A DNA stretch of 44,729 bases from a virus: the IMG/VR virus record IMGVR_UViG_3300027881_001057, positions 1-44,729 of that record. One strand, 5' to 3'. Positions within the stretch are counted from its first letter, which is position 1. The number at the start of each line of letters is the position of its first letter. Below the pieces are notes generated by a model. The model saw only the letters and a list, made by a program, of their open reading frames with translations, did not search any database and had not been told where the DNA came from. Below, in pieces: positions 1 to 44,729 of this stretch. The position numbers and the translations under genes are program-made.

Positions 1-3000
1 GTTGAACGCCTGGTCTGCGGAATCCATGAGACCCCGGATTGTCAGTTCGATTTCGCGCCAGAGTTCTTCACCTTGTCGGGTTGTCCTGTCGATGCCTCCT
101 TGGAGGGCACGGAGACCGGCTATGTATTGGCTTCGTCCGATCTGGTCTGTCTGGAATAGGAAGTCGAGGTCGGACAGTCGCCGGTCGTAGAACTCTCTCT
201 GTGCTCGTGATTCTGCTTCGGCGAGAGCTTTTTCTGCTTCGAGTTTTTCGAGGTCGCCGGACGCTGCACGTAGTTGCTCCTGGGCTGCTTGCACGTCGAG
301 CAGCGCCTGAGCGAACGTGTCAGTGAGGTCACTGTTGACGCGGCGTTGCAGATCAGCGAAGTCGAGCGCGAGTTGTGCAAGACGCTCTCGTGCTTTGAGC
401 ACGTCGAGTTCTGCCTCGTATGCAGCTTGAGTGTCTTTCCCCCCGAGACCGAGAATGGTTTTGAGCCGGTCTTGGGCTGCTCGCAGGTCAGCTTGGGCTG
501 CTTTGATTTCGTCGCCTGTGCCTGCTGTCAGCCGGAAGAAAGCTGCTCGCCTGTCGGATTCTGCCAGTCGGAATTGGGCTACGGCATCGCGGAGTTCGAT
601 TTCTTTGGCGATGATCTCCTGCCGGTCCCGACCATCATTTCTCATGAAAGCTATTTCTGCTCTCAGCGCGTTGACAGTGGCAGCGATAGAAGCAATCTCA
701 TCAACAGAACTCTTATGTCGTAACGTCGAATTACGTGCAACAAGAATGGCATGACGCAGACGGTCATCTGTCGCGGCTTCGATGATCTGGTTCAGCCTGG
801 AGTCTTCAGCAGCGGAGACAGCGGCGACCCCTGCGGCTCCTGCAAAAAGGGCGGCTATCTGCCGTTGGAATTCTGCTTCAGCGCGGATGGCTTTGATTAG
901 CTCTCTGTAGGCTTTCTGCCGGTCTTGGAATGTCTTGGCGCGGTCTACGTCGAACTGAGCACGCGCGACCGCTTCTTCAAGTACGGCCTGGGTGTACTCA
1001 CGCTCTTTACCAGCGATCTCATCCATGATCTGCCGATAGATCTCACCACCTATACCGGAAGTGTTGAGGGCATCGTCAGCCTTGTCTCTAAGTATCCGTA
1101 GGAGTGCTGCAATTCGTGTCCTGTTGTCGCTTATTCCGCTGACGAGCGTCTCTTGACGGTCGAATTCTCCTTCGAATAGTTGCAGTCCTGAGAGCCTGAT
1201 CTGTTCAATTTGTCGTTCTATCTCGGCAATTTCTTCTTCGTCGCCACCGGCTTGCGCTTGGGCTAGGGATCGTTGAGCATCGGCAAGCACAGCATCGTTC
1301 CGTTTGCGTGCAACCGCTGTCGTTGTAAAGCCCAATTGCAGGTTGGTCTGAACCAGTTGCAATGCTTCTTGAATTTCTCCTACGGTGAGAACTTCGCCCC
1401 ATTCCCGGATCGTTCCAGCAATATCGGTGTACACGAGACGAACGCCATCTATCAGAAGGCCTTGTCGTGCGAGTCTGCGAGCAACTCCTACTAGATCGCC
1501 TTCGTTGACAACATCGTCAGGACTAATTTCAGAGACAGCTAAGGCGATGCGTCCGATTTCTTTCTGGATCGGGACAAGCTGATCCACCATTTGATCTGTC
1601 GTTCCACCCAGTTCGGCGTTGATCAGATCCAGGTTGGCCCCTAGGACAGCAAGCCTCGCAAGCAATTTTTCTTTTTGTAGACCCGCTGTCTCTCGTTCGA
1701 ACGCTGCTGGAGTACCTCCGAAGGTTGCTTCACCACCAAACAGATCTCGGAACGGCCCAAGGAACGCAACAGCAAACGAAGTCAACTCTGTGAAGAATCC
1801 TTCTTCGCCACCAGGCCTAAGTGCCCCCAGCTTTTCGAGACGCTCGTTGACAGCTTGCAAACGAGCATCAGCATCGGACAGCGCCTGGCCCATAGCTTCG
1901 GCGTCTGCCTTTAGCTCCTTTGTGCGATCCGAGATCCCTTTTTCACTCGTTTCGCCGGGATCTCCGAAGATCCGATCGATGATACTTTTCGCCCCGACGA
2001 TGGCTCCGCCGATAACTACGAACGCTCCCGCCAGTTGCAGTACCCGGCCAATCAGACGACTGATAAACCCTCCGATCCTGAGTATGCCCACACCAAGCCC
2101 TCTCAGGATTGCGCCGAGACCCGTTACTCGGGTCGCCAGAAGCGATGTGATAAACGCTACTTCTCCCCTAGCAAACGCCAGAGCATTTTCAGCGACAGTG
2201 GCTATCCCAGTTGTGGCAGTCCCGGCCAGAATGGAGCTATGCCAGAGCAGCAGCCGTACTCGGACTGCGGTTATTGCACCCTGTACCAACCTCAAAGGCG
2301 CAAGAAATAATGTGCTGATGGCCGTCCCTGCCTTGGCTGCTACACCATCAACTTTCCTCATGTTTCCCAGCAGTGTTGTCAGACCGAAAGCACCACCGAT
2401 TTTGGCTCCGATTACTGCTCCCTTCCCGGTACCTCCACCGAGGAGTCCCTGGAAAACGTCGATCAGGGTCGAGGCTCCTCGTACGTTGGCGATGAGTTTT
2501 ATGCTGGCAATGAGGCTCTTCAAGGCTAGAGCAGCGGTGACCATTCCGATCAGAAATTTGAGTCCATCACCTAAACCTGTATTGAGGAACGGCAGCCGAA
2601 CCCTGTTGAGAGCTTCGAACACGGTGACAGCCGCTTCTGCGATCGAGTTGATCACCTTGAGGATGCCTTCCAGGGCGAGGAGAAGCACTTTGATAGGGGT
2701 GATGACACCTAGCTGCTGAAGGTTTTGTGCCAGCGTCTGGAATTCAGTGGAGATACCTTCAATGGTTCCTGATACTGTCGCCAGGAGGACAGCCAGCCGG
2801 GATTCTGCACCACCGGCAGCATCATCGAACGATTCGAAGATTTCGTCTACTAGACCTTCGCTGGCTCCTTGCAGGAGGGCTGAGATAAACTGGGTTTCTC
2901 GTCTTCCTCCGATGATCTCGGCAATCTTGTTTTGGAGACCCGTGTCTAGGGATTGGTACTGTTCGATGATCTTGAAGAGGGCCTGACGGCCTCCGTCGAA

Positions 3001-5040
3001 GAAGTCTGCTGGCGTCAGCAGGAACTCATCGAACGCGTTAGCGGTTCTGAGGAGTTGGTCGCGCACTTCAGGCGACGTGAACTGCGCGAAGGCTCGTCCC
3101 AGCTTATCAGAGACGTTTTGGCCTGTAGCTCCTGTTCTACGTACGGCTGTAGCTACTAGAGCGAACGTGTCCTCGATGCTGAACCCGAGAGTGCGGAACA
3201 GTTCGGCGAGTCCCGCGGACCCTTCGAGGGTGTCCTCGACGGAGGTGCCGAATCGCTGTTGGATTCTGGTCGCCAAGTCGAGGGACTTGGAGTAGAGGGC
3301 TGCCTGCGCCCGCTGTCGCTCCTGGTCATCCTCTATGCCTACCAGGGTGACGGAATAGGCTTCTGCTACGGCTGTGAGGGCACGTAGAGCTTCTGACTGG
3401 TCGATGGTGGCGATTCTGGTTGCGAGGATTTGTGCTCGTGTAGCTGTCATCGCAGCGTCGATGTCTGTAAACCTGGAGATCATCTGGAAGGCTGCTGCGT
3501 TGACTTCGGTGGGTAGAGCGTTGAAGTCGTCAGCGATTTGGAGGACTTGCCTTCGGACCCCTTCTAGTTCGCGTTCGAATTCGGCTGTCCCTCGTTCGGC
3601 TTCGATATCAAATTCGAGTGATGTGGAAATGTCCGCGAATGTCCGTTCGACTTCCACCGCTGCCTGGAAGAATTCTCTGACTAGGCGTTGCACTCCGAAG
3701 AGGAGTGCTCCCGACAGGGCGAATTGGAGAGTGGCTGTGAACCGGCGTCCGAAGTCTCGTGCCGCGCCGAGGAGCAGCCGGTTGAGGAGGCTCATCCCTT
3801 TGAAGATTTCGTCTTCGTTGAGAGGTAGCGGTATTCCTTGTGCGGGTATCCGCTCGAACTGGTCTACGAGTTCTCTCGCACGAACAGTTGCGGACGCCAG
3901 TTTTTCTTCTTCGTCGGGTGAGAGGATTTCTTGTCCGTCAAACGACTGGAGGATCTGTTCGACCTCTTGTAGTTCCGACTGGAAGTCGTCGCCAAGGAGA
4001 CCCGCGACGGCTTGTTCAGAGTTGACGATCAATTCTGCATAGGCGTCGTTGATCTGGGCCAGTCGAGCCAGGATTTCGGAGGCTCCGACTGACGCTCCGC
4101 CGCTGGATTCGATAGCGAACAGTTGCTCCGCATTTTGAACTCGAAGATCTTCAAGATTGGCGACATTGAGCAACGCGTCCTGTTCTGCAAGCTGTGCCGC
4201 TGCCAGCCGTTCTTTGAGTTCGACTTGTCTAGCCAGGGCTGCTGCTCGTTCTTCATCCGAGGCTGTCGTCTGGAACTGTGCTGCTTCGGCGAGTCCAGCA
4301 CCTTGAGATGCTTGTCGTGCAGCCGCGACTTCCCGTTCTGCCGTCGCAACGGCTTTCCTGGCTGTTGCGATCCTGAGCGACAAGTCGAGTTCCCTTTGTA
4401 ACAACGTGTCGCCCTCTTGGGGGACTGCCCGCCTGAACCGTGCTGACTCTTCTGCTAGCTGTCGTCTAAGTTCGGCCTGTCGTTCGAGCAGCAGGTTCTC
4501 TCGGGCTGTGACCAGTTCCTGGAGCCTGTCTCCTCCCGGTTTGAGACCTGCGATCTGTTGGAGCAGAGTGACACGGGTGAATTCGAGCCGGTTGGTGAGT
4601 TCAGCAAGGTTCGCTTCGCGTTGTTTTGTTTCAAGGACTCTCTGGCCTTGGTTAGCCAGGAGTGTCTCTAGCTGGACCCGTTCGTGTTCGATAGCCAGGA
4701 TGCGTTCTTGCAACTGGACTTGAAGTTGTTCTTTCTCGCTTCCCGTCGCGAACTTGCCTGTTCCTTCAAGTCCTGGGGCTAGCCCCGCCAGTTCTTTGGT
4801 GAGACTGACCCTGGGTTTCGCCAGTGACGTTTGCAGGAGTTCGATTTCCTGGCGGAGGTTGGCGATCCGGGCCGTGGCGCGGTTGGCTCCAACCTCGAAT
4901 TCTTGGGTGAACCGTTGGAAGCCTTCGCCGAGGTCGCCTTCCTTGTCGAGGGCGCGTATCGACTGGCGGAACTGGTCGACTTTAGCGAGTACACGATCGA
5001 GGCCGACCGCATCAAATTCGAAAATGAACTTCTCGACCAC
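1..5040 (-). CDS. Tape measure protein (C-terminus cut by the window edge)
   Basis: Open minus-strand frame from a GTG at 5040 to the window edge with no stop, so at least 1680 residues. The product sets tail length and is packed in the tail tube. Early residues are long, charged, heptad-like stretches (start VEKFIFEFDAVGLDRV). The middle (about 2000-2560) is glycine/alanine-rich and hydrophobic, with possible membrane segments. Coiled coil returns near the left edge. It follows the frameshifted chaperone genes, the canonical place for this gene. The overlapping plus-strand frames are shadows. Identity as tape measure is firm from length, composition and position; the C-terminal domain is not visible. 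Confidence 0.9.
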   Translation of the reverse strand, partial: MVEKFIFEFDAVGLDRVLAKVDQFRQSIRALDKEGDLGEGFQRFTQEFEVGANRATARIANLRQEIELLQTSLAKPRVSLTKELAGLAPGLEGTGKFATGSEKEQLQVQLQERILAIEHERVQLETLLANQGQRVLETKQREANLAELTNRLEFTRVTLLQQIAGLKPGGDRLQELVTARENLLLERQAELRRQLAEESARFRRAVPQEGDTLLQRELDLSLRIATARKAVATAEREVAAARQASQGAGLAEAAQFQTTASDEERAAALARQVELKERLAAAQLAEQDALLNVANLEDLRVQNAEQLFAIESSGGASVGASEILARLAQINDAYAELIVNSEQAVAGLLGDDFQSELQEVEQILQSFDGQEILSPDEEEKLASATVRARELVDQFERIPAQGIPLPLNEDEIFKGMSLLNRLLLGAARDFGRRFTATLQFALSGALLFGVQRLVREFFQAAVEVERTFADISTSLEFDIEAERGTAEFERELEGVRRQVLQIADDFNALPTEVNAAAFQMISRFTDIDAAMTATRAQILATRIATIDQSEALRALTAVAEAYSVTLVGIEDDQERQRAQAALYSKSLDLATRIQQRFGTSVEDTLEGSAGLAELFRTLGFSIEDTFALVATAVRRTGATGQNVSDKLGRAFAQFTSPEVRDQLLRTANAFDEFLLTPADFFDGGRQALFKIIEQYQSLDTGLQNKIAEIIGGRRETQFISALLQGASEGLVDEIFESFDDAAGGAESRLAVLLATVSGTIEGISTEFQTLAQNLQQLGVITPIKVLLLALEGILKVINSIAEAAVTVFEALNRVRLPFLNTGLGDGLKFLIGMVTAALALKSLIASIKLIANVRGASTLIDVFQGLLGGGTGKGAVIGAKIGGAFGLTTLLGNMRKVDGVAAKAGTAISTLFLAPLRLVQGAITAVRVRLLLWHSSILAGTATTGIATVAENALAFARGEVAFITSLLATRVTGLGAILRGLGVGILRIGGFISRLIGRVLQLAGAFVVIGGAIVGAKSIIDRIFGDPGETSEKGISDRTKELKADAEAMGQALSDADARLQAVNERLEKLGALRPGGEEGFFTELTSFAVAFLGPFRDLFGGEATFGGTPAAFERETAGLQKEKLLARLAVLGANLDLINAELGGTTDQMVDQLVPIQKEIGRIALAVSEISPDDVVNEGDLVGVARRLARQGLLIDGVRLVYTDIAGTIREWGEVLTVGEIQEALQLVQTNLQLGFTTTAVARKRNDAVLADAQRSLAQAQAGGDEEEIAEIERQIEQIRLSGLQLFEGEFDRQETLVSGISDNRTRIAALLRILRDKADDALNTSGIGGEIYRQIMDEIAGKEREYTQAVLEEAVARAQFDVDRAKTFQDRQKAYRELIKAIRAEAEFQRQIAALFAGAAGVAAVSAAEDSRLNQIIEAATDDRLRHAILVARNSTLRHKSSVDEIASIAATVNALRAEIAFMRNDGRDRQEIIAKEIELRDAVAQFRLAESDRRAAFFRLTAGTGDEIKAAQADLRAAQDRLKTILGLGGKDTQAAYEAELDVLKARERLAQLALDFADLQRRVNSDLTDTFAQALLDVQAAQEQLRAASGDLEKLEAEKALAEAESRAQREFYDRRLSDLDFLFQTDQIGRSQYIAGLRALQGGIDRTTRQGEELWREIELTIRGLMDSADQAFN

Positions 5041-5043
5041 TGC

Positions 5044-6194
5044 CTACCTCGGAATGAGCGCTTCTCTGTCTACTAACTGGTTCCCCATCGAGGGAACTTC
5101 CTCAGCCCCTTCATAGGTGGACTGCTTCCCTTGCGTCTTCTTGGTACGACGCTTGTCGACATCCTTAAACCAGTCGTCCAACAGATCCGCGCTCCACCAC
5201 AAGCGGCGGGGCGGAACCTCATCCTTTTGCAGGTTCTCGAACCAGCTTAATACCATCAGCGCCTCGTTGACGGTCTGAACCAAGGTGTAGTCTGCGTGTT
5301 GGATGCCGTCCGGCCAGAGTGTCCCTCCCGCTCCTTTCTGTGCCCGTATGAGGGCTAAGAAGGGAGGGGAGTGAGCGAGTTTTTTAAGGCGTCCACATCC
5401 AAATCCACCTCGTTGAGACCGTCCATCAGTTGCTCCTGGACGACATTGGGAAGAGACTTGATCTGGCTGGACCTCCTGAAGTACAACTGAGTGTGGTCGT
5501 TGGGATACCGAACGGCGTAGTAAAGCTGTTCGTATTTGAACGATGCGAACCATTGGAGATCGCATTCCAATTCGATCCGCTGCTGAATCAGATCTTTCCG
5601 TAGAGCCTTGATATTCTCTAACGCGATTTCGATTTTCTTGTCTGTGACAAGATCCGCACTTCGGGCTGCCACGTCAGCCTGGAACTGATCCTGGATCGTG
5701 GTGAGTCGTACCACTTCAGGGTCAGCCTCGATGTCGATCTGTCCTTCTTCTGCCTTGGCTGCGTCCAATGCTTTGTTGTGGACGTTGATCTCTTCGAATC
5801 TGGCCTGTAGGCCGTCGAGTACCGCAGTCCACTTTTCGCCTTCCTTCCCCCAGTCGGAGCCGAACTCCTCGGAGAAGAGCACATCGTTGAGGGCTTGACG
5901 TTCCAGGTTCCTGGTGTACTTCTCCAGGATGGCCTCTACCAGAGCTTCCTTGTCCATAGCCTCGGCATCTTGGACCAGGGCTAACCGTTCATCAGATTCG
6001 GGGTCCATAAGTTCGTGGTATCGGCGCGCCCGGTCAGCACGTGCTTTCCTCATGCACTCTTCGTGCTGGTCAGGGTTGGGTCGTTCCACCCAGACTGCGG
6101 TTTCGGGTTTGCCTGGATAGGTGATAGGCACTTCTTGCCCGGTTTCGAACAGATCAGTTAGGTGTGCGGGCTGCGTTGAAGCAACATCTGGCAT
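5044..6194 (-). CDS. Tail assembly chaperone, -1 frameshift fusion (gpGT-like)
   Basis: After residue 272 of the short form, a -1 slip on A AAA AAC enters a second frame that stays open to 5044 and adds about 111 residues (LAHSPPFLALIRAQKG..., ending DREALIPR). The product is about 383 residues. The zero-frame codons TTA AAA AAC are exactly those needed for tandem slippage. The extension has no convincing start codon or ribosome site of its own, so it is probably made only by frameshifting. In lambda-like phages the fusion recruits tail tube protein to the tape measure complex. The upstream part of the second frame (5386-5565) is a shadow. Confidence 0.8.
5355..6194 (-). CDS. Tail assembly chaperone, short form (gpG-like)
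   Basis: 279 residues, starting at ATG 6194 after a strong AAGGATGG ribosome site. Acidic and helical (start MPDVASTQPAHLTDLFETGQ). It lies between the major tail protein and the tape measure gene, where siphoviruses encode the chaperones that coat the tape measure protein during tail assembly. An A AAA AAC slippery heptamer sits in frame near the 3' end (5379-5385), seven codons before the stop, as in lambda G/GT. It is the first gene after a terminator hairpin and has a GTTCGTAGG element just upstream of its ribosome site, so it probably starts a transcript. Confidence 0.85.
   Translation of the reverse strand: MPDVASTQPAHLTDLFETGQEVPITYPGKPETAVWVERPNPDQHEECMRKARADRARRYHELMDPESDERLALVQDAEAMDKEALVEAILEKYTRNLERQALNDVLFSEEFGSDWGKEGEKWTAVLDGLQARFEEINVHNKALDAAKAEEGQIDIEADPEVVRLTTIQDQFQADVAARSADLVTDKKIEIALENIKALRKDLIQQRIELECDLQWFASFKYEQLYYAVRYPNDHTQLYFRRSSQIKSLPNVVQEQLMDGLNEVDLDVDALKNSLTPLPS
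5379..5385 (-). promoter_or_regulatory. Programmed -1 ribosomal frameshift site
   Basis: Minus-strand heptamer A AAA AAC, with AAA and AAC in the zero frame. It fits the X XXY YYZ rule and lies where the short chaperone frame and the extension frame overlap. No downstream stimulator structure was worked out. Confidence 0.85.
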
Positions 6195-6208
6195 TCTTCC
6201 ATCCTTCC

Positions 6209-6218
6209 TACGAACGTT
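6209..6218 (-). promoter_or_regulatory. GTTCG-type operator/leader element before the tail chaperone
   Basis: Minus strand reads AACGTTCGTA directly followed by GGAAGGATGG, the ribosome site. The same arrangement occurs before the gene at 10113. It is one member of the recurrent element described in the findings. Confidence 0.55.
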
Positions 6219-6235
6219 GTCACTCTACACGAGAG

Positions 6236-6262
6236 AAAGGGAGCCGTGAGGCTCCCTCTCTC
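6236..6262 (-). terminator. Hairpin terminator after the major tail protein gene
   Basis: Perfect AGGGAGCC / GGCTCCCT stem with a four-base loop, flanked by AGAG/CTCT extensions. It lies between the tail tube stop (6289) and the chaperone start (6194). A strong terminator after an abundant structural gene is expected. Confidence 0.75.
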
Positions 6263-6288
6263 GATTCCTCGCCGCTAATGAGGAAGGC

Positions 6289-7512
6289 TTAAGGAACAGC
6301 ACCCTTGTATATGTCGAGGTCTCCGCCTGCTGACGTGAACGCGAAGTCGACTTCGAGCTTGTTCCCGACCTGCCCGGAGATAGCCTCCGGGTCGAACTGT
6401 GCGTCCGGTACCCGCAGAGTCTGGATCGTGGTTCCGTCTGTCGGTGATTTGACCACCAGCCGCAAGTCGAGTTCTGGAGGATCGGTCACAGCGTTCACGA
6501 TCGCAGGAGATGTGATCCCGTGAGCGTCGAGAATCTGGTCGAAGAGGGCAGCAGCGGTAGCTGCCTTCATTGTGATAGTCCCGGTCACGTCAGGAACGTC
6601 GAAGTCCTGGTCCACAACGAACGGGTTGTCGAACTCTTCGTCACGTTCGAGAGTGGCCCGCCATTCCATAGACGCCGACTGGACTCCAAACCACTTGTCC
6701 TGGGCTGCGCCTAGCTGCACTTCGACGTAGCGGCCTTTGACGGCTGCTGGTGTCGCTGCGGCGACTGCCTTGTGGACACCCTGGGCGTAGGTGGCTGCTG
6801 CTGCGTTGCCGTAGAGCACCCACATGTTGGTCGTCGCCGGGTAGGTCGCCGTGAAGTCGATGGTGGTGGAGGTTTGGGTGTAGTCGGTGATCGTCCGTAG
6901 CCTCGTCCACGTGGAGGGGGTCGTGGTGGTGTCTTCGGTCATCGCCCCGAGCACATAAGTGGTAACACCATCAATCACGGTGGAGAGGGCAGGCCCTGCT
7001 ACTCCGCCTGTACCCGCTCCGAACGTAAAGATAGTGGCGATTCCATCTCCGACGAAGGCTTCGCGGTATACGGAGCCTGGCACGTAGTAGATGGCATCTC
7101 CACGCAATCCGACTGTCAGAGCACCAGGGTTGTCGAGGGAGAAGTTGTAGGCCAGGGACTCGACGTTGAGGTATGGGATTATCAGTCCTCGGACTGTCGT
7201 GAACAGTCCTTCTCCCTTGAACGGGGAGATGACATCCATAGGCGCAACATCGATTTCAGCGTCGTACTTCGTCCCTGCTGCGTCACCTGGGGCTGCGTTG
7301 AATAGCAGTTCGTGGATCTCGGTGCCCATGTCGAACGTTTCCATCTCGAACGACAAGTCGGGAATATCACGAATCGTGGCAACAGCCTGGTAGTTGCCAA
7401 GCTCTTCGATTCGTTCAGTGTTGACGTTTACCGATCCTGCCCCAGCAGATTGAATTCTGTCAACCAGAAAATCATTACCTACATGGAGGATCTGGCCAGC
7501 CTTGATAGCCAT
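6289..7512 (-). CDS. Major tail (tube) protein
   Basis: 407 residues from ATG 7512 with an AAAGGATGG ribosome site. It begins MAIKAGQILHVGNDFLVDRI and is rich in beta-strand-type sequence. It is flanked by a terminator downstream and its own promoter upstream, as expected for the most abundant tail protein. It sits after the head-completion genes and before the tail chaperones. The middle (about residues 150-260) is Thr/Ala/Gly-rich and may be an added surface domain, since simple tube proteins are shorter. The call rests on gene order and character, not on a motif. Confidence 0.75.
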   Translation of the reverse strand: MAIKAGQILHVGNDFLVDRIQSAGAGSVNVNTERIEELGNYQAVATIRDIPDLSFEMETFDMGTEIHELLFNAAPGDAAGTKYDAEIDVAPMDVISPFKGEGLFTTVRGLIIPYLNVESLAYNFSLDNPGALTVGLRGDAIYYVPGSVYREAFVGDGIATIFTFGAGTGGVAGPALSTVIDGVTTYVLGAMTEDTTTTPSTWTRLRTITDYTQTSTTIDFTATYPATTNMWVLYGNAAAATYAQGVHKAVAAATPAAVKGRYVEVQLGAAQDKWFGVQSASMEWRATLERDEEFDNPFVVDQDFDVPDVTGTITMKAATAAALFDQILDAHGITSPAIVNAVTDPPELDLRLVVKSPTDGTTIQTLRVPDAQFDPEAISGQVGNKLEVDFAFTSAGGDLDIYKGAVP

Positions 7513-7548
7513 CGTTCACCATCCTTTGGAACCTTTAGGTCTGGGAGA

Positions 7549-7557
7549 AGGCTAGCA
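7549..7557 (-). promoter_or_regulatory. Extended -10 promoter for the major tail protein
   Basis: Minus strand reads TGTGCTAGCCT, an extended -10 with hexamer TAGCCT, about 35 bases upstream of the tail tube start. A GTTCG-type element (minus strand TCGCACGAACGT, 7559-7570) abuts it on the upstream side, so a bound regulator would contact the promoter. Confidence 0.55.
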
Positions 7558-7582
7558 CACGTTCGTGCGAGCATTTGGTGTC

Positions 7583-8323
7583 TCAGCTTCGGCGGAACTC
7601 TCCGAAGATCTGGCGAATCGCTTTCTGATACTGATCAAAAATGTGTGCTCCGTTGGGGCCAACCACATGATTCCAGGCGTCTTCGATGAAGTGTCGACCT
7701 TCGATTCCTCTGACGCGGGATTTGCGGGGACGGACGACGCCTCGGCCACCTTCAGCTTGGGTCCGTCTCCCTCTCTCGAATCCGACACGGCGGCTCCCTA
7801 CGGGACCTAGCGGACCTCGTGGCGCTTTCTTGGTGCCGCCTGTTCCGAACGCTCTTGCTCTACGGGCGTACTCGCCGTAGAGGATGAACGTGTCGCCTGC
7901 GGTGCGTCCTCGTAGCTGCTGCGGGGTCCCCCCTTGGAGGAACAGGCCAGCGGGCATCGTCATGAAATTCCATCCATATTCGAGGCCGCGCCAGTGGGCT
8001 GCTCGCCGGTCAAGTTCGGCCACATCAGGGAAGCCGACCCCCTTGGCGACTACACCCTTCCCAGGGTTGATAATCCGCGACTGGAGTGCTGCCTTGTGTC
8101 CGTGCTTACCAGTCAGTCGTCCTGTCAGGCGGTGTCCTGTCCGGTTTCCTGACTCCCATGGTCTGACGATGGTCTGTTCCAGGATCGCCTTGGCCTGTAC
8201 GGTCAGTTGAAGCGCTACCTGTTTGTGGATGTTATCAAGCCGCTTGTCAGCGAACTGTTCGAGGGCCACCCTGAACTGGAAGGCGGGATCACCGACTATG
8301 CGATAGCGGAGCGGGGTTGCCAT
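7583..8323 (-). CDS. Tail completion / head-tail joining protein (HK97 gp10-like)
   Basis: 246 residues. The N-terminus (FRVALEQFADKRLDNIHKQ) is an amphipathic helix like those of gp10-type neck proteins. The middle is very basic (GGTKKAPRGPLGPVGSRRVG) and the end has GRHFIEDAW. It sits between the head-closure genes and the tail tube gene. Its start overlaps the end of the preceding gene by 35 bases, implying translational coupling. The extra Arg/Gly-rich loop (about residues 160-210) is unusual. Confidence 0.55.
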   Translation of the reverse strand: MATPLRYRIVGDPAFQFRVALEQFADKRLDNIHKQVALQLTVQAKAILEQTIVRPWESGNRTGHRLTGRLTGKHGHKAALQSRIINPGKGVVAKGVGFPDVAELDRRAAHWRGLEYGWNFMTMPAGLFLQGGTPQQLRGRTAGDTFILYGEYARRARAFGTGGTKKAPRGPLGPVGSRRVGFERGRRTQAEGGRGVVRPRKSRVRGIEGRHFIEDAWNHVVGPNGAHIFDQYQKAIRQIFGEFRRS

Positions 8324-8582
8324 CTAGTCTCCCGATTCGGTCGTGGAGTCTGGCTAGCTCATCCACCCAGAACTCGTTGATCGCTCCGGTCTCTGAGGAG
8401 ACCATGTCCATAGCCAGATCCTGATAGTCGCCGAGCAGCGACAGGATTTTGGCTCTGGCTGCGTCCTGTGCTTCTGGTTGTACCTCATCGTCCAGATGCG
8501 GCCACACGTTCTCTTCCATGTAGGTGAGGAGCGTGGCGATGGTGCGTCTGCCTCTGGTTGCCAGGAGGTCTTTGGCGTTCAT
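8289..8582 (-). CDS. Small head-tail connector region protein
   Basis: 97 residues, starting MNAKDLLATRGRRTIATLL at ATG 8582. That ATG overlaps the stop of the upstream gene (ATGA), so the start is firm. Helical and acidic. Its position between the putative tail terminator and the gp10-like gene suggests a neck or connector role; no motif recognised. Confidence 0.6.
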   Translation of the reverse strand: MNAKDLLATRGRRTIATLLTYMEENVWPHLDDEVQPEAQDAARAKILSLLGDYQDLAMDMVSSETGAINEFWVDELARLHDRIGRLDGNPAPLSHSR

Positions 8583-9073
8583 GGGTGCGGCCTTCCGTAA
8601 TCGATCACCGAGAACGAGAGCACATACCAGTGTTTCTGCCATTTGTTGACGGCACGGTCGGGTTTGCGTTTGTCGGCGTCGTCTTGGACTTCGACGGTGA
8701 ACACTTCAGGGTCGCCTATGTCGGAGTAGTCAAATACGGGTTGAGATGGGTTGGCCTTGAGGAATTCGAAGATGTCCCCTCGGACATGTCTGCCGATTGC
8801 GTCGTTTTCGGCGAAGAAGTCCACGAAGAAAATGATCTCTTCGTCTGTAGTGGGACTGCCCATTTCGGTTGGGACACCACCACCGTCACCCATTGAGAAG
8901 GCGAGCGTGTTGAACGCTACCTCGGCGTCTTCGTCCGGGAACTCGTCAACCATGACAATATCCGAATGTTCCCGCCCCGCGTCGAACCAGCCAAGGGTTG
9001 TCAGTTGGGTTTCGATAGCCTTATAGAGGCTCTCGTGGATGATCCGATCTCGGAGTCCGCCATCGGGCGGCAT
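8579..9073 (-). CDS. Putative tail terminator protein
   Basis: 164 residues from ATG 9073, which overlaps the previous stop (TGATG). Starts MPPDGGLRDRIIHESLYKAI; mixed alpha/beta with a segment EIIFFVDFFAENDAIGRHVRG, similar in style to the small terminator proteins that cap the tail tube. Assigned from position before the tail tube gene and from size. A longer upstream frame overlaps the neighbour and was not used. Confidence 0.5.
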   Translation of the reverse strand: MPPDGGLRDRIIHESLYKAIETQLTTLGWFDAGREHSDIVMVDEFPDEDAEVAFNTLAFSMGDGGGVPTEMGSPTTDEEIIFFVDFFAENDAIGRHVRGDIFEFLKANPSQPVFDYSDIGDPEVFTVEVQDDADKRKPDRAVNKWQKHWYVLSFSVIDYGRPHP

Positions 9074-9546
9074 CAGACTGTGTCCTCGGCTTGGAAGTGG
9101 GCCTGGTAGATAGACAGTCCGCCTAGTCCGATGGTGGGCTTCCAATACCGGAACCACCATTTGGTCAAAGCTGGCCCTATCACCACATGGGAACTGTTCA
9201 CAACAGCGGGGTAGTCGGTCTGCATGAGCGTGACTACGACAGTGCTGGGAAAGAAGTCTCCTACTTCTGAGTATTGGGCACCTGCACGCCCTAACGGAGA
9301 GAAGAACTCGACTGCGCATATCGGCAGAACAGGTGGCGTGGTCGTGTCGGTGTCTGGGGCAGTGGTCCAGTCCCACGGCAGGTCTTCGCTGTCGTGGTCA
9401 GTCCACGTAACCTGCCGCTCGAAATAGAACGTAGGTTTTTCTGCGTCGTCTTCGGGCAGCCCGAGCACCATTGTCCGTCTGAGTGCCGTCTCGACGTTGC
9501 TTGGGATCGTCGCAATGGCCTTGACCCCGGCATGGACGATCGCCAT
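9073..9546 (-). CDS. Putative head closure (stopper) protein
   Basis: 157 residues from ATG 9546 (MAIVHAGVKAIATIPSNVET). Predominantly beta, with Thr/Pro-rich loops. It lies directly after the gene at 9556-10113 and is coupled to the next gene. Head closure proteins normally occupy this slot. No specific motif seen. Confidence 0.45.
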   Translation of the reverse strand: MAIVHAGVKAIATIPSNVETALRRTMVLGLPEDDAEKPTFYFERQVTWTDHDSEDLPWDWTTAPDTDTTTPPVLPICAVEFFSPLGRAGAQYSEVGDFFPSTVVVTLMQTDYPAVVNSSHVVIGPALTKWWFRYWKPTIGLGGLSIYQAHFQAEDTV

Positions 9547-9555
9547 GTGTCTCCC

Positions 9556-10113
9556 CTATCGTGGCTTTACCGCTTGTGACGCCCGGAAGCCCTCTTCGAT
9601 CTGTGGCGTTTCGATGACTTCACGCTCAACGACTTTCATGGGTTGACCGTCAGTACCGATCGGGTAGTCCATGTACTTCTCGACTAGCTCTTTCGCCTTG
9701 TCGACATACGACTGTGGAACATCTTGGACGATGACCTCTTCGAGGATACGTTGGGCTGTCACCTGTGACGTGACCCGTTCCATCATCAGTTCCAGAGGGA
9801 CGGGATCTTCAGCGAGAAGCTGATGTACCGCCTCTTCGATTTCCTGGTCGCTGATGCTGTTGACCGATTCGACTTCGTCAGCGATCGTGTCTTTGGTCTG
9901 TTTGATCAGCACAAACGTGCCGTTGCGGAACAGGTCTGCTTCGGAGTCGTGTGCGATCTCCTGGTTTAGTTGACGTTCCAGCGCACCGATCGTGAACGTC
10001 TTGCCTGCTTGGACCAGCCCGTGGGTCTGGTTCCCTAACGGGTCGAGTCTGATGTAGTAGCGGAGTCCCGAAGAGACATTCTTCCAGAGTTCCTTCTGTG
10101 CAACCTTGACCAT
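9556..10113 (-). CDS. Structural protein after the major capsid gene (possible adaptor)
   Basis: 185 residues from ATG 10113 with the leader GGAAGGATGGAAGA. The start MVKVAQKELWKNVSSGLRYY is followed by an acidic helical body (EEVIVQDVPQSYVDKAKELV). It is the first gene after the capsid terminator and has its own promoter (TGCTATCTT) and GTTCG element. Function is not recognised; an adaptor or connector role is only suggested by position. Confidence 0.6.
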   Translation of the reverse strand: MVKVAQKELWKNVSSGLRYYIRLDPLGNQTHGLVQAGKTFTIGALERQLNQEIAHDSEADLFRNGTFVLIKQTKDTIADEVESVNSISDQEIEEAVHQLLAEDPVPLELMMERVTSQVTAQRILEEVIVQDVPQSYVDKAKELVEKYMDYPIGTDGQPMKVVEREVIETPQIEEGFRASQAVKPR

Positions 10114-10140
10114 TCTTCCATCCTTCCTACGAACGATGTC

Positions 10141-10149
10141 AAGATAGCA
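10141..10149 (-). promoter_or_regulatory. Extended -10 promoter with overlapping GTTCG element
   Basis: Minus strand TGCTATCTT (extended -10) is followed after GACATC by GTTCGTAGGAAGGATG (10128-10137 and on), which carries the ribosome site. It lies immediately after the capsid gene terminator hairpin. Confidence 0.6.
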
Positions 10150-10177
10150 GAAGACCCCCCCATGAGGGAGGGTCTTC
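10150..10177 (-). terminator. Hairpin terminator after the major capsid gene
   Basis: GAAGACCC / GGGTCTTC perfect 8-bp stem, with an inner CCC/GGG extension around a short CATG-type loop. It lies 22 bases after the capsid stop, as expected for a highly expressed capsid gene. Confidence 0.75.
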
Positions 10178-10198
10178 CAATCCAGCGGTTGCCTGGAA

Positions 10199-11131
10199 CT
10201 ATGGAGTAATGCTCGTGTCGACTACTCGCCGTGCGCGTTCTGGACGATGCACGACTCCACCGAAGTCTTGACGACCCAGGTAGTGCCAGTACCAGTTGTC
10301 CAACTCGACGTAGTCCTTGGACAAGAGGCCTCCGTAGAAGGCGAACTTGCCGAAGTCCTGCGACATGACCCACATCTCGTTGGCCGGGATGTGAGAAGCC
10401 CCATCCTCGTCCTTGAAGTTGCGAGCCTGGATGACGCTGGCTCCGCGGTAGCGACCCAGGCGTCCACGTGCTCGGATCTCTTCGAGGGCTTCGTCGGCGA
10501 ACCCTGGGAAGTCGGCGATCTGGTCCACCATGGTCGAACGACCGTAGATGGTTACCACACCACTGTCTGACTCGTCGGCTACTTCACGGATCGCCTGGTT
10601 GAGAGCAGCTTGGCTGATCCCTGCGCCCGTGATGTAGTACGGCGAGGCGGACGGGATGCCAGCCTGCGCCAGGTTCTTGATCGCGTTGGTGGTACCCCAG
10701 TCGAGACGCCTGATGGCGAGGTTGCGGAGACGGCTTACCGTCTCGCCGAACCCGCTCATCAGCTTGTCTTCGAACTCGTACACGTGGAATCCCAGCGTGT
10801 CACGAGGCAGGGTGATGGTCTCGCTCACGATCGAGCTTGCCTCGATGTTGCCACCCTTGGCAATGAAGAAGACCTTGAGTCCGGTCATCTCATCGAGGTA
10901 GACACGGTCGTCAAATCCGACCCGTTCCACATCAACGATCTGGTCGAAGAACGATTGGAGTTCGAACCCTTCCAGAATCGATTCTGTTAGGACAGCCGCC
11001 ATCTCCCGACGCCATTCGGGATCATGCCAGTTCTCCTTGGCGATCGCATTCACCTCTTCGCGGGCTACCTTGGCAGCTTCCCGCTCTTCGGGAGTGCGAC
11101 CCTTGTTGTCAAGCAATGACTTGATGGTCAT
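10199..11131 (-). CDS. Major capsid protein (HK97 fold expected)
   Basis: 310 residues from ATG 11131 with an AAGGAGGGAAC ribosome site. Begins MTIKSLLDNKGRTPEEREAA; the charged N-terminal helix is followed by domains containing LPRDTLGFHVYEFEDKLMSG and IYGRSTMVDQIADFPGF. It follows scaffold and decoration-like genes and precedes a strong terminator. Length is normal for a capsid protein made with a separate scaffold. Sequence motifs for this fold are weak, so the call rests on gene order, size and context. Confidence 0.8.
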   Translation of the reverse strand: MTIKSLLDNKGRTPEEREAAKVAREEVNAIAKENWHDPEWRREMAAVLTESILEGFELQSFFDQIVDVERVGFDDRVYLDEMTGLKVFFIAKGGNIEASSIVSETITLPRDTLGFHVYEFEDKLMSGFGETVSRLRNLAIRRLDWGTTNAIKNLAQAGIPSASPYYITGAGISQAALNQAIREVADESDSGVVTIYGRSTMVDQIADFPGFADEALEEIRARGRLGRYRGASVIQARNFKDEDGASHIPANEMWVMSQDFGKFAFYGGLLSKDYVELDNWYWHYLGRQDFGGVVHRPERARRVVDTSITP

Positions 11132-11140
11132 GTTCCCTCC

Positions 11141-11734
11141 TTAAACCAGGAATTCCGCGTCGCAGGTGTCGAGAGCGTTATCCGCGAAGGTAACTCTCAG
11201 GATCGCCTCTGCCAGAACTGCCGTCTCCGCCCACTGGTCGGGCGTTTCGTTCCATGCGAGCAGATCGTCTACTGCGACATCACCGGCTCCGTCGAAGCCG
11301 AGGTCTGTCACCATGACCTGCTCTGCACGCACAGCGGGGAAGTTCAGTCCCGGCTCTGTCGTGTTGGCGGGCGTGTTACGGAACCAGACCTTGACTCCGG
11401 GACCGTGGATGACTTGCACCATCCGGCCCCTCGGTGCAGTGTCGAAGTCCTGGATCAGAGATCCTGCTGCCGCCCCGACGTAAGTCTGGGAGTCGTGCTC
11501 GTACCAGAGGATACCCACCAGTCCGAGAACGCCCGCACCACCAAGTGTGTTGTCGATAGCTCCACCAGCAGCTATCTGACGTACCTCCTGTGGATCGGCT
11601 GTGCTCGCAGGATCTGGCTCGACACCTGTGCCGAGAAGCAGATCAGCGGCTGCGGGGGCACGGAACCGCGCTTCACGGACAATGTTCGTGAACCGTCGTA
11701 TCCCGAAGTTACGTGTGGTTGTACTTGAACCCAT
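11141..11734 (-). CDS. Capsid decoration-like protein
   Basis: 197 residues from ATG 11734 (MGSSTTTRNFGIRRFTNIVR). Gly/Ala/Thr-rich and beta-type, with AAGSLIQDFDTAPRGRMVQV in the middle. It lies between scaffold and major capsid, where head decoration or minor capsid proteins are often encoded. A ribosome site (AAAGGGGGTGTGAGTA) precedes the ATG. The role is inferred from position. Confidence 0.55.
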   Translation of the reverse strand: MGSSTTTRNFGIRRFTNIVREARFRAPAAADLLLGTGVEPDPASTADPQEVRQIAAGGAIDNTLGGAGVLGLVGILWYEHDSQTYVGAAAGSLIQDFDTAPRGRMVQVIHGPGVKVWFRNTPANTTEPGLNFPAVRAEQVMVTDLGFDGAGDVAVDDLLAWNETPDQWAETAVLAEAILRVTFADNALDTCDAEFLV

Positions 11735-11749
11735 TACTCACACCCCCTT

Positions 11750-12373
11750 TCAGGCGTCTTGCGTTGCGAAGAAGCTCTTCACAACTTCCATATCGGTACC
11801 GGCGTCACCGGCTGTCTCCCGATCGCCGTCGAGTTGCGTAGCAGGCACCTTCGGCTTCTTGCCGGGTGTGGCTGCTGCTTTCTCGGCGGACTCAGAAACT
11901 TCCTTGAGGTCAGCCAGGACAGTTGCGAAGTCGTCATCGCCCAACTTGGCCCATCCTGCCTTCCGTTCGTCAAGCTGCTCGTCGGAGAACTTGGTGACTT
12001 CCGCCACCTGGCCGGAACGCTCGTCGGCAAGCTCATCCAACCGGACCTTCTCGTCCCTGCTGGTGATCTCGGTTTCGAGTTCCTCAACCTTGGCGTTCGC
12101 GTCGGTGAGTTCCGTATCCTTCTCGGCTAGCGCAGCCTGTGCAGCGGCCAATTCCTCATCCGCTGCGCTACGCGCCTCGTCAGCAGCCTTCGAACGGGCA
12201 GCTTCAAGGAGAGAATCGACCGTCTCCTGATCAAAGACCTTGGCGTTTTCGCTCACATGTCCCTCCTTCGAGGCTTTTTCCAGTTTGTCAGCACAGAACG
12301 GACAGTCATTTATACACGCCGCATCCTCAGGCAGTTCCGCCCGAAGCTTGTCATGTAGTTCCTGACCTTCCAT
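11750..12373 (-). CDS. Scaffolding protein, with a possible internal start
   Basis: 207 residues. The centre (about 60-120) is a highly charged coiled coil (AADEARSAADEELAAAQAAL; ELTDANAKVEELETEITSRD), and the C-terminus is basic then acidic, typical of scaffolds that are removed on maturation. The ATG at 12373 is preceded by CGAAGGATGA inside a GTTCG-type element. A second GTG at 12256 has an even better site (GAAGGAGGGACAT) and would give a product starting MSENAKVF without the CxxxCPFC N-terminus. Either or both starts may be used. Confidence 0.75.
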   Translation of the reverse strand: MEGQELHDKLRAELPEDAACINDCPFCADKLEKASKEGHVSENAKVFDQETVDSLLEAARSKAADEARSAADEELAAAQAALAEKDTELTDANAKVEELETEITSRDEKVRLDELADERSGQVAEVTKFSDEQLDERKAGWAKLGDDDFATVLADLKEVSESAEKAAATPGKKPKVPATQLDGDRETAGDAGTDMEVVKSFFATQDA

Positions 12374-12385
12374 GCGCTGTCATCC

Positions 12386-12395
12386 TTCGTACGAG
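12386..12395 (-). promoter_or_regulatory. GTTCG-type element overlapping the scaffold ribosome site
   Basis: Minus strand CTCGTACGAAGGATGA: the palindromic core CGTACG runs into the Shine-Dalgarno AAGGA. A candidate -10, TACTCT, lies just upstream. Confidence 0.5.
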
Positions 12396-12417
12396 AGAAG
12401 AGTAACACAGAGATTTC

Positions 12418-13161
12418 CTAGATCGAGCTTCTCAACATATTGAGATGCTGCAACGATGCAACCTCTTGTTCGGTCAAACCGTCTGGGATCTCTGGACTCC
12501 TGTCGGCGTATTCTCTTGTCGCTTTGGCGAGTTCTTCTATGTCGGCGTCTACCCATCCAGGTTGCGTCGGCGGGAAAATGAGTGCCCCTCCGAGGAACAC
12601 CGGATTGATGAACCGGCGTGGTGCTGTCTTGGACCCTTCCAGATGTTCGCAGTACTCAGCGGCTGACCATTCGAACGTGCGTTCACAGGTCAAACACTGT
12701 TTCGCGTCGCCGAGGCATTCCATCGAATACCAGAGCTTGCCTTCCTCATGGGCTTCTTTCACCCGTTCGGCTACCTGGGGGAAAAGGTTGCCCCAGAGGA
12801 CCGAGAGAGCCTGGATTTCAGGGAGTAGCTCGTTGGCTGTGTCAGCAGCTTCACGGTGGACCAGTTTGGTCTCTACGAATGTTCCTACTGGACGTTCCCA
12901 GTCATGAAGCACGTTGAGTGGGGTGTACTGCACCGAATACTCCCCGGCCTTGAGATCGTCGGTCGTCCAGAACTGTCCATTGCGGTTGATCTTCTCACCT
13001 TGGACGTACCGGCCTGATACCCAAACGAACTGGGGGTTCTGTTTCTTACCTTCCATCGCTGAGGCAAGTTCTCGTGGTAGCTGCCCCGGATCGGACACGA
13101 TCTCGGCGCGGGCAGTGATATACGCTTTTCCGTTTCGTTCCAGAACAAGACTGTCGAGCAC
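12418..13161 (-). CDS. Capsid maturation protease-like protein with a zinc-knuckle insertion
   Basis: 247 residues from GTG 13161, after AAGGAGTAGCA. HDWERPVGTF (His86) and YSMEC (Ser146) match the spaced His and Ser of HK97/herpesvirus-type prohead proteases, and the gene lies between portal and scaffold. Just after the putative Ser is CLTCE (156-160) with a later EYCEH (about 169-173), which looks like a CxxC...CxH metal-binding insertion. Acidic C-terminus. Protease identity is likely from motif and position; the zinc feature is read from the sequence. Confidence 0.65.
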   Translation of the reverse strand: MLDSLVLERNGKAYITARAEIVSDPGQLPRELASAMEGKKQNPQFVWVSGRYVQGEKINRNGQFWTTDDLKAGEYSVQYTPLNVLHDWERPVGTFVETKLVHREAADTANELLPEIQALSVLWGNLFPQVAERVKEAHEEGKLWYSMECLGDAKQCLTCERTFEWSAAEYCEHLEGSKTAPRRFINPVFLGGALIFPPTQPGWVDADIEELAKATREYADRSPEIPDGLTEQEVASLQHLNMLRSSI

Positions 13162-13170
13162 TGCTACTCC

Positions 13171-13181
13171 TTCGCACGAAC
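13171..13181 (-). promoter_or_regulatory. GTTCG-type element before the protease gene
   Basis: Minus strand ATGTTCGTGCGAAGGAG: near-palindrome GTTCGTGCGAA leading directly into the ribosome site AAGGAG of the gene at 13161. Confidence 0.5.
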
Positions 13182-13182
13182 A

Positions 13183-14820
13183 TTAGTCGGCATTTGGGGA
13201 ACCTCCTGGGTCTCCCGCTGGACGCCCGCCTTTCCGACCGGAGCCACCTGGTGTGGTCTTCTCTGGCGAATCGAACGGGACATTGGTCGGTTCGAAGATC
13301 GCGTCGTCTTTGGGCTTCTCTTCTGTTCGCCGCTGCCGTTCAATGTCCAGGTCAAATCCGAACTCGTCCAGGATGGTCTGGCGTGAGATTTCTCCTCTGT
13401 CTCGGATCTCCTGGAAGACGGTGGCGACAGCCGAGTCGAATAGGAGGTCTAGTCGTCTTGGTGCATATTCGAGGGATGCCGATTCGGTGAGTTCGTCGTT
13501 CCGGTCGATCGTCTCGTCAACTATGGCCGCTTCAAGATCACGTTTGAGCATGTGGCGACGATTCTCAATTCCGAGAGATACGACTTTGGCGAGGGTCACC
13601 TGAGATTCGGTGTTGCCAGTATCTGACGGTGGGGCAATGCTTCCCCAGAGTCGCAGTCTGATCCGGTCGTCAAGCACCCCCCACTTCTCACCGTCAAGAA
13701 TATGGTCAAGATCAGGTGTGATTATCTCAATTTCGAGTCTGTGGTCGGAGACGATGACCGATGACTTGGACTGGGTCCGCATCTGCTCCGCGACAAGAGT
13801 GAGTTCGGAAGCCTTCTTCACCGGCAGAGTGTCAGACCCTTTCTTGACGAGGACTATGAAGTTGATACCACCGAGAAGGAAAGCTCGGTCCATTTCTCGT
13901 AGCTGATGCTTCATGTCGAGCAACACGAAGACTGACTTCATTCGGAGCCGCGCCCAACGTTCGAACGTTGACTTTGTCAGGCTTCCCCTCCACACGTTGT
14001 CAGGATTGAGCAGGATCAGCCGGTCAACTGGAACCTTCTCGCTTTGAAGCTTCTTGGCCTCTGACTTCGACGGTGTGTACTTCTCAACGAATAGCTGTTC
14101 TACGATTTCATCATCGAGGACCCGGTCTTCTTTGACTTTCGAGAACAAGTCCATATCGCCTTCGTCTGCGATCCAAGCGAGCTTGTAATCCCCGAACAGG
14201 GTGTTCCCGACTGGAACAACACGGGTCGGGTCGAGAATTCCAACCCCAATCGGACTTGTGATAGTGAACTGCTTTCGGCTGGCTCTCTTCTCTTTCTTGG
14301 TTCGTACCTTGTACGTGTTGGTTCCCCACCAGACAACGCCGTAATACTGGGACACTTTGAACAGTTCCCGCCATGCCATGCGGAGGAACGCGTCGATGTT
14401 GAGGTCTTTGGCTATCTGATTCCATACGTCGCGTTGGTCTGGGTCTTCGCATTGCATGGTCATCTTCTTGAAGGCCATCGCTTCGGATGTGTCGTAGACG
14501 CCACCCACAACATCGTCATCCATGGCTTCTTCTGCCATGGCCATCTGCTCGTAGATTTTGCCTGGGGTTACGAACTTGTTCCGGTCGAAGATTGAACGGT
14601 CTCTACGTTGTCCTCGGCCTGCGCCTTGCATGTCTTCGGCCCACGACGAGATGGCTCGTTTGACAGGGATGATCCATTCTGACCCTTCGTATCCGTTGAA
14701 GAGACCGTCGATGGCTCCCTCAACGATTGCGGGGTCGACTTCGGACACCACGACGACACCTTGTTCTGATCGTGCTTCATGAGCGTGAGCGTTTGGGTCT
14801 TCTTGACTGTTTTCTGTCAT
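13183..14820 (-). CDS. Portal protein
   Basis: 545 residues from ATG 14820, whose start overlaps the previous stop. Portal-size protein directly downstream of the large terminase and one small gene. It has a long helical wing/stem composition (EEAMDDDVVGGVYDTSEAMA; WARLRMKSVFVLLDMKHQLR) and a low-complexity Pro/Gly tail (GGSGRKGGRPAGDPGG). Portals form the dodecameric DNA gate at the capsid vertex. Assigned from size, gene order and helical character. Confidence 0.8.
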   Translation of the reverse strand: MTENSQEDPNAHAHEARSEQGVVVVSEVDPAIVEGAIDGLFNGYEGSEWIIPVKRAISSWAEDMQGAGRGQRRDRSIFDRNKFVTPGKIYEQMAMAEEAMDDDVVGGVYDTSEAMAFKKMTMQCEDPDQRDVWNQIAKDLNIDAFLRMAWRELFKVSQYYGVVWWGTNTYKVRTKKEKRASRKQFTITSPIGVGILDPTRVVPVGNTLFGDYKLAWIADEGDMDLFSKVKEDRVLDDEIVEQLFVEKYTPSKSEAKKLQSEKVPVDRLILLNPDNVWRGSLTKSTFERWARLRMKSVFVLLDMKHQLREMDRAFLLGGINFIVLVKKGSDTLPVKKASELTLVAEQMRTQSKSSVIVSDHRLEIEIITPDLDHILDGEKWGVLDDRIRLRLWGSIAPPSDTGNTESQVTLAKVVSLGIENRRHMLKRDLEAAIVDETIDRNDELTESASLEYAPRRLDLLFDSAVATVFQEIRDRGEISRQTILDEFGFDLDIERQRRTEEKPKDDAIFEPTNVPFDSPEKTTPGGSGRKGGRPAGDPGGSPNAD

Positions 14821-15176
14821 CTGCTCAACTCTGTGTCTTGGCGTCTGATTTCAACGATGCGACTGGCTGCCTTGTACATGAATTCGATGAGATCCATGAC
14901 CTTGTCTAGCTGCTGGGTTCTGATCCAGCGCAGGCCACGATTTTCGCCTTCGACTCTGACTATCCGTACGTGTAGTTCGGTGCAGCGTGCCATGTACGCG
15001 GCGCACATTCTTATGACTTCATCTGGCAGTTGAATATCTGCTGCCTGCACCAGGTCTAGGAGCATGGCGTCAAGTTCTGCTTCTAGGTCGGGATGGTCGG
15101 GGAGACCGAGGACGCCTTGTGTCGCCTGTTCGGACGGAGCTAGATGTTCGCCGTCGCCGAGCAGGGTCATCTTCAT
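14817..15176 (-). CDS. Unknown small protein between terminase and portal; leaderless-type start
   Basis: 119 residues. ATG 15176 lies inside the GTTCG element: minus strand TAGCAT, seven bases, then ATG. No ribosome site fits in the seven bases, so the mRNA may begin at the ATG. The second half is helical (QLDKVMDLIEFMYKAASRIV). Function unknown; its position suggests a packaging or head role. Confidence 0.65.
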   Translation of the reverse strand: MKMTLLGDGEHLAPSEQATQGVLGLPDHPDLEAELDAMLLDLVQAADIQLPDEVIRMCAAYMARCTELHVRIVRVEGENRGLRWIRTQQLDKVMDLIEFMYKAASRIVEIRRQDTELSR

Positions 15177-15183
15177 ACGAACG

Positions 15184-15189
15184 ATGCTA
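15184..15189 (-). promoter_or_regulatory. -10 element TAGCAT, seven bases from a start codon
   Basis: Minus strand CCGCTAGCATCGTTCGTATG. TAGCAT is the hexamer and the ATG of the next gene falls at the expected transcription start. The spacer is a GTTCG-type element (15175-15185). Confidence 0.6.
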
Positions 15190-15196
15190 GCGGAAC

Positions 15197-16801
15197 TTAA
15201 AAGACGATAACTCCAATTGGTTCGCGCTCCTCGGTCATTTCCTGGACCTTAGAGAAGATAGACATCTCTTTGACGAGTACAGCCAGTCCACCAGCGTCAA
15301 GCGTGTGGAAGGACCCTTGGGAGAAACGTTTCTTTCCGTACGCGTCTCGTGTGGCTACCTGTTCCCGTACCCATGTTTGGCCGTTCCACTCTCCCAGCAT
15401 TTCAGTGTCGAAGGGGAGGATGAGCCGCCTGCTGTCCACGTAGGTTCTGAGCAGATCGTATGCCTGTTCTTTGGCGACTCGCTTTATCTCGAAGTCTTTG
15501 GGGTCGTCTCCGTCTTCGTGGTCTCGATATCCGACGAGGAGTTTCTCGTTGAATGCGTATCCTTCGATGATGGGCATCAGGCTGGGGTTCTCATCTTGAA
15601 GATCCTGGTAGACAGGGTGGCCTAGTCCGGTGCGGTCCATCGCGAACATTTTGGGCTTGTAGAAGTCGAGGAGGTGGACGATTACTGACCTCTGGTCTGA
15701 AGCCCGGATACGCCGCAGGTTGATCCTGGACAGCAGCCGCAGCGCAACTCGTTTTTCCATGTTTCGGAGCTTGAGTGGTTCCTCCCCGAACACAAGAATT
15801 TCGGAAGGATGGTTGGTTAGCCCTACGTCCATTCCCATCCAGAAAACATTCCAGTCTTGGAGGTGGATGCGAGGTGGGTCGATCAGGTCGAGGATGTCCC
15901 TGTCGGTGATCATTTCGTCGTTGACGCGCCTGGAGTAGTAGGTGTCCTGGTTGTAGTCGGAGCCTTCGTCTGTATCTACGCAGGCCATGAGCCGGTGGAG
16001 CACGAACAGGGGGTTGGTCGCGTCGCCGTGTAACCCCATAATGTTCCGTAGGTAGTCGGGGGAGTCCCGGCCTCCGTAGAGGAGGATCTTGTCGTTGCGT
16101 TCCCGGTCACTCCAGTCCATGCGGTGCATGGCGGTTATGCCCTCTACCTCCCATCCTGATCCGGGGGATGACACTTTCTGGAACTGGCCTCCAACGCCCT
16201 TCGACACGCCATGTGCGCGCCATTGGGCCTTGTCCTGTCCGTATCGCAGGGTCTCTACGAGTTCGGTCCATCCTCGTTCTGGGTAGTCCTGCGCTTCGTC
16301 CATTTCTAGGCGGAGCGGGTGAAGTCCTTTGACTCCTTTGCCGTCTCGTTGAGGGATGCGTCCAAGGATTTTGGCACCGTTGACGAAGTTGACCTGAAAA
16401 GGCCGATGAGTGAATCCGTGTCCGACTCCTCCGGGGAGTAGCTCTCGTGTGAGTCGAATGCTTTTGACCCGGTCTTCCACTCTGGACGTAAGCGGGTTGA
16501 GGTGAATGAGTTCTGGTGCCGTAAGGACCATCTCGAAGCCTGGGAACTGGATAGGGAACGCCCAGGCCCTGAGGATGATGCTTTGTGTTTTGCCGACTGC
16601 ACGGGCACATGCGTCGATGAAGAGGCGGGATGTTTTCCGCCACCATGGGCCTTGATATTCCCAGGCTCGAAATATGTTCTCGTCGTTGTCGGCGGTTGCG
16701 TCTTCCCAAAGGAACTCAGCTAGGTCAATGCCCGAGTGGTCCTGGATGAGGGCAACGAGATAGCATTCTTCTTCGGTGAGGACGACGCTTGTGACAGCCA
16801 C
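15197..16801 (-). CDS. terL: Terminase large subunit
   Basis: 534 residues from GTG 16801. An ATPase Walker A-like ARAVGKTQ (66-73) and a Walker B LRLEMDEAQ (163-171) are visible. Candidate motif III is VSSPGSGWE. The nuclease half carries acidic sites in WMGMDVGLTNHP and KMFAMDRTGLG and a late His-Asp pair (FHTLDAGG), as in RNase H-like terminase nucleases. It pumps DNA into the prohead through the portal. The N-terminal 40 residues precede the ATPase. Firm identification. Confidence 0.9.
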   Translation of the reverse strand: MAVTSVVLTEEECYLVALIQDHSGIDLAEFLWEDATADNDENIFRAWEYQGPWWRKTSRLFIDACARAVGKTQSIILRAWAFPIQFPGFEMVLTAPELIHLNPLTSRVEDRVKSIRLTRELLPGGVGHGFTHRPFQVNFVNGAKILGRIPQRDGKGVKGLHPLRLEMDEAQDYPERGWTELVETLRYGQDKAQWRAHGVSKGVGGQFQKVSSPGSGWEVEGITAMHRMDWSDRERNDKILLYGGRDSPDYLRNIMGLHGDATNPLFVLHRLMACVDTDEGSDYNQDTYYSRRVNDEMITDRDILDLIDPPRIHLQDWNVFWMGMDVGLTNHPSEILVFGEEPLKLRNMEKRVALRLLSRINLRRIRASDQRSVIVHLLDFYKPKMFAMDRTGLGHPVYQDLQDENPSLMPIIEGYAFNEKLLVGYRDHEDGDDPKDFEIKRVAKEQAYDLLRTYVDSRRLILPFDTEMLGEWNGQTWVREQVATRDAYGKKRFSQGSFHTLDAGGLAVLVKEMSIFSKVQEMTEEREPIGVIVF

Positions 16802-16815
16802 GCTATCGATGATAC

Positions 16816-16830
16816 ATTCGTTCGAACGAT
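16816..16830 (-). promoter_or_regulatory. GTTCGAAC palindrome before the terminase gene
   Basis: ATTCGTTCGAACGAT lies 15 bases upstream of the terminase GTG. Minus strand TAGCGT, four bases further upstream, could be the -10. One of the most symmetric copies of the element. Confidence 0.55.
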
Positions 16831-16834
16831 GACG

Positions 16835-17437
16835 CTAGGTTAGGTCCTTGATCCACAGCTTCTGATTCTTGAGGAACGCCTCGTCAATCGCGTCGAATTC
16901 GGGTTTGGCGACCTCGATCAACCACTTGAGAATATCTTCTGGATTCACTCGCAGATGGGCACGCTCTTCCTCGTCTGTTCGCACATAGAGACCCACTTGG
17001 GTGAAGACTTCACGGAGCAGATCGATCGCTTTGGCTATCTGGTCGTCTCTGTGGACTCCGAATTCTTCAGCACGTCCCAACAGGTTCGATAGGTAGTCGG
17101 CAGTGGACTGTTGTTCGCTGTCCTGGCGATGTGCCCGGTTCAGTCCCATCTTTTCTTTGAGTATCCGGGTTTCTTTGTCTACTTCGAGCTTCTGCTTTTT
17201 GAGCTTGTCGGCTATCTCTTCGATTGATCGTGCGTCGTAGTCTGCTTCGCGGACAAGCCAGCTTCCCCACCGGAATGAGAGGATCTCTCCGACGAGTACA
17301 CGGTCCATGTCTTGAAGGTCGGAGATGTTGTCAAACTTGTATTGGTCCAGGTACTTGTCTCGTGCCTTGTTCCAATAGTCGATCTCACTTTGGGACAGGA
17401 CCGTGAAGACGGCTCCTGACGCGCCTACTACGTTCAT
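16835..17437 (-). CDS. Putative terminase small subunit
   Basis: 200 residues from ATG 17437. Rich in charged helices (RSIEEIADKLKKQKLEVDKE) with an N-terminal segment FTVLSQSEIDYWNKARDKYL. It lies directly upstream of the large subunit, the usual place. The start codon lies within CGTTCATGCGAAC, a GTTCG-type element, and overlaps the preceding stop. No clear helix-turn-helix was verified, so it could be another packaging-associated protein. Confidence 0.45.
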   Translation of the reverse strand: MNVVGASGAVFTVLSQSEIDYWNKARDKYLDQYKFDNISDLQDMDRVLVGEILSFRWGSWLVREADYDARSIEEIADKLKKQKLEVDKETRILKEKMGLNRAHRQDSEQQSTADYLSNLLGRAEEFGVHRDDQIAKAIDLLREVFTQVGLYVRTDEEERAHLRVNPEDILKWLIEVAKPEFDAIDEAFLKNQKLWIKDLT

Positions 17438-18078
17438 GCGAACAGTCTTCCTCTTGTTGGCTGAAGTTTCGGGACTCCGTCATCGAAGCGTTGAGTCGGA
17501 TTCATATAGGTGCGGTCGATGATCTCGAATGGGACCTCCACCCATGAGGGAGTGTCGTTCCACATCCATGCGGGCGCGGTGGATAGGGGGTCGTCCCAGT
17601 GAATACCCATTTTCATGGGTCCGGCTACTGGGAAGCGGGCTGGACGATAGATCCCGTCAACGCGATGGTGGTCGGTGTCCCATTGGAATGAGCGAGTGGC
17701 GGTCAGGATCTTATCGGCGTTGAGTTCTACACCGGGACGGACTAGGTCTGGTTCGTCTACGTGTTGGGCTGCTTCCAGAAAGAGTATCACCTGGCCTCTC
17801 GGTTCAACGAGATGATGAACAACACTCCCGTAGGCGGCGTCCCTGTAGTTGCGTGTGTCCCGGTCTCGGAACACTAGAACAAGTTTCACGTCAGGAATCT
17901 CCGCGGCTCGTTGTTTGAGGCTTGCGGTCGTTGTTGCAGCCTTCTGAGCCGGTAAAGCGAACGCCAGGAAGACAGTGTCGGCGTATACGGTTGCTCGTTT
18001 TGCAGACTCGAACACTACGTCCTCTTCAAGGAGCGTTCCCGCAATCAGAACATTGATCTGCCGTTTAACCCGCCTCAC
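17434..18078 (-). CDS. Unknown protein at the start of the packaging operon
   Basis: 214 residues from GTG 18078, overlapping the previous gene's end by 14 bases. N-terminal half alternates strands and helices (DVKLVLVFRDRDTRNYRDAA; RGQVILFLEAAQHVD). The C-terminal half has Trp/Pro-rich text (GIHWDDPLSTAPAWMWNDTP). Not recognised. Confidence 0.7.
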   Translation of the reverse strand: MRRVKRQINVLIAGTLLEEDVVFESAKRATVYADTVFLAFALPAQKAATTTASLKQRAAEIPDVKLVLVFRDRDTRNYRDAAYGSVVHHLVEPRGQVILFLEAAQHVDEPDLVRPGVELNADKILTATRSFQWDTDHHRVDGIYRPARFPVAGPMKMGIHWDDPLSTAPAWMWNDTPSWVEVPFEIIDRTYMNPTQRFDDGVPKLQPTRGRLFA

Positions 18079-18283
18079 TGTTCACTCCGTCGAGGAGTTC
18101 GTCAACCCGAGCCACAGCATGACCGATCGTGGTCGTCAGTGGCGAATACACCGGGTCTGAAATATGGAGAGCAGCATTCATTTCGTTATGCCGTTTGAAG
18201 TAGGTGTGAGCCTTACCGAGCGCCAACAGCACCTTCTCAAGATCTGACCTATGGACCCGGATGTACTCCGCCTCACTTGCCAT
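18065..18283 (-). CDS. Small helical protein, unknown
   Basis: 72 residues from ATG 18283 (MASEAEYIRVHRSDLEKVLL). Overlaps both neighbours by about a dozen bases, so translation is probably coupled. No motif recognised. Confidence 0.65.
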   Translation of the reverse strand: MASEAEYIRVHRSDLEKVLLALGKAHTYFKRHNEMNAALHISDPVYSPLTTTIGHAVARVDELLDGVNSEAG

Positions 18284-18581
18284 CGTCAGTCCCCCTCGAA
18301 ATCCCTGCCGTCAACCTATCCGACAGCATCACCATCTTGACTTCTATCCGATCCCAACTCTCCCCTACATTCTTGTAGATCTCCTCAGCGGTGACATAAC
18401 GACGGATAAGAGCATCACTGAGAGCCGCCGTACGTTCACTGTCCACCATATTGAGCAGACCATCAAGTTCCTCTTCGAATGTTTTCAACATGATTTCTGC
18501 TTCCGCTTCAGCCTTGAACGACGGAGTACTTGCTTCAAACGGGACACTCAGACGAGCCGACGATTCAGCCACCAATCTCAT
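18273..18581 (-). CDS. Small helical protein, unknown
   Basis: 102 residues from ATG 18581 (MRLVAESSARLSVPFEASTP), with long amphipathic helices (AEAEAEIMLKTFEEELDGLL). It overlaps the LexA-like gene stop by 17 bases. A longer upstream start at 18620 would cut deeper into that gene and is less likely. Confidence 0.6.
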   Translation of the reverse strand: MRLVAESSARLSVPFEASTPSFKAEAEAEIMLKTFEEELDGLLNMVDSERTAALSDALIRRYVTAEEIYKNVGESWDRIEVKMVMLSDRLTAGISRGTDDGK

Positions 18582-18834
18582 CAGTCTGCTCCGATCGGGC
18601 AAGACGCGCCACCACATCAATACCCTCTTGGGTTGGACGGATCATGCGATGTCGATACGTGGCCCGCTCCACATACCCTTCCTGTACCAGAGTGTCTATA
18701 TGGTACTGGATACTGGATCTGGGACCGAGGCCGACAGCCTTCGCAATTTCGTCTCGGGTAGGAGCAGACCTATGAGTTTCCATATGACTGATCAAAAATT
18801 CGAGGACACGGAGCCTGGTATTGGGACCGATCAT
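18565..18834 (-). CDS. LexA-like winged helix-turn-helix protein without a peptidase domain
   Basis: 89 residues from ATG 18834 (an upstream TTG at 18870 would add 12). The sequence PTRDEIAKAVGLGPRSSIQY, followed by HIDTLVQEGYVER and a wing ending RMIRPTQEG, matches the order and spacing of the LexA DNA-binding domain. LexA's Ser/Lys self-cleavage half is absent. A GTTCGTACAAAT element lies 19 bases upstream of the ATG, suggesting autoregulation. Candidate repressor for the GTTCG elements across the genome; that pairing is inference. Confidence 0.75.
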   Translation of the reverse strand: MIGPNTRLRVLEFLISHMETHRSAPTRDEIAKAVGLGPRSSIQYHIDTLVQEGYVERATYRHRMIRPTQEGIDVVARLARSEQTDEIGG

Positions 18835-19089
18835 GAACTTCAGGATAGTGTAGTTCGTACAAATGTTCAAGAATGGGATGAGTGGATTGCTGAGCAGGAC
18901 AAACTAATAGATGAACGGCTGGCAAAATATTCCCGTGAGGACTACTACTCGATCCTGTTAGACCTTTATGAGCATCTGAATCCGACTGTGGCTGTAGCTC
19001 TGCTCGCTACTGTCAGACAGGGCAATCCGTCTATGGAATGGCTAGACCATGCGATCGTGGTCTGCACTGCGCTCAAACGGCAGTTATAG
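18784..19089 (+). CDS. Plus-strand protein divergent from and overlapping the LexA-like gene
   Basis: 101 residues if it starts at ATG 18784 (ATG 18772 is also possible). The C-terminal two thirds (EWDEWIAEQDKLIDERLAKY, then LLDLYEHLNPTVAVALLATV) reads as a genuine helical protein. No start codon lies between the divergent gene's start and the coding-like part, so its 5' end is antisense to the LexA-like gene by about 50 bases. It ends in a tandem repeat that overlaps the convergent gene. Function unknown. Confidence 0.6.
   Translation: MTDQKFEDTEPGIGTDHELQDSVVRTNVQEWDEWIAEQDKLIDERLAKYSREDYYSILLDLYEHLNPTVAVALLATVRQGNPSMEWLDHAIVVCTALKRQL
18853..18864. promoter_or_regulatory. GTTCG-type element at the LexA-like gene
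   Basis: GTTCGTACAAAT on the plus strand: an intact left arm with a degenerate right arm. Placed where a repressor would block transcription of the minus-strand winged-helix gene. Confidence 0.5.
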
Positions 19090-19465
19090 AAGCGAAGGCG
19101 GCAGTTATAGAAGCGAAGGTGGAACTAACCGTACTGGCAGCCAGACCTATCGCTCGCATAGCTGCTACGAACTCGTTTGTCAGTTGTCCAGAGAACTCCA
19201 TGCGTCCTGAAAGTTCCCGTTTCCAGCAAGCAGCACAATGGTCCGTATCCGGGTTTTCGGTACTGCCACAGAACCTGCACCACTGACCCGTGCGGGGTGA
19301 ACCTAAAAGGCCACCAAGGGTGTCCTGCGGTTCCCCCTCGACCCCCTCCCTGTTCGCTCCGCTCACATTGATTTCGGCTTCGAACGTGGTGTATTCGGTG
19401 CCAATATCTATGACTGTCCCATCTGACTGGGTGATTTGAAAATGTGCCGATCCGATAACTCTCAT
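19073..19465 (-). CDS. Zinc-ribbon-like protein, unknown
   Basis: 130 residues from ATG 19465, which overlaps the upstream stop (ATGA). CRFCG...HCAAC is a CxxC/CxxC zinc ribbon (about residues 63-80). The C-terminus duplicates a seven-residue block (FASITAA, FASITAV) from a 21-base-period DNA repeat. Convergent overlap of 17 bases with the plus-strand gene at 18784. Confidence 0.6.
   Translation of the reverse strand: MRVIGSAHFQITQSDGTVIDIGTEYTTFEAEINVSGANREGVEGEPQDTLGGLLGSPRTGQWCRFCGSTENPDTDHCAACWKRELSGRMEFSGQLTNEFVAAMRAIGLAASTVSSTFASITAAFASITAV
19081..19119. repeat. Two-copy tandem repeat, 18 of 21 bases
   Basis: CAGTTATAGAAGCGAAGG occurs at 19081 and 19102. It contains the stop of the plus-strand gene and encodes the duplicated C-terminus of the minus-strand gene. 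Confidence 0.8.
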
Positions 19466-19743
19466 GAGAGGATGACTATCCCTGAATGCTCTGCTTTTAT
19501 GGCAGTCACTGTTGGAGAAGATCCAGATATTGTTGTTCCACTCCATTCAGCATCAGCTAATTCTCCAGCGAGCATGTCCTGGGCCATGCACTCGGACTTG
19601 GCGCATACCATCAGGTCCGGCATTCCGAAGTCACCACACCACCGGCACCACATGTAGTCCCTGTGAATCATATCCACTGGCATATGCGCAGCATACCCGC
19701 GCTTATAGTAAGGGGGGTACCCGTACTTCGTTCGTACGAACAT
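19462..19743 (-). CDS. Small cysteine-rich (zinc-ribbon) protein, unknown
   Basis: 93 residues from ATG 19743 (MFVRTKYGYPPYYKRGYAAH), or 73 from ATG 19683. WCRWCGDFG and VCAKSEC give a CxxC/CxxxxC metal site. The first codons lie in a perfect GTTCGTACGAAC element, so start and operator coincide. Confidence 0.6.
   Translation of the reverse strand: MFVRTKYGYPPYYKRGYAAHMPVDMIHRDYMWCRWCGDFGMPDLMVCAKSECMAQDMLAGELADAEWSGTTISGSSPTVTAIKAEHSGIVILS
19729..19741. promoter_or_regulatory. Perfect GTTCGTACGAAC palindrome
   Basis: CGTTCGTACGAAC: full inverted repeat GTTC-GTAC-GAAC immediately inside the start of the minus-strand gene at 19743. Best-match copy of the genome-wide element. Confidence 0.65.
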
Positions 19744-20011
19744 CCGTCACCTGTAGCCTTCAGGCGGTCGAGGTCCTCCCATTAGCCAGTGAATGATACG
19801 AGGGATTCTTCTTCGACTCTTACGTCATGCTTCCGGTGGCGTTTTCTTCCTGACGGCTTAGTAACCCTCTCGTCAGTATTAGCGGCCACGCATCGGAGGG
19901 CAGACTTCAGTCCAGAGGCAAGCCTGGACCTGACACCCCTGTCAGGGTGATCTCATCAGCGGCATACGCTGACCTTAGCCTGTCGACCTCCCCGACTTCA
20001 ACCAGCTTCGA
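19744..20011. other. Intergenic stretch of about 270 bases
   Basis: No confident gene. One minus-strand frame could encode about 35 basic residues (AANTDERVTKPSGRKRHRKH...) from a GTG, but it lacks a ribosome site. The rest shows no clear structure. Confidence 0.4.
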
Positions 20012-20182
20012 CTATTCCTTTTCGACTGCCTTTTCGACTGGCTTCGTCGTTACCAGCGGTCCACCCTCAGGATTGCGGTAGTACGTCGGCCCCTTCTTGG
20101 ATGCCACTACTGGTGTTGGCCTGTCGGCTGACTTCTCGGTCAGCGTCGACTTCTCTTCTGGCTTTACTTCGTCGCTCGGCAT
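20012..20182 (-). CDS. Small charged protein, unknown
   Basis: 56 residues (MPSDEVKPEEKSTLTEKSAD..., ending KPVEKAVEKE). Starts at ATG 20182 with the ribosome site AGGAAAGAG. A GTTCG element (20215-20228) lies about 35 bases upstream, inside the end of the overlapping gene. Lys/Glu/Pro-rich and probably disordered. It overlaps the upstream gene by 116 bases in another frame. Confidence 0.55.
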   Translation of the reverse strand: MPSDEVKPEEKSTLTEKSADRPTPVVASKKGPTYYRNPEGGPLVTTKPVEKAVEKE

Positions 20183-20591
20183 GATCTCTTTCCTGTAGTA
20201 CCGGGACCACCCTAATCGTTCGTACGATACCTCCGACGATCTTCCATGGGCTGCTATGACTCCCCACCATGTGCCAGAACTCGTTGGTGTCTGACCAGGT
20301 GTGCCTGCCGTGTCTCAACGATCGTGCTCCTGGCGGCACAGTGAACGAATATTCGACCTCTACCTGGCAGATGAGAATGTCTTCTCCATACTCGGCTTCT
20401 CCTGATTTCCAATGTTTGCGAAGATTGTCGAACAGAAGATCCAACTCTGGATGTTCGTGGTATGTGATGTCCCAGTCGTTGCCGAGGACGAACTTCCAGA
20501 GTTCGGATATTGCGAGTGGCCGGATCACCCACTGGTCGGGGAAGTGCCTATCCCGATGTACCAGGAACTCTTCAAGCTCTATTACGAGCAT
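20067..20591 (-). CDS. Unknown protein overlapping two neighbours
   Basis: 174 residues from ATG 20591 (MLVIELEEFLVHRDRHFPDQ). Compact alpha/beta text up to about residue 130 (ILICQVEVEYSFTVPPGARS), then a basic low-quality tail (ERRSKARREVDADREVSRQA) where it overlaps the small gene at 20012-20182. Coupled to the preceding gene by a 20-base overlap. The tail may be a by-product of the overlap. No family recognised. Confidence 0.6.
   Translation of the reverse strand: MLVIELEEFLVHRDRHFPDQWVIRPLAISELWKFVLGNDWDITYHEHPELDLLFDNLRKHWKSGEAEYGEDILICQVEVEYSFTVPPGARSLRHGRHTWSDTNEFWHMVGSHSSPWKIVGGIVRTIRVVPVLQERDHAERRSKARREVDADREVSRQANTSSGIQEGADVLPQS
20215..20228 (-). promoter_or_regulatory. GTTCG-type element inside a coding end
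   Basis: ATCGTTCGTACGAT, upstream of the small gene at 20182 and within the 3' end of the gene at 20067-20591. Confidence 0.5.
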
Positions 20592-20940
20592 CTTCCATCC
20601 GTTTCATAAAGAAATCGCTAAGCAGATCATCCTGCATCAGCATGTTCAGCAGAGTGAGCATCCCTGGCTGAGATGCGAACTCCATCAGTGTTATGAAAGC
20701 GTCGAGGTGGTCGGCTGCACGTAGGTAGCTGACTGCTGCTGTGCATTCTTCGCAGATCAGCCGATCCTCGGTGAATCCCTGACAGACAGCACACTTGACT
20801 GCGCCCTCGACAATTATGGTCGCGGGGACGCCGTTCCCATCGTTGCGCAACCCAATGATGGCCCAGTCCTCTTCTTCTTTGGCTGCTTTCGTGCCATCGA
20901 ACGTCTGAACTTTGGTCTTGCGTCTGACAAACCATTGCAC
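20572..20940 (-). CDS. Zinc-ribbon protein, unknown
   Basis: 122 residues from GTG 20940 (an overlapping ATG is out of frame). CAVCQGFTEDRLICEEC forms a CxxC...CxxC ribbon (about residues 50-66) followed by helices (LDAFITLMEFASQPGMLTLL). First gene after the terminator at 21 kb and its promoter TGCTATCTT. Confidence 0.65.
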   Translation of the reverse strand: MQWFVRRKTKVQTFDGTKAAKEEEDWAIIGLRNDGNGVPATIIVEGAVKCAVCQGFTEDRLICEECTAAVSYLRAADHLDAFITLMEFASQPGMLTLLNMLMQDDLLSDFFMKRMEDARNRA

Positions 20941-20968
20941 TATCTCTTAAGCTTATTCGAACATTCAA

Positions 20969-20977
20969 AAGATAGCA
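20969..20977 (-). promoter_or_regulatory. Extended -10 promoter TGCTATCTT with GTTCG element
   Basis: Identical to the extended -10 before the gene at 10113. It is followed by GAATGTTCGAAT (20955-20966) and then the gene at 20940. It sits next to a terminator, so it separates the tail-fibre transcript from the next one. Confidence 0.6.
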
Positions 20978-20982
20978 AGGAA

Positions 20983-21010
20983 AGAGAGGCCTCCCGTAGG
21001 AGACCTCTCT
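20983..21010 (-). terminator. Hairpin terminator after the tail-fibre operon
   Basis: AGAGAGGCCTCC / GGAGACCTCTCT stem (one wobble) around a four-base loop, between the last fibre-module gene (21052) and the next promoter. Confidence 0.7.
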
Positions 21011-21051
21011 CTGCACAACACTCAGAGGACCAATTCCAAGTTGATACCAGG

Positions 21052-21588
21052 CTAGTAGACGATCTGAGCTTCTGGCAACGACTGGAGCGTCGCGTATTCG
21101 GATTGGGCTAAACCGTCCATGAGAATGAACACTTCGGCTCCGAACTCGTTGGAGTACTGCCCCTTGAGTTCTTGGATGCGTCCTTGGAGGTTGGCGAGGA
21201 TGGCACGGAGGACGGTGGCTGACGCCTGCTGCTCGTATGAGGCAGGACCAGCGTCGGCTGTGAAGTTGACGGCCAGGTCCATGATCTTCAGGCGGAGCAG
21301 ACGGAACCCTCCGAAGATAACGATCAGCATCCAGAACTTCTTTTCAAGATCCTCGGCTTTGGTCGCGCCGTCAGTGAAATAGTTCTTCCCGCCAATACCT
21401 GGAGGTACCAGGTCTAGTCCGTCTTCCACTTCGAACGTGCTGAGCATCCCTGAGAGGCGGACATCCCAGAAGCCGTCTTCGATGTAGCCGATCTTCTGAC
21501 CTGCTGAGATCCCAGGGAGTTGTTCGTCTCCGGGAATGTTGATTTCCCGGTTGAACATCGGTATCAGATCTGCGATGAGTGTGCCCAT
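21052..21588 (-). CDS. Tail-tip module protein, unknown
   Basis: 178 residues from ATG 21588, overlapping the upstream stop. Starts MGTLIADLIPMFNREINIPG; contains a hydrophobic segment (FWMLIVIFGGFRLLRLKIMD) and a Gln/Ala-rich helix. Last gene of the fibre operon. Function not recognised. Confidence 0.65.
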   Translation of the reverse strand: MGTLIADLIPMFNREINIPGDEQLPGISAGQKIGYIEDGFWDVRLSGMLSTFEVEDGLDLVPPGIGGKNYFTDGATKAEDLEKKFWMLIVIFGGFRLLRLKIMDLAVNFTADAGPASYEQQASATVLRAILANLQGRIQELKGQYSNEFGAEVFILMDGLAQSEYATLQSLPEAQIVY

Positions 21589-21935
21589 TATGGTGGTGTC
21601 CCTGGTCCGTCATACACGGTGTAGAGGTAGAGGTCGGATGCGAAGTATTTGGTGCCGTTGTTGACCCAGGCTTGAGCCTTGTACTCGCCTGCTGCCGCCA
21701 TGTCTGCTTTGACCCAGGTGTATGTGACGATCCCGCTGGCTGGAGTGGTCACTACGATCGTTCCGGTGCCGAACCCGGACCCGGCTAGCTCTTCTTCAAT
21801 GTTCATCTGAACGTTTGTAAAACCGGTCAGGTCTACGGCGTTCCCGTCGAAGTCGGTGAACGTAATTTGCAGGTCAGGAGGCACCTCTCCTTCAGCGAAG
21901 GCTCCTAGCTCCGTTTCGACAGGTTGAATAGCCAT
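21588..21935 (-). CDS. Ig-like / baseplate-upper-protein-type domain protein
   Basis: 115 residues from ATG 21935, coupled to the giant gene. LQITFTDFDGNAVDLTGFTN, TIVVTTPASGIVTYTWVKAD and GEYKAQAWVNNGTKYF match the strand pattern of small beta-sandwich domains at the start of phage baseplate upper proteins. Family level only, by eye. Confidence 0.6.
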   Translation of the reverse strand: MAIQPVETELGAFAEGEVPPDLQITFTDFDGNAVDLTGFTNVQMNIEEELAGSGFGTGTIVVTTPASGIVTYTWVKADMAAAGEYKAQAWVNNGTKYFASDLYLYTVYDGPGTPP

Positions 21936-24900
21936 TAGGTGCCCTCGATGATAGCTGTCTGGGTCGTGTCATACTCGGCTGCGGTGACCTTGGTCCGCTT
22001 CCCTTGTGATGTCACCGGGAAGACGAAGATGACGGGGACTCCCACGATGACAACTATCCCAATGAGGATATCGGTCTCAGCGACAGTCCCGACTGGGACG
22101 CCTTTGGCTCCGTCGATGGCTAGTAACGATTCGATTTCTGCGAGCACACCCACCTGAACAGCCTTCGCCGCGGTGACCGGGACTAGCCCATCGGTTTCGG
22201 CGAGGGTTCCTACGGATACGATTTTGATTCCGGCGACCGTCAACAACGATTCGATTTCAGGGAGGGTCCCTATGTCCACGTTGATCGGCTTGACGGCTGT
22301 AATGGCCAGCAGCGATTCGATCTCGGCGAGGGTTCCTACTTGAACTCCGCGGACGGCTCCTGCGGCTATGAGGGCGTCGGCTTCGGCGAGGGTTCCTACC
22401 GCGGTGATGATCGGTTTGACGGCTGCAATCGACAGGAGCGTTTCGACTTCGGCGAGAGTGCCGACTGGTGCAAGCTTCAGCGGCTGTACTGCCAGCAGCG
22501 AGTCTGTTTCGGGAACGGTCCCGACTGGAATGCCGTGGGCTGCTGTTATCGGCAGCAACGATTCGAGTTCTGCCAGAGTCCCAATGTCGGCGGTCTTGAT
22601 GCCTTGGACAGCAAGCAGGGCTTCGATTTCAGTGAGTGTCCCGATCTGGGCGAGCTTCAGTCCGCTGATCGTCAACAGCGATTCTGTTTCTGCGAACGTT
22701 CCGACTGGAGTGATGATCGGCTTGACGGGTGCAGCAGCGATCAGGGTTTCTAGTTCTGCGAGTGTTGTCACGTTGACGGTCTTCAACCCGCCGACCGCCA
22801 CAAGAACGTCGAGTTCAGCGAGTGTGGTCACGGCAATCGCCTGTGCCAATCCAGCAGAAACAGGGATCAGCGTATTGATTTCTGCCAGAACTCCAACCGG
22901 AGCCGTTTTCAATCCTGCAACAGGAATCAGAGATTCGACTTCAGCGAGAGTTCCGATGACTGCCGTCTTTACTGGTCCTACCGGCAGCAACGATTCGATT
23001 TCAGCAAGAACTCCAACGGCTGTGATGATGTCTTTAACCGCCTGGATCGCTACAAGACTGTCCGTCTCGGCGAGTGTTCCGATCTGGGCGATCTTGGATG
23101 GCTGAATAGCTATCAGCGTGTCAACTTCGGGGAGGACTCCCACCTGGGTAACGATCGGCTTGACCGCCGCTGCGGGCAGCAACGACTCCGCTTCTGCGAG
23201 TGTCCCAATGTCAGCAGTCTTAAACGCCTGCACTCCAATCAGGGCGTCGAGTTCAGCGACAACACCGACCGCAGTGACAATTGGTTTGACTGCTGCAATA
23301 GGCAGCAGAGAGTCGGTCTCGGACAGAGTGCCGACAGTCGCCACCTTGAGAGCCTGTACAGCGTTCAGGACATCAGATTCGGACAGCACCCCGACCGCGG
23401 TGATGATCGGCTTGACAGGTGCAGCAGCGATCAGGCTTTCGATTTCAGCGAGAACACCTACAGAGACACTCTTCAAACCGCCGACAGCTATCAGAGTTTC
23501 GAGTTCGGCGAAGGTCCCCACCGCAATGGTCTGAGCTACACCAGCAGCGACCGGGATCAGCACGTCGGTCTCTCCGAGGGTTCCAACATCCGCGGTTTTG
23601 ATCGCCTGGATTCCTATTAGGGCTTCTATCTCGGCGATGACCCCAACGAGAACGGTTTTAAGCCCGCCAACAGGAAGCAACGATTCGATTTCGGCTAGAA
23701 CACCAACCGAGGCGATGATGTCCTTCACCGCCTCAATAGCGATCAGCGAGTCTGTCTCCGTGAGCGTCCCGATGTTCGCTACCTTCAATGCTCCAGCAGC
23801 AACCAGCGATTCGACTTCTGGCAACGTACCGATGTTGACAGTCTTCAAACCGGCGATAGCGATAAGAGCGTCTAGTTCGGCGAGTGTCGCCACAGGGATC
23901 ACCTGAGTCTGGACCAGACCCACAGGAACGAGACTGTCGGCTTCAGTCAGCACACCAACATCGACAGTCTTGATGCCGCCAGCGGGTAGCAGGACCTCGA
24001 TTTCAGCGAGCGTCCCGACGTTCGCTACATGGACAGCTTGCACGCTGATCAGCGAATCTGTTTCGATCATGATCCCGACAGCGGTGATGATCGGCTTGAC
24101 GGGGTCGACAGGAACGAGACTGTCAGTCTCTCCTATTACTCCGATCACTGCCACCTTGAGGGCCTGGGCTGCGATCAGCGACTCGACCTCTGCGACTGTT
24201 CCTATGTCTACAGTCTTCAGGCCACCGACAGCCAGGAGCGTTTCGACTTCTGCGAGAGTGCCGACTGGTGCAATCTTGAGGGCCTGTACAGCGTTCAGAG
24301 TTTCGACTTCTGCGAAGGTGCCCACCGAAGCAACAATCGGTTTCACCGCGGCTATCGGAACTAGAGCGTCTGTTTCTCCGAGAGTCCCAACAGTTCTATA
24401 GATGCTGACCCCGGCAGGCAGCAGACTGTCAGTTTCGGCGAGGGTGCCTATCGGAGCAACCTTGATCGGCTGGACAACGACCAAGGCGTCCGTTTCTGCC
24501 AGGGTTGTTACGGCAATGTCCTGGCCGGTCGGTTGGACAACTTCGATCGTGACCAGAGAGTCGTTCTCGGCGAGAGTTCCGATGACGACGAGCTTCGATG
24601 GTTGGATCGGAATCAGCGCATCAGTTTCGGCCAACACTCCGACAGGTGTAATTATCGGCTTGACGGCAAGGACCGGAAGAGGTGTGTCAGCTTCGGCCAG
24701 CGTGCCAATATTGGCAATCTTCGTAGGAAGGATCGGCAACAGAGTTTCTGTTTCTGCCAATACGCCTATGGGAGCGAACTTCTCCGCGGCTATAGCCGAA
24801 GGAGTGTCGGTCTCTGCGAGCGTTCCAATCGTCGCAATTTTCTCAGCGATGACAGCTACAAGAGCGTCGGCTTCAGGCAGCACGCCGACCGGCGTGATGA

Positions 24901-26356
24901 TTGGTTTGACGGGATCAGCAGCGATCAACGTGTCAATCTCACCCAACGTTCCGATGTTTGCCAGCTTGACAGCAGCGGCAGCAATCAGCGCCTCTATCTC
25001 AGCCAACACTCCGACAGCGGTGATGATCGGTTTGACCGCGGGGATCGGATTGAGGACTTCTGTTTCGGCGAGTGTTCCGATCGTCGCGAACTTTTCGGCA
25101 GCGACAGCTATCAGCGAATTGATTTCCGCAAGAACACCAACAGGGGCAACCTTGGTTGGAGCAGCGGCAACAAGAGCGTCAGTCTCTGGAAGAACACCAA
25201 CCCCAGTAATAATCGGTTTGAGAGCAGCTATCGTGATCAGAGAGTCGGCTTCGGCCAGAGTGCCTACAGCGATTGTTTGGCCTGCCCCTCCTGGGAGGGC
25301 CAGCCGAATCCGATGGATGCGAGCAGTACCTGTCGCCGCGTTATCGACATACCCGTAGACTTCTAAGGCGTCGTAATCAGAAATCGACGCGCCGGTAACG
25401 GCCAGGTTGTAGGTCGTCTCCGTAGCCGTAAGCGCCTGGGTCCACGAGTTGATAACAGTGGACCCCTGGCGGAGTTCGAGTTCCATGGTGGCGCTGCCCG
25501 AAGGGACCGAGCCAGTAACTTCCAACGTGTGATTGGTGTCGTCGCCCGGATCGGTGACATTTCCGAGAGTCACAAGGAATGGAAACCCCTGGAGGGCTAG
25601 GGGCGTGTCCGTTTCGGCCAAGACTCCGACAGGTGTGATTATCGGGTTGACGGCGGGGACCGGAATCAAGGAATCGGTCTCGGCGAGAGTCCCAATGTTG
25701 ACTGTCTGGGCTGGAAAGGGCGAAACGATCATCGTTATGGCGATCCAACCGTCGTTCCTCGATGACGTGTGGGTGCCGGGGGTTTCGGTGTTCCCGGTAT
25801 AGGCCCGACTGTTCATCGCCACTCCAACGTGGCCTGTTCCGGCTCCTCCTCCGGTCGTCCCAATGTCGGCCTGTTCGGTGTAGCCCGAGGGTGTCGTATC
25901 AGTAAACCGGTTGTCGTTCTTCCCCTCCTGGACGACACCGAGGATCGCCAGGTAATCGTCGGTCGAGCCGGGGGTGACAGCCGGGGCGAGAGGAGTGGTT
26001 GACCTGCCGGTACTGGAACCGTGGTCGGCGTCGGAAGCACCGAGAGGGTTAGTGGCGTCATGTCCGTCGATCCGAACACAAGCCGTCACCCATGCGGCGT
26101 TAGCGGCAGCGGCGACCAGATCAGGAGCGGACGCCCCCCGAATGATGTAGCCATACCAGTATCGGTTTCCCTGACCGTCGCTACCTTCGGCGAGTTGGGT
26201 CCAGCCGGTGAGACCGGTGATCGCCGTGCCAGCGTTGGCCGAGCCGATGACCGCAATAAGTAGGTCGCCCGTTGTGGCGCTGGCCGGTTCGGTAATTGTC
26301 GGTGTTGTGTCGGCTCCGACGTTTTCAGAGGACGACTGGACTACTGGAGAGGCCAT
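21935..26356 (-). CDS. Giant repeat tail-fibre-like protein, about 54 short repeats
   Basis: 1473 residues from ATG 26356. Residues 1 to about 215 form a globular beta domain shared with the next gene upstream. Two repeats follow, then an inserted beta domain (LGNVTDPGDDTNHTLEVTGS...). About 52 further repeats run to the C-terminus. The unit is 20 or 22 residues, roughly [VI]G[TV]LAE-x-[DE]-[STA]-L-[IL]-x-[VI]-x3-K, often continuing PIIT before the next unit. It is largely acidic/hydrophobic without Cys or Trp, suggesting a beta-solenoid or elongated shaft. It ends with a hydrophobic strand and IEGT. Probably a long fibre; function inferred from module position. Confidence 0.8.
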   Translation of the reverse strand: MASPVVQSSSENVGADTTPTITEPASATTGDLLIAVIGSANAGTAITGLTGWTQLAEGSDGQGNRYWYGYIIRGASAPDLVAAAANAAWVTACVRIDGHDATNPLGASDADHGSSTGRSTTPLAPAVTPGSTDDYLAILGVVQEGKNDNRFTDTTPSGYTEQADIGTTGGGAGTGHVGVAMNSRAYTGNTETPGTHTSSRNDGWIAITMIVSPFPAQTVNIGTLAETDSLIPVPAVNPIITPVGVLAETDTPLALQGFPFLVTLGNVTDPGDDTNHTLEVTGSVPSGSATMELELRQGSTVINSWTQALTATETTYNLAVTGASISDYDALEVYGYVDNAATGTARIHRIRLALPGGAGQTIAVGTLAEADSLITIAALKPIITGVGVLPETDALVAAAPTKVAPVGVLAEINSLIAVAAEKFATIGTLAETEVLNPIPAVKPIITAVGVLAEIEALIAAAAVKLANIGTLGEIDTLIAADPVKPIITPVGVLPEADALVAVIAEKIATIGTLAETDTPSAIAAEKFAPIGVLAETETLLPILPTKIANIGTLAEADTPLPVLAVKPIITPVGVLAETDALIPIQPSKLVVIGTLAENDSLVTIEVVQPTGQDIAVTTLAETDALVVVQPIKVAPIGTLAETDSLLPAGVSIYRTVGTLGETDALVPIAAVKPIVASVGTFAEVETLNAVQALKIAPVGTLAEVETLLAVGGLKTVDIGTVAEVESLIAAQALKVAVIGVIGETDSLVPVDPVKPIITAVGIMIETDSLISVQAVHVANVGTLAEIEVLLPAGGIKTVDVGVLTEADSLVPVGLVQTQVIPVATLAELDALIAIAGLKTVNIGTLPEVESLVAAGALKVANIGTLTETDSLIAIEAVKDIIASVGVLAEIESLLPVGGLKTVLVGVIAEIEALIGIQAIKTADVGTLGETDVLIPVAAGVAQTIAVGTFAELETLIAVGGLKSVSVGVLAEIESLIAAAPVKPIITAVGVLSESDVLNAVQALKVATVGTLSETDSLLPIAAVKPIVTAVGVVAELDALIGVQAFKTADIGTLAEAESLLPAAAVKPIVTQVGVLPEVDTLIAIQPSKIAQIGTLAETDSLVAIQAVKDIITAVGVLAEIESLLPVGPVKTAVIGTLAEVESLIPVAGLKTAPVGVLAEINTLIPVSAGLAQAIAVTTLAELDVLVAVGGLKTVNVTTLAELETLIAAAPVKPIITPVGTFAETESLLTISGLKLAQIGTLTEIEALLAVQGIKTADIGTLAELESLLPITAAHGIPVGTVPETDSLLAVQPLKLAPVGTLAEVETLLSIAAVKPIITAVGTLAEADALIAAGAVRGVQVGTLAEIESLLAITAVKPINVDIGTLPEIESLLTVAGIKIVSVGTLAETDGLVPVTAAKAVQVGVLAEIESLLAIDGAKGVPVGTVAETDILIGIVVIVGVPVIFVFPVTSQGKRTKVTAAEYDTTQTAIIEGT
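22060..25275 (-). repeat. Array of about 52 degenerate 60-66 base coding repeats
   Basis: DNA-level array encoding the 20/22-residue units. Codon choice differs between copies while the protein pattern is kept, so it is an old, selected array rather than a recent expansion. Confidence 0.85.
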
Positions 26357-27099
26357 CAGTTAACAACCTTTCCCTCTACTAGCGCACCCTGCGTGTCGTC
26401 ATATTCGGCGGATGTCTGGGTCGTATCGTATTGCTGGCTCGCTACCCGCATCTGAAGGAAGAACGGTCGGACGATGATCGTGATGCCGATCCAGCCATCA
26501 CTCCTATCGCTAGTGAACGTCCCTGGGTTCTGTGCTTGACCCGTGTAAGCCAAGGTTGCGATTCCGAGGCCGACGTGCGTCGTGCCTGCTCCACCACCAC
26601 CCGTGCCGACGTTCGACTGAAGCGTGTAGCCGGACGGTGCAGCCGTGAATCGGTTGTCGTTCTTGCCCTCCTGAACTGCCGCAGCGATCGCCAGATGATC
26701 TCTCGACACCCCTGGGTCGACGTTCGGTGGATCAGGGTTGACGCCAGGGTTCGTGCCGGTAGTGCTATTGGCGTGATCCGAACCAATGGGTGTAGTCGAA
26801 TCGTGACCGTCGATCCGTATACAACCGGTAACCCAATTGGTATTGGCAGCAGCAGCAACCAGATCAGGAGCCGATGCCCCTCGAATAATCCACCCATACC
26901 AGTATCGGTTTCCCTGACCGTCGCTACCTTCGGCAAGTTGAGTCCATCCAGTCAGACCCGTGATCGCCGTTCCTGGATCAGAAGAACCTACAACAGCGAC
27001 CAGCAGATCACCCGAGACAGCACTGGCCGGTTCAGTGATCGTCGGAGTGGCGCTATTACCCGAGTTTTCCGATGAGGTCTGAACTGCTGGGGAGGCCAT
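26356..27099 (-). CDS. Tail-tip protein sharing the giant fibre's head domain
   Basis: 247 residues from ATG 27099. Residues 1 to about 215 closely match the giant protein's N-terminus, with shared blocks TGWTQLAEGSDGQGNRYWYG and VVQEGKNDNRFT-like text. It then ends with a short strand region instead of repeats. Probably a tandem duplication. Overlaps the next start (TGATG). A GTTCG element lies just upstream (27118-27132). Confidence 0.75.
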   Translation of the reverse strand: MASPAVQTSSENSGNSATPTITEPASAVSGDLLVAVVGSSDPGTAITGLTGWTQLAEGSDGQGNRYWYGWIIRGASAPDLVAAAANTNWVTGCIRIDGHDSTTPIGSDHANSTTGTNPGVNPDPPNVDPGVSRDHLAIAAAVQEGKNDNRFTAAPSGYTLQSNVGTGGGGAGTTHVGLGIATLAYTGQAQNPGTFTSDRSDGWIGITIIVRPFFLQMRVASQQYDTTQTSAEYDDTQGALVEGKVVN

Positions 27100-27117
27100 T
27101 AACTCATTCTAAGACCG

Positions 27118-27132
27118 ACGTTCGTAGGAACG
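27118..27132 (-). promoter_or_regulatory. GTTCG-type element before the fibre pair
   Basis: Plus strand ACGTTCGTAGGAACG, the same GTTCGTAGGAA text as at other starts. On the minus strand TCTTAGAAT follows as a possible -10. Confidence 0.5.
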
Positions 27133-27139
27133 ACTCACG

Positions 27140-28096
27140 TCACTCCTCGAAAATGTAGTCAGCCAAGTCCAATGTCGTCTCATCAATCTGCTGGTAAAGC
27201 GGCTGCCCACCAGTAGGAGCCGAATCCCATCCCAAACCCAGAACATCACCGTCCGGGTAGATGTATTGGAGGATCGGCGGCGGGGCACTGGTCGCCTCTG
27301 GATAGAAACGGAACATTCCGAACGGGTCGGCAAGGAACGTCGCCAGTTCGCCTTCGATCTCTCGGGTCGTCGTGTCGGCGGCGATACCGCCGAGTCGCCG
27401 CTCCCAGAACCAGGCTCCGGCGAAGGTGACTCCGGTCGCCGGGTCGTTAACCGGTTGGCTTCCGACGTGGATAGCGTTCTCAAATCCGAACCGACCAGCC
27501 CCCGAAGCCGGAACGTCGTGGAGAAACGTGAGGTCGGTGTAGTCGTAGAGCAGGTGGTCGTGTTGGTTGTCGAGGGCGAAATCCGACTCGGCGCGTTGAA
27601 CGTACATGTACCAGCGGCCCGCCTGGACTCCGGCAGGGAACACCGTGTTCGTCTGGTTGACCACATTCGCCGGTGACGCCACATTGGAGAGACGGACCCG
27701 TAGCGAGTTGGCCCCGTCGCCGGAGTTGAGTTGGCTGAGAATCGCCCTCTGATCGCCGGTCGTCCCGTCCCATTTGAAGAGGACCGCCGCCGTGTTCGGA
27801 ACGTCGCCTTTCAGGTTTAGATAAGAGGCGTGTTCACCGGCTGCGGAATCCGGTCCGATCCTGATTCCCTCGTCAACCGACCCGCCGACGTACTCGAAGC
27901 CTGCACCAAACGGAGTGACGACTTTGGCCCACTGATCTTCGCCCCACATTCGAGCTTCGATCCCCGGCGCGCCATAAGTCGTCAACGGCATCCAATCCGA
28001 AGCGCCAGTCGAATCGTCAGCCCAGAGCATCGGAACTCCGGCCCACAGTCCATCCCATAACGACCGGAACTCGGGAGCGACGTTGAGCTTATCCAT
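27140..28096 (-). CDS. Tail protein with lectin-like (LamG/concanavalin-type) domain
   Basis: 318 residues from ATG 28096, chosen because GGAGGTCCCG precedes it; longer frames overlap the upstream gene. Text such as AAVLFKWDGTTGDQRAILSQ, AGRWYMYVQRAESDF and GVTFAGAWFWERRL has the strand order of jelly-roll lectin domains used to bind sugars. The C-terminus is Pro-rich (EATSAPPPILQYIYPDG). Likely part of the adsorption apparatus. Confidence 0.65.
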   Translation of the reverse strand: MDKLNVAPEFRSLWDGLWAGVPMLWADDSTGASDWMPLTTYGAPGIEARMWGEDQWAKVVTPFGAGFEYVGGSVDEGIRIGPDSAAGEHASYLNLKGDVPNTAAVLFKWDGTTGDQRAILSQLNSGDGANSLRVRLSNVASPANVVNQTNTVFPAGVQAGRWYMYVQRAESDFALDNQHDHLLYDYTDLTFLHDVPASGAGRFGFENAIHVGSQPVNDPATGVTFAGAWFWERRLGGIAADTTTREIEGELATFLADPFGMFRFYPEATSAPPPILQYIYPDGDVLGLGWDSAPTGGQPLYQQIDETTLDLADYIFEE

Positions 28097-29393
28097 CGGG
28101 ACCTCCGAGAACGGCTGCGGCGATCCGGTCGACGGACGAGTATTCCAGGTGGAGGTTCGCCGGTGTCGTCCCTTCCTGTTCATCCCAGGACTGGTAGTTG
28201 TCGCCGACCGATGAGTTGTCATCTATGTGCACTCCGATGGCGTTACCGGACGCCCATCCGCTCCGGTCGATTATCGCCTGTACCGGAACGATGATCGACG
28301 GAGTGTCGTGGTTGCCGGACCCTGCTCCGGTGAAACTCCACCCGACGCCGGTCGTGTGGATGCCGTGGTCGGTAGTCCAGTCGCCGTCGACGGTCGGAGC
28401 GACGTGGTCGTCTTCGGCGATACAGAAGATCTGCGAGTCGACGTTCGAGATACCGTCGAAGCCGGTCCGAGCCTGGGTGATATAGGCGACTCCGAGAGTC
28501 GAACCTGGAGGAACGGTGACACTAGGGAAGCGATACCAGCCGTTGAGAATTGGAACGCTGAAATCTCCGACTCCCGGCAGCCCGGTGTTCGACCAGGCCG
28601 ATGACGTCCGGTTGCCGTCATCGGCTCCGACTCCCGGTTCGACGTCGACGGTCGGATCGACTCGGACGGGAAAGACCAGACCCGAATAGTCCGGCGTCAT
28701 CGTCACATGGGTGGCGTTGACAGCCACAGCCACATCTCGGCGAACTCCGACAGCATCGACCAGACGCCCTTGTCTGAGAACGCCTACCGGCTGGCCGTCA
28801 GAATCACCGATGATCGTATTCCCGACCAGGGTTGCTCCGGTCAGGGTGTACGCCCATCTGATCGGGTTGGCTCCTGTCAGAGTTTTGGCGACGTAGACCG
28901 CTTTCAGGCCGTGGGGTTTGACCTCATAGCCGACTCCCCAATTAGTCCCGCCGTCCCATTGGAGCCGGTTGTCCACTCGGCTCGGAGTGGGATGGGCCGG
29001 GACCTCCCAGGTTGAACCGTTGAACCTTTCGAGAGGTTCAAACTCGATAAACTCGGACGGTACGCCCTGGCGGAACATGAGCCGTCTCCGTCCGGCGTCT
29101 GACATTTTGAATCGGTAGGGGAGAGCATCCTTGTCCTGATGTTCGAACGGCCCGGTGTCGTCGGTAACTTCGGTGTCGTTTTCGATCCACTTTGTCGAGT
29201 GGGTGCGGCCAGGGTCGGTGTTGGCCCTCTTGTGGTGGAGGCCTGGGGTAACGTTGAGGACATAACGGAATCCCCCAACAACAGAGAGGTCTTCCACTCG
29301 ATGTTTGATGCTCCCAGGACCATGCTCCATGAGGACAGCCGTGGGATATTCGCCGAGGACCGCCGCTGTGAATTCGGCGGCACGATTGCCCAC
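28089..29393 (-). CDS. Tail protein with C-terminal beta-sandwich domain
   Basis: 434 residues from GTG 29393. N-terminal part (LSVVGGFRYVLNVTPGLHHK) resembles surface-binding modules. C-terminal part has GVGADDGNRTSSAWSNTG ... PSVTVPPGSTLGVAYIT ... TTPANLHLEYS, a pattern seen in beta-sandwich domains of phage and surface proteins. Overlaps the next gene by eight bases. Probable receptor-binding or tip protein. Confidence 0.6.
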   Translation of the reverse strand: MGNRAAEFTAAVLGEYPTAVLMEHGPGSIKHRVEDLSVVGGFRYVLNVTPGLHHKRANTDPGRTHSTKWIENDTEVTDDTGPFEHQDKDALPYRFKMSDAGRRRLMFRQGVPSEFIEFEPLERFNGSTWEVPAHPTPSRVDNRLQWDGGTNWGVGYEVKPHGLKAVYVAKTLTGANPIRWAYTLTGATLVGNTIIGDSDGQPVGVLRQGRLVDAVGVRRDVAVAVNATHVTMTPDYSGLVFPVRVDPTVDVEPGVGADDGNRTSSAWSNTGLPGVGDFSVPILNGWYRFPSVTVPPGSTLGVAYITQARTGFDGISNVDSQIFCIAEDDHVAPTVDGDWTTDHGIHTTGVGWSFTGAGSGNHDTPSIIVPVQAIIDRSGWASGNAIGVHIDDNSSVGDNYQSWDEQEGTTPANLHLEYSSVDRIAAAVLGGPDG

Positions 29394-29402
29394 GACGACC
29401 CC

Positions 29403-29768
29403 CTAAGCAGTACGGACTCGGTAGTCACCGCCGACCGTGTAATCGTCCGTCGCTGCGACAGCGAGGAACCCGAGTCGGAACTTGTAGACCCCGGCGACGA
29501 TGACAGGCACGATCTCCATGGCGATGCCATCGGGGAAGTGAACCCACCGTCTGAACGGCCTGTCGCTCCAGGTCTCGGTCGAATCGTCCAACGTCGTGTA
29601 GATCGAAATTTGGACGCCGTTGGTTACCGAACCGCTCTCGTTGTCGATCTCAACCTGGAGGTCGGCCACGAGGCCGGTCGCCAGAGTGACGGCGTTTAGG
29701 TATTCCTCGGTGACATGGTCGATAAGGGTCTGATCGCCGAGAGTTGTCTTGGCTCCCCACGTGACCAT
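29403..29768 (-). CDS. Small tail-tip protein, unknown
   Basis: 121 residues from ATG 29768 (MVTWGAKTTLGDQTLIDHVT). All-beta composition (GVQISIYTTLDDSTETWSDR; GVYKFRLGFLAVAATDDYTV). Lies in the fibre operon. Confidence 0.65.
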   Translation of the reverse strand: MVTWGAKTTLGDQTLIDHVTEEYLNAVTLATGLVADLQVEIDNESGSVTNGVQISIYTTLDDSTETWSDRPFRRWVHFPDGIAMEIVPVIVAGVYKFRLGFLAVAATDDYTVGGDYRVRTA

Positions 29769-29789
29769 TTAGCCCACCATCCCTAGCTG

Positions 29790-30251
29790 TTAGGCGGCTG
29801 TCCAGATCCCGTTGGTCTGGTCATAGTTGGCTGTGACATCGTTGCCGTCTGTCGTGACAGCGAAGTCCCACTTGCCGATGACCTCACGTACTGCGTCCGA
29901 CGCTCCGTCGATGCAGATGAGCAAAGCAACCGTGTTGTTCGACGCGGCTACCGCTGACCAGGTGTCGTCGTTGTCGAGAATCACCCGAACAAGGTCGTTC
30001 GTGTCGTCAGCAGTCGGACCCGTGATGTTGGCGTTGGTATGAACCTTCCGCGCCCACGTCGATCCGACCTGTTCCGTATTACCGGCAGCACCGAGAACGG
30101 TGCTGAGGAAGAAGTCGGCGTAGCCGTCCTCGAACGTCGCGTCAGCATCCATGGCGGACATCGGAACAACGATGAGGTCGCTGTTGCCTCCCGCTGCGGC
30201 CACCTCATAGGCCAAACGACCTTTGGCGTCTGTTAGGGCTGTATCAGCCAT
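29790..30251 (-). CDS. Small tail-associated protein, unknown
   Basis: 153 residues from ATG 30251, coupled to the upstream stop. Ala/Asp/Thr-rich, beta-type (MADTALTDAKGRLAYEVAAA). No motif recognised. Confidence 0.65.
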   Translation of the reverse strand: MADTALTDAKGRLAYEVAAAGGNSDLIVVPMSAMDADATFEDGYADFFLSTVLGAAGNTEQVGSTWARKVHTNANITGPTADDTNDLVRVILDNDDTWSAVAASNNTVALLICIDGASDAVREVIGKWDFAVTTDGNDVTANYDQTNGIWTAA

Positions 30252-30538
30252 TAGTTAGCACCCCCCGCGGTATTCGATTCGCCAACCGTGCCGACCGCCA
30301 CGTTGATCGCCTGATCAACTGCGTCAGACCGGATGACTTTGAGTTCATCCTGGAAGGCTTTGGTCGCTGCAATGAGGTTCGCCTCAATGTCCTTCTGCTG
30401 CTGGTAAGTCGCGACGTTGTAAGCAGCGAAATTTTTTCGATTCATCTCTGCTTTGTTCGCCCGACGCTCAGTCAGGAGCGTTTCCTTGGCTACTTCCGCA
30501 GCATCTACAGCAGCCTTGAGTGCCGCCAAATCTGCCAT
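30251..30538 (-). CDS. Small helical protein, unknown
   Basis: 95 residues from ATG 30538 with ribosome site GAAGGAGATACCA. Almost all helix (MADLAALKAAVDAAEVAKET), ending in AVGTVGESNTAGG. A GTTCG-type element lies at 30561-30572. Could be a coiled-coil trimer of the fibre. Confidence 0.7.
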   Translation of the reverse strand: MADLAALKAAVDAAEVAKETLLTERRANKAEMNRKNFAAYNVATYQQQKDIEANLIAATKAFQDELKVIRSDAVDQAINVAVGTVGESNTAGGAN

Positions 30539-30560
30539 TGGTATCTCCTTCGAAGAATCG

Positions 30561-30572
30561 GTCGTACGAAAG
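30561..30572 (-). promoter_or_regulatory. GTTCG-type element before the helical protein
   Basis: Minus strand TTTCGTACGAC just upstream of the ribosome site of the gene at 30538. A second copy lies at 30612-30626. Confidence 0.45.
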
Positions 30573-30602
30573 CCTACCAGCAAATTATCCTGGATCGGAG
30601 AC

Positions 30603-31046
30603 TTAGCTTGTCGTACGTTCGTGCGAAGGGTCAGCGATCGTGGTCGGATTCGGAACAGTCCAACGTTCACCCTTGTCGGGTTCAGGAGTCGGCGGATAGA
30701 ACACCGGATCGCCCGGAATGAATTCAACCGCGGAGTAGATCTGTTCTGACTGCATGTCGACAGCCAGGATCGGACCCTGAGGAACCCAGCCGAGAACATA
30801 TACCACTCTGAGGCTTCCTTCACCTAGTGCTGTGCGTCGGCGGTAGACCAGATTGTGGCCTGTCCTTCCGTTCTCGGCTGACAGTTCGGCTATCGGCCCC
30901 TGTTTGCCTCTGAGCGTGAACCGGCTGAGAGCGGCGCGGTTGATGCTGGCATAGGAGGCTCCTTTTGCTTCGGAAATGCTGGTTCCGTCTGCGTAGGCGA
31001 CTTCCCACCAGATAGTCTCGATAGTTCGCGAAGAAAAGGGCTGCAT
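30603..31046 (-). CDS. Unknown protein, first gene of the tail-fibre operon
   Basis: 147 residues from ATG 31046 (MQPFSSRTIETIWWEVAYAD). Beta-rich N-terminal half; a Pro-rich end (PTPEPDKGERWTVPNPTT). It diverges from the tRNA array. Not recognised. A GTTCG element (CGTACGTTCGTGCGAA) overlaps its 3' end. Confidence 0.6.
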   Translation of the reverse strand: MQPFSSRTIETIWWEVAYADGTSISEAKGASYASINRAALSRFTLRGKQGPIAELSAENGRTGHNLVYRRRTALGEGSLRVVYVLGWVPQGPILAVDMQSEQIYSAVEFIPGDPVFYPPTPEPDKGERWTVPNPTTIADPSHERTTS

Positions 31047-31061
31047 GGTCTCACGGTAGTG

Positions 31062-31070
31062 TGCTATGCT
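31062..31070 (+). promoter_or_regulatory. Extended -10 promoter for the tRNA array
   Basis: TGTGCTATGCT (extended -10, hexamer TATGCT) about 18 bases before the first tRNA, on the same strand. It matches the phage promoter type seen elsewhere. Confidence 0.55.
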
Positions 31071-31087
31071 TTGCTTGTGAAGCATAT

Positions 31088-31155
31088 AGGTCAGGCGCTG
31101 GGCGCAGGCGAGATTCCAACCCTTGCTCGTCTGGGTTCGATTCCTAGCTGGCCTG
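31088..31155 (+). tRNA. tRNA-Trp(CCA), short D arm
   Basis: Acceptor AGGTCAG/CTGGCCT pairs; anticodon loop TTCCAAC gives CCA; T arm CTGGG-TTCGATT-CCTAG. The D region is about four bases shorter than usual and one anticodon-stem pair (A-C) is mismatched, so it may be an unusual or weak tRNA. It is the only Trp candidate. Confidence 0.55.
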
Positions 31156-31189
31156 CGAAGGCATATTGGCAACAGGATAACGAGAGACT

Positions 31190-31211
31190 GGGGACTCCCT
31201 AAAGAGTCCCC
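31190..31211. terminator. Strong hairpin between the first two tRNAs
   Basis: GGGGACTC / GAGTCCCC perfect 8-bp stem with a six-base loop. It may be a terminator or a processing signal before tRNA-Gly. Confidence 0.55.
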
Positions 31212-31214
31212 CTT

Positions 31215-31291
31215 GGGTCTGTAGTGTCAATGGTCAAGCATTTCTGCCTTCCAAGCAGACGGTCTGAGTTCGAATCTCAGTAGGCCCTCCA
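31215..31291 (+). tRNA. tRNA-Gly(UCC)
   Basis: Acceptor GGGTCTG/TAGGCCC, anticodon loop CTTCCAA, T arm with GTTCGAATC, encoded CCA. Confidence 0.9.
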
Positions 31292-31371
31292 AGCAGCAAG
31301 CTCGAAAGAACAGAGAACAGGACAACGTTCTTGACAGACGTGGAGCAACCTTCCCGGCAGCCAAAGCCGCA

Positions 31372-31445
31372 GGATGGTCGCCAACGGCCTTCTCAGAGTC
31401 TGACGGGTCAGCTTCATGCAGGTTCAATTCCTGCCTCCCCATCCA
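31372..31445 (+). tRNA. Unresolved tRNA-like sequence with T arm and CCA end
   Basis: GCAGG-TTCAATT-CCTGC is a perfect T arm, followed by CTCCCCA-T-CCA. No 5' strand pairing with CTCCCCA was found within 90 bases upstream, and no credible anticodon loop is present. It may be a decayed tRNA gene. A GGGGAG just downstream (31456-31461) pairs with CTCCCC as a simple hairpin. Confidence 0.35.
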
Positions 31446-31513
31446 ATATGGGAACCGGGGAGAGCCAAGGCTGGCACGCTCCATAAATAGGAGTGGTGGG
31501 CGTTGCTGCTCTT

Positions 31514-31587
31514 TTCGGGGTAGTTCAATCCGGCAGAACATCTGGTTCTGGACCAGAAGGTTGGAGGTTCGACCCCTCCCCCCGAAG
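31514..31587 (+). tRNA. tRNA-Gln(CUG)
   Basis: Acceptor TTCGGGG/CCCCGAA, anticodon arm TCTGG-TTCTGGA-CCAGA, T arm GGAGG-TTCGACC-CCTCC. No encoded CCA. Confidence 0.9.
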
Positions 31588-31592
31588 CACAC

Positions 31593-31663
31593 ACCTCCAT
31601 CGTCCATGGGTAGGACTCCAGGTTCTCAACCTGGGAAACAGGGTTCGAATCCCTGTGGAGGTA
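31593..31663 (+). tRNA. tRNA-Glu(CUC)
   Basis: Acceptor ACCTCCA/TGGAGGT, anticodon arm CCAGG-TTCTCAA-CCTGG, T arm CAGGG-TTCGAAT-CCCTG. Confidence 0.92.
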
Positions 31664-31666
31664 CGA

Positions 31667-31740
31667 CGGGATATGGCGCAGCTTGGCAGCGCGCCTGGTT
31701 TGGGGCCAGGAAGTCGGAGGTTCGAATCCTCCTATCCCGA
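31667..31740 (+). tRNA. tRNA-Pro(UGG)
   Basis: Acceptor CGGGATA/TATCCCG, anticodon arm CCTGG-TTTGGGG-CCAGG, T arm GGAGG-TTCGAAT-CCTCC. Begins four bases after tRNA-Glu. Confidence 0.93.
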
Positions 31741-31743
31741 CGT

Positions 31744-31808
31744 TGACAGCCAGATCTGGTTCTCCTCCCGGATTACCGTTCGTGCCTCCCAGCCGATCCT
31801 GACTGTCA
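31744..31808 (+). other. Structured inter-tRNA spacer, closed by TGACAG/CTGTCA
   Basis: The 65-base spacer ends in a perfect 6-bp pairing and contains CCAG-AT-CTGG. It is tRNA-sized but has no T loop. Confidence 0.4.
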
Positions 31809-31811
31809 CAT

Positions 31812-31884
31812 GGCGTAGTAGCTCAACGGTCAGAGCACCACCCTGTCAAGGTGGAAGGTGGCAGTTCGAATCTGCTCTACGTCG
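31812..31884 (+). tRNA. tRNA-Asp(GUC)
   Basis: Acceptor GGCGTAG/CTACGTC, anticodon arm CCACC-CTGTCAA-GGTGG, T arm GGCAG-TTCGAAT-CTGCT. Confidence 0.93.
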
Positions 31885-31886
31885 CT

Positions 31887-31940
31887 GCGAGGCGCATAGA
31901 AAGGAGAGGGCCGGGTGCCCTGTCTGAGTGTGCGCTTCGC
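31887..31940 (+). other. Structured inter-tRNA spacer, 10-bp stem
   Basis: GCGAGGCGCA pairs with TGCGCTTCGC (one wobble) around a GC-rich centre (GGGC...GCCC). Confidence 0.45.
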
Positions 31941-31943
31941 TAT

Positions 31944-32018
31944 GGCTCCATCGTCCATGGGATAGGATCACGGACTTTCAATCCGTGGAACTGGGTTCGA
32001 GTCCCAGTGGAGTCACCA
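31944..32018 (+). tRNA. tRNA-Glu(UUC)
   Basis: Acceptor GGCTCCA/TGGAGTC, anticodon arm ACGGA-CTTTCAA-TCCGT, T loop TTCGAGT, encoded CCA. Confidence 0.93.
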
Positions 32019-32075
32019 AGAGGGGTGATCTGACCGCCCTGTCCAGCCCAGCATGGACACCCCAATCGCCCCTCT
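32019..32075 (+). other. Structured inter-tRNA spacer, 11-bp stem
   Basis: AGAGGGGTGAT pairs with ATCGCCCCTCT (one wobble); the inner TGTCCA/TGGACA forms a second stem. Followed by TTTCTTT, so a terminator is an alternative reading. Confidence 0.45.
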
Positions 32076-32080
32076 TTCTT

Positions 32081-32151
32081 TCGGGATTGGTGTAATGGCA
32101 GCACGCAAGGCTTTGGCCCTTGTGGTGGGGGTTCGAGTCCCTCGTCCCGAG
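32081..32151 (+). tRNA. tRNA-Gln(UUG)
   Basis: Acceptor TCGGGAT/GTCCCGA, anticodon arm CAAGG-CTTTGGC-CCTTG, T loop TTCGAGT. Confidence 0.9.
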
Positions 32152-32157
32152 CTTCTT

Positions 32158-32229
32158 TGCCAGGTAGCACAATGGCAGTGCAGCGCCCTGTTAAGGCGAT
32201 GGTTGAAGGTTCGAATCCTTCTCTGGCAG
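32158..32229 (+). tRNA. tRNA-Asn(GUU)
   Basis: Acceptor TGCCAGG/TCTGGCA, anticodon loop CTGTTAA, T arm GAAGG-TTCGAAT-CCTTC. One mismatch at the base of the anticodon stem. Confidence 0.88.
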
Positions 32230-32230
32230 C

Positions 32231-32299
32231 GTTGAGGTTCCCTCGGTAGGGCGACTGGGTTGTGATCCCGGTTGTGGAGTTCGACTCTCCGCCTCACCC
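32231..32299 (+). tRNA. tRNA-His(GUG)
   Basis: Anticodon arm CTGGG-TTGTGAT-CCCGG, T arm TGGAG-TTCGACT-CTCCG. Acceptor GTTGAGG/CCTCACC has one mismatch. The 3' end is C-rich (C73 as in His tRNAs). Confidence 0.75.
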
Positions 32300-32304
32300 C
32301 ATTT

Positions 32305-32377
32305 GGGGGCTTAGCTCATCAGGAAGAGCACCTGGCTTGCAACCAGGAGGTGGTCGGTTCGAGTCCGACAGCTTCCA
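32305..32377 (+). tRNA. tRNA-Ala(UGC)
   Basis: Acceptor GGGGGCT/AGCTTCC, anticodon arm CCTGG-CTTGCAA-CCAGG, T arm GTCGG-TTCGAGT-CCGAC. Confidence 0.93.
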
Positions 32378-32382
32378 CTCGC

Positions 32383-32459
32383 GTGGCTTTAGCTCAGCTT
32401 GGGAGAGCACCTGTCTGAAAAGCAGGAGGTCCCTGGTTCGATCCCAGGAGGTCACACCA
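32383..32459 (+). tRNA. tRNA-Phe(GAA)
   Basis: Acceptor GTGGCTT/AGGTCAC, anticodon loop CTGAAAA, T arm CCTGG-TTCGATC-CCAGG, encoded CCA. Confidence 0.92.
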
Positions 32460-32470
32460 TCCGCCTTGAC

Positions 32471-32479
32471 TGCTAGCAT
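32471..32479 (+). promoter_or_regulatory. Extended -10 TGCTAGCAT directly before a start codon
   Basis: TAGCAT is followed by seven bases and ATG 32487, giving a leaderless arrangement identical in spacing to that at 15176. Confidence 0.6.
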
Positions 32480-32486
32480 TTGTGTC

Positions 32487-32804
32487 ATGGCCCTCTTATT
32501 CAGTGATTCGAAGGTAGCTCTCGCTGTGGACGAGGGGACCGACCCCATCAAGGCCACGTTCGAGACGATGTACATCCTGGTCAAGACGACCGCTATCACA
32601 GCAGGCGCGCTTGACATCGAAGCCCAATGGTCCATCGACGGCAATACATGGGTGTCGTTCACGACACCTGATGACCTACCTCAGATCGTGGCAGCAGGCA
32701 ACACGTGGCTGGCCGCTCTACCTGCTAGAGCACCATTCATGCGGCTGTTCTACGACGTGACCACGGGTCCAGTTACCTTTGAACTAGCCGTCACTGGATT
32801 CTAA
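32487..32804 (+). CDS. Small plus-strand protein inside the tRNA array (structural-like)
   Basis: 105 residues (MALLFSDSKVALAVDEGTDP). Beta-rich text (DIEAQWSIDGNTWVSFTTPD; MRLFYDVTTGPVTFELAVTG) looks like a small tail or capsid accessory domain. No ribosome site; the -10 lies seven bases before the ATG, so leaderless translation is likely. Encoded between tRNA-Phe and tRNA-Arg. Confidence 0.7.
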   Translation: MALLFSDSKVALAVDEGTDPIKATFETMYILVKTTAITAGALDIEAQWSIDGNTWVSFTTPDDLPQIVAAGNTWLAALPARAPFMRLFYDVTTGPVTFELAVTGF

Positions 32805-32809
32805 AACTT

Positions 32810-32883
32810 AGCCGTGTAGCTCAATGGAAGAGCGCCAGAATACGGATCTGGGTCAAGTGGGGGTTCGAGTCCTCTCGCGGCTA
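32810..32883 (+). tRNA. tRNA-Arg(ACG)
   Basis: Acceptor AGCCGTG/CGCGGCT, anticodon arm CCAGA-ATACGGA-TCTGG, T loop TTCGAGT. Confidence 0.88.
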
Positions 32884-32884
32884 C

Positions 32885-32906
32885 TAGCATATGTTCGCAG
32901 GAACGT
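32885..32906 (+). promoter_or_regulatory. TAGCAT -10 overlapping a GTTCG-type element
   Basis: TAGCAT (32885-32890) directly followed by ATGTTCGCAGGAACGT (32891-32906), then the ribosome site AGGAGG for the gene at 32920. Confidence 0.6.
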
Positions 32907-32919
32907 CTAGGAGGAAACT

Positions 32920-33579
32920 ATGACGATTGAAACTGGGAAGCGACAAGTCCTCGTGGACGCTGTCCTCGACTTCCCGTCTGTCGGCGCAGGCGACAGTGAG
33001 CTATTGACCGTTGCCGTACCGCAGGTTCGTCTCGGGCAGGCAGTACACGTGACCCCTGCAAACAATGTGGCAGCCACCGCGTCCCAGGGCACTCTGACAA
33101 TGGATGTCATCCCCGCCGACACGAACACAGTGACCATCGATGCGAAGGTCTACACCTTCCAGACAGTGCTCCTCGTCGGAGACGGCAATGTTGCGATCGG
33201 CGCGAATGTCGGTGAGTCACAGGTCAACCTTGTCGCAGCGATCAACCTCGACGGAGTTGAGGGCGTGAACTACGGCGCAGGCATGACGAAGCATCCGACC
33301 GTGAGCATCGGCGACTTCGCTGCCAACGACGCGATCCTGACCGCCAACACTCCAGGAGTGGCAGGCGACACGATCGCCACCACCGAGACCTTCACGCCAG
33401 TCACGGACATTTTCGATGGTGCGACCCTCGGAACCACCCGAGCGGGAGCGGACTACTCAGGCCTCACAGCCTCAGGGTTCGTCTCAGCAGCAGACGTGGT
33501 ATCCGTCATCCTGGCCAACGAGACGGCAGGAGCATTGAATCCAGACTCAGGGACGTTCCGCGTCATCGTCTGGTTCTAA
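32920..33579 (+). CDS. Structural-type protein inside the tRNA array
   Basis: 219 residues from ATG 32920 with a strong AGGAGG site. Contains the phage virion-associated pattern TVTIDAKVYTFQTVLLVGDG followed by NVAIGANVGESQVNLVAAIN, found in domains of many phage structural proteins. The C-terminus is beta-type (TFRVIVWF). On the plus strand, away from the structural operon. Probably a decoration or fibre accessory protein. Confidence 0.7.
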   Translation: MTIETGKRQVLVDAVLDFPSVGAGDSELLTVAVPQVRLGQAVHVTPANNVAATASQGTLTMDVIPADTNTVTIDAKVYTFQTVLLVGDGNVAIGANVGESQVNLVAAINLDGVEGVNYGAGMTKHPTVSIGDFAANDAILTANTPGVAGDTIATTETFTPVTDIFDGATLGTTRAGADYSGLTASGFVSAADVVSVILANETAGALNPDSGTFRVIVWF

Positions 33580-33584
33580 CGATT

Positions 33585-33658
33585 GGGCATCGAGAGCAGC
33601 CGGTGAAGCCGGTTCTCTGATATAGAACTGTTGCTAGGTTCAACTCCTAGGGTGCCCA
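33585..33658 (+). tRNA. tRNA-Ile(GAU)
   Basis: Acceptor GGGCATC/GGTGCCC, anticodon arm GTTCT-CTGATAT-AGAAC, T arm CTAGG-TTCAACT-CCTAG. Confidence 0.9.
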
Positions 33659-33662
33659 CTAT

Positions 33663-33738
33663 GCACGGGAAGCTCAACTGGACGAGCATCTGTCTTACAA
33701 GCAGAAGGAAGTGGGTTCGATTCCTACCCCGTGTACCA
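33663..33738 (+). tRNA. tRNA-Val(UAC)
   Basis: Acceptor GCACGGG/CCCGTGT, anticodon arm TCTGT-CTTACAA-GCAGA, T arm GTGGG-TTCGATT-CCTAC, encoded CCA. Confidence 0.92.
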
Positions 33739-33739
33739 C

Positions 33740-33811
33740 ACGCCCAACGCCTAAATGGTGAGGCTCCCGGCTCTTAACCGGGCGAACAAGGTTCGATTCC
33801 TTGTGGGCGTA
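33740..33811 (+). tRNA. tRNA-Lys(CUU)
   Basis: Acceptor ACGCCCA/TGGGCGT, anticodon arm CCCGG-CTCTTAA-CCGGG, T arm CAAGG-TTCGATT-CCTTG. Confidence 0.92.
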
Positions 33812-33813
33812 CA

Positions 33814-33880
33814 GACCCGAAGACTCGCGTAGCGAGCGAGCGTCACCGAAAGGTGGTCGTGGTGTAAGTGCACGCGGGTC
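33814..33880 (+). ncRNA. Structured tRNA-sized RNA without a T loop
   Basis: GACCCG (33814-33819) pairs with CGGGTC (33875-33880). Inside are hairpins CTCGC-GTA-GCGAG and CACC-GAAA-GGTG (a GNRA tetraloop). The length is tRNA-like, but the T-loop consensus is absent. The following stretch to 33962 is also GC-rich and pairs locally (GAGGGT...ACCCTC). A new non-coding RNA or a processing element. Confidence 0.4.
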
Positions 33881-33962
33881 CTAAATGGAGCTAGCGTGGC
33901 CAGCGCCTTGGACGGGGCAAACGTGCTAGGCGACCCGAGGGTGTCGGCTTAACAACCCTCAT

Positions 33963-34047
33963 GGAAGGTGCCGCTGGGTTGGCTGGCAACTGGTGTCGAA
34001 TGCCAGGGTATCTTTATCGGGTAGGGGTTCGACTCCTCCACCTTCCT
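33963..34047 (+). tRNA. tRNA-Ser(CGA)
   Basis: Acceptor GGAAGGT/ACCTTCC, anticodon arm CTGGT-GTCGAAT-GCCAG, long variable arm (GGTATCTTTATCGGGTA), T loop TTCGACT. Discriminator T is unusual for Ser. Confidence 0.8.
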
Positions 34048-34049
34048 CT

Positions 34050-34115
34050 ACTGGCGGGAACGCTGATCCGGTCGCAAAGCCCCGGTAGGCCATCCCACGA
34101 GGAGGTACCGCCAGT
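34050..34115 (+). ncRNA. Structured tRNA-sized spacer closed by an 8-bp stem
   Basis: ACTGGCGG (34050-34057) and CCGCCAGT (34108-34115) are perfectly complementary and start three bases after tRNA-Ser. An inner CCGG/CCGG stem is possible. No T-loop consensus and no clear anticodon. Acceptor-like closure of a 66-base RNA. Confidence 0.45.
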
Positions 34116-34118
34116 TAC

Positions 34119-34193
34119 GAGCGTCTGATGGGAACAGGCATACCTCTCTGGCTCAAAACCAGAGGCTTCTCGGTTCGACTCCGAGGACGCTCA
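34119..34193 (+). tRNA. tRNA-Leu(CAA)
   Basis: Acceptor GAGCGTC/GACGCTC, anticodon arm TCTGG-CTCAAAA-CCAGA, T arm CTCGG-TTCGACT-CCGAG. The variable region is short for Leu. Confidence 0.85.
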
Positions 34194-34194
34194 C

Positions 34195-34272
34195 GACCTC
34201 CAGCCTACGGGCAGAGAACAGCAGAGTAGAAACGAGTACCCCTCGGAGTAAGTCGATAGCTACCCGGAGGTC
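34195..34272 (+). ncRNA. Structured spacer closed by GACCTCC/GGAGGTC
   Basis: A perfect 7-bp pairing closes a 78-base segment that fills the gap between two Leu tRNAs. Inner helices GCC-TACG-GGC and CGAG-TACCC-CTCG give a multi-arm shape. No T loop. Confidence 0.45.
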
Positions 34273-34277
34273 ACCTA

Positions 34278-34361
34278 GCCGATCTGGTGGAACGGCAGAC
34301 ACGCTGGTCTTAGGAACCAGTGCCTTCGGGCGTGTGGGTTCGACTCCCACGATCGGTACCA
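34278..34361 (+). tRNA. tRNA-Leu(UAG)
   Basis: Acceptor GCCGATC/GATCGGT, anticodon arm CTGGT-CTTAGGA-ACCAG, long variable arm (TGCCTTCGGGCGT), T arm GTGGG-TTCGACT-CCCAC, encoded CCA. Confidence 0.92.
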
Positions 34362-34379
34362 GCGGGTGCAAACCCCGTG

Positions 34380-34447
34380 GCTGGTCGCACCAGCAGCCCG
34401 ATTCCTGCATTCCGGGCCGTAGGCTGATCGAGCAGGAGAGAGATCAG
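34380..34447 (+). other. Structured inter-tRNA spacer with three hairpins
   Basis: GCTGGT-CGC-ACCAGC (34380-34394), GCCCG...CGGGC (34396-34417) and CTGATC...GATCAG (34424-34447) follow one another between two Leu tRNAs. Confidence 0.45.
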
Positions 34448-34457
34448 TCAATGTTTT

Positions 34458-34532
34458 GCGAGGATGACGGGAACTGGCATACCTCACCGGCTTAAACCCG
34501 GTGGTCTGTGGGTTCGACTCCCACTCCTCGTA
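34458..34532 (+). tRNA. tRNA-Leu(UAA)
   Basis: Acceptor GCGAGGA/TCCTCGT, anticodon arm ACCGG-CTTAAAC-CCGGT, T arm GTGGG-TTCGACT-CCCAC. Body resembles tRNA-Leu(CAA). Confidence 0.88.
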
Positions 34533-34535
34533 CTC

Positions 34536-34618
34536 GGTAGGTCCGCAATCGGCGATGCACCTTGGTTGCTAACCAAGCAGGCTTCCGGGCCTTCGGGGTT
34601 CGACTCCCCGGCCTACCT
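34536..34618 (+). tRNA. tRNA-Ser(GCU)
   Basis: Acceptor GGTAGGT/GCCTACC, anticodon arm CTTGG-TTGCTAA-CCAAG, long variable arm, T arm CGGGG-TTCGACT-CCCCG. Confidence 0.9.
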
Positions 34619-34620
34619 CT

Positions 34621-34726
34621 ACCGCTTAGCGGCGGTACGGCCCGAGAGAACTTGGGGCGAGGTCCGTTAACTTCCTCGCCGGGTGACTCCGTAACAAGTC
34701 ACTGGCCAGGGGCCGGTTCCCTGGCC
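34621..34726 (+). ncRNA. Structured spacer of consecutive stem-loops
   Basis: After CCGC-TTA-GCGG come three perfect stems: GGCGAGG/CCTCGCC (34656-34680), GTGACT/AGTCAC (34683-34702) and GGCCAGGG/CCCTGGCC (34704-34726), with loops of 11, 8 and 7 bases. No open reading frame. The most strongly structured spacer in the array. Confidence 0.5.
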
Positions 34727-34729
34727 GAT

Positions 34730-34805
34730 GCCAGCCAAGCTCATGAGGATGAGCAACGGCCTTGTAAGCCGAAGGTAGCGGGTTCGAATCCTGCGGCTGG
34801 CTCCA
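34730..34805 (+). tRNA. tRNA-Thr(UGU)
   Basis: Acceptor GCCAGCC/GGCTGGC, anticodon loop CTTGTAA, T arm GCGGG-TTCGAAT-CCTGC, encoded CCA. Confidence 0.92.
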
Positions 34806-34806
34806 C

Positions 34807-34878
34807 ACCCCTGTAGCTCAACGGAAGAGCATCCGCCTCCTAAGCGGAAGGGTCCCTGTTCGAATCGGGGGAGGGGTA
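34807..34878 (+). tRNA. tRNA-Arg(CCU)
   Basis: Acceptor ACCCCTG/GAGGGGT (one mismatch at pair 7), anticodon arm TCCGC-CTCCTAA-GCGGA, T loop TTCGAAT. Confidence 0.88.
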
Positions 34879-34879
34879 C

Positions 34880-34955
34880 TGGCCTGTAGCTCAAAGGTCA
34901 GAGCAGCGGCCTCATAAGCCGTTCGATGAGGGTTCGAATCCTTCCGGGCCAACCA
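34880..34955 (+). tRNA. tRNA-Met(CAU), elongator type
   Basis: Acceptor TGGCCTG/CGGGCCA, anticodon loop CTCATAA, T arm GAGGG-TTCGAAT-CCTTC, encoded CCA. Fully paired acceptor, unlike the initiator at 35986. It could instead be an Ile tRNA modified at C34. Confidence 0.85.
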
Positions 34956-34956
34956 C

Positions 34957-35026
34957 GCACCCGCCAACTGGAATGTGCCAGGGCCTTCTAAGCCCAGGAG
35001 TGAGGGTTCGAATCCTTCCGGGTGTA
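34957..35026 (+). tRNA. tRNA-Arg(UCU)
   Basis: Acceptor GCACCCG/CGGGTGT, anticodon loop CTTCTAA on a GGGC/GCCC stem, T arm GAGGG-TTCGAAT-CCTTC. Confidence 0.85.
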
Positions 35027-35030
35027 CCTA

Positions 35031-35102
35031 GACCTCATAGCTCAATGGAAGAGTGCCAGCGTCCGAAGCTGAGGGTTGGAGGTTCGAATCCTCCTGAGGT
35101 CA
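35031..35102 (+). tRNA. tRNA-Arg(CCG)
   Basis: Acceptor GACCTCA/TGAGGTC, anticodon loop GTCCGAA on a CAGC/GCTG stem, T arm GGAGG-TTCGAAT-CCTCC. Confidence 0.85.
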
Positions 35103-35105
35103 CGT

Positions 35106-35176
35106 GACACCGTGAGTGAATGGCTAACTACCTGGCTGCAACCCAGGAGATCTCGGTTCGACTCCGAGCGGTGTCT
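35106..35176 (+). tRNA. tRNA-Cys(GCA)
   Basis: Acceptor GACACCG/CGGTGTC, anticodon arm CCTGG-CTGCAAC-CCAGG, T arm CTCGG-TTCGACT-CCGAG. Confidence 0.9.
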
Positions 35177-35200
35177 CTACTGCGCGCTGGATATAGGTTC

Positions 35201-35686
35201 CTAGACGTGTTCTAGCGCGTCGATGAGTTCTTGGATCTCCCAGAGCATCGATTCGAAGGTAAACGACTTCTGAGAGCCTTCGTACGAAAGAATTTCACGT
35301 TCCACCATGAGATGGATGCGTGGCCGGTCGGTCGGATTCCATACGGCATGCGGAAGCCAGTGACGAACAATGAAGGGTTCCACTGGCTCATAAAACGCTC
35401 CATCTTCCCAGAAGAAGCCTGCGGGCCTGACAGGGAAATGCCACCTCTCCCGGAAAGGCGGGACATCACAATGGGGGACTACAAAGCCTCCCGGCAACAA
35501 CCGCGCCCACCACCCTTGATGTAGCGGTCCCGGCAACAAGTCGGTCAGCAGCGTCTGGTCGATGGTGGCCGTGGACCTGCCGTGGGCGATCCCGTGAGTC
35601 GCGTAGACAGTCGGTGGTGTCCACGCTGCCACTTCTAGAGCATCGAAGATCGCTACTGATTGATGTAGAGGCCCTGAATGTTCCAT
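35201..35686 (-). CDS. 2-oxoglutarate/Fe(II) oxygenase-like protein (Asp/Asn beta-hydroxylase type)
   Basis: 161 residues from ATG 35686. GGFVVPHCDVPPF gives an HxD pair (His72, Asp74); LPHAVWNPTDRPRIHLMVE gives the distal His (113) and an Arg (123), the iron and 2-oxoglutarate ligands of the double-stranded beta-helix oxygenases. WHFPVRP between them fits the core. Such enzymes hydroxylate proteins or small molecules. It is encoded antisense inside the tRNA array, overlapping the small gene at 35653 by 34 bases. Substrate unknown; a later start is possible. Confidence 0.7.
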   Translation of the reverse strand: MEHSGPLHQSVAIFDALEVAAWTPPTVYATHGIAHGRSTATIDQTLLTDLLPGPLHQGWWARLLPGGFVVPHCDVPPFRERWHFPVRPAGFFWEDGAFYEPVEPFIVRHWLPHAVWNPTDRPRIHLMVEREILSYEGSQKSFTFESMLWEIQELIDALEHV

Positions 35687-35826
35687 CGTTGGAATTCGGC
35701 TATCGGCTGGTTGTCCTCGTCGTAGAAAACGAAAGTGTCTTCCTTGTCTGTGGTGCTGTAGCGGTCAGCGGTCAGATCCAGCCTCTCATTATCGAACATG
35801 AGGAGGGTGTACTTGTTCTCGGCCAT
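35653..35826 (-). CDS. Small protein upstream of the oxygenase gene
   Basis: 57 residues from ATG 35826 with ribosome site TAGGAAG (MAENKYTLLMFDNERLDLTA..., ending FQRWNIQGLYINQ). Compact beta-type sequence. Probably coupled to the oxygenase gene, whose start lies inside it. Confidence 0.65.
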   Translation of the reverse strand: MAENKYTLLMFDNERLDLTADRYSTTDKEDTFVFYDEDNQPIAEFQRWNIQGLYINQ

Positions 35827-35844
35827 CTTCCTATCTTACTCCAT

Positions 35845-35917
35845 GGGTCCCTAGCTCAACGGACAGAGCAAGTGGCTTTTAACCACGAGGTTCTGGGTTC
35901 GAATCCCAGGGGGCCTA
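35845..35917 (+). tRNA. tRNA-Lys(UUU)
   Basis: Acceptor GGGTCCC/GGGGCCT, anticodon loop CTTTTAA, T arm CTGGG-TTCGAAT-CCCAG. Confidence 0.92.
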
Positions 35918-35985
35918 CTAAGTCTCTCGTTGCCATGCTAAGGTCTTCACTGCCAACTGTGAGGACTCTCACCGACGCAGGGTGG

Positions 35986-36051
35986 AGAAATTGGTATCTC
36001 GCCTGGCTCATAACCAGGAGGTTGCGGGTTCAAGTCCCGTCCCTGCTACCA
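35986..36051 (+). tRNA. Initiator-like tRNA-fMet(CAU)
   Basis: Acceptor CGCAGGG/CCCTGCT leaves C1 and T72 unpaired, the mark of bacterial initiators. The D arm starts TGGAG, the anticodon arm is CCTGG-CTCATAA-CCAGG, the T loop is TTCAAGT and CCA is encoded. The body follows bacterial initiator tRNA closely, but the three G-C pairs of the anticodon stem are only partly kept (TGG/CCA). Confidence 0.8.
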
Positions 36052-36052
36052 A

Positions 36053-36139
36053 GCCGACGACCCCACTGTGGAGTGGGAGCGGGCCGTAACCCCGTGGCCT
36101 CTTTAGGCGAAGTAGGTTCGACTCCTACCGGCGGCACCA
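36053..36139 (+). tRNA. tRNA-Tyr(GUA), unusual C33
   Basis: Acceptor GCCGACG/CGGCGGC (one mismatch), D stem CCCAC/GTGGG, anticodon arm GCGGG-CCGTAAC-CCCGT, long variable arm (GGCCTCTTTAGGC), T arm GTAGG-TTCGACT-CCTAC, encoded CCA. Position 33 is C instead of the near-invariant T. Confidence 0.7.
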
Positions 36140-36141
36140 CT

Positions 36142-36155
36142 ATCGTTCGAACAAT
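36142..36155 (+). promoter_or_regulatory. GTTCGAAC palindrome at a start codon
   Basis: ATCGTTCGAACAAT overlaps the ATG at 36154. No ribosome site lies between, so this start may be leaderless or weak. Confidence 0.55.
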
Positions 36156-36381
36156 GACTACTCGTCTCGCCTGTGGACACTGCAACGCCAACGCTGGCAG
36201 AGTACGACTCGGCGGATTGTGCGGCCCCTGTGCTGCTGAACGAGAGCCAGCCTCATGGTGTTGTCACTGCGGCTCCATCTTCGCTATTGATCCCGACAGC
36301 ATGACCTGTCGGCCGTGCTCTACACCGACAACCGGGACATGGGACAGCGTCGAGGCGTTCGCGCGGAGCCTCTCGACCTAG
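36154..36381 (+). CDS. Double zinc-ribbon protein
   Basis: 75 residues (MTTRLACGHCNANAGRVRLG). Four CxxC-type pairs: CGHC, CGPC, CCHCG and CRPC, giving two predicted zinc sites. Small phage zinc-ribbon proteins can act on host transcription or nucleases; not assignable here. Convergent with the gene at 36378 (four-base overlap). Confidence 0.75.
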   Translation: MTTRLACGHCNANAGRVRLGGLCGPCAAEREPASWCCHCGSIFAIDPDSMTCRPCSTPTTGTWDSVEAFARSLST

Positions 36382-36797
36382 GCGTTGTCGGGTCGGTTCG
36401 TCCGTGCCAAGGCTGCCTGCTGCTCGTCGCGAATCTGGCGGTTGCGGGCAAGGCTCTTGTGACGATCCGCTTGGCCTCGGTTAGAACCAGCGACCATCAC
36501 GTTCTGGACATGGTCGGTGAGTCCAGGTGGAGCTTCGTAGCCTGCCTGCTTCTCGGCCACGGTCGGCTCTTCGGCAGGCTCTGGATCTGGCTCCGCGACT
36601 TCCGACTCTGGATTGTCTACTGGCGTTTCGGGTGGTGCAGAAGGAGCCTCAGGCTCCGCCTCGACCTCTGTGCCTGTCTCAGGCGTGGCTGCCTCAGGCT
36701 GAGTCTCGTCGGCTGCTACTTCCATAGTTGGGTCGACTGCTTCAGCACCCACTTCTGGTTCGGGTGCCGAGTCTTCGGCAACAACTTCGTCGGGCAT
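36378..36797 (-). CDS. Pro/Glu-rich disordered protein, unknown
   Basis: 139 residues from ATG 36797 with AAAGGATTG upstream. The first two thirds is Glu/Pro/Ala low complexity (PEPEVGAEAVDPTMEVAADE). The basic end (RGQADRHKSLARNRQIRDEQ) is likely helical. A GTTCG element (TTCGTACGAACGAG, 36810-36823) lies before the ribosome site. Confidence 0.7.
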   Translation of the reverse strand: MPDEVVAEDSAPEPEVGAEAVDPTMEVAADETQPEAATPETGTEVEAEPEAPSAPPETPVDNPESEVAEPDPEPAEEPTVAEKQAGYEAPPGLTDHVQNVMVAGSNRGQADRHKSLARNRQIRDEQQAALARTNRPDNA

Positions 36798-36809
36798 TAG
36801 AGCAATCCT

Positions 36810-36823
36810 TTCGTACGAACGAG
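36810..36823 (-). promoter_or_regulatory. Near-perfect GTTCGTACGAA element
   Basis: Minus strand CTCGTTCGTACGAAAGGA: palindrome running into the Shine-Dalgarno AAAGGA. A possible -10 TATGGT lies upstream. Confidence 0.6.
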
Positions 36824-36860
36824 ACACCACCATACCTCGTTCCGGTCATCTTTTCGAGTC

Positions 36861-37085
36861 TTAAGCTCCAACCTCGGAGAGGTTCTGTATCCAGCCTTTC
36901 CGTTCTGCCTGGTAATCGCTGTCATTCTCGTGTTCGACAATAAACTGGAGAATGGCCTGGTTCATCAGGTCATTACGAGAGACCCCTTTGACCTGAGCGA
37001 TCATGCCGAGCCTATTCGCTGTATCAAGCCCTAGGCGGATTGTCGTCTCATGGATCTCTTGGCGTCGTTCTGTGCTCAATGGCAT
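36861..37085 (-). CDS. Ribbon-helix-helix DNA-binding protein
   Basis: 74 residues from ATG 37085. The strand TIRLGLDTANRLG, then helix-turn-helix MIAQVKGVSRNDLMNQAILQ and FIVEH fit the Arc/CopG fold. Small RHH proteins act as dimeric repressors or antitoxins. No toxin-like partner is next to it, so a phage regulator is more likely. Confidence 0.75.
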   Translation of the reverse strand: MPLSTERRQEIHETTIRLGLDTANRLGMIAQVKGVSRNDLMNQAILQFIVEHENDSDYQAERKGWIQNLSEVGA

Positions 37086-37096
37086 TGCTGCTCCTG

Positions 37097-37303
37097 TTAG
37101 AAAATGGTTGCTTGCTTCTGGTGTATCCCGTGTTTGCGATCATCGACACACCAAGCATGGGCATACTCGGGGAGCGTCTGACGAAGTGTGATCTGATTCG
37201 CGCCACCCTGTCTACGTTTTCTTTCCCATCCCGTGATCCTCTGTAGAACTCCCTGCGACTTCAAATCAACAGGTTCCTCACAGAAGGCGCACAGCACGTC
37301 CAT
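37097..37303 (-). CDS. Small CxxC protein, unknown
   Basis: 68 residues from ATG 37303, overlapping the upstream stop (TGATG). MDVLCAFCEEPVDLKSQGVL has a CxxC; a later HAWCVDD supplies further ligands, possibly an HNH-type or zinc protein. Not assignable. Confidence 0.6.
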   Translation of the reverse strand: MDVLCAFCEEPVDLKSQGVLQRITGWERKRRQGGANQITLRQTLPEYAHAWCVDDRKHGIHQKQATIF

Positions 37304-37497
37304 CAGGATCTGAAGGACACCTGACAGCGGCCACATTGATCCTTCGGCTTAGCCGTTTCGAACCTGCGGCGTTTCGGGTGTTCAAGCCCGGAGAGCTTTA
37401 ACCCACATAGGGTCTGTCGTGTGTAGGCACCATCTGTGTAGGTGATACCGTGGATAGGGCCATCCTTGCGGATGACGATCTGGTGTACCGAACTCAT
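37303..37497 (-). CDS. Small zinc-binding protein, unknown
   Basis: 64 residues from ATG 37497 (MSSVHQIVIRKDGPIHGITY). Cys at TLCGLK and CGRC. Coupled on both sides. Confidence 0.6.
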   Translation of the reverse strand: MSSVHQIVIRKDGPIHGITYTDGAYTRQTLCGLKLSGLEHPKRRRFETAKPKDQCGRCQVSFRS

Positions 37498-37688
37498 CTA
37501 TTTCCTTTCATCAGTCTCTCTTGAACATGCTGCCCGCAGAGCGCCTCGCCGTCGAGCCGGACTGTGGACCCCCATCCACAGACGACACAGCGTCCATACG
37601 CTCCGGGATAGTAGAAGCGCGGATGTAGCTTCCCGTTTTGAGGAGGCCCCAGCTTCTCGGTTGCTGCTTCCAACGCTGATCTCACCAT
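37494..37688 (-). CDS. Small zinc-binding protein, unknown
   Basis: 64 residues from GTG/ATG at 37688. CVVCGWGSTVRLDGEALCGQH forms a CxxC...CxxH site. Four-base overlap with the next gene. Confidence 0.65.
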   Translation of the reverse strand: MVRSALEAATEKLGPPQNGKLHPRFYYPGAYGRCVVCGWGSTVRLDGEALCGQHVQERLMKGNR

Positions 37689-37882
37689 CGGTCGACCGTT
37701 ATCTCAGAATCCTGGAAGGTGGCCAATTCAAGACCACCTTGAGCTATGCAGTCATCTACCCAGTCCCGATCGCTGGCAGCAGGGTGTTCTGTGTAGAACT
37801 CGTGGTACTCGTCAGGGAACTCTTCGCGCAGCTTCTCGCTGTCCGCGATGTACGTCTTTCGTACTTCAATCAGGAACTTCAT
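37682..37882 (-). CDS. Small acidic protein, unknown
   Basis: 66 residues from ATG 37882 (MKFLIEVRKTYIADSEKLRE) with a GGAGGACAA ribosome site. Alpha/beta, acidic. No motif. Confidence 0.65.
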   Translation of the reverse strand: MKFLIEVRKTYIADSEKLREEFPDEYHEFYTEHPAASDRDWVDDCIAQGGLELATFQDSEITVDRW

Positions 37883-38106
37883 TTGTCCTCCAATACGTCG
37901 AGAACATCCTGCACCTTGGTATCACGCACAGGCACGCGAGACTGACCCTCAATAACAATATCAACACCCTTAAACAGCACCCGGTCGGGGTCTAGGGGTT
38001 CCGAGGGTCCGCCATTGCATCCCGACCTGTAATCCCCACTGGGATCAGGGTTGTGGTAGTCGTAGAAACCGTGCTTGCATTTGACGCGAACCTCAAGACG
38101 GCTCAT
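37879..38106 (-). CDS. Small protein, MSRLE family copy 1
   Basis: 75 residues from ATG 38106, chosen for its AAGGGATACGACGA site and for the shared start MSRLEVRVKCKHG. Longer starts (38127, 38151) are possible. The shared motif PLDPDR.VL-like occurs also in the next gene. Cys/His residues suggest metal binding. Confidence 0.6.
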   Translation of the reverse strand: MSRLEVRVKCKHGFYDYHNPDPSGDYRSGCNGGPSEPLDPDRVLFKGVDIVIEGQSRVPVRDTKVQDVLDVLEDK

Positions 38107-38152
38107 TCGTCGTATCCCTTCATCAGCCATGCTTTCAATCGTCGCCACCATC

Positions 38153-38458
38153 TCATTCGGTGTCCCCCGTGATACCAAGTCGCACCATCAGACGGTGCCA
38201 TTCTTCGCCCGACAGGGACCCGTTCAAGTGAATCCGACCGTCAGCGGTAGGCCCGCCGATCTTCAACGTGTCGAATCGGTGGGCTAGGTCAACGTCGGGG
38301 TCTAGGGGTATCCGACTGTCACTGGCAGCATCGCCGCCGGATTCACACCAGTCGCACACGCCGTTAGTCCAGTTGCCATCGGTCCACTTGTTCGTCCATG
38401 CTGTATGTGTTTTCCCGGCACAGTTGTCGCATTCGGTGACGAGTTCAAGACGGCTCAT
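38153..38458 (-). CDS. Small zinc-ribbon protein, MSRLE family copy 2
   Basis: 101 residues from ATG 38458 with GGAGGTCACAACG. MSRLELVTECDNC and CDWCESGG form a CxxC/CxxC ribbon; later RIPLDPDVDL parallels the PLDPD of the gene downstream. Likely a paralogue, with a C-terminal helical extension. Confidence 0.65.
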   Translation of the reverse strand: MSRLELVTECDNCAGKTHTAWTNKWTDGNWTNGVCDWCESGGDAASDSRIPLDPDVDLAHRFDTLKIGGPTADGRIHLNGSLSGEEWHRLMVRLGITGDTE

Positions 38459-38775
38459 CGTTGTGACCTCCATGTCACTCCCTCGGCATCGAGAGATCCC
38501 CGATAGGCAAGCGCCTCTTCATAGGTGTCGAAGCAAGGACCAGCCATATAAACGTGCCAGCCGAAAGCTCGCCAACAGCGTGATATCCCACGCATGTCCT
38601 TCGGTGGTATCACTTCTATGCGCAGCACCCAATACCCGTCATCACGTTCAACCCATTTGCCTACCTTGAGCGAGGACCCGTCTTGTCGCTCTGCTTCAAC
38701 AAACCGACCTGACTTGGGGCCGGGTGGTCCATCAAACACAAGGTCTACCAGTTCGGTGGGTATGTCCAGGCTCAT
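38455..38775 (-). CDS. Unknown protein of the small-gene operon
   Basis: 106 residues from ATG 38775 after GGAGGTCAGACGT. Beta/alpha text (MSLDIPTELVDLVFDGPPGP; GYWVLRIEVIPPKDMRGISR; FDTYEEALAYRGSL). Not recognised. Confidence 0.65.
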   Translation of the reverse strand: MSLDIPTELVDLVFDGPPGPKSGRFVEAERQDGSSLKVGKWVERDDGYWVLRIEVIPPKDMRGISRCWRAFGWHVYMAGPCFDTYEEALAYRGSLDAEGVTWRSQR

Positions 38776-38788
38776 ACGTCTGACCTCC

Positions 38789-39133
38789 TCAAAGGCTGCG
38801 TGCTGCAACCAATCCGCTCGACTTAATCTTGTCACCGTCGTCTAGGCCGCACCACGACTCGACGGTTCCGTTTTCCATACGAACCTCATAGAAAGTAGAC
38901 CCAGTAACCCCACACGGAGGAACCTCTGAGGTGTGAGCTGAGTACGGCACCCACCGCTCTAGGTCGTCCAAGTGGTCAGCACAAACAAACCCGTTTTCTA
39001 ACTCGGCGTCCCAGAACACATGAAGCACAGCGTCCCTCAGACAGAAGCCAGTAGGAGTCTCCACAGGGCCTTGTGTGATCCGTGTGCATTTGCCAGGGGA
39101 GTACGTGGTGGGACCAATTGGCACACTGCTCAT
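38789..39133 (-). CDS. Unknown protein of the small-gene operon
   Basis: 114 residues from ATG 39133 after GGAGGTCAGACCC. Start MSSVPIGPTTYSPGKCTRIT. Several Cys (CLRD, CADH, PPCG, WCGL) suggest a metal site. Confidence 0.65.
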   Translation of the reverse strand: MSSVPIGPTTYSPGKCTRITQGPVETPTGFCLRDAVLHVFWDAELENGFVCADHLDDLERWVPYSAHTSEVPPCGVTGSTFYEVRMENGTVESWCGLDDGDKIKSSGLVAARSL

Positions 39134-39405
39134 GGGTCTGACCTCCTCAACGGGGCGACATCACCAAAGGCGGCATCGACCGTGGCTTTGGCGGCAGGAA
39201 CCAGCCTGGAGCGTCCAGGCAATACCACAATGTGATGTAGGGCGTCGGCCATAGCTTCAACTGCGGCTTCGATGTCGGCGTTATCCCTCACAGCATCAAC
39301 GGCACAGTTTGCGATGTAGACCTCCAGATCGCCGTGAACATCCTCATCCCACCACTCCATTGCTGACTTGACTGCCTGGACTGTGGCATCGTGTAGATCG
39401 GTCAT
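39130..39405 (-). CDS. Small helical protein, unknown
   Basis: 91 residues from ATG 39405 (MTDLHDATVQAVKSAMEWWD). Acidic, helical. Overlaps the next start. Confidence 0.65.
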   Translation of the reverse strand: MTDLHDATVQAVKSAMEWWDEDVHGDLEVYIANCAVDAVRDNADIEAAVEAMADALHHIVVLPGRSRLVPAAKATVDAAFGDVAPLRRSDP

Positions 39406-39587
39406 TCGATTGGCTCCTTCGAGTCCATCAAGTGATCTATCAAGTCGTCCCTGTTCGACACGGCAGCCTTCCAATACTTACGTTCTTTGTTTAGCTGCTC
39501 GATCCGTGACGGCCACCAATGGTGATGCCACCAACGTCGGAAGCGAATAGGCAGTTCTCCCATCCAGAATCGAAGGTGCAGGTTCAT
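39402..39587 (-). CDS. Small Trp-rich protein, unknown
   Basis: 61 residues from ATG 39587 after GAGGAGGACAA. MNLHLRFWMGELPIRFRRWW then HHHWWPSR: an amphipathic, aromatic N-terminus suggesting membrane contact. Confidence 0.6.
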   Translation of the reverse strand: MNLHLRFWMGELPIRFRRWWHHHWWPSRIEQLNKERKYWKAAVSNRDDLIDHLMDSKEPIE

Positions 39588-39730
39588 TTGTCCTCCTCGG
39601 GCCAAGCGATTAGGTCTTGGGGTGATGGTTCATGATGGACAGGTTCGACATCCACACCAAGAGCAGCAGCAAACAGTGGACGATCTGTGCTGTCGTAGTA
39701 GCGGAGAGCCTCATCAAGTGCGTCAGTCAT
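39584..39730 (-). CDS. Small acidic protein, unknown
   Basis: 48 residues from ATG 39730 (MTDALDEALRYYDSTDRPLF..., ending DLIAWPEEDK). Its stop overlaps the next ATG (ATGA). Begins like the gene at 39405 (MTD...). Confidence 0.6.
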   Translation of the reverse strand: MTDALDEALRYYDSTDRPLFAAALGVDVEPVHHEPSPQDLIAWPEEDK

Positions 39731-39920
39731 TGATCTGTCCTCCGAGTTTCTTCCATATCCAGGACACGCCGCCTCCGATGAGGGCGATCACGAGCACTAC
39801 TCCGATGATTCTGAGGTAGCCGAGCACTGCGTCTGTGCCACCGATCATGAAGATGATGATCCCCCATATGACTGCTGGTACGGAAAGCCAGATGAGACTC
39901 CCGATGATCCATCTAGTCAC
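39723..39920 (-). CDS. Two-span small membrane protein
   Basis: 65 residues from GTG 39920, which overlaps the upstream stop. WIIGSLIWLSVPAVIWGIII and YLRIIGVVLVIALIGGGVSW are two hydrophobic spans with a basic end (WKKLGGQ). Function unknown. Confidence 0.6.
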   Translation of the reverse strand: MTRWIIGSLIWLSVPAVIWGIIIFMIGGTDAVLGYLRIIGVVLVIALIGGGVSWIWKKLGGQIND

Positions 39921-40401
39921 CGAGTACCTCGCTTGGTAGCCGGTCTTCGTGGTAGGGGCAGAAGGCCAGTACGCCGTCGCCCATGACAACGAACAGGTCA
40001 TCAGCGTCGAGTGTGGAGTTCCAGTCGTGGTCGCGCAGGTCAGTTAGGTGCCTGTCGTAGATGTCGTAGAACCAGAGTCCGTTGTCGAAGTCGTCGCAGA
40101 CGCTTCGGATAAGCAGTACGAGTTCTGTGTCGGTGATGTCGTATGCCCATCCACCGTTGGTTGTTAGCCGCAGGTCATCGACTACATCCTGCGTACGAAC
40201 GTTTAACAGGGGCAGGGAAGTGGTTGGGCCGGGGACGACCACGATATCTACGGTTTTGAGTGTGACCGTGGTCATGGGTGTGGCGACGATGACTGTGGGT
40301 TCGGCGGCTGGACTGTTGATGATGGCGTTGATGATGGTGAACGCGACGAAGGCTCCGAATGCGGCAGCAGCGAGGAATCCGAGAGCGGCCTTGTATATCA
40401 A
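39913..40401 (-). CDS. Membrane-anchored or secreted protein, unknown
   Basis: 162 residues if it starts at TTG 40401, which overlaps the upstream stop; ATG 40434 adds 11. The N-terminus IYKAALGFLAAAAFGAFVAF is a signal anchor. A Thr/Pro linker (ATPMTTVTLKTVDIVVVPGP) is followed by a soluble domain with ELVLLIRSVCDDFDNGLWFY. Extracytoplasmic domain probable. Confidence 0.6.
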   Translation of the reverse strand: MIYKAALGFLAAAAFGAFVAFTIINAIINSPAAEPTVIVATPMTTVTLKTVDIVVVPGPTTSLPLLNVRTQDVVDDLRLTTNGGWAYDITDTELVLLIRSVCDDFDNGLWFYDIYDRHLTDLRDHDWNSTLDADDLFVVMGDGVLAFCPYHEDRLPSEVLGD

Positions 40402-40667
40402 ATGCGCTTGCCGTAACCGTGGTCGAATGGGCACTGCTCGATCCTGACCAAAAGTTCTTGGATCTGCTCGACTACGTCAGGTTCGAAGAGTCGTGCTGAC
40501 CCTGAGCCGTGAGCGTGGACTACTGGTGTGATCATTTCGTTGCGCACCCAGTTGTCCAGCATGCGATATGTGATCCCTGACCGCTGGGCAACCTGCGCAG
40601 AGGTCAGCAGGTCGGGGTAGTCCCCTGCATTGCTGGTGGCCACGTAGTCGGGTGTGGTTGACTTCAC
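40398..40667 (-). CDS. MerR/BldC-like helix-turn-helix protein
   Basis: 89 residues from GTG 40667 (GTGA overlap with the upstream stop). LLTSAQVAQRSGITYRMLDN followed by WVRNEMITPVVHAHGSGSARLF is the MerR-type HTH and wing, with EPDVVEQIQELL after it. Single-domain members act as excisionase-like or BldC-like DNA-binding regulators. Confidence 0.8.
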   Translation of the reverse strand: MKSTTPDYVATSNAGDYPDLLTSAQVAQRSGITYRMLDNWVRNEMITPVVHAHGSGSARLFEPDVVEQIQELLVRIEQCPFDHGYGKRI

Positions 40668-40867
40668 GGCACTATGATACCAAACTGCCGAGGTGGACGC
40701 AACGACTGACCTGCTCTGGTGTCACATTCGGGCAGTTCGTACAGGTGCGCGTCGTATTGCGACAGGCGGATAGGGGCAAGGCCCGAGAGGATGTTGACCG
40801 GCTTATCGCAGTTGTAACAGCGGATTTTCCCTCTACCAGGGCTTGGTGAGCGGCGCTTAGCGGCCAT
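40664..40867 (-). CDS. Small basic CxxC protein, unknown
   Basis: 67 residues from ATG 40867. MAAKRRSPSPGRGKIRCYNC gives a CxxC after a basic tail; ELPECDT is a further Cys. Possible nucleic-acid-binding knuckle. Confidence 0.55.
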   Translation of the reverse strand: MAAKRRSPSPGRGKIRCYNCDKPVNILSGLAPIRLSQYDAHLYELPECDTRAGQSLRPPRQFGIIVP

Positions 40868-40876
40868 TAGGTCGAA

Positions 40877-41194
40877 TTAGCCCGTTTTAGCCGGTTTTAC
40901 GGTGATTTCGAGTCCTCCGCTGTATTCTTCGGGTCCGAACAGGCCTGCGGGGTGTGTTTCGTGCCAAGCGCGGACGTAGTAGGTGCCAGGAACGAATCTG
41001 CCATCAGCATCGGTGAAAAGGTCGTATGGGATGCCGCCGCCTTCCTCGATCTCGAAGCAGGAAGGGCAGAGACACCGAATGTTGTATTCGGGTTCAACAT
41101 CCATTAGCTCGTCGGGTCCTTCGGCTGTCGCTACGACCTCCTGGATGATCCGAGCTTCGATTTCGACTTCGGCTGTGTTGCGGTCACCGAACAC
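40877..41194 (-). CDS. Unknown protein with a CLCPSC motif
   Basis: 105 residues from a GTG at 41194, or 75 from ATG 41104 (MDVEPEYNIRCLCPSCFEIE). The C-terminal half (RFVPGTYYVRAWHETHPAGL) is beta-type. Unassigned. Confidence 0.55.
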   Translation of the reverse strand: MFGDRNTAEVEIEARIIQEVVATAEGPDELMDVEPEYNIRCLCPSCFEIEEGGGIPYDLFTDADGRFVPGTYYVRAWHETHPAGLFGPEEYSGGLEITVKPAKTG

Positions 41195-41226
41195 GGGGGT
41201 TGGTTCAGTATTGGTTTCTACCCAGG

Positions 41227-41466
41227 TCAGCGGTTTCGTTTTCTCTGAGCACGCGCAGTCTTGTTCTTCTTCCGTCGTTGTCTCTTCTCCTGTTCGCGGG
41301 TCTTTCGTTCAGCGAATGCAGCGATCCCTTCCTGGCGTTCTGCGATGAGGATGCGAGCTTCGTCAGCACGGAGGGGAATCATGTCCTGCATCCGTTTGCC
41401 CAACATTTCGACTTCATCGTCGGTGTAGACGTTGCCGGTGTTCGGGTCCACTACAAGCCTCTGCAT
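41227..41466 (-). CDS. Small very basic protein, unknown
   Basis: 79 residues from ATG 41466 (MQRLVVDPNTGNVYTDDEVE). The C-terminus is Arg/Lys-rich (RKTREQEKRQRRKKNKTARA). Probable nucleic-acid-binding or disordered. Overlaps the lysin stop. Confidence 0.6.
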   Translation of the reverse strand: MQRLVVDPNTGNVYTDDEVEMLGKRMQDMIPLRADEARILIAERQEGIAAFAERKTREQEKRQRRKKNKTARAQRKRNR

Positions 41467-41984
41467 TCTCCCCGGTTATACGGTGACCATTGAGTCCAGC
41501 CTGCGGCGTTCTGCAACCAGGCTGCGGCACGCACATTGGCTTCGGGCTGGTAGACCATACCCGAGTCGTAGGACCCGCCTGTCACTTCTCTGGGGACCAT
41601 GTTATCCCATGTGGATCTGAGGAACTGGAATAATCCTGCTGCTGACGATCGCTGGTTCTTGGAGTTGGGATCGCCTGTGAACCCTGTTTCGTAGGCGAGG
41701 AGGCACATGGCGGTGTTCACCTTGTTGGCTGCGAAGTGGCTGGCTACTAGGGGACGCCACTGTTCGACTGATCCTGACCAGGTGGAGGGAGTGCTTCTGG
41801 TCGTGGTGGTGCTGGCTGGCTGGGGATCGAAGTACCAGGGGTGGCGTTCGCTCATGTCTGCTAGGTCGGCGAGTAGCTGCGCTGTGAGACCGTAATCTGC
41901 CTGGGCTGACCACTCCTCCATCCAGTCGTCTAGTTGAACGTTCGTATGAAAGAATAGTCCCAATACAAGTAGAGCTACTAGCAA
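41451..41984 (-). CDS. Lytic transglycosylase / lysozyme-like lysin with signal anchor
   Basis: 177 residues from TTG 41984. The N-terminal hydrophobic segment (LVALLVLGLFF) is a signal anchor. A Thr-rich linker (about 55-70) leads to a domain with LLAYETGF (catalytic Glu99), SSAAGLFQFLRSTW (115-126) and QPEANVRAAAWL, the fold of goose-type/SLT lysozymes that cut peptidoglycan. It lies directly after holin-like genes. Either the endolysin or a virion muramidase. Confidence 0.8.
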   Translation of the reverse strand: MLVALLVLGLFFHTNVQLDDWMEEWSAQADYGLTAQLLADLADMSERHPWYFDPQPASTTTTRSTPSTWSGSVEQWRPLVASHFAANKVNTAMCLLAYETGFTGDPNSKNQRSSAAGLFQFLRSTWDNMVPREVTGGSYDSGMVYQPEANVRAAAWLQNAAGWTQWSPYNRGECRGL

Positions 41985-42008
41985 TATGTGTTCCCCGGTT
42001 GTCGGTCC

Positions 42009-42221
42009 CTATGTGGGCTTGTTGCTCAGTCCGTAGACGCCACCACCCGCGATGATGACCGCGAGGAGGATGACCATCCACTGGTTGAAGCTGATAGTGG
42101 TCAGGCTGTTTCCTGGTTCAAGAGTGACCAGGATGATTCCTTGGAGAAGCACGGTGACGACAGCGAAGACAGCCTTGGCTGCTTTCTGTGCCTCGGTGAC
42201 TGCTGTCTTGAGGATCGTCAT
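42009..42221 (-). CDS. Holin-like membrane protein
   Basis: 70 residues from ATG 42221 (MTILKTAVTEAQKAAKAVFA). Two hydrophobic spans: AVFAVVTVLLQGIILVTL and WMVILLAVIIAGGGVYGL. Size, topology and position before the lysin match holins. Confidence 0.65.
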   Translation of the reverse strand: MTILKTAVTEAQKAAKAVFAVVTVLLQGIILVTLEPGNSLTTISFNQWMVILLAVIIAGGGVYGLSNKPT

Positions 42222-42242
42222 GGCTTCTCATTTTAGTGGACA

Positions 42243-42443
42243 TCATTCCTCTTCTTCGGACCCTTGGTTCCGAGCCTTGAATTTCTGCCACCTTTTACGA
42301 GGTTCGAACGTCTGGATCACAAGCTGCCACAGGACGAGCACACCGCCGAAAAGTCCGATGGTGACCAGCAGGGGGTTGAGTTCGCCTACCCAGTCAGGCA
42401 GGGCCGGAACCCAGGTGTGGTCAGCCAGAATCGTCATCATCAT
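42243..42443 (-). CDS. Single-span small membrane protein, possible second holin
   Basis: 66 residues from ATG 42443. One span (PLLVTIGLFGGVLVLWQLVI) then a basic and finally acidic tail (EPRKRWQKFKARNQGSEEEE). Adjacent to the holin-like gene, so a regulator or pinholin is possible. Confidence 0.6.
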   Translation of the reverse strand: MMMTILADHTWVPALPDWVGELNPLLVTIGLFGGVLVLWQLVIQTFEPRKRWQKFKARNQGSEEEE

Positions 42444-42500
42444 GTTTATGCGGTCGCCGCACCCTCCACCGTAGGAGACTAGCGACAGCCGCCAATACCA

Positions 42501-43202
42501 CTACTGCTTCAGGCGTCGAACCCGCTTCCACGATCCGGTCGCGGTCAGGAAGAGTAGTCCCGCTCCCAGGAGGGAGGCTGCTAGTAGGGCTAGGTCCGCT
42601 TGGTTCCCCCCCGTCAGGGGGAGCGATTTTGGGTCAGTCGTAGTGGGTGTCGTTGGGACTGTTGTAGATGGGGTGGTGACGGTTGTGGCGGGGACGGTGG
42701 TCGTTGTCGGGTCTGTAGTCACAGTCGTCGTCGTCACAGGCAGGGTTGATGTTGTTGTTTCCTGCTCTGTCGTCGTCGTTATCGCAATCGATGACGAGGT
42801 TGTTGTAGAGAGGGTCGTGGTGGTGGTGGGCGCTGATGTTGTTGTCCCCTCTGTTGTCGTCGTGGTCTCTTCTGGAACCGTAGTCGTCGTGGTCGTGACT
42901 GGCTCGTAGCAGAGGATGACGTGGCTGATGTCCTTCTCGCCGGTCTGCCAAAAGTAGGCCGTGCCGACAGTGGGGTTGGGGATCTCCTGATTCTGGTCAG
43001 GACCCGATCCGGCCTTCAGGACCAGTAGGGTCCATACCTGACCTTGCGGAGGTGCTGGCACCACGAAGGGTGTGTCGACCGGCTCGATCTTGATGCCGGT
43101 GGCGCACCAGTGGTCAACTTGGTTGGTGTCGGTGGCAATAGCTGTCAGACCCAAAAGTCCGATAAGGACGACGACGATCGACAGGCCGAGTAGCTTTCTC
43201 AT
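42501..43202 (-). CDS. Cell-wall-anchored surface protein (LPxTG sortase signal)
   Basis: 233 residues from ATG 43202 after a GGGAG site. Signal peptide MRKLLGLSIVVVLIGLLGLT. Folded domain (about 30-105) with two Cys (DHWCATG; HVILCYE). A Thr/Pro-rich stalk (about 105-190, e.g. ETTTTTEGTTTSAPTTTTTL). Then LPLTGG (194-199), a hydrophobic span (LALLAASLLGAGLLFL) and the basic tail WKRVRRLKQ. This is the full sorting signal of sortase substrates, so the host's sortase would attach it to peptidoglycan. Gene order places it next to the lysis genes. Role could be surface modification or receptor masking (inference). Confidence 0.85.
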   Translation of the reverse strand: MRKLLGLSIVVVLIGLLGLTAIATDTNQVDHWCATGIKIEPVDTPFVVPAPPQGQVWTLLVLKAGSGPDQNQEIPNPTVGTAYFWQTGEKDISHVILCYEPVTTTTTTVPEETTTTTEGTTTSAPTTTTTLSTTTSSSIAITTTTEQETTTSTLPVTTTTVTTDPTTTTVPATTVTTPSTTVPTTPTTTDPKSLPLTGGNQADLALLAASLLGAGLLFLTATGSWKRVRRLKQ

Positions 43203-43309
43203 GGGTCTCCCTCAGTGTAAGTGTTGTGTTCGGACTGGGCGAGCATGCCGAGTAACACACCCGCCCGGTCCTTTCTTGAGGCCGATTTCTGCGTCCGACC
43301 TCAATGCTG

Positions 43310-43462
43310 TCAGTCAGTTCCCTCGTATGCGGAGTCGGGTCCCATCCTGTCTGCCTGCTCCCGCGCCGGAAGGATCTCGGGCACGTAAATCGCCAGCCCG
43401 ATCACCAGGACCATCCAGAACACTCCGAGGAATACCCCGACCGTTATCAGTATGTCTTCCAT
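43310..43462 (-). CDS. Single-span small membrane protein
   Basis: 50 residues from ATG 43462 (MEDILITVGVFLGVFWMVLV..., ending DSAYEGTD). One span VFLGVFWMVLVIGLAIYV. Its leader TGATCCCATGGAA also precedes the gene at 44299. Confidence 0.55.
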   Translation of the reverse strand: MEDILITVGVFLGVFWMVLVIGLAIYVPEILPAREQADRMGPDSAYEGTD

Positions 43463-43491
43463 GGGATCACACTATCACGAGGTTTTGACCA

Positions 43492-43659
43492 CTACAAGTG
43501 GTCGACAGTCTCAACGAAGAGCAGGAAGGTTCCGAGGCCTCCAGTGATTATCAGCAGTACCCCGAGGATCGCCCGCAGGATCTCTTCCCGCTTGTAGATG
43601 GCCATGCCGGAAGCGACGAAGAGCGCCCCGATCGTGAACGGCATCAGAAAGTCGATCAT
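43492..43659 (-). CDS. Two-span small membrane protein
   Basis: 55 residues from ATG 43659, overlapping the upstream stop (ATGA). Spans FTIGALFVASGMAIY and AILGVLLIITGGLGTFLLFV. Could be a holin or antiholin. Confidence 0.6.
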   Translation of the reverse strand: MIDFLMPFTIGALFVASGMAIYKREEILRAILGVLLIITGGLGTFLLFVETVDHL

Positions 43660-44084
43660 TTGAGTTCACAGTCGCAACGTACGCCCGTTGCCTTCAGATG
43701 CCCCAACACATAATGCTGTGGCGAGCCGCGCAACCGTGAATGTGTTGCGACATAAACACTGTTGATGCCTCGTACTGAGGTCGAAAAGTGTTTGCGCGCC
43801 GTCTCGACGGTGGGGGTACTCCCATGGGTAGTCAAATCTCGGGGAGGCGCGCCAAGCGTGAGTCTGGCTCCGCCTGAATGGATCAGCCAGTAGAGAAGCC
43901 GGTTCTCGATACGACGGGCATCAGGGGAGATGTAGCCTTTCCGTTCTTCTGGGACGAGACAGCGGACGCAGCGCATCAGTGAGTACATGCCTGTCTCCTC
44001 TGTCAGGTCACCGCGGAAGAGCTTCTCCTGGTTGTCGCCTGCGAGTGGACCTCCACAGGTCAGACACCAGAGTGACTCAATCAT
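43656..44084 (-). CDS. Zinc-ribbon protein, unknown
   Basis: 142 residues from ATG 44084 (ATG 44093 is an alternative). CLTCGG and CVRCLVP form a CxxC/CxxC ribbon. Then YISPDARRIENRLLYWLI and TPTVETARKHFSTSVRGINS suggest a helix-turn-helix-like middle. Ends CDCELK. Possible regulator. Confidence 0.6.
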   Translation of the reverse strand: MIESLWCLTCGGPLAGDNQEKLFRGDLTEETGMYSLMRCVRCLVPEERKGYISPDARRIENRLLYWLIHSGGARLTLGAPPRDLTTHGSTPTVETARKHFSTSVRGINSVYVATHSRLRGSPQHYVLGHLKATGVRCDCELK

Positions 44085-44299
44085 TTCGGCCAATCTGCGT
44101 ATTTCTCGAACTCTCCGATTAGATCATCAGACGTATATTGAACCGAAGCATTGCGACCCTCATAGCTGTAGAGCACATGATGATCCTGGTCAGATACCAT
44201 GAAGTTCGGCCAGCAGAGCTTCCCCCACCAGAGTCGATGAGCCAGCCACTTTCCGTGTCGACAAGCTTGAATGATTCCGATCCTCACATCTAGTTCCAT
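44081..44299 (-). CDS. Unknown protein at the right end of the small-gene operon
   Basis: 72 residues from ATG 44299 (MELDVRIGIIQACRHGKWLA; RLWWGKLCWPNFMVSDQDHH). Beta-rich, aromatic. First gene after the control region, overlapping the next gene by four bases. Confidence 0.65.
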   Translation of the reverse strand: MELDVRIGIIQACRHGKWLAHRLWWGKLCWPNFMVSDQDHHVLYSYEGRNASVQYTSDDLIGEFEKYADWPK

Positions 44300-44548
44300 G
44301 GGATCACCATATCAGATAAGTCAAAGCCCCCGCTTATTCTCCCCTTTCAGGAAGGACACGGAGGCTTCGAGTCATGCTGTCTCGGCCATGACGCCGGAAG
44401 GGTCGTACCTGCCCCGACTCCCCTAAAGACTCGGTAGTCCTGTCGGACAACTCATCGCTCCTAGGACACGATCACACCCATATGATGCGAGCAGGATGTG
44501 ACCCTACCAGATCTGTGGACAGTCGAGTGGACAATCCAGGGGGTCACA

Positions 44549-44566
44549 ATCGTTCACACGAATGAT
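44549..44566. promoter_or_regulatory. GTTCG-type element in the control region
   Basis: ATCGTTCACACGAATGAT: an inverted repeat ATCgTTC/GAAtGAT with the same half-sites. Confidence 0.5.
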
Positions 44567-44569
44567 CCC

Positions 44570-44647
44570 ACCATACGGTCATACGTATGACCAAATCACC
44601 ATACAGTCATACGTATGACCACATCACCAAACGGTCATACGTATGAC
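44570..44647. repeat. Three tandem palindromes at exact 28-base spacing
   Basis: GTCATACGTATGAC occurs at 44578, 44606 and 44634. The first is part of a 16-base perfect palindrome (GGTCATACGTATGACC). Flanks (CACCATAC, AAATCACC) are also nearly repeated. Iteron or operator array. Confidence 0.9.
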
Positions 44648-44677
44648 GCTACTACGAGACCAACTACAGGACGACTC

Positions 44678-44690
44678 TCGTTCGAACATT
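44678..44690. promoter_or_regulatory. GTTCGAAC element near the right edge
   Basis: TCGTTCGAACATT, followed by A/T-rich sequence that could be a promoter for a rightward gene. Confidence 0.5.
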
Positions 44691-44729
44691 CTCAAATATT
44701 TTCAACCTGAAATGGCGCGCAAGTGCATG

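Follow-up and report, generated by a model that had tools for sequence, protein, structure and literature searches.

Longer spacers of a viral tRNA array as candidate self-folding modules that may insulate neighboring tRNAs

The window, which is the whole 44,729-nt stretch of viral DNA that was analyzed, carries a long tRNA array, and the question raised by this locus is what the longer spacers between its tRNA genes do (Table 1). A preliminary description held that eight named spacers fold on themselves with paired ends, forming structured RNA between the tRNAs. This observation is largely right and exceeds chance, with structured RNA backed by comparison with shuffled sequences, by swapping of spacer ends, by covariation, and by better folding of the sense strand. 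The computations establish that this architecture exists, that it recurs in other phages and covaries, and that the spacers have a low predicted pairing with the flanking tRNAs. From these predicted structures we propose, with moderate confidence, that the longer spacers are self-folding modules that insulate the neighboring tRNAs and would be released as tRNA-sized RNAs.

Table 1. Coordinates, predicted closing stems and folding scores of the tRNA array and its longer spacers.
Feature	Position	Strand	Closing stem	3′ tail	Pairing p	MFE z	Remarks
tRNA array	31088..36139	+					27 tRNAs by ARAGORN; in addition degenerate Trp(cca) 31088-31156, Arg(tct) 34955-35028, Tyr(gta) 36053-36139
Gly>Gln spacer	31292..31513	+	31292-31304/31498-31510		closing 0.010	-3.0	222 nt
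Pro>Asp spacer	31742..31811	+	31744-31749/31803-31808	CAT	end-pairing 0.020	-2.5
Asp>Glu spacer	31886..31943	+	31887-31898/31929-31940	TAT	end-pairing 0.003	-6.4
Glu>Gln spacer	32019..32080	+	32019-32029/32065-32075	TTCTT	end-pairing 0.003	-4.2
Lys>Ser spacer, first half	33813..33883	+			closing 0.096	-2.5	possible closed module, stems compete
Ser>Leu(caa) spacer	34049..34118	+	34050-34057/34108-34115	TAC	end-pairing 0.027	-0.9
Leu(caa)>Leu(tag) spacer	34195..34277	+	34195-34201/34266-34272	ACCTA	end-pairing 0.007	-1.5
Leu(tag)>Leu(taa) spacer	34362..34457	+			closing 0.99	about -1.5	three hairpins, unclosed
Element E5, tRNA-Ser(gct) to tRNA-Thr(tgt)	34620..34729	+				about -3	five consecutive hairpins

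Five of the eight named spacers have a terminal stem (p 0.003-0.03 against 300 dinucleotide shuffles per spacer, with end windows of 16 and 20 nt in the pairing tests, sizes that were picked after the sequences had been inspected), and the stems described at 31744-31808, 31887-31940, 32019-32075, 34050-34115, and 34195-34272 agreed in both sequence and coordinates. The Pro>Asp stem is a perfect 6 bp, the Glu>Gln stem is 11 bp, and the Asp>Glu stem comprises 12 pairs, two of them G-U. Folding energy against shuffles is weak in two of the five, so that in the Ser>Leu(caa) and Leu(caa)>Leu(tag) spacers it is the closing stem rather than overall stability that is exceptional. The remaining three named spacers differ from these five. 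GACCCG/CGGGTC is present at 33814-33880, a weaker case in which a competing stem occupies the MFE structure; the hairpins at 34380-34447 exist but are unremarkable (p 0.08-0.09) and have no closing stem; and those at 34656-34726 are real but form the 3′ part of the larger five-hairpin element E5 (34620-34726), which relatives conserve.

Taken as a set, the two ends of a spacer pair better with each other than with ends taken from other spacers of that array, both in the window (p 0.0008) and in other phages (G001 p 0.0002, G023 p 0.005, G022 p 0.0004, G015 p 0.002). In the close lineage, 15 of 24 spacers are closed against 1.2 expected, as are 5 of 14 in distant relatives and 17 of 46 in named, unrelated phages; the controls gave 1/9 for E. 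coli K-12 operon spacers and 9/120 for random window segments. The geometry of the stems, which range from 6 to 14 bp, is consistent with a model in which longer spacers are selected for folding on themselves as self-contained RNA modules. In such a module the stem would link nucleotides just after one tRNA to those ahead of the next (5′ offset of 0-3 nt from the upstream tRNA in 27 of 28 stems), and a short, nearly G-free single-stranded leader would stay at the 5′ end of the next tRNA (tail of 2-5 nt in 23 of 28 stems; letters T42 A30 C26 G3).

Protein-based searches for arrays of the lineage yielded G001 and G003 only, and the useful further relatives came from a terminase search and from the E5 DNA pattern. 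At four orthologous sites the best partner of every 5′ end is the 3′ end from its own phage (11/11 rows), and the predicted stems at these shared sites covary without sequence conservation. The Pro>Asp orthologues in G001 and G003 are closed by different stems, with own ends best in all rows; the Glu>Gln orthologues in G001 and G023 are closed by other sequences; and the G001 spacer after Ser is closed by a different 13-bp stem. In the G023 homologue of the Leu(caa)>Leu(tag) spacer the stem is altered and the inner motif, AGTAAGTCGATAGCTACCCGGAG, is retained. Matches to this motif of 34195-34277 in 12 other contigs were taken as chance, since none of these contigs carries a tRNA. The Lys>Ser module is missing in G001, where the spacer is 6 nt, and G023 has bare spacers of 1-3 nt at Pro>Asp and Asp>Glu. 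The Gly>Gln spacer contains a T-arm-like hairpin and has positional homologues in G001 and G003 (alignment A3); a permuted tRNA or tmRNA was considered from the sequence for this closed element and rejected, as no complete acceptor and anticodon arrangement backed it.

The preliminary description also suggested that the spacers may guide processing of the long precursor, and we favor this claim in a modified form, namely insulation together with a free leader, supported by the fixed position relative to tRNA ends and by lowered pairing with the flanking tRNAs. Predicted pairing between closed spacers and flanking tRNAs, in a computation that ignores the tertiary structure and modification of tRNAs, is 1.46 kcal/mol compared with 5.37 kcal/mol for shuffled spacers, and lies below the shuffled level in 28 of 29 closed spacers. 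Closed spacers transplanted to other sites still give only 2.23 kcal/mol, which indicates that low pairing is a property of the closed fold. Any stable local fold might yield insulation as a side effect. We infer that modules in the polycistronic precursor would prevent spacers and tRNAs from pairing, would expose RNase P and 3′-processing sites, and would be excised intact as tRNA-sized stem-loops, as the stable RNAs of T5 and T4 appear to be. A leader that pairs with the 3′ RCCA, or else with leader sequence that is more distal, slows RNase P, often by orders of magnitude (PMC10731613). RNase P is about 10-fold slower in one E. coli example where a stable stem lies just upstream (PMC10731613), so the spacer stems could also delay cleavage. 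As a counterpoint to any need for such modules, many adjacent tRNAs are separated by just 1-5 nt.

Each spacer could alternatively be an independent small RNA gene with a trans function, as a regulator or a protein-binding RNA whose terminal helix is the closing stem, and E5 speaks for this rather unlikely reading. E5 has homologues in two other phages (L085:8626-8737 and L093:7520-7629), among which 14 of 34 pairs are changed on both sides, a value reached by none of 500 shuffles, and both its loops and its structure are retained. On this comparative evidence E5 is a conserved structured RNA in three phages, and one new conserved RNA for annotation. It has no Rfam match, a looser DNA pattern and a covariance-model search gave no homologues beyond these, and it lacks significant insulation in the spacer-tRNA pairing computation. 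The earlier suggestion of new small RNAs gains support from the conserved loops and compensatory changes of E5, a candidate small RNA, and from the parallel with the stable RNAs of T4 and T5. The inner motif kept in the Leu>Leu element, the Glu>Pro element conserved between G001 and G003, and T4 RNAC and RNAD as real RNAs from a tRNA region (PMC3014915, PMC9697503) also speak for independent genes. However, most orthologous sites keep the stem but not the inner sequence, presence and absence differ among close relatives, and every phage would require many unrelated RNAs of identical end geometry. Under the insulating-module reading, most inner spacer sequence would drift freely while a minority, E5 foremost, keeps its sequence and probably has an additional role in trans.

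That the stems are signals for an endonuclease, RNase III or another, cutting the long precursor between tRNAs would suit double-stranded stems of 6-14 bp lying exactly there, but is very unlikely given that stem length is highly variable, no sequence is common to the stems, and most tRNA junctions are too short to house one. Decayed tRNA genes, of which only a closed outer stem is retained so that flanking tRNAs mature, would account for the tRNA-like size and have truly degenerate Trp and Arg-TCT neighbors in the same array; this origin is highly improbable, as stem lengths depart from the 7-bp acceptor-stem length, no tRNA occupies the orthologous places examined in relatives, and at E<=5 no closed spacer matched the tRNA model or an Rfam family. 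Closed spacers likewise showed neither the covariance-model score nor the T-arm of a tRNA or degenerate tRNA, spacers with a T-loop consensus having been set aside. The suggested tRNA-like decoys find no support, as sequences at orthologous sites are not conserved either. A weak tRNA-Sec Rfam match in the window sits on a tRNA and not on a spacer. Gain and loss of modules between relatives would be expected of DNA-level inverted repeats, such as insertion or recombination sites or attC-like elements, but it is extremely improbable that the spacers are these instead of RNA structures: folding favors the transcribed strand over the complementary one (p 0.005 for closing stems and 0.001 for whole spacers), the stems contain G-U pairs, and the spacers share no end sequence, which is why attC-like and mobile-hairpin readings were dropped.

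The tRNA clusters of phages T4 and T5 carry long-standing annotations of RNAs without an assigned role, a group defined here by place and not by sequence, with homology not required. The window spacers likewise lie inside a phage tRNA cluster on the tRNA strand, and fold compactly with their ends paired, like the majority of T5 members. RNAI, RNAIII, RNAIV, RNA2H, RNA1, RNA2, and RNA3 of T5 (AY543070) are located between or beside tRNA genes in the same orientation, in some cases directly adjoining them, and are tRNA-sized or somewhat larger; in five of the seven the terminal stem exceeds shuffles and comes with a short tail. They differ in length (73-172 nt, compared with mostly 55-80 nt for closed cores) and are annotated as stable, whereas the window spacers are predictions; no paper on the T5 cluster RNAs was found in the open literature. 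RNAC and RNAD (species 1 and 2) of T4 also come from the tRNA region, and RNAC is strongly folded, but they are found at the cluster's 3′ end, their terminal stems are not significant (p 0.10 and 0.29), and RNAC has a T-arm. Both have been detected by Northern blot (PMC9697503) and their role is stated as unknown (PMC3014915). E5 has no sequence match to T4 or T5 RNAs, model R1 has none at the T4 and T5 loci, and among the matches listed from blastn of the array against phages, only tRNA and coding features were covered, with no homology to T4 or T5 RNAs.

YrlA, or bacterial Y RNA-like, RNAs are tRNA-mimicking noncoding RNAs whose partner is a Ro/TROVE protein, and Ro-like proteins are found near the tRNA arrays of Gordonia phage Sixama and Streptomyces phage Genie2. 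No TROVE protein was found in the window or in 17 related records, many of which are fragments, and YrlA scored only 19.8 and 24.7 bits in the window (cut-off 69), on tRNAs, with no spacer matched. GOLLD and ROOL are phage RNAs of unknown function frequently near tRNA islands (PMC12286853). Unlike the window spacers they span hundreds of nucleotides, form nanocages, and are conserved Rfam families; no spacer reached the gathering score of these or any other family. In the E. coli valVW precursor, spacer stem-loops alter the order and rate of RNase P cleavage (PMC10731613), while E. coli polycistronic spacers differ from those of the window in that end-to-end closure occurs in just one of nine tested. 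By analogy, the spacer architecture would fit the little-understood stable RNAs of the T4 and T5 tRNA clusters. It would amount to a structural rule in many phage arrays, accompanied by covariation at orthologous sites and a quantified effect on predicted tRNA misfolding, and a shared rule would turn the processing of dozens of tRNAs out of a single phage transcript into a testable question. Tentatively, and as a possibility we hold with less than even confidence, a design rule may extend across unrelated phages, in which spacers of more than a few nucleotides tend to self-close, insulating tRNA folding and making the leader available for processing, and the stable RNAs of T4 and T5 would be excised insulators, some of them, as with E5, later recruited in trans.

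The terminase encoded on this 44.7-kb IMG/VR fragment of a tailed phage has a single, distant match (39%) among named phages and many matches in viral metagenomes. The tRNA array lies on the positive strand and contains 27 tRNAs identified by ARAGORN and three degenerate tRNAs, which complete the coverage of all 20 amino acids. Syntenic arrays occur in the close relatives G001 (locus L085) and G023 (L093) and partly in G003 (L086), and G022, G020 and G015 carry arrays that are more distantly related. Two positive-strand protein genes within the array (32487-32804 and 32920-33579) have oppositely oriented neighbours and products with no Pfam match. Between tRNA-Cys and tRNA-Lys, a negative-strand gene (35201-35686) encodes a protein that matches aspartyl/asparaginyl beta-hydroxylase below the threshold (E 0.0003).

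Degenerate tRNAs and the five-hairpin element E5
Feature	Position	Strand	Remark
tRNA Trp(cca)	31088-31156	+	missed at default settings
tRNA Arg(tct)	34955-35028	+	poor D-arm; conserved in G001; missed at default settings
tRNA Tyr(gta)	36053-36139	+	missed at default settings
E5	window 34620-34729; homologues L085 8626-8737, L093 7520-7629		one RNA family

The preliminary description proposed that long spacers of the array fold on themselves through complementary ends. The stems it named are present, and by duplex energy between their first 16 and last 20 nt, five window spacers exceed their dinucleotide shuffles in strength of closure (p 0.003-0.027), although the tests were devised after the sequences had been seen. 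Spacer 33814-33880 is equivocal as a closed spacer and 34380-34447 is ordinary, while the hairpins at 34656-34726 exist as part of a larger five-hairpin element (34620-34726) rather than as a separate unit. None of the spacers described is a tRNA or Rfam RNA.

Spacer closure is more than chance and extends beyond this one phage. Exchanging 3′ ends among spacers of one array abolishes pairing in the window (p 0.0008), G001 (0.0002), G023 (0.005), G022 (0.0004) and G015 (0.002), and in the unrelated named phages NiceHouse (0.0014), Sixama (0.0018), DSS3_MAL1 (0.009) and Hena1 (0.0004), each permutation drawing on a small number of spacers (mostly 5-14). Taken singly, three further phages miss significance: Scooby (0.055 and 0.26 in two runs), phiCbK (0.33) and Virsaitis27 (0.08). 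When every spacer in which relaxed settings might reveal a tRNA is left out, the pooled result holds, with p 0.0001 in both sets (46 and 55 spacers). By single-spacer shuffles, 15/24 spacers are closed in close relatives, 5/14 in distant relatives and 17/46 in named phages, against 1/9 E. coli K-12 operon spacers and 9/120 random window segments.

Orthologous spacers at Pro>Asp (upstream>downstream tRNA), Glu>Gln, Ser>Leu and Leu>Leu have little common sequence, as in GAACGACAGTGG/CCACTGTCGTTC of G001 versus GGACGGCAAT/ATTGCCGTCC of G003, yet they covary in a sample of few relatives, each 5′ end pairing best with its own phage's 3′ end (11/11 rows). The sense strand folds better than its complement, both in the closing stems (p 0.005) and over whole spacers (p 0.001), which favours RNA structure over DNA structure. 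The 5′ strand begins 0-3 nt past the upstream tRNA in 27 of 28 strong stems, the 3′ strand stops 2-5 nt short of the next tRNA in 23, and G makes up 3 of 101 letters in the 3′ tails; a closed spacer is thus a module seated on the 3′ end of the tRNA before it, together with a short leader of the usual kind.

In predicted tRNA-spacer-tRNA ensembles, which ignore tRNA tertiary structure and modification, closed native spacers pair with flanking tRNAs at 1.46 kcal/mol versus 5.37 when shuffled, and are lower in 28/29 cases (Wilcoxon 3e-7). Closed spacers transplanted to other sites are nearly as insulating (2.23 kcal/mol), so the predicted effect is a property of the closed fold. Insulation of the tRNAs is the function we favour and infer from these models.

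E5, between tRNA-Ser(gct) and tRNA-Thr(tgt), has 14 of 34 pairs altered on both sides with pairing kept and 94% of cells paired; no shuffle scores as high and slid controls collapse. Much of hairpins 1 and 4 and a 3′ CGAT are invariant, and a covariance model found no further copy in 23 loci and 18 records. This conservation makes E5 the foremost candidate for action in trans. L085:4880-5020 and the Glu>Pro spacer of L086 hold a second structured element that is conserved (CGACTCGGGA..AAAACTCGCCCTGGT..GGCCACTTGGGTCAAAGTGGC) and that the window lacks. The array of G015 contains a tmRNA (L089:6861-7249; predicted tag GEPTFTVATSEDIWSAFEQTELVSV), and the Met>Arg spacer of G001 (L085:9647-9715) has a weak beta_tmRNA match (E 0.0018, far under the gathering score). 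Gordonia phage Sixama and Streptomyces phage Genie2 (L098, L102) carry genes for Ro-like RNA-binding proteins within or next to their stretch of tRNA genes, and in these phages the proteins are possible partners of spacer RNAs.

T4 RNAC and RNAD, which arise from the tRNA region and whose roles are unknown (PMC3014915, PMC9697503), have no significant terminal stem. The T5 record places RNAI, RNAIII, RNAIV, RNA2H, RNA1, RNA2 and RNA3 within the tRNA cluster, most annotated as "stable RNA" of unknown function, and terminal stems reach significance in five of these seven (RNAIII 0.002, RNA2H 0.012, RNA3 0.014, RNA2 0.020, RNAIV 0.036). The 222-nt Gly>Gln spacer of the window (31292-31513), a T-arm hairpin enclosed by a 13-bp closing stem, resembles the tRNA-like RNA1 and RNA2 of T5; an outer AGCAGCA strand and the T-arm are common to its counterparts in G001 and G003. 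The predicted window modules share the architecture of the T5 RNAs and are T5-type in that respect; strict membership would require that they accumulate as RNA.

Follow-up and report, generated by a model that had tools for sequence, protein, structure and literature searches.

We identified a gene near the right end of a viral contig whose 233-aa product is very probably a sortase-type surface protein and is likely to be anchored by the sortase of its host. The best explanation for this gene, which we favor with moderate confidence, is that it is a moron of actinobacterial origin that has been passed between otherwise unrelated phages and whose sortase-anchored product alters the surface of the infected cell. 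The window, i.e. the whole stretch of DNA that was analyzed, corresponds to a linear virus record in IMG/VR with a length of 44,729 bases, in which the genes run from right to left and small genes cluster at 36-44 kb. The features of the gene and of its surroundings are collected in Table 1.

Table 1. Coordinates of the 233-aa protein gene, its parts, its neighbors and the main structural genes of the window
Feature	Coordinates	Strand	Basis
Sortase-substrate-like protein, 233 aa	42501..43202	-	Sequence, homologs
Ribosome-binding site GAGGGAG-ACCC ahead of ATG	43203..43214	-	Sequence
Predicted Sec signal peptide, residues 1-23, AIA/TD	43134..43202	-	Sequence; hydropathy by eye
Head domain, residues about 24-101, C33 and C98	42900..43133	-	Alignments, AlphaFold
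Thr-rich stalk, residues 102-191	42630..42899	-	Sequence
LPLTGG sorting motif, residues 194-199	42606..42623	-	Sequence
Hydrophobic span and basic tail, ...TGSWKRVRRLKQ plus stop	42501..42605	-	Sequence
Predicted membrane protein, 55 aa, upstream of the 233-aa gene	43492..43659	-	Translation; span by eye
Predicted membrane protein, 50 aa, directly upstream of the 233-aa gene	43310..43462	-	Translation; span by eye
Single-span membrane protein, 66 aa, directly downstream of the 233-aa gene, holin-like size	42243..42443	-	No family match
Membrane protein, 70 aa, two hydrophobic spans, holin-like size	42009..42221	-	No family match
177-aa protein, N-terminal hydrophobic stretch and SLT transglycosylase-like domain	41451..41984	-	Pfam SLT
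Terminase	15197-16801		
Portal-like protein	13183-14820		Position and size
Major capsid	10199-11131		
Tape-measure-like protein	Runs off left end		Position and size

The ORF proposed in the initial annotation was borne out on the minus strand, as were the elements named in it, since a signal peptide, a two-Cys head, LPLTGG, a hydrophobic span and a basic tail can all be read from the sequence. The start codon is the ATG at position 43202, which is preceded by what we rate as a good ribosome-binding site, and the N-terminal sequence (MRKLLGLSIVVVLIGLLGLTAIA/TD) is, as judged by eye, consistent with a Sec signal peptide. Both of the only two Cys residues in the protein are found in the ~75-residue head. 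The stalk is indeed long (90 residues), but its description as Thr/Pro requires correction, as it is chiefly Thr with some Pro (57% T, 10% P, and 8% S). The C-terminal order is LPLTGG, NQADLALLAASLLGAGLLFLTATGSW, and KRVRRLKQ, with a mean hydropathy of 2.24 for the span after the motif and a charge of +5 for the tail; the Pfam Gram_pos_anchor model did not match the 233-aa protein. Third-position GC of the head (0.75) is close to that of the capsid gene (0.73). Over 110-112 residues, the protein is 50-52% identical to its versions in two other phages, and this conservation at the protein level indicates that the gene is translated. A promoter scan found no site, and terminator matches were as numerous as expected from shuffled sequence.

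The complete sorting signal of the 233-aa protein is not a product of chance and lies far above the chance rate. We employed a strict test demanding LPxTG, a span with a mean hydropathy >2.0 and ≤1 charge, and a basic end, which was passed by 5 of the 17,449 unique ORFs (each ≥60 aa) from the fetched loci, compared to 0.05 per set when the ORFs were amino-acid-shuffled. Four of the five are head-family proteins (window, L102/L104, L106, and L117), while the fifth is a frame just downstream of a Saccharibacteria head gene (L115). No phage ORF without the head domain passed among these 17,449 ORFs. It should be noted that the five ORFs are not a census, because some of the loci were fetched for carrying the head.

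Using tblastn, neither the whole protein nor two homolog heads matched any of 50,697 phage records, and the head matched none of 72,556 plasmid records; back-translated single-sequence scans of viral and genome contigs also returned nothing. A hand-made KDISHxxxC pattern identified homologs in seven cellular-genome loci and two viral contigs, an alignment scan revealed a third viral contig with the head, and scanning viral records once more with all three phage heads yielded no additional record. In alignments, the conserved motifs of the window head are W-C-x-TG, K-x-EPV-x-TP, WTLLVLKAG, and KDISHVILC, and it carries all of the family hallmarks (K-x-EPV-x-TP, W-x-LL-x-KAG, KDISHxILC, and two Cys, the latter present in 16/16 heads). 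It matches the family HMM with an E of 1e-35, although the window head is itself part of that model. AlphaFold predicts a confident, compact beta-domain (pLDDT 92, pTM 0.82). The head has no Pfam, PHROG, PDB, or BFVD match, a PDB sequence search with the protein found no relative, and the best E values in a fold search with the head model were 0.23 (PDB) and 0.11 (viral proteins). The head defines a domain family that is as yet undescribed.

The cellular homologs originate from Microlunatus parietis, a Propionibacteriaceae MAG, three actinobacterial MAGs, and one Saccharibacteria MAG, and they are arranged as a signal peptide, head, and low-complexity stalk, with several ending in LAATG, LPATG, or LPRTG followed by a span and basic tail. 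The heads of the actinobacterial proteins (L087/L108, L091/L113, L096/L107, L100/L200, and L201) are homologous to that of the window with 46-53% identity, and these proteins share its two Cys, low-complexity stalk, and layout. They differ in being cellular genes with a longer loop before the first Cys, and several have LAATG or are without a clear LPxTG, whereas the window protein has LPLTGG; the presence of LAATG instead of LPxTG in some cellular homologs is a point against the favored explanation. The family is rare, and its actinobacterial members would be wall or secreted proteins. With the seed genomes excluded, it was found in 2 of ~244 genomes in the order of Microlunatus, in 1 of ~245 genomes from the order to which the lake MAGs belong, and as 1 weak match in ~394 genomes across the phylum. 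In four head-family proteins from Propionibacteriales (L196, L197, L198, and L199), the last residues are exactly LPKTGN, PPKTGN, LPQTGD, or LPSAGN; no membrane span follows the sorting-like motif, and such a C-terminus fits no standard sorting signal. On the Saccharibacteria MAG contig (L089/L115), the head resides in a 523-aa frame and the adjoining frame ends in LPYTG plus a span and basic tail, which may reflect either a binning error or an epibiont that has a surface domain in common with actinobacteria.

Two further phage types in IMG/VR also encode the head. The first (L102/L103) has a 265-aa head protein with LPHTG near the small and large terminase subunits and a DUF932-like gene, while the second (L106) has a 284-aa head protein with LPVTGS upstream of portal, protease, and capsid genes. 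The terminases in one and the portal and capsid genes in the other identify both as true phages. Their proteins fall into the same phage subfamily as the window protein, which they resemble in having a signal peptide, 'WCxTG' head, Thr stalk, LPxTG, span, and basic end, except that their stalks are longer and include an extra Cys-bearing stretch (CDEENGREC...GICC). Pairwise comparison of the three phage types, including the window, found almost no other protein in common, which argues that the gene moved on its own. In a head tree, the three phage heads group with a support of 92/90, which is not decisive given 94 columns. All of the phage heads also have a Cys directly after the conserved Trp, where a loop present in the cellular heads is deleted. 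This grouping and the common loop deletion fit a single entry into phages and subsequent transfer from phage to phage, which we infer from the sequences. Furthermore, none of the three phage types has lost the LPxTG, the membrane span, or the basic tail, a pattern suggestive of selection for these elements. Viruses seem to be passing around a bacterial surface protein and redecorating the cells they infect, and the carriers are probably phages of actinobacteria. The proposal that this phage encodes a sortase substrate is well supported at the sequence level by the anatomy of the protein, the cellular homologs of the same layout, and the two further phages.

IMG/VR contains many terminase relatives of the window phage, with identities of 42-89% and lengths of up to 149 kb. 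One distant relative is a named phage (MK557849, 39% in the terminase). Neither the head nor an LPxTG protein of the same layout is present in any of the readable terminase/capsid relatives, including three of 144-149 kb, and SLT and head proteins sought in 32 terminase/capsid relatives were not found. Less weight can be given to this absence because, at 82-89% terminase identity, the nearest relatives are represented by short contigs, which stop before the region of the 233-aa gene. The initial annotation had suggested looking for the gene in relatives, and the outcome is divided: readable records of its own phage family are without it, as expected of an accessory gene, whereas two further phage types carry it. 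Its presence is sporadic and independent of the phage backbone, which is characteristic of a moron, with coverage of the nearest relatives being incomplete. The view that phages rarely encode sortase substrates likewise agrees with our searches, both of the 50,697 phage records and of the readable records of its own phage family. Prophage precedents do exist, such as SasX, a wall-anchored LPXTG protein on a PhiSPbeta-like staphylococcal prophage (PMC10232760).

Several other features of the window were observed. The 1473-aa protein at 21935-26356 consists mainly of short, degenerate VGTLAETDSLxxxxAxKP-type repeats, and related repeats occur in two relatives (L137 and L154). A 161-aa protein (35201-35686) has a weak aspartyl/asparaginyl beta-hydroxylase match (E 3e-4, just below cut-off) and homologs in three relatives (L010, L016, and L060). 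The 173-aa membrane-anchored protein at 39913-40434 weakly resembles DUF732 (E 0.005, below cut-off), whose members are secreted proteins of actinobacteria. A tandem array near the right contig end (44569-44647) comprises 2.8 copies of a 28-bp unit with 92% matches, and the unit contains the palindrome GGTCATACGTATGACC, which is operator or iteron-like. The window also encodes 27 tRNA genes at 31215-36051, all on the plus strand, opposite to most surrounding genes.

In the mechanism we propose, a gene for a wall-anchored surface protein would have arisen in actinobacteria and would now be moving between unrelated phages. During infection, the protein would be made in the host cell and exported by Sec. 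Sortases cut between the T and G of LPxTG and then link the protein to the wall. The host's own sortase would presumably cut LPLT/GG and join the protein to peptidoglycan, and the predicted disulfide-bonded head would be held out beyond the wall on its Thr-rich stalk. Once displayed, the head would change the surface of the infected cell, and the likeliest benefit would be that further phages are kept from adsorbing or that progeny are spared loss to debris or already infected cells. Of the roles considered, we find such a reduction of adsorption or progeny loss the likeliest, with adhesion or aggregation as its main rival and lysis next. That the protein serves mainly to block superinfection or receptors is still a tentative hypothesis, and nothing in the sequence of the 233-aa protein points to phage receptors. 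A more far-reaching view, which we consider rather doubtful, is that a phage-specific subfamily of this undescribed head domain spreads among unrelated actinobacteriophages as a surface-remodeling module dedicated to turning the host's sortase on competing phages, which would amount to a sortase-dependent superinfection-exclusion system.

A role as an adhesin or aggregation factor that aids the infected or lysogenic host (biofilm, attachment), i.e. as a conversion gene like SasX, seems a minor but real possibility. The head-on-stalk layout is typical of surface adhesins, SasX provides a precedent (PMC10232760), and a temperate lifestyle would be compatible with a weakly matched 89-aa excisionase/MerR-like gene at 40398-40667. 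However, no integrase was seen among the window genes examined, and in our judgement the 27 tRNA genes and the 144-149 kb relatives suggest a large virulent phage. Membership in the lysis system, with a wall-anchored or membrane-held protein that sits beside the holin-like proteins and the SLT muramidase and positions or times wall breakdown, is unlikely. The initial annotation had placed the gene in a lysis-end operon, and this is accurate insofar as a compact run of genes on the same strand begins 57 bp downstream, with two genes for small membrane proteins and one for an SLT-type muralytic protein anchored in the membrane. This membrane/wall cluster may be a lysis cassette, and the SLT protein is the only member of it that the family models recognized (E 4e-4, just under the curated cut-off). 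Nevertheless, the terminase and structural genes lie downstream of the 233-aa gene, and the other two phages have it beside either the DUF932-like gene and terminase pair or the portal gene. A fixed lysis role is the weaker reading, since the gene surroundings differ among the three phages. The 233-aa protein has no spanin or hydrolase domain, we found neither a lysis domain nor a constant place in a cassette, and the cellular homologs reside in varied contexts that, by eye, include no evident lysis gene and offer no functional hint. It is less probable still that the protein is a secreted or released decoy, or is attached to the virion, with the sorting signal as a leftover membrane anchor. 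The stalk and head could be shed, and some cellular homologs stop at LPxTG-like residues with no span, but the apparent selection for an intact sorting signal in all three phage types argues otherwise. Finally, a host fragment, either misassembled onto the phage contig or packed by chance, is highly improbable. The gene does sit roughly 1.5 kb from the end of the contig, and the relatives compared have no homologs of this region, but the strand and composition of the gene match the neighboring small phage-like genes, the closest relatives of its head are from two other phages rather than cellular genes, and the same gene occurs in three separate phage types.

A phage-borne LPXTG protein is a kind that is already known from SasX (PMC10232760). 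The window gene and SasX both encode a phage-borne, wall-anchored surface protein on a mobile accessory gene, which is a likeness in general kind only, as SasX belongs to a staphylococcal prophage, has been studied in colonization, and differs in its host, head, and setting. The openly available literature yielded nothing apt on actinobacteriophage LPXTG proteins or sortase-dependent exclusion. Ltp, a lipoprotein of Streptococcus phage TP-J34, is a prophage superinfection-exclusion surface protein. Like the window protein, it is a phage protein shown on the surface of the infected cell, but it is lipid-anchored, whereas sortase anchoring is predicted for the window protein. What appears to be new is the head family, its presence in otherwise unrelated phages, and the unmatched head itself. 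As we read it, unrelated phages here exchange a wall-anchored surface protein as cargo, and its confidently modeled head has no counterpart in any domain library or among solved folds. If the protein blocks other phages, it would represent a sortase-dependent form of superinfection exclusion, and if it alters adhesion, phages would be a vehicle by which surface traits spread among actinobacteria in the environment.
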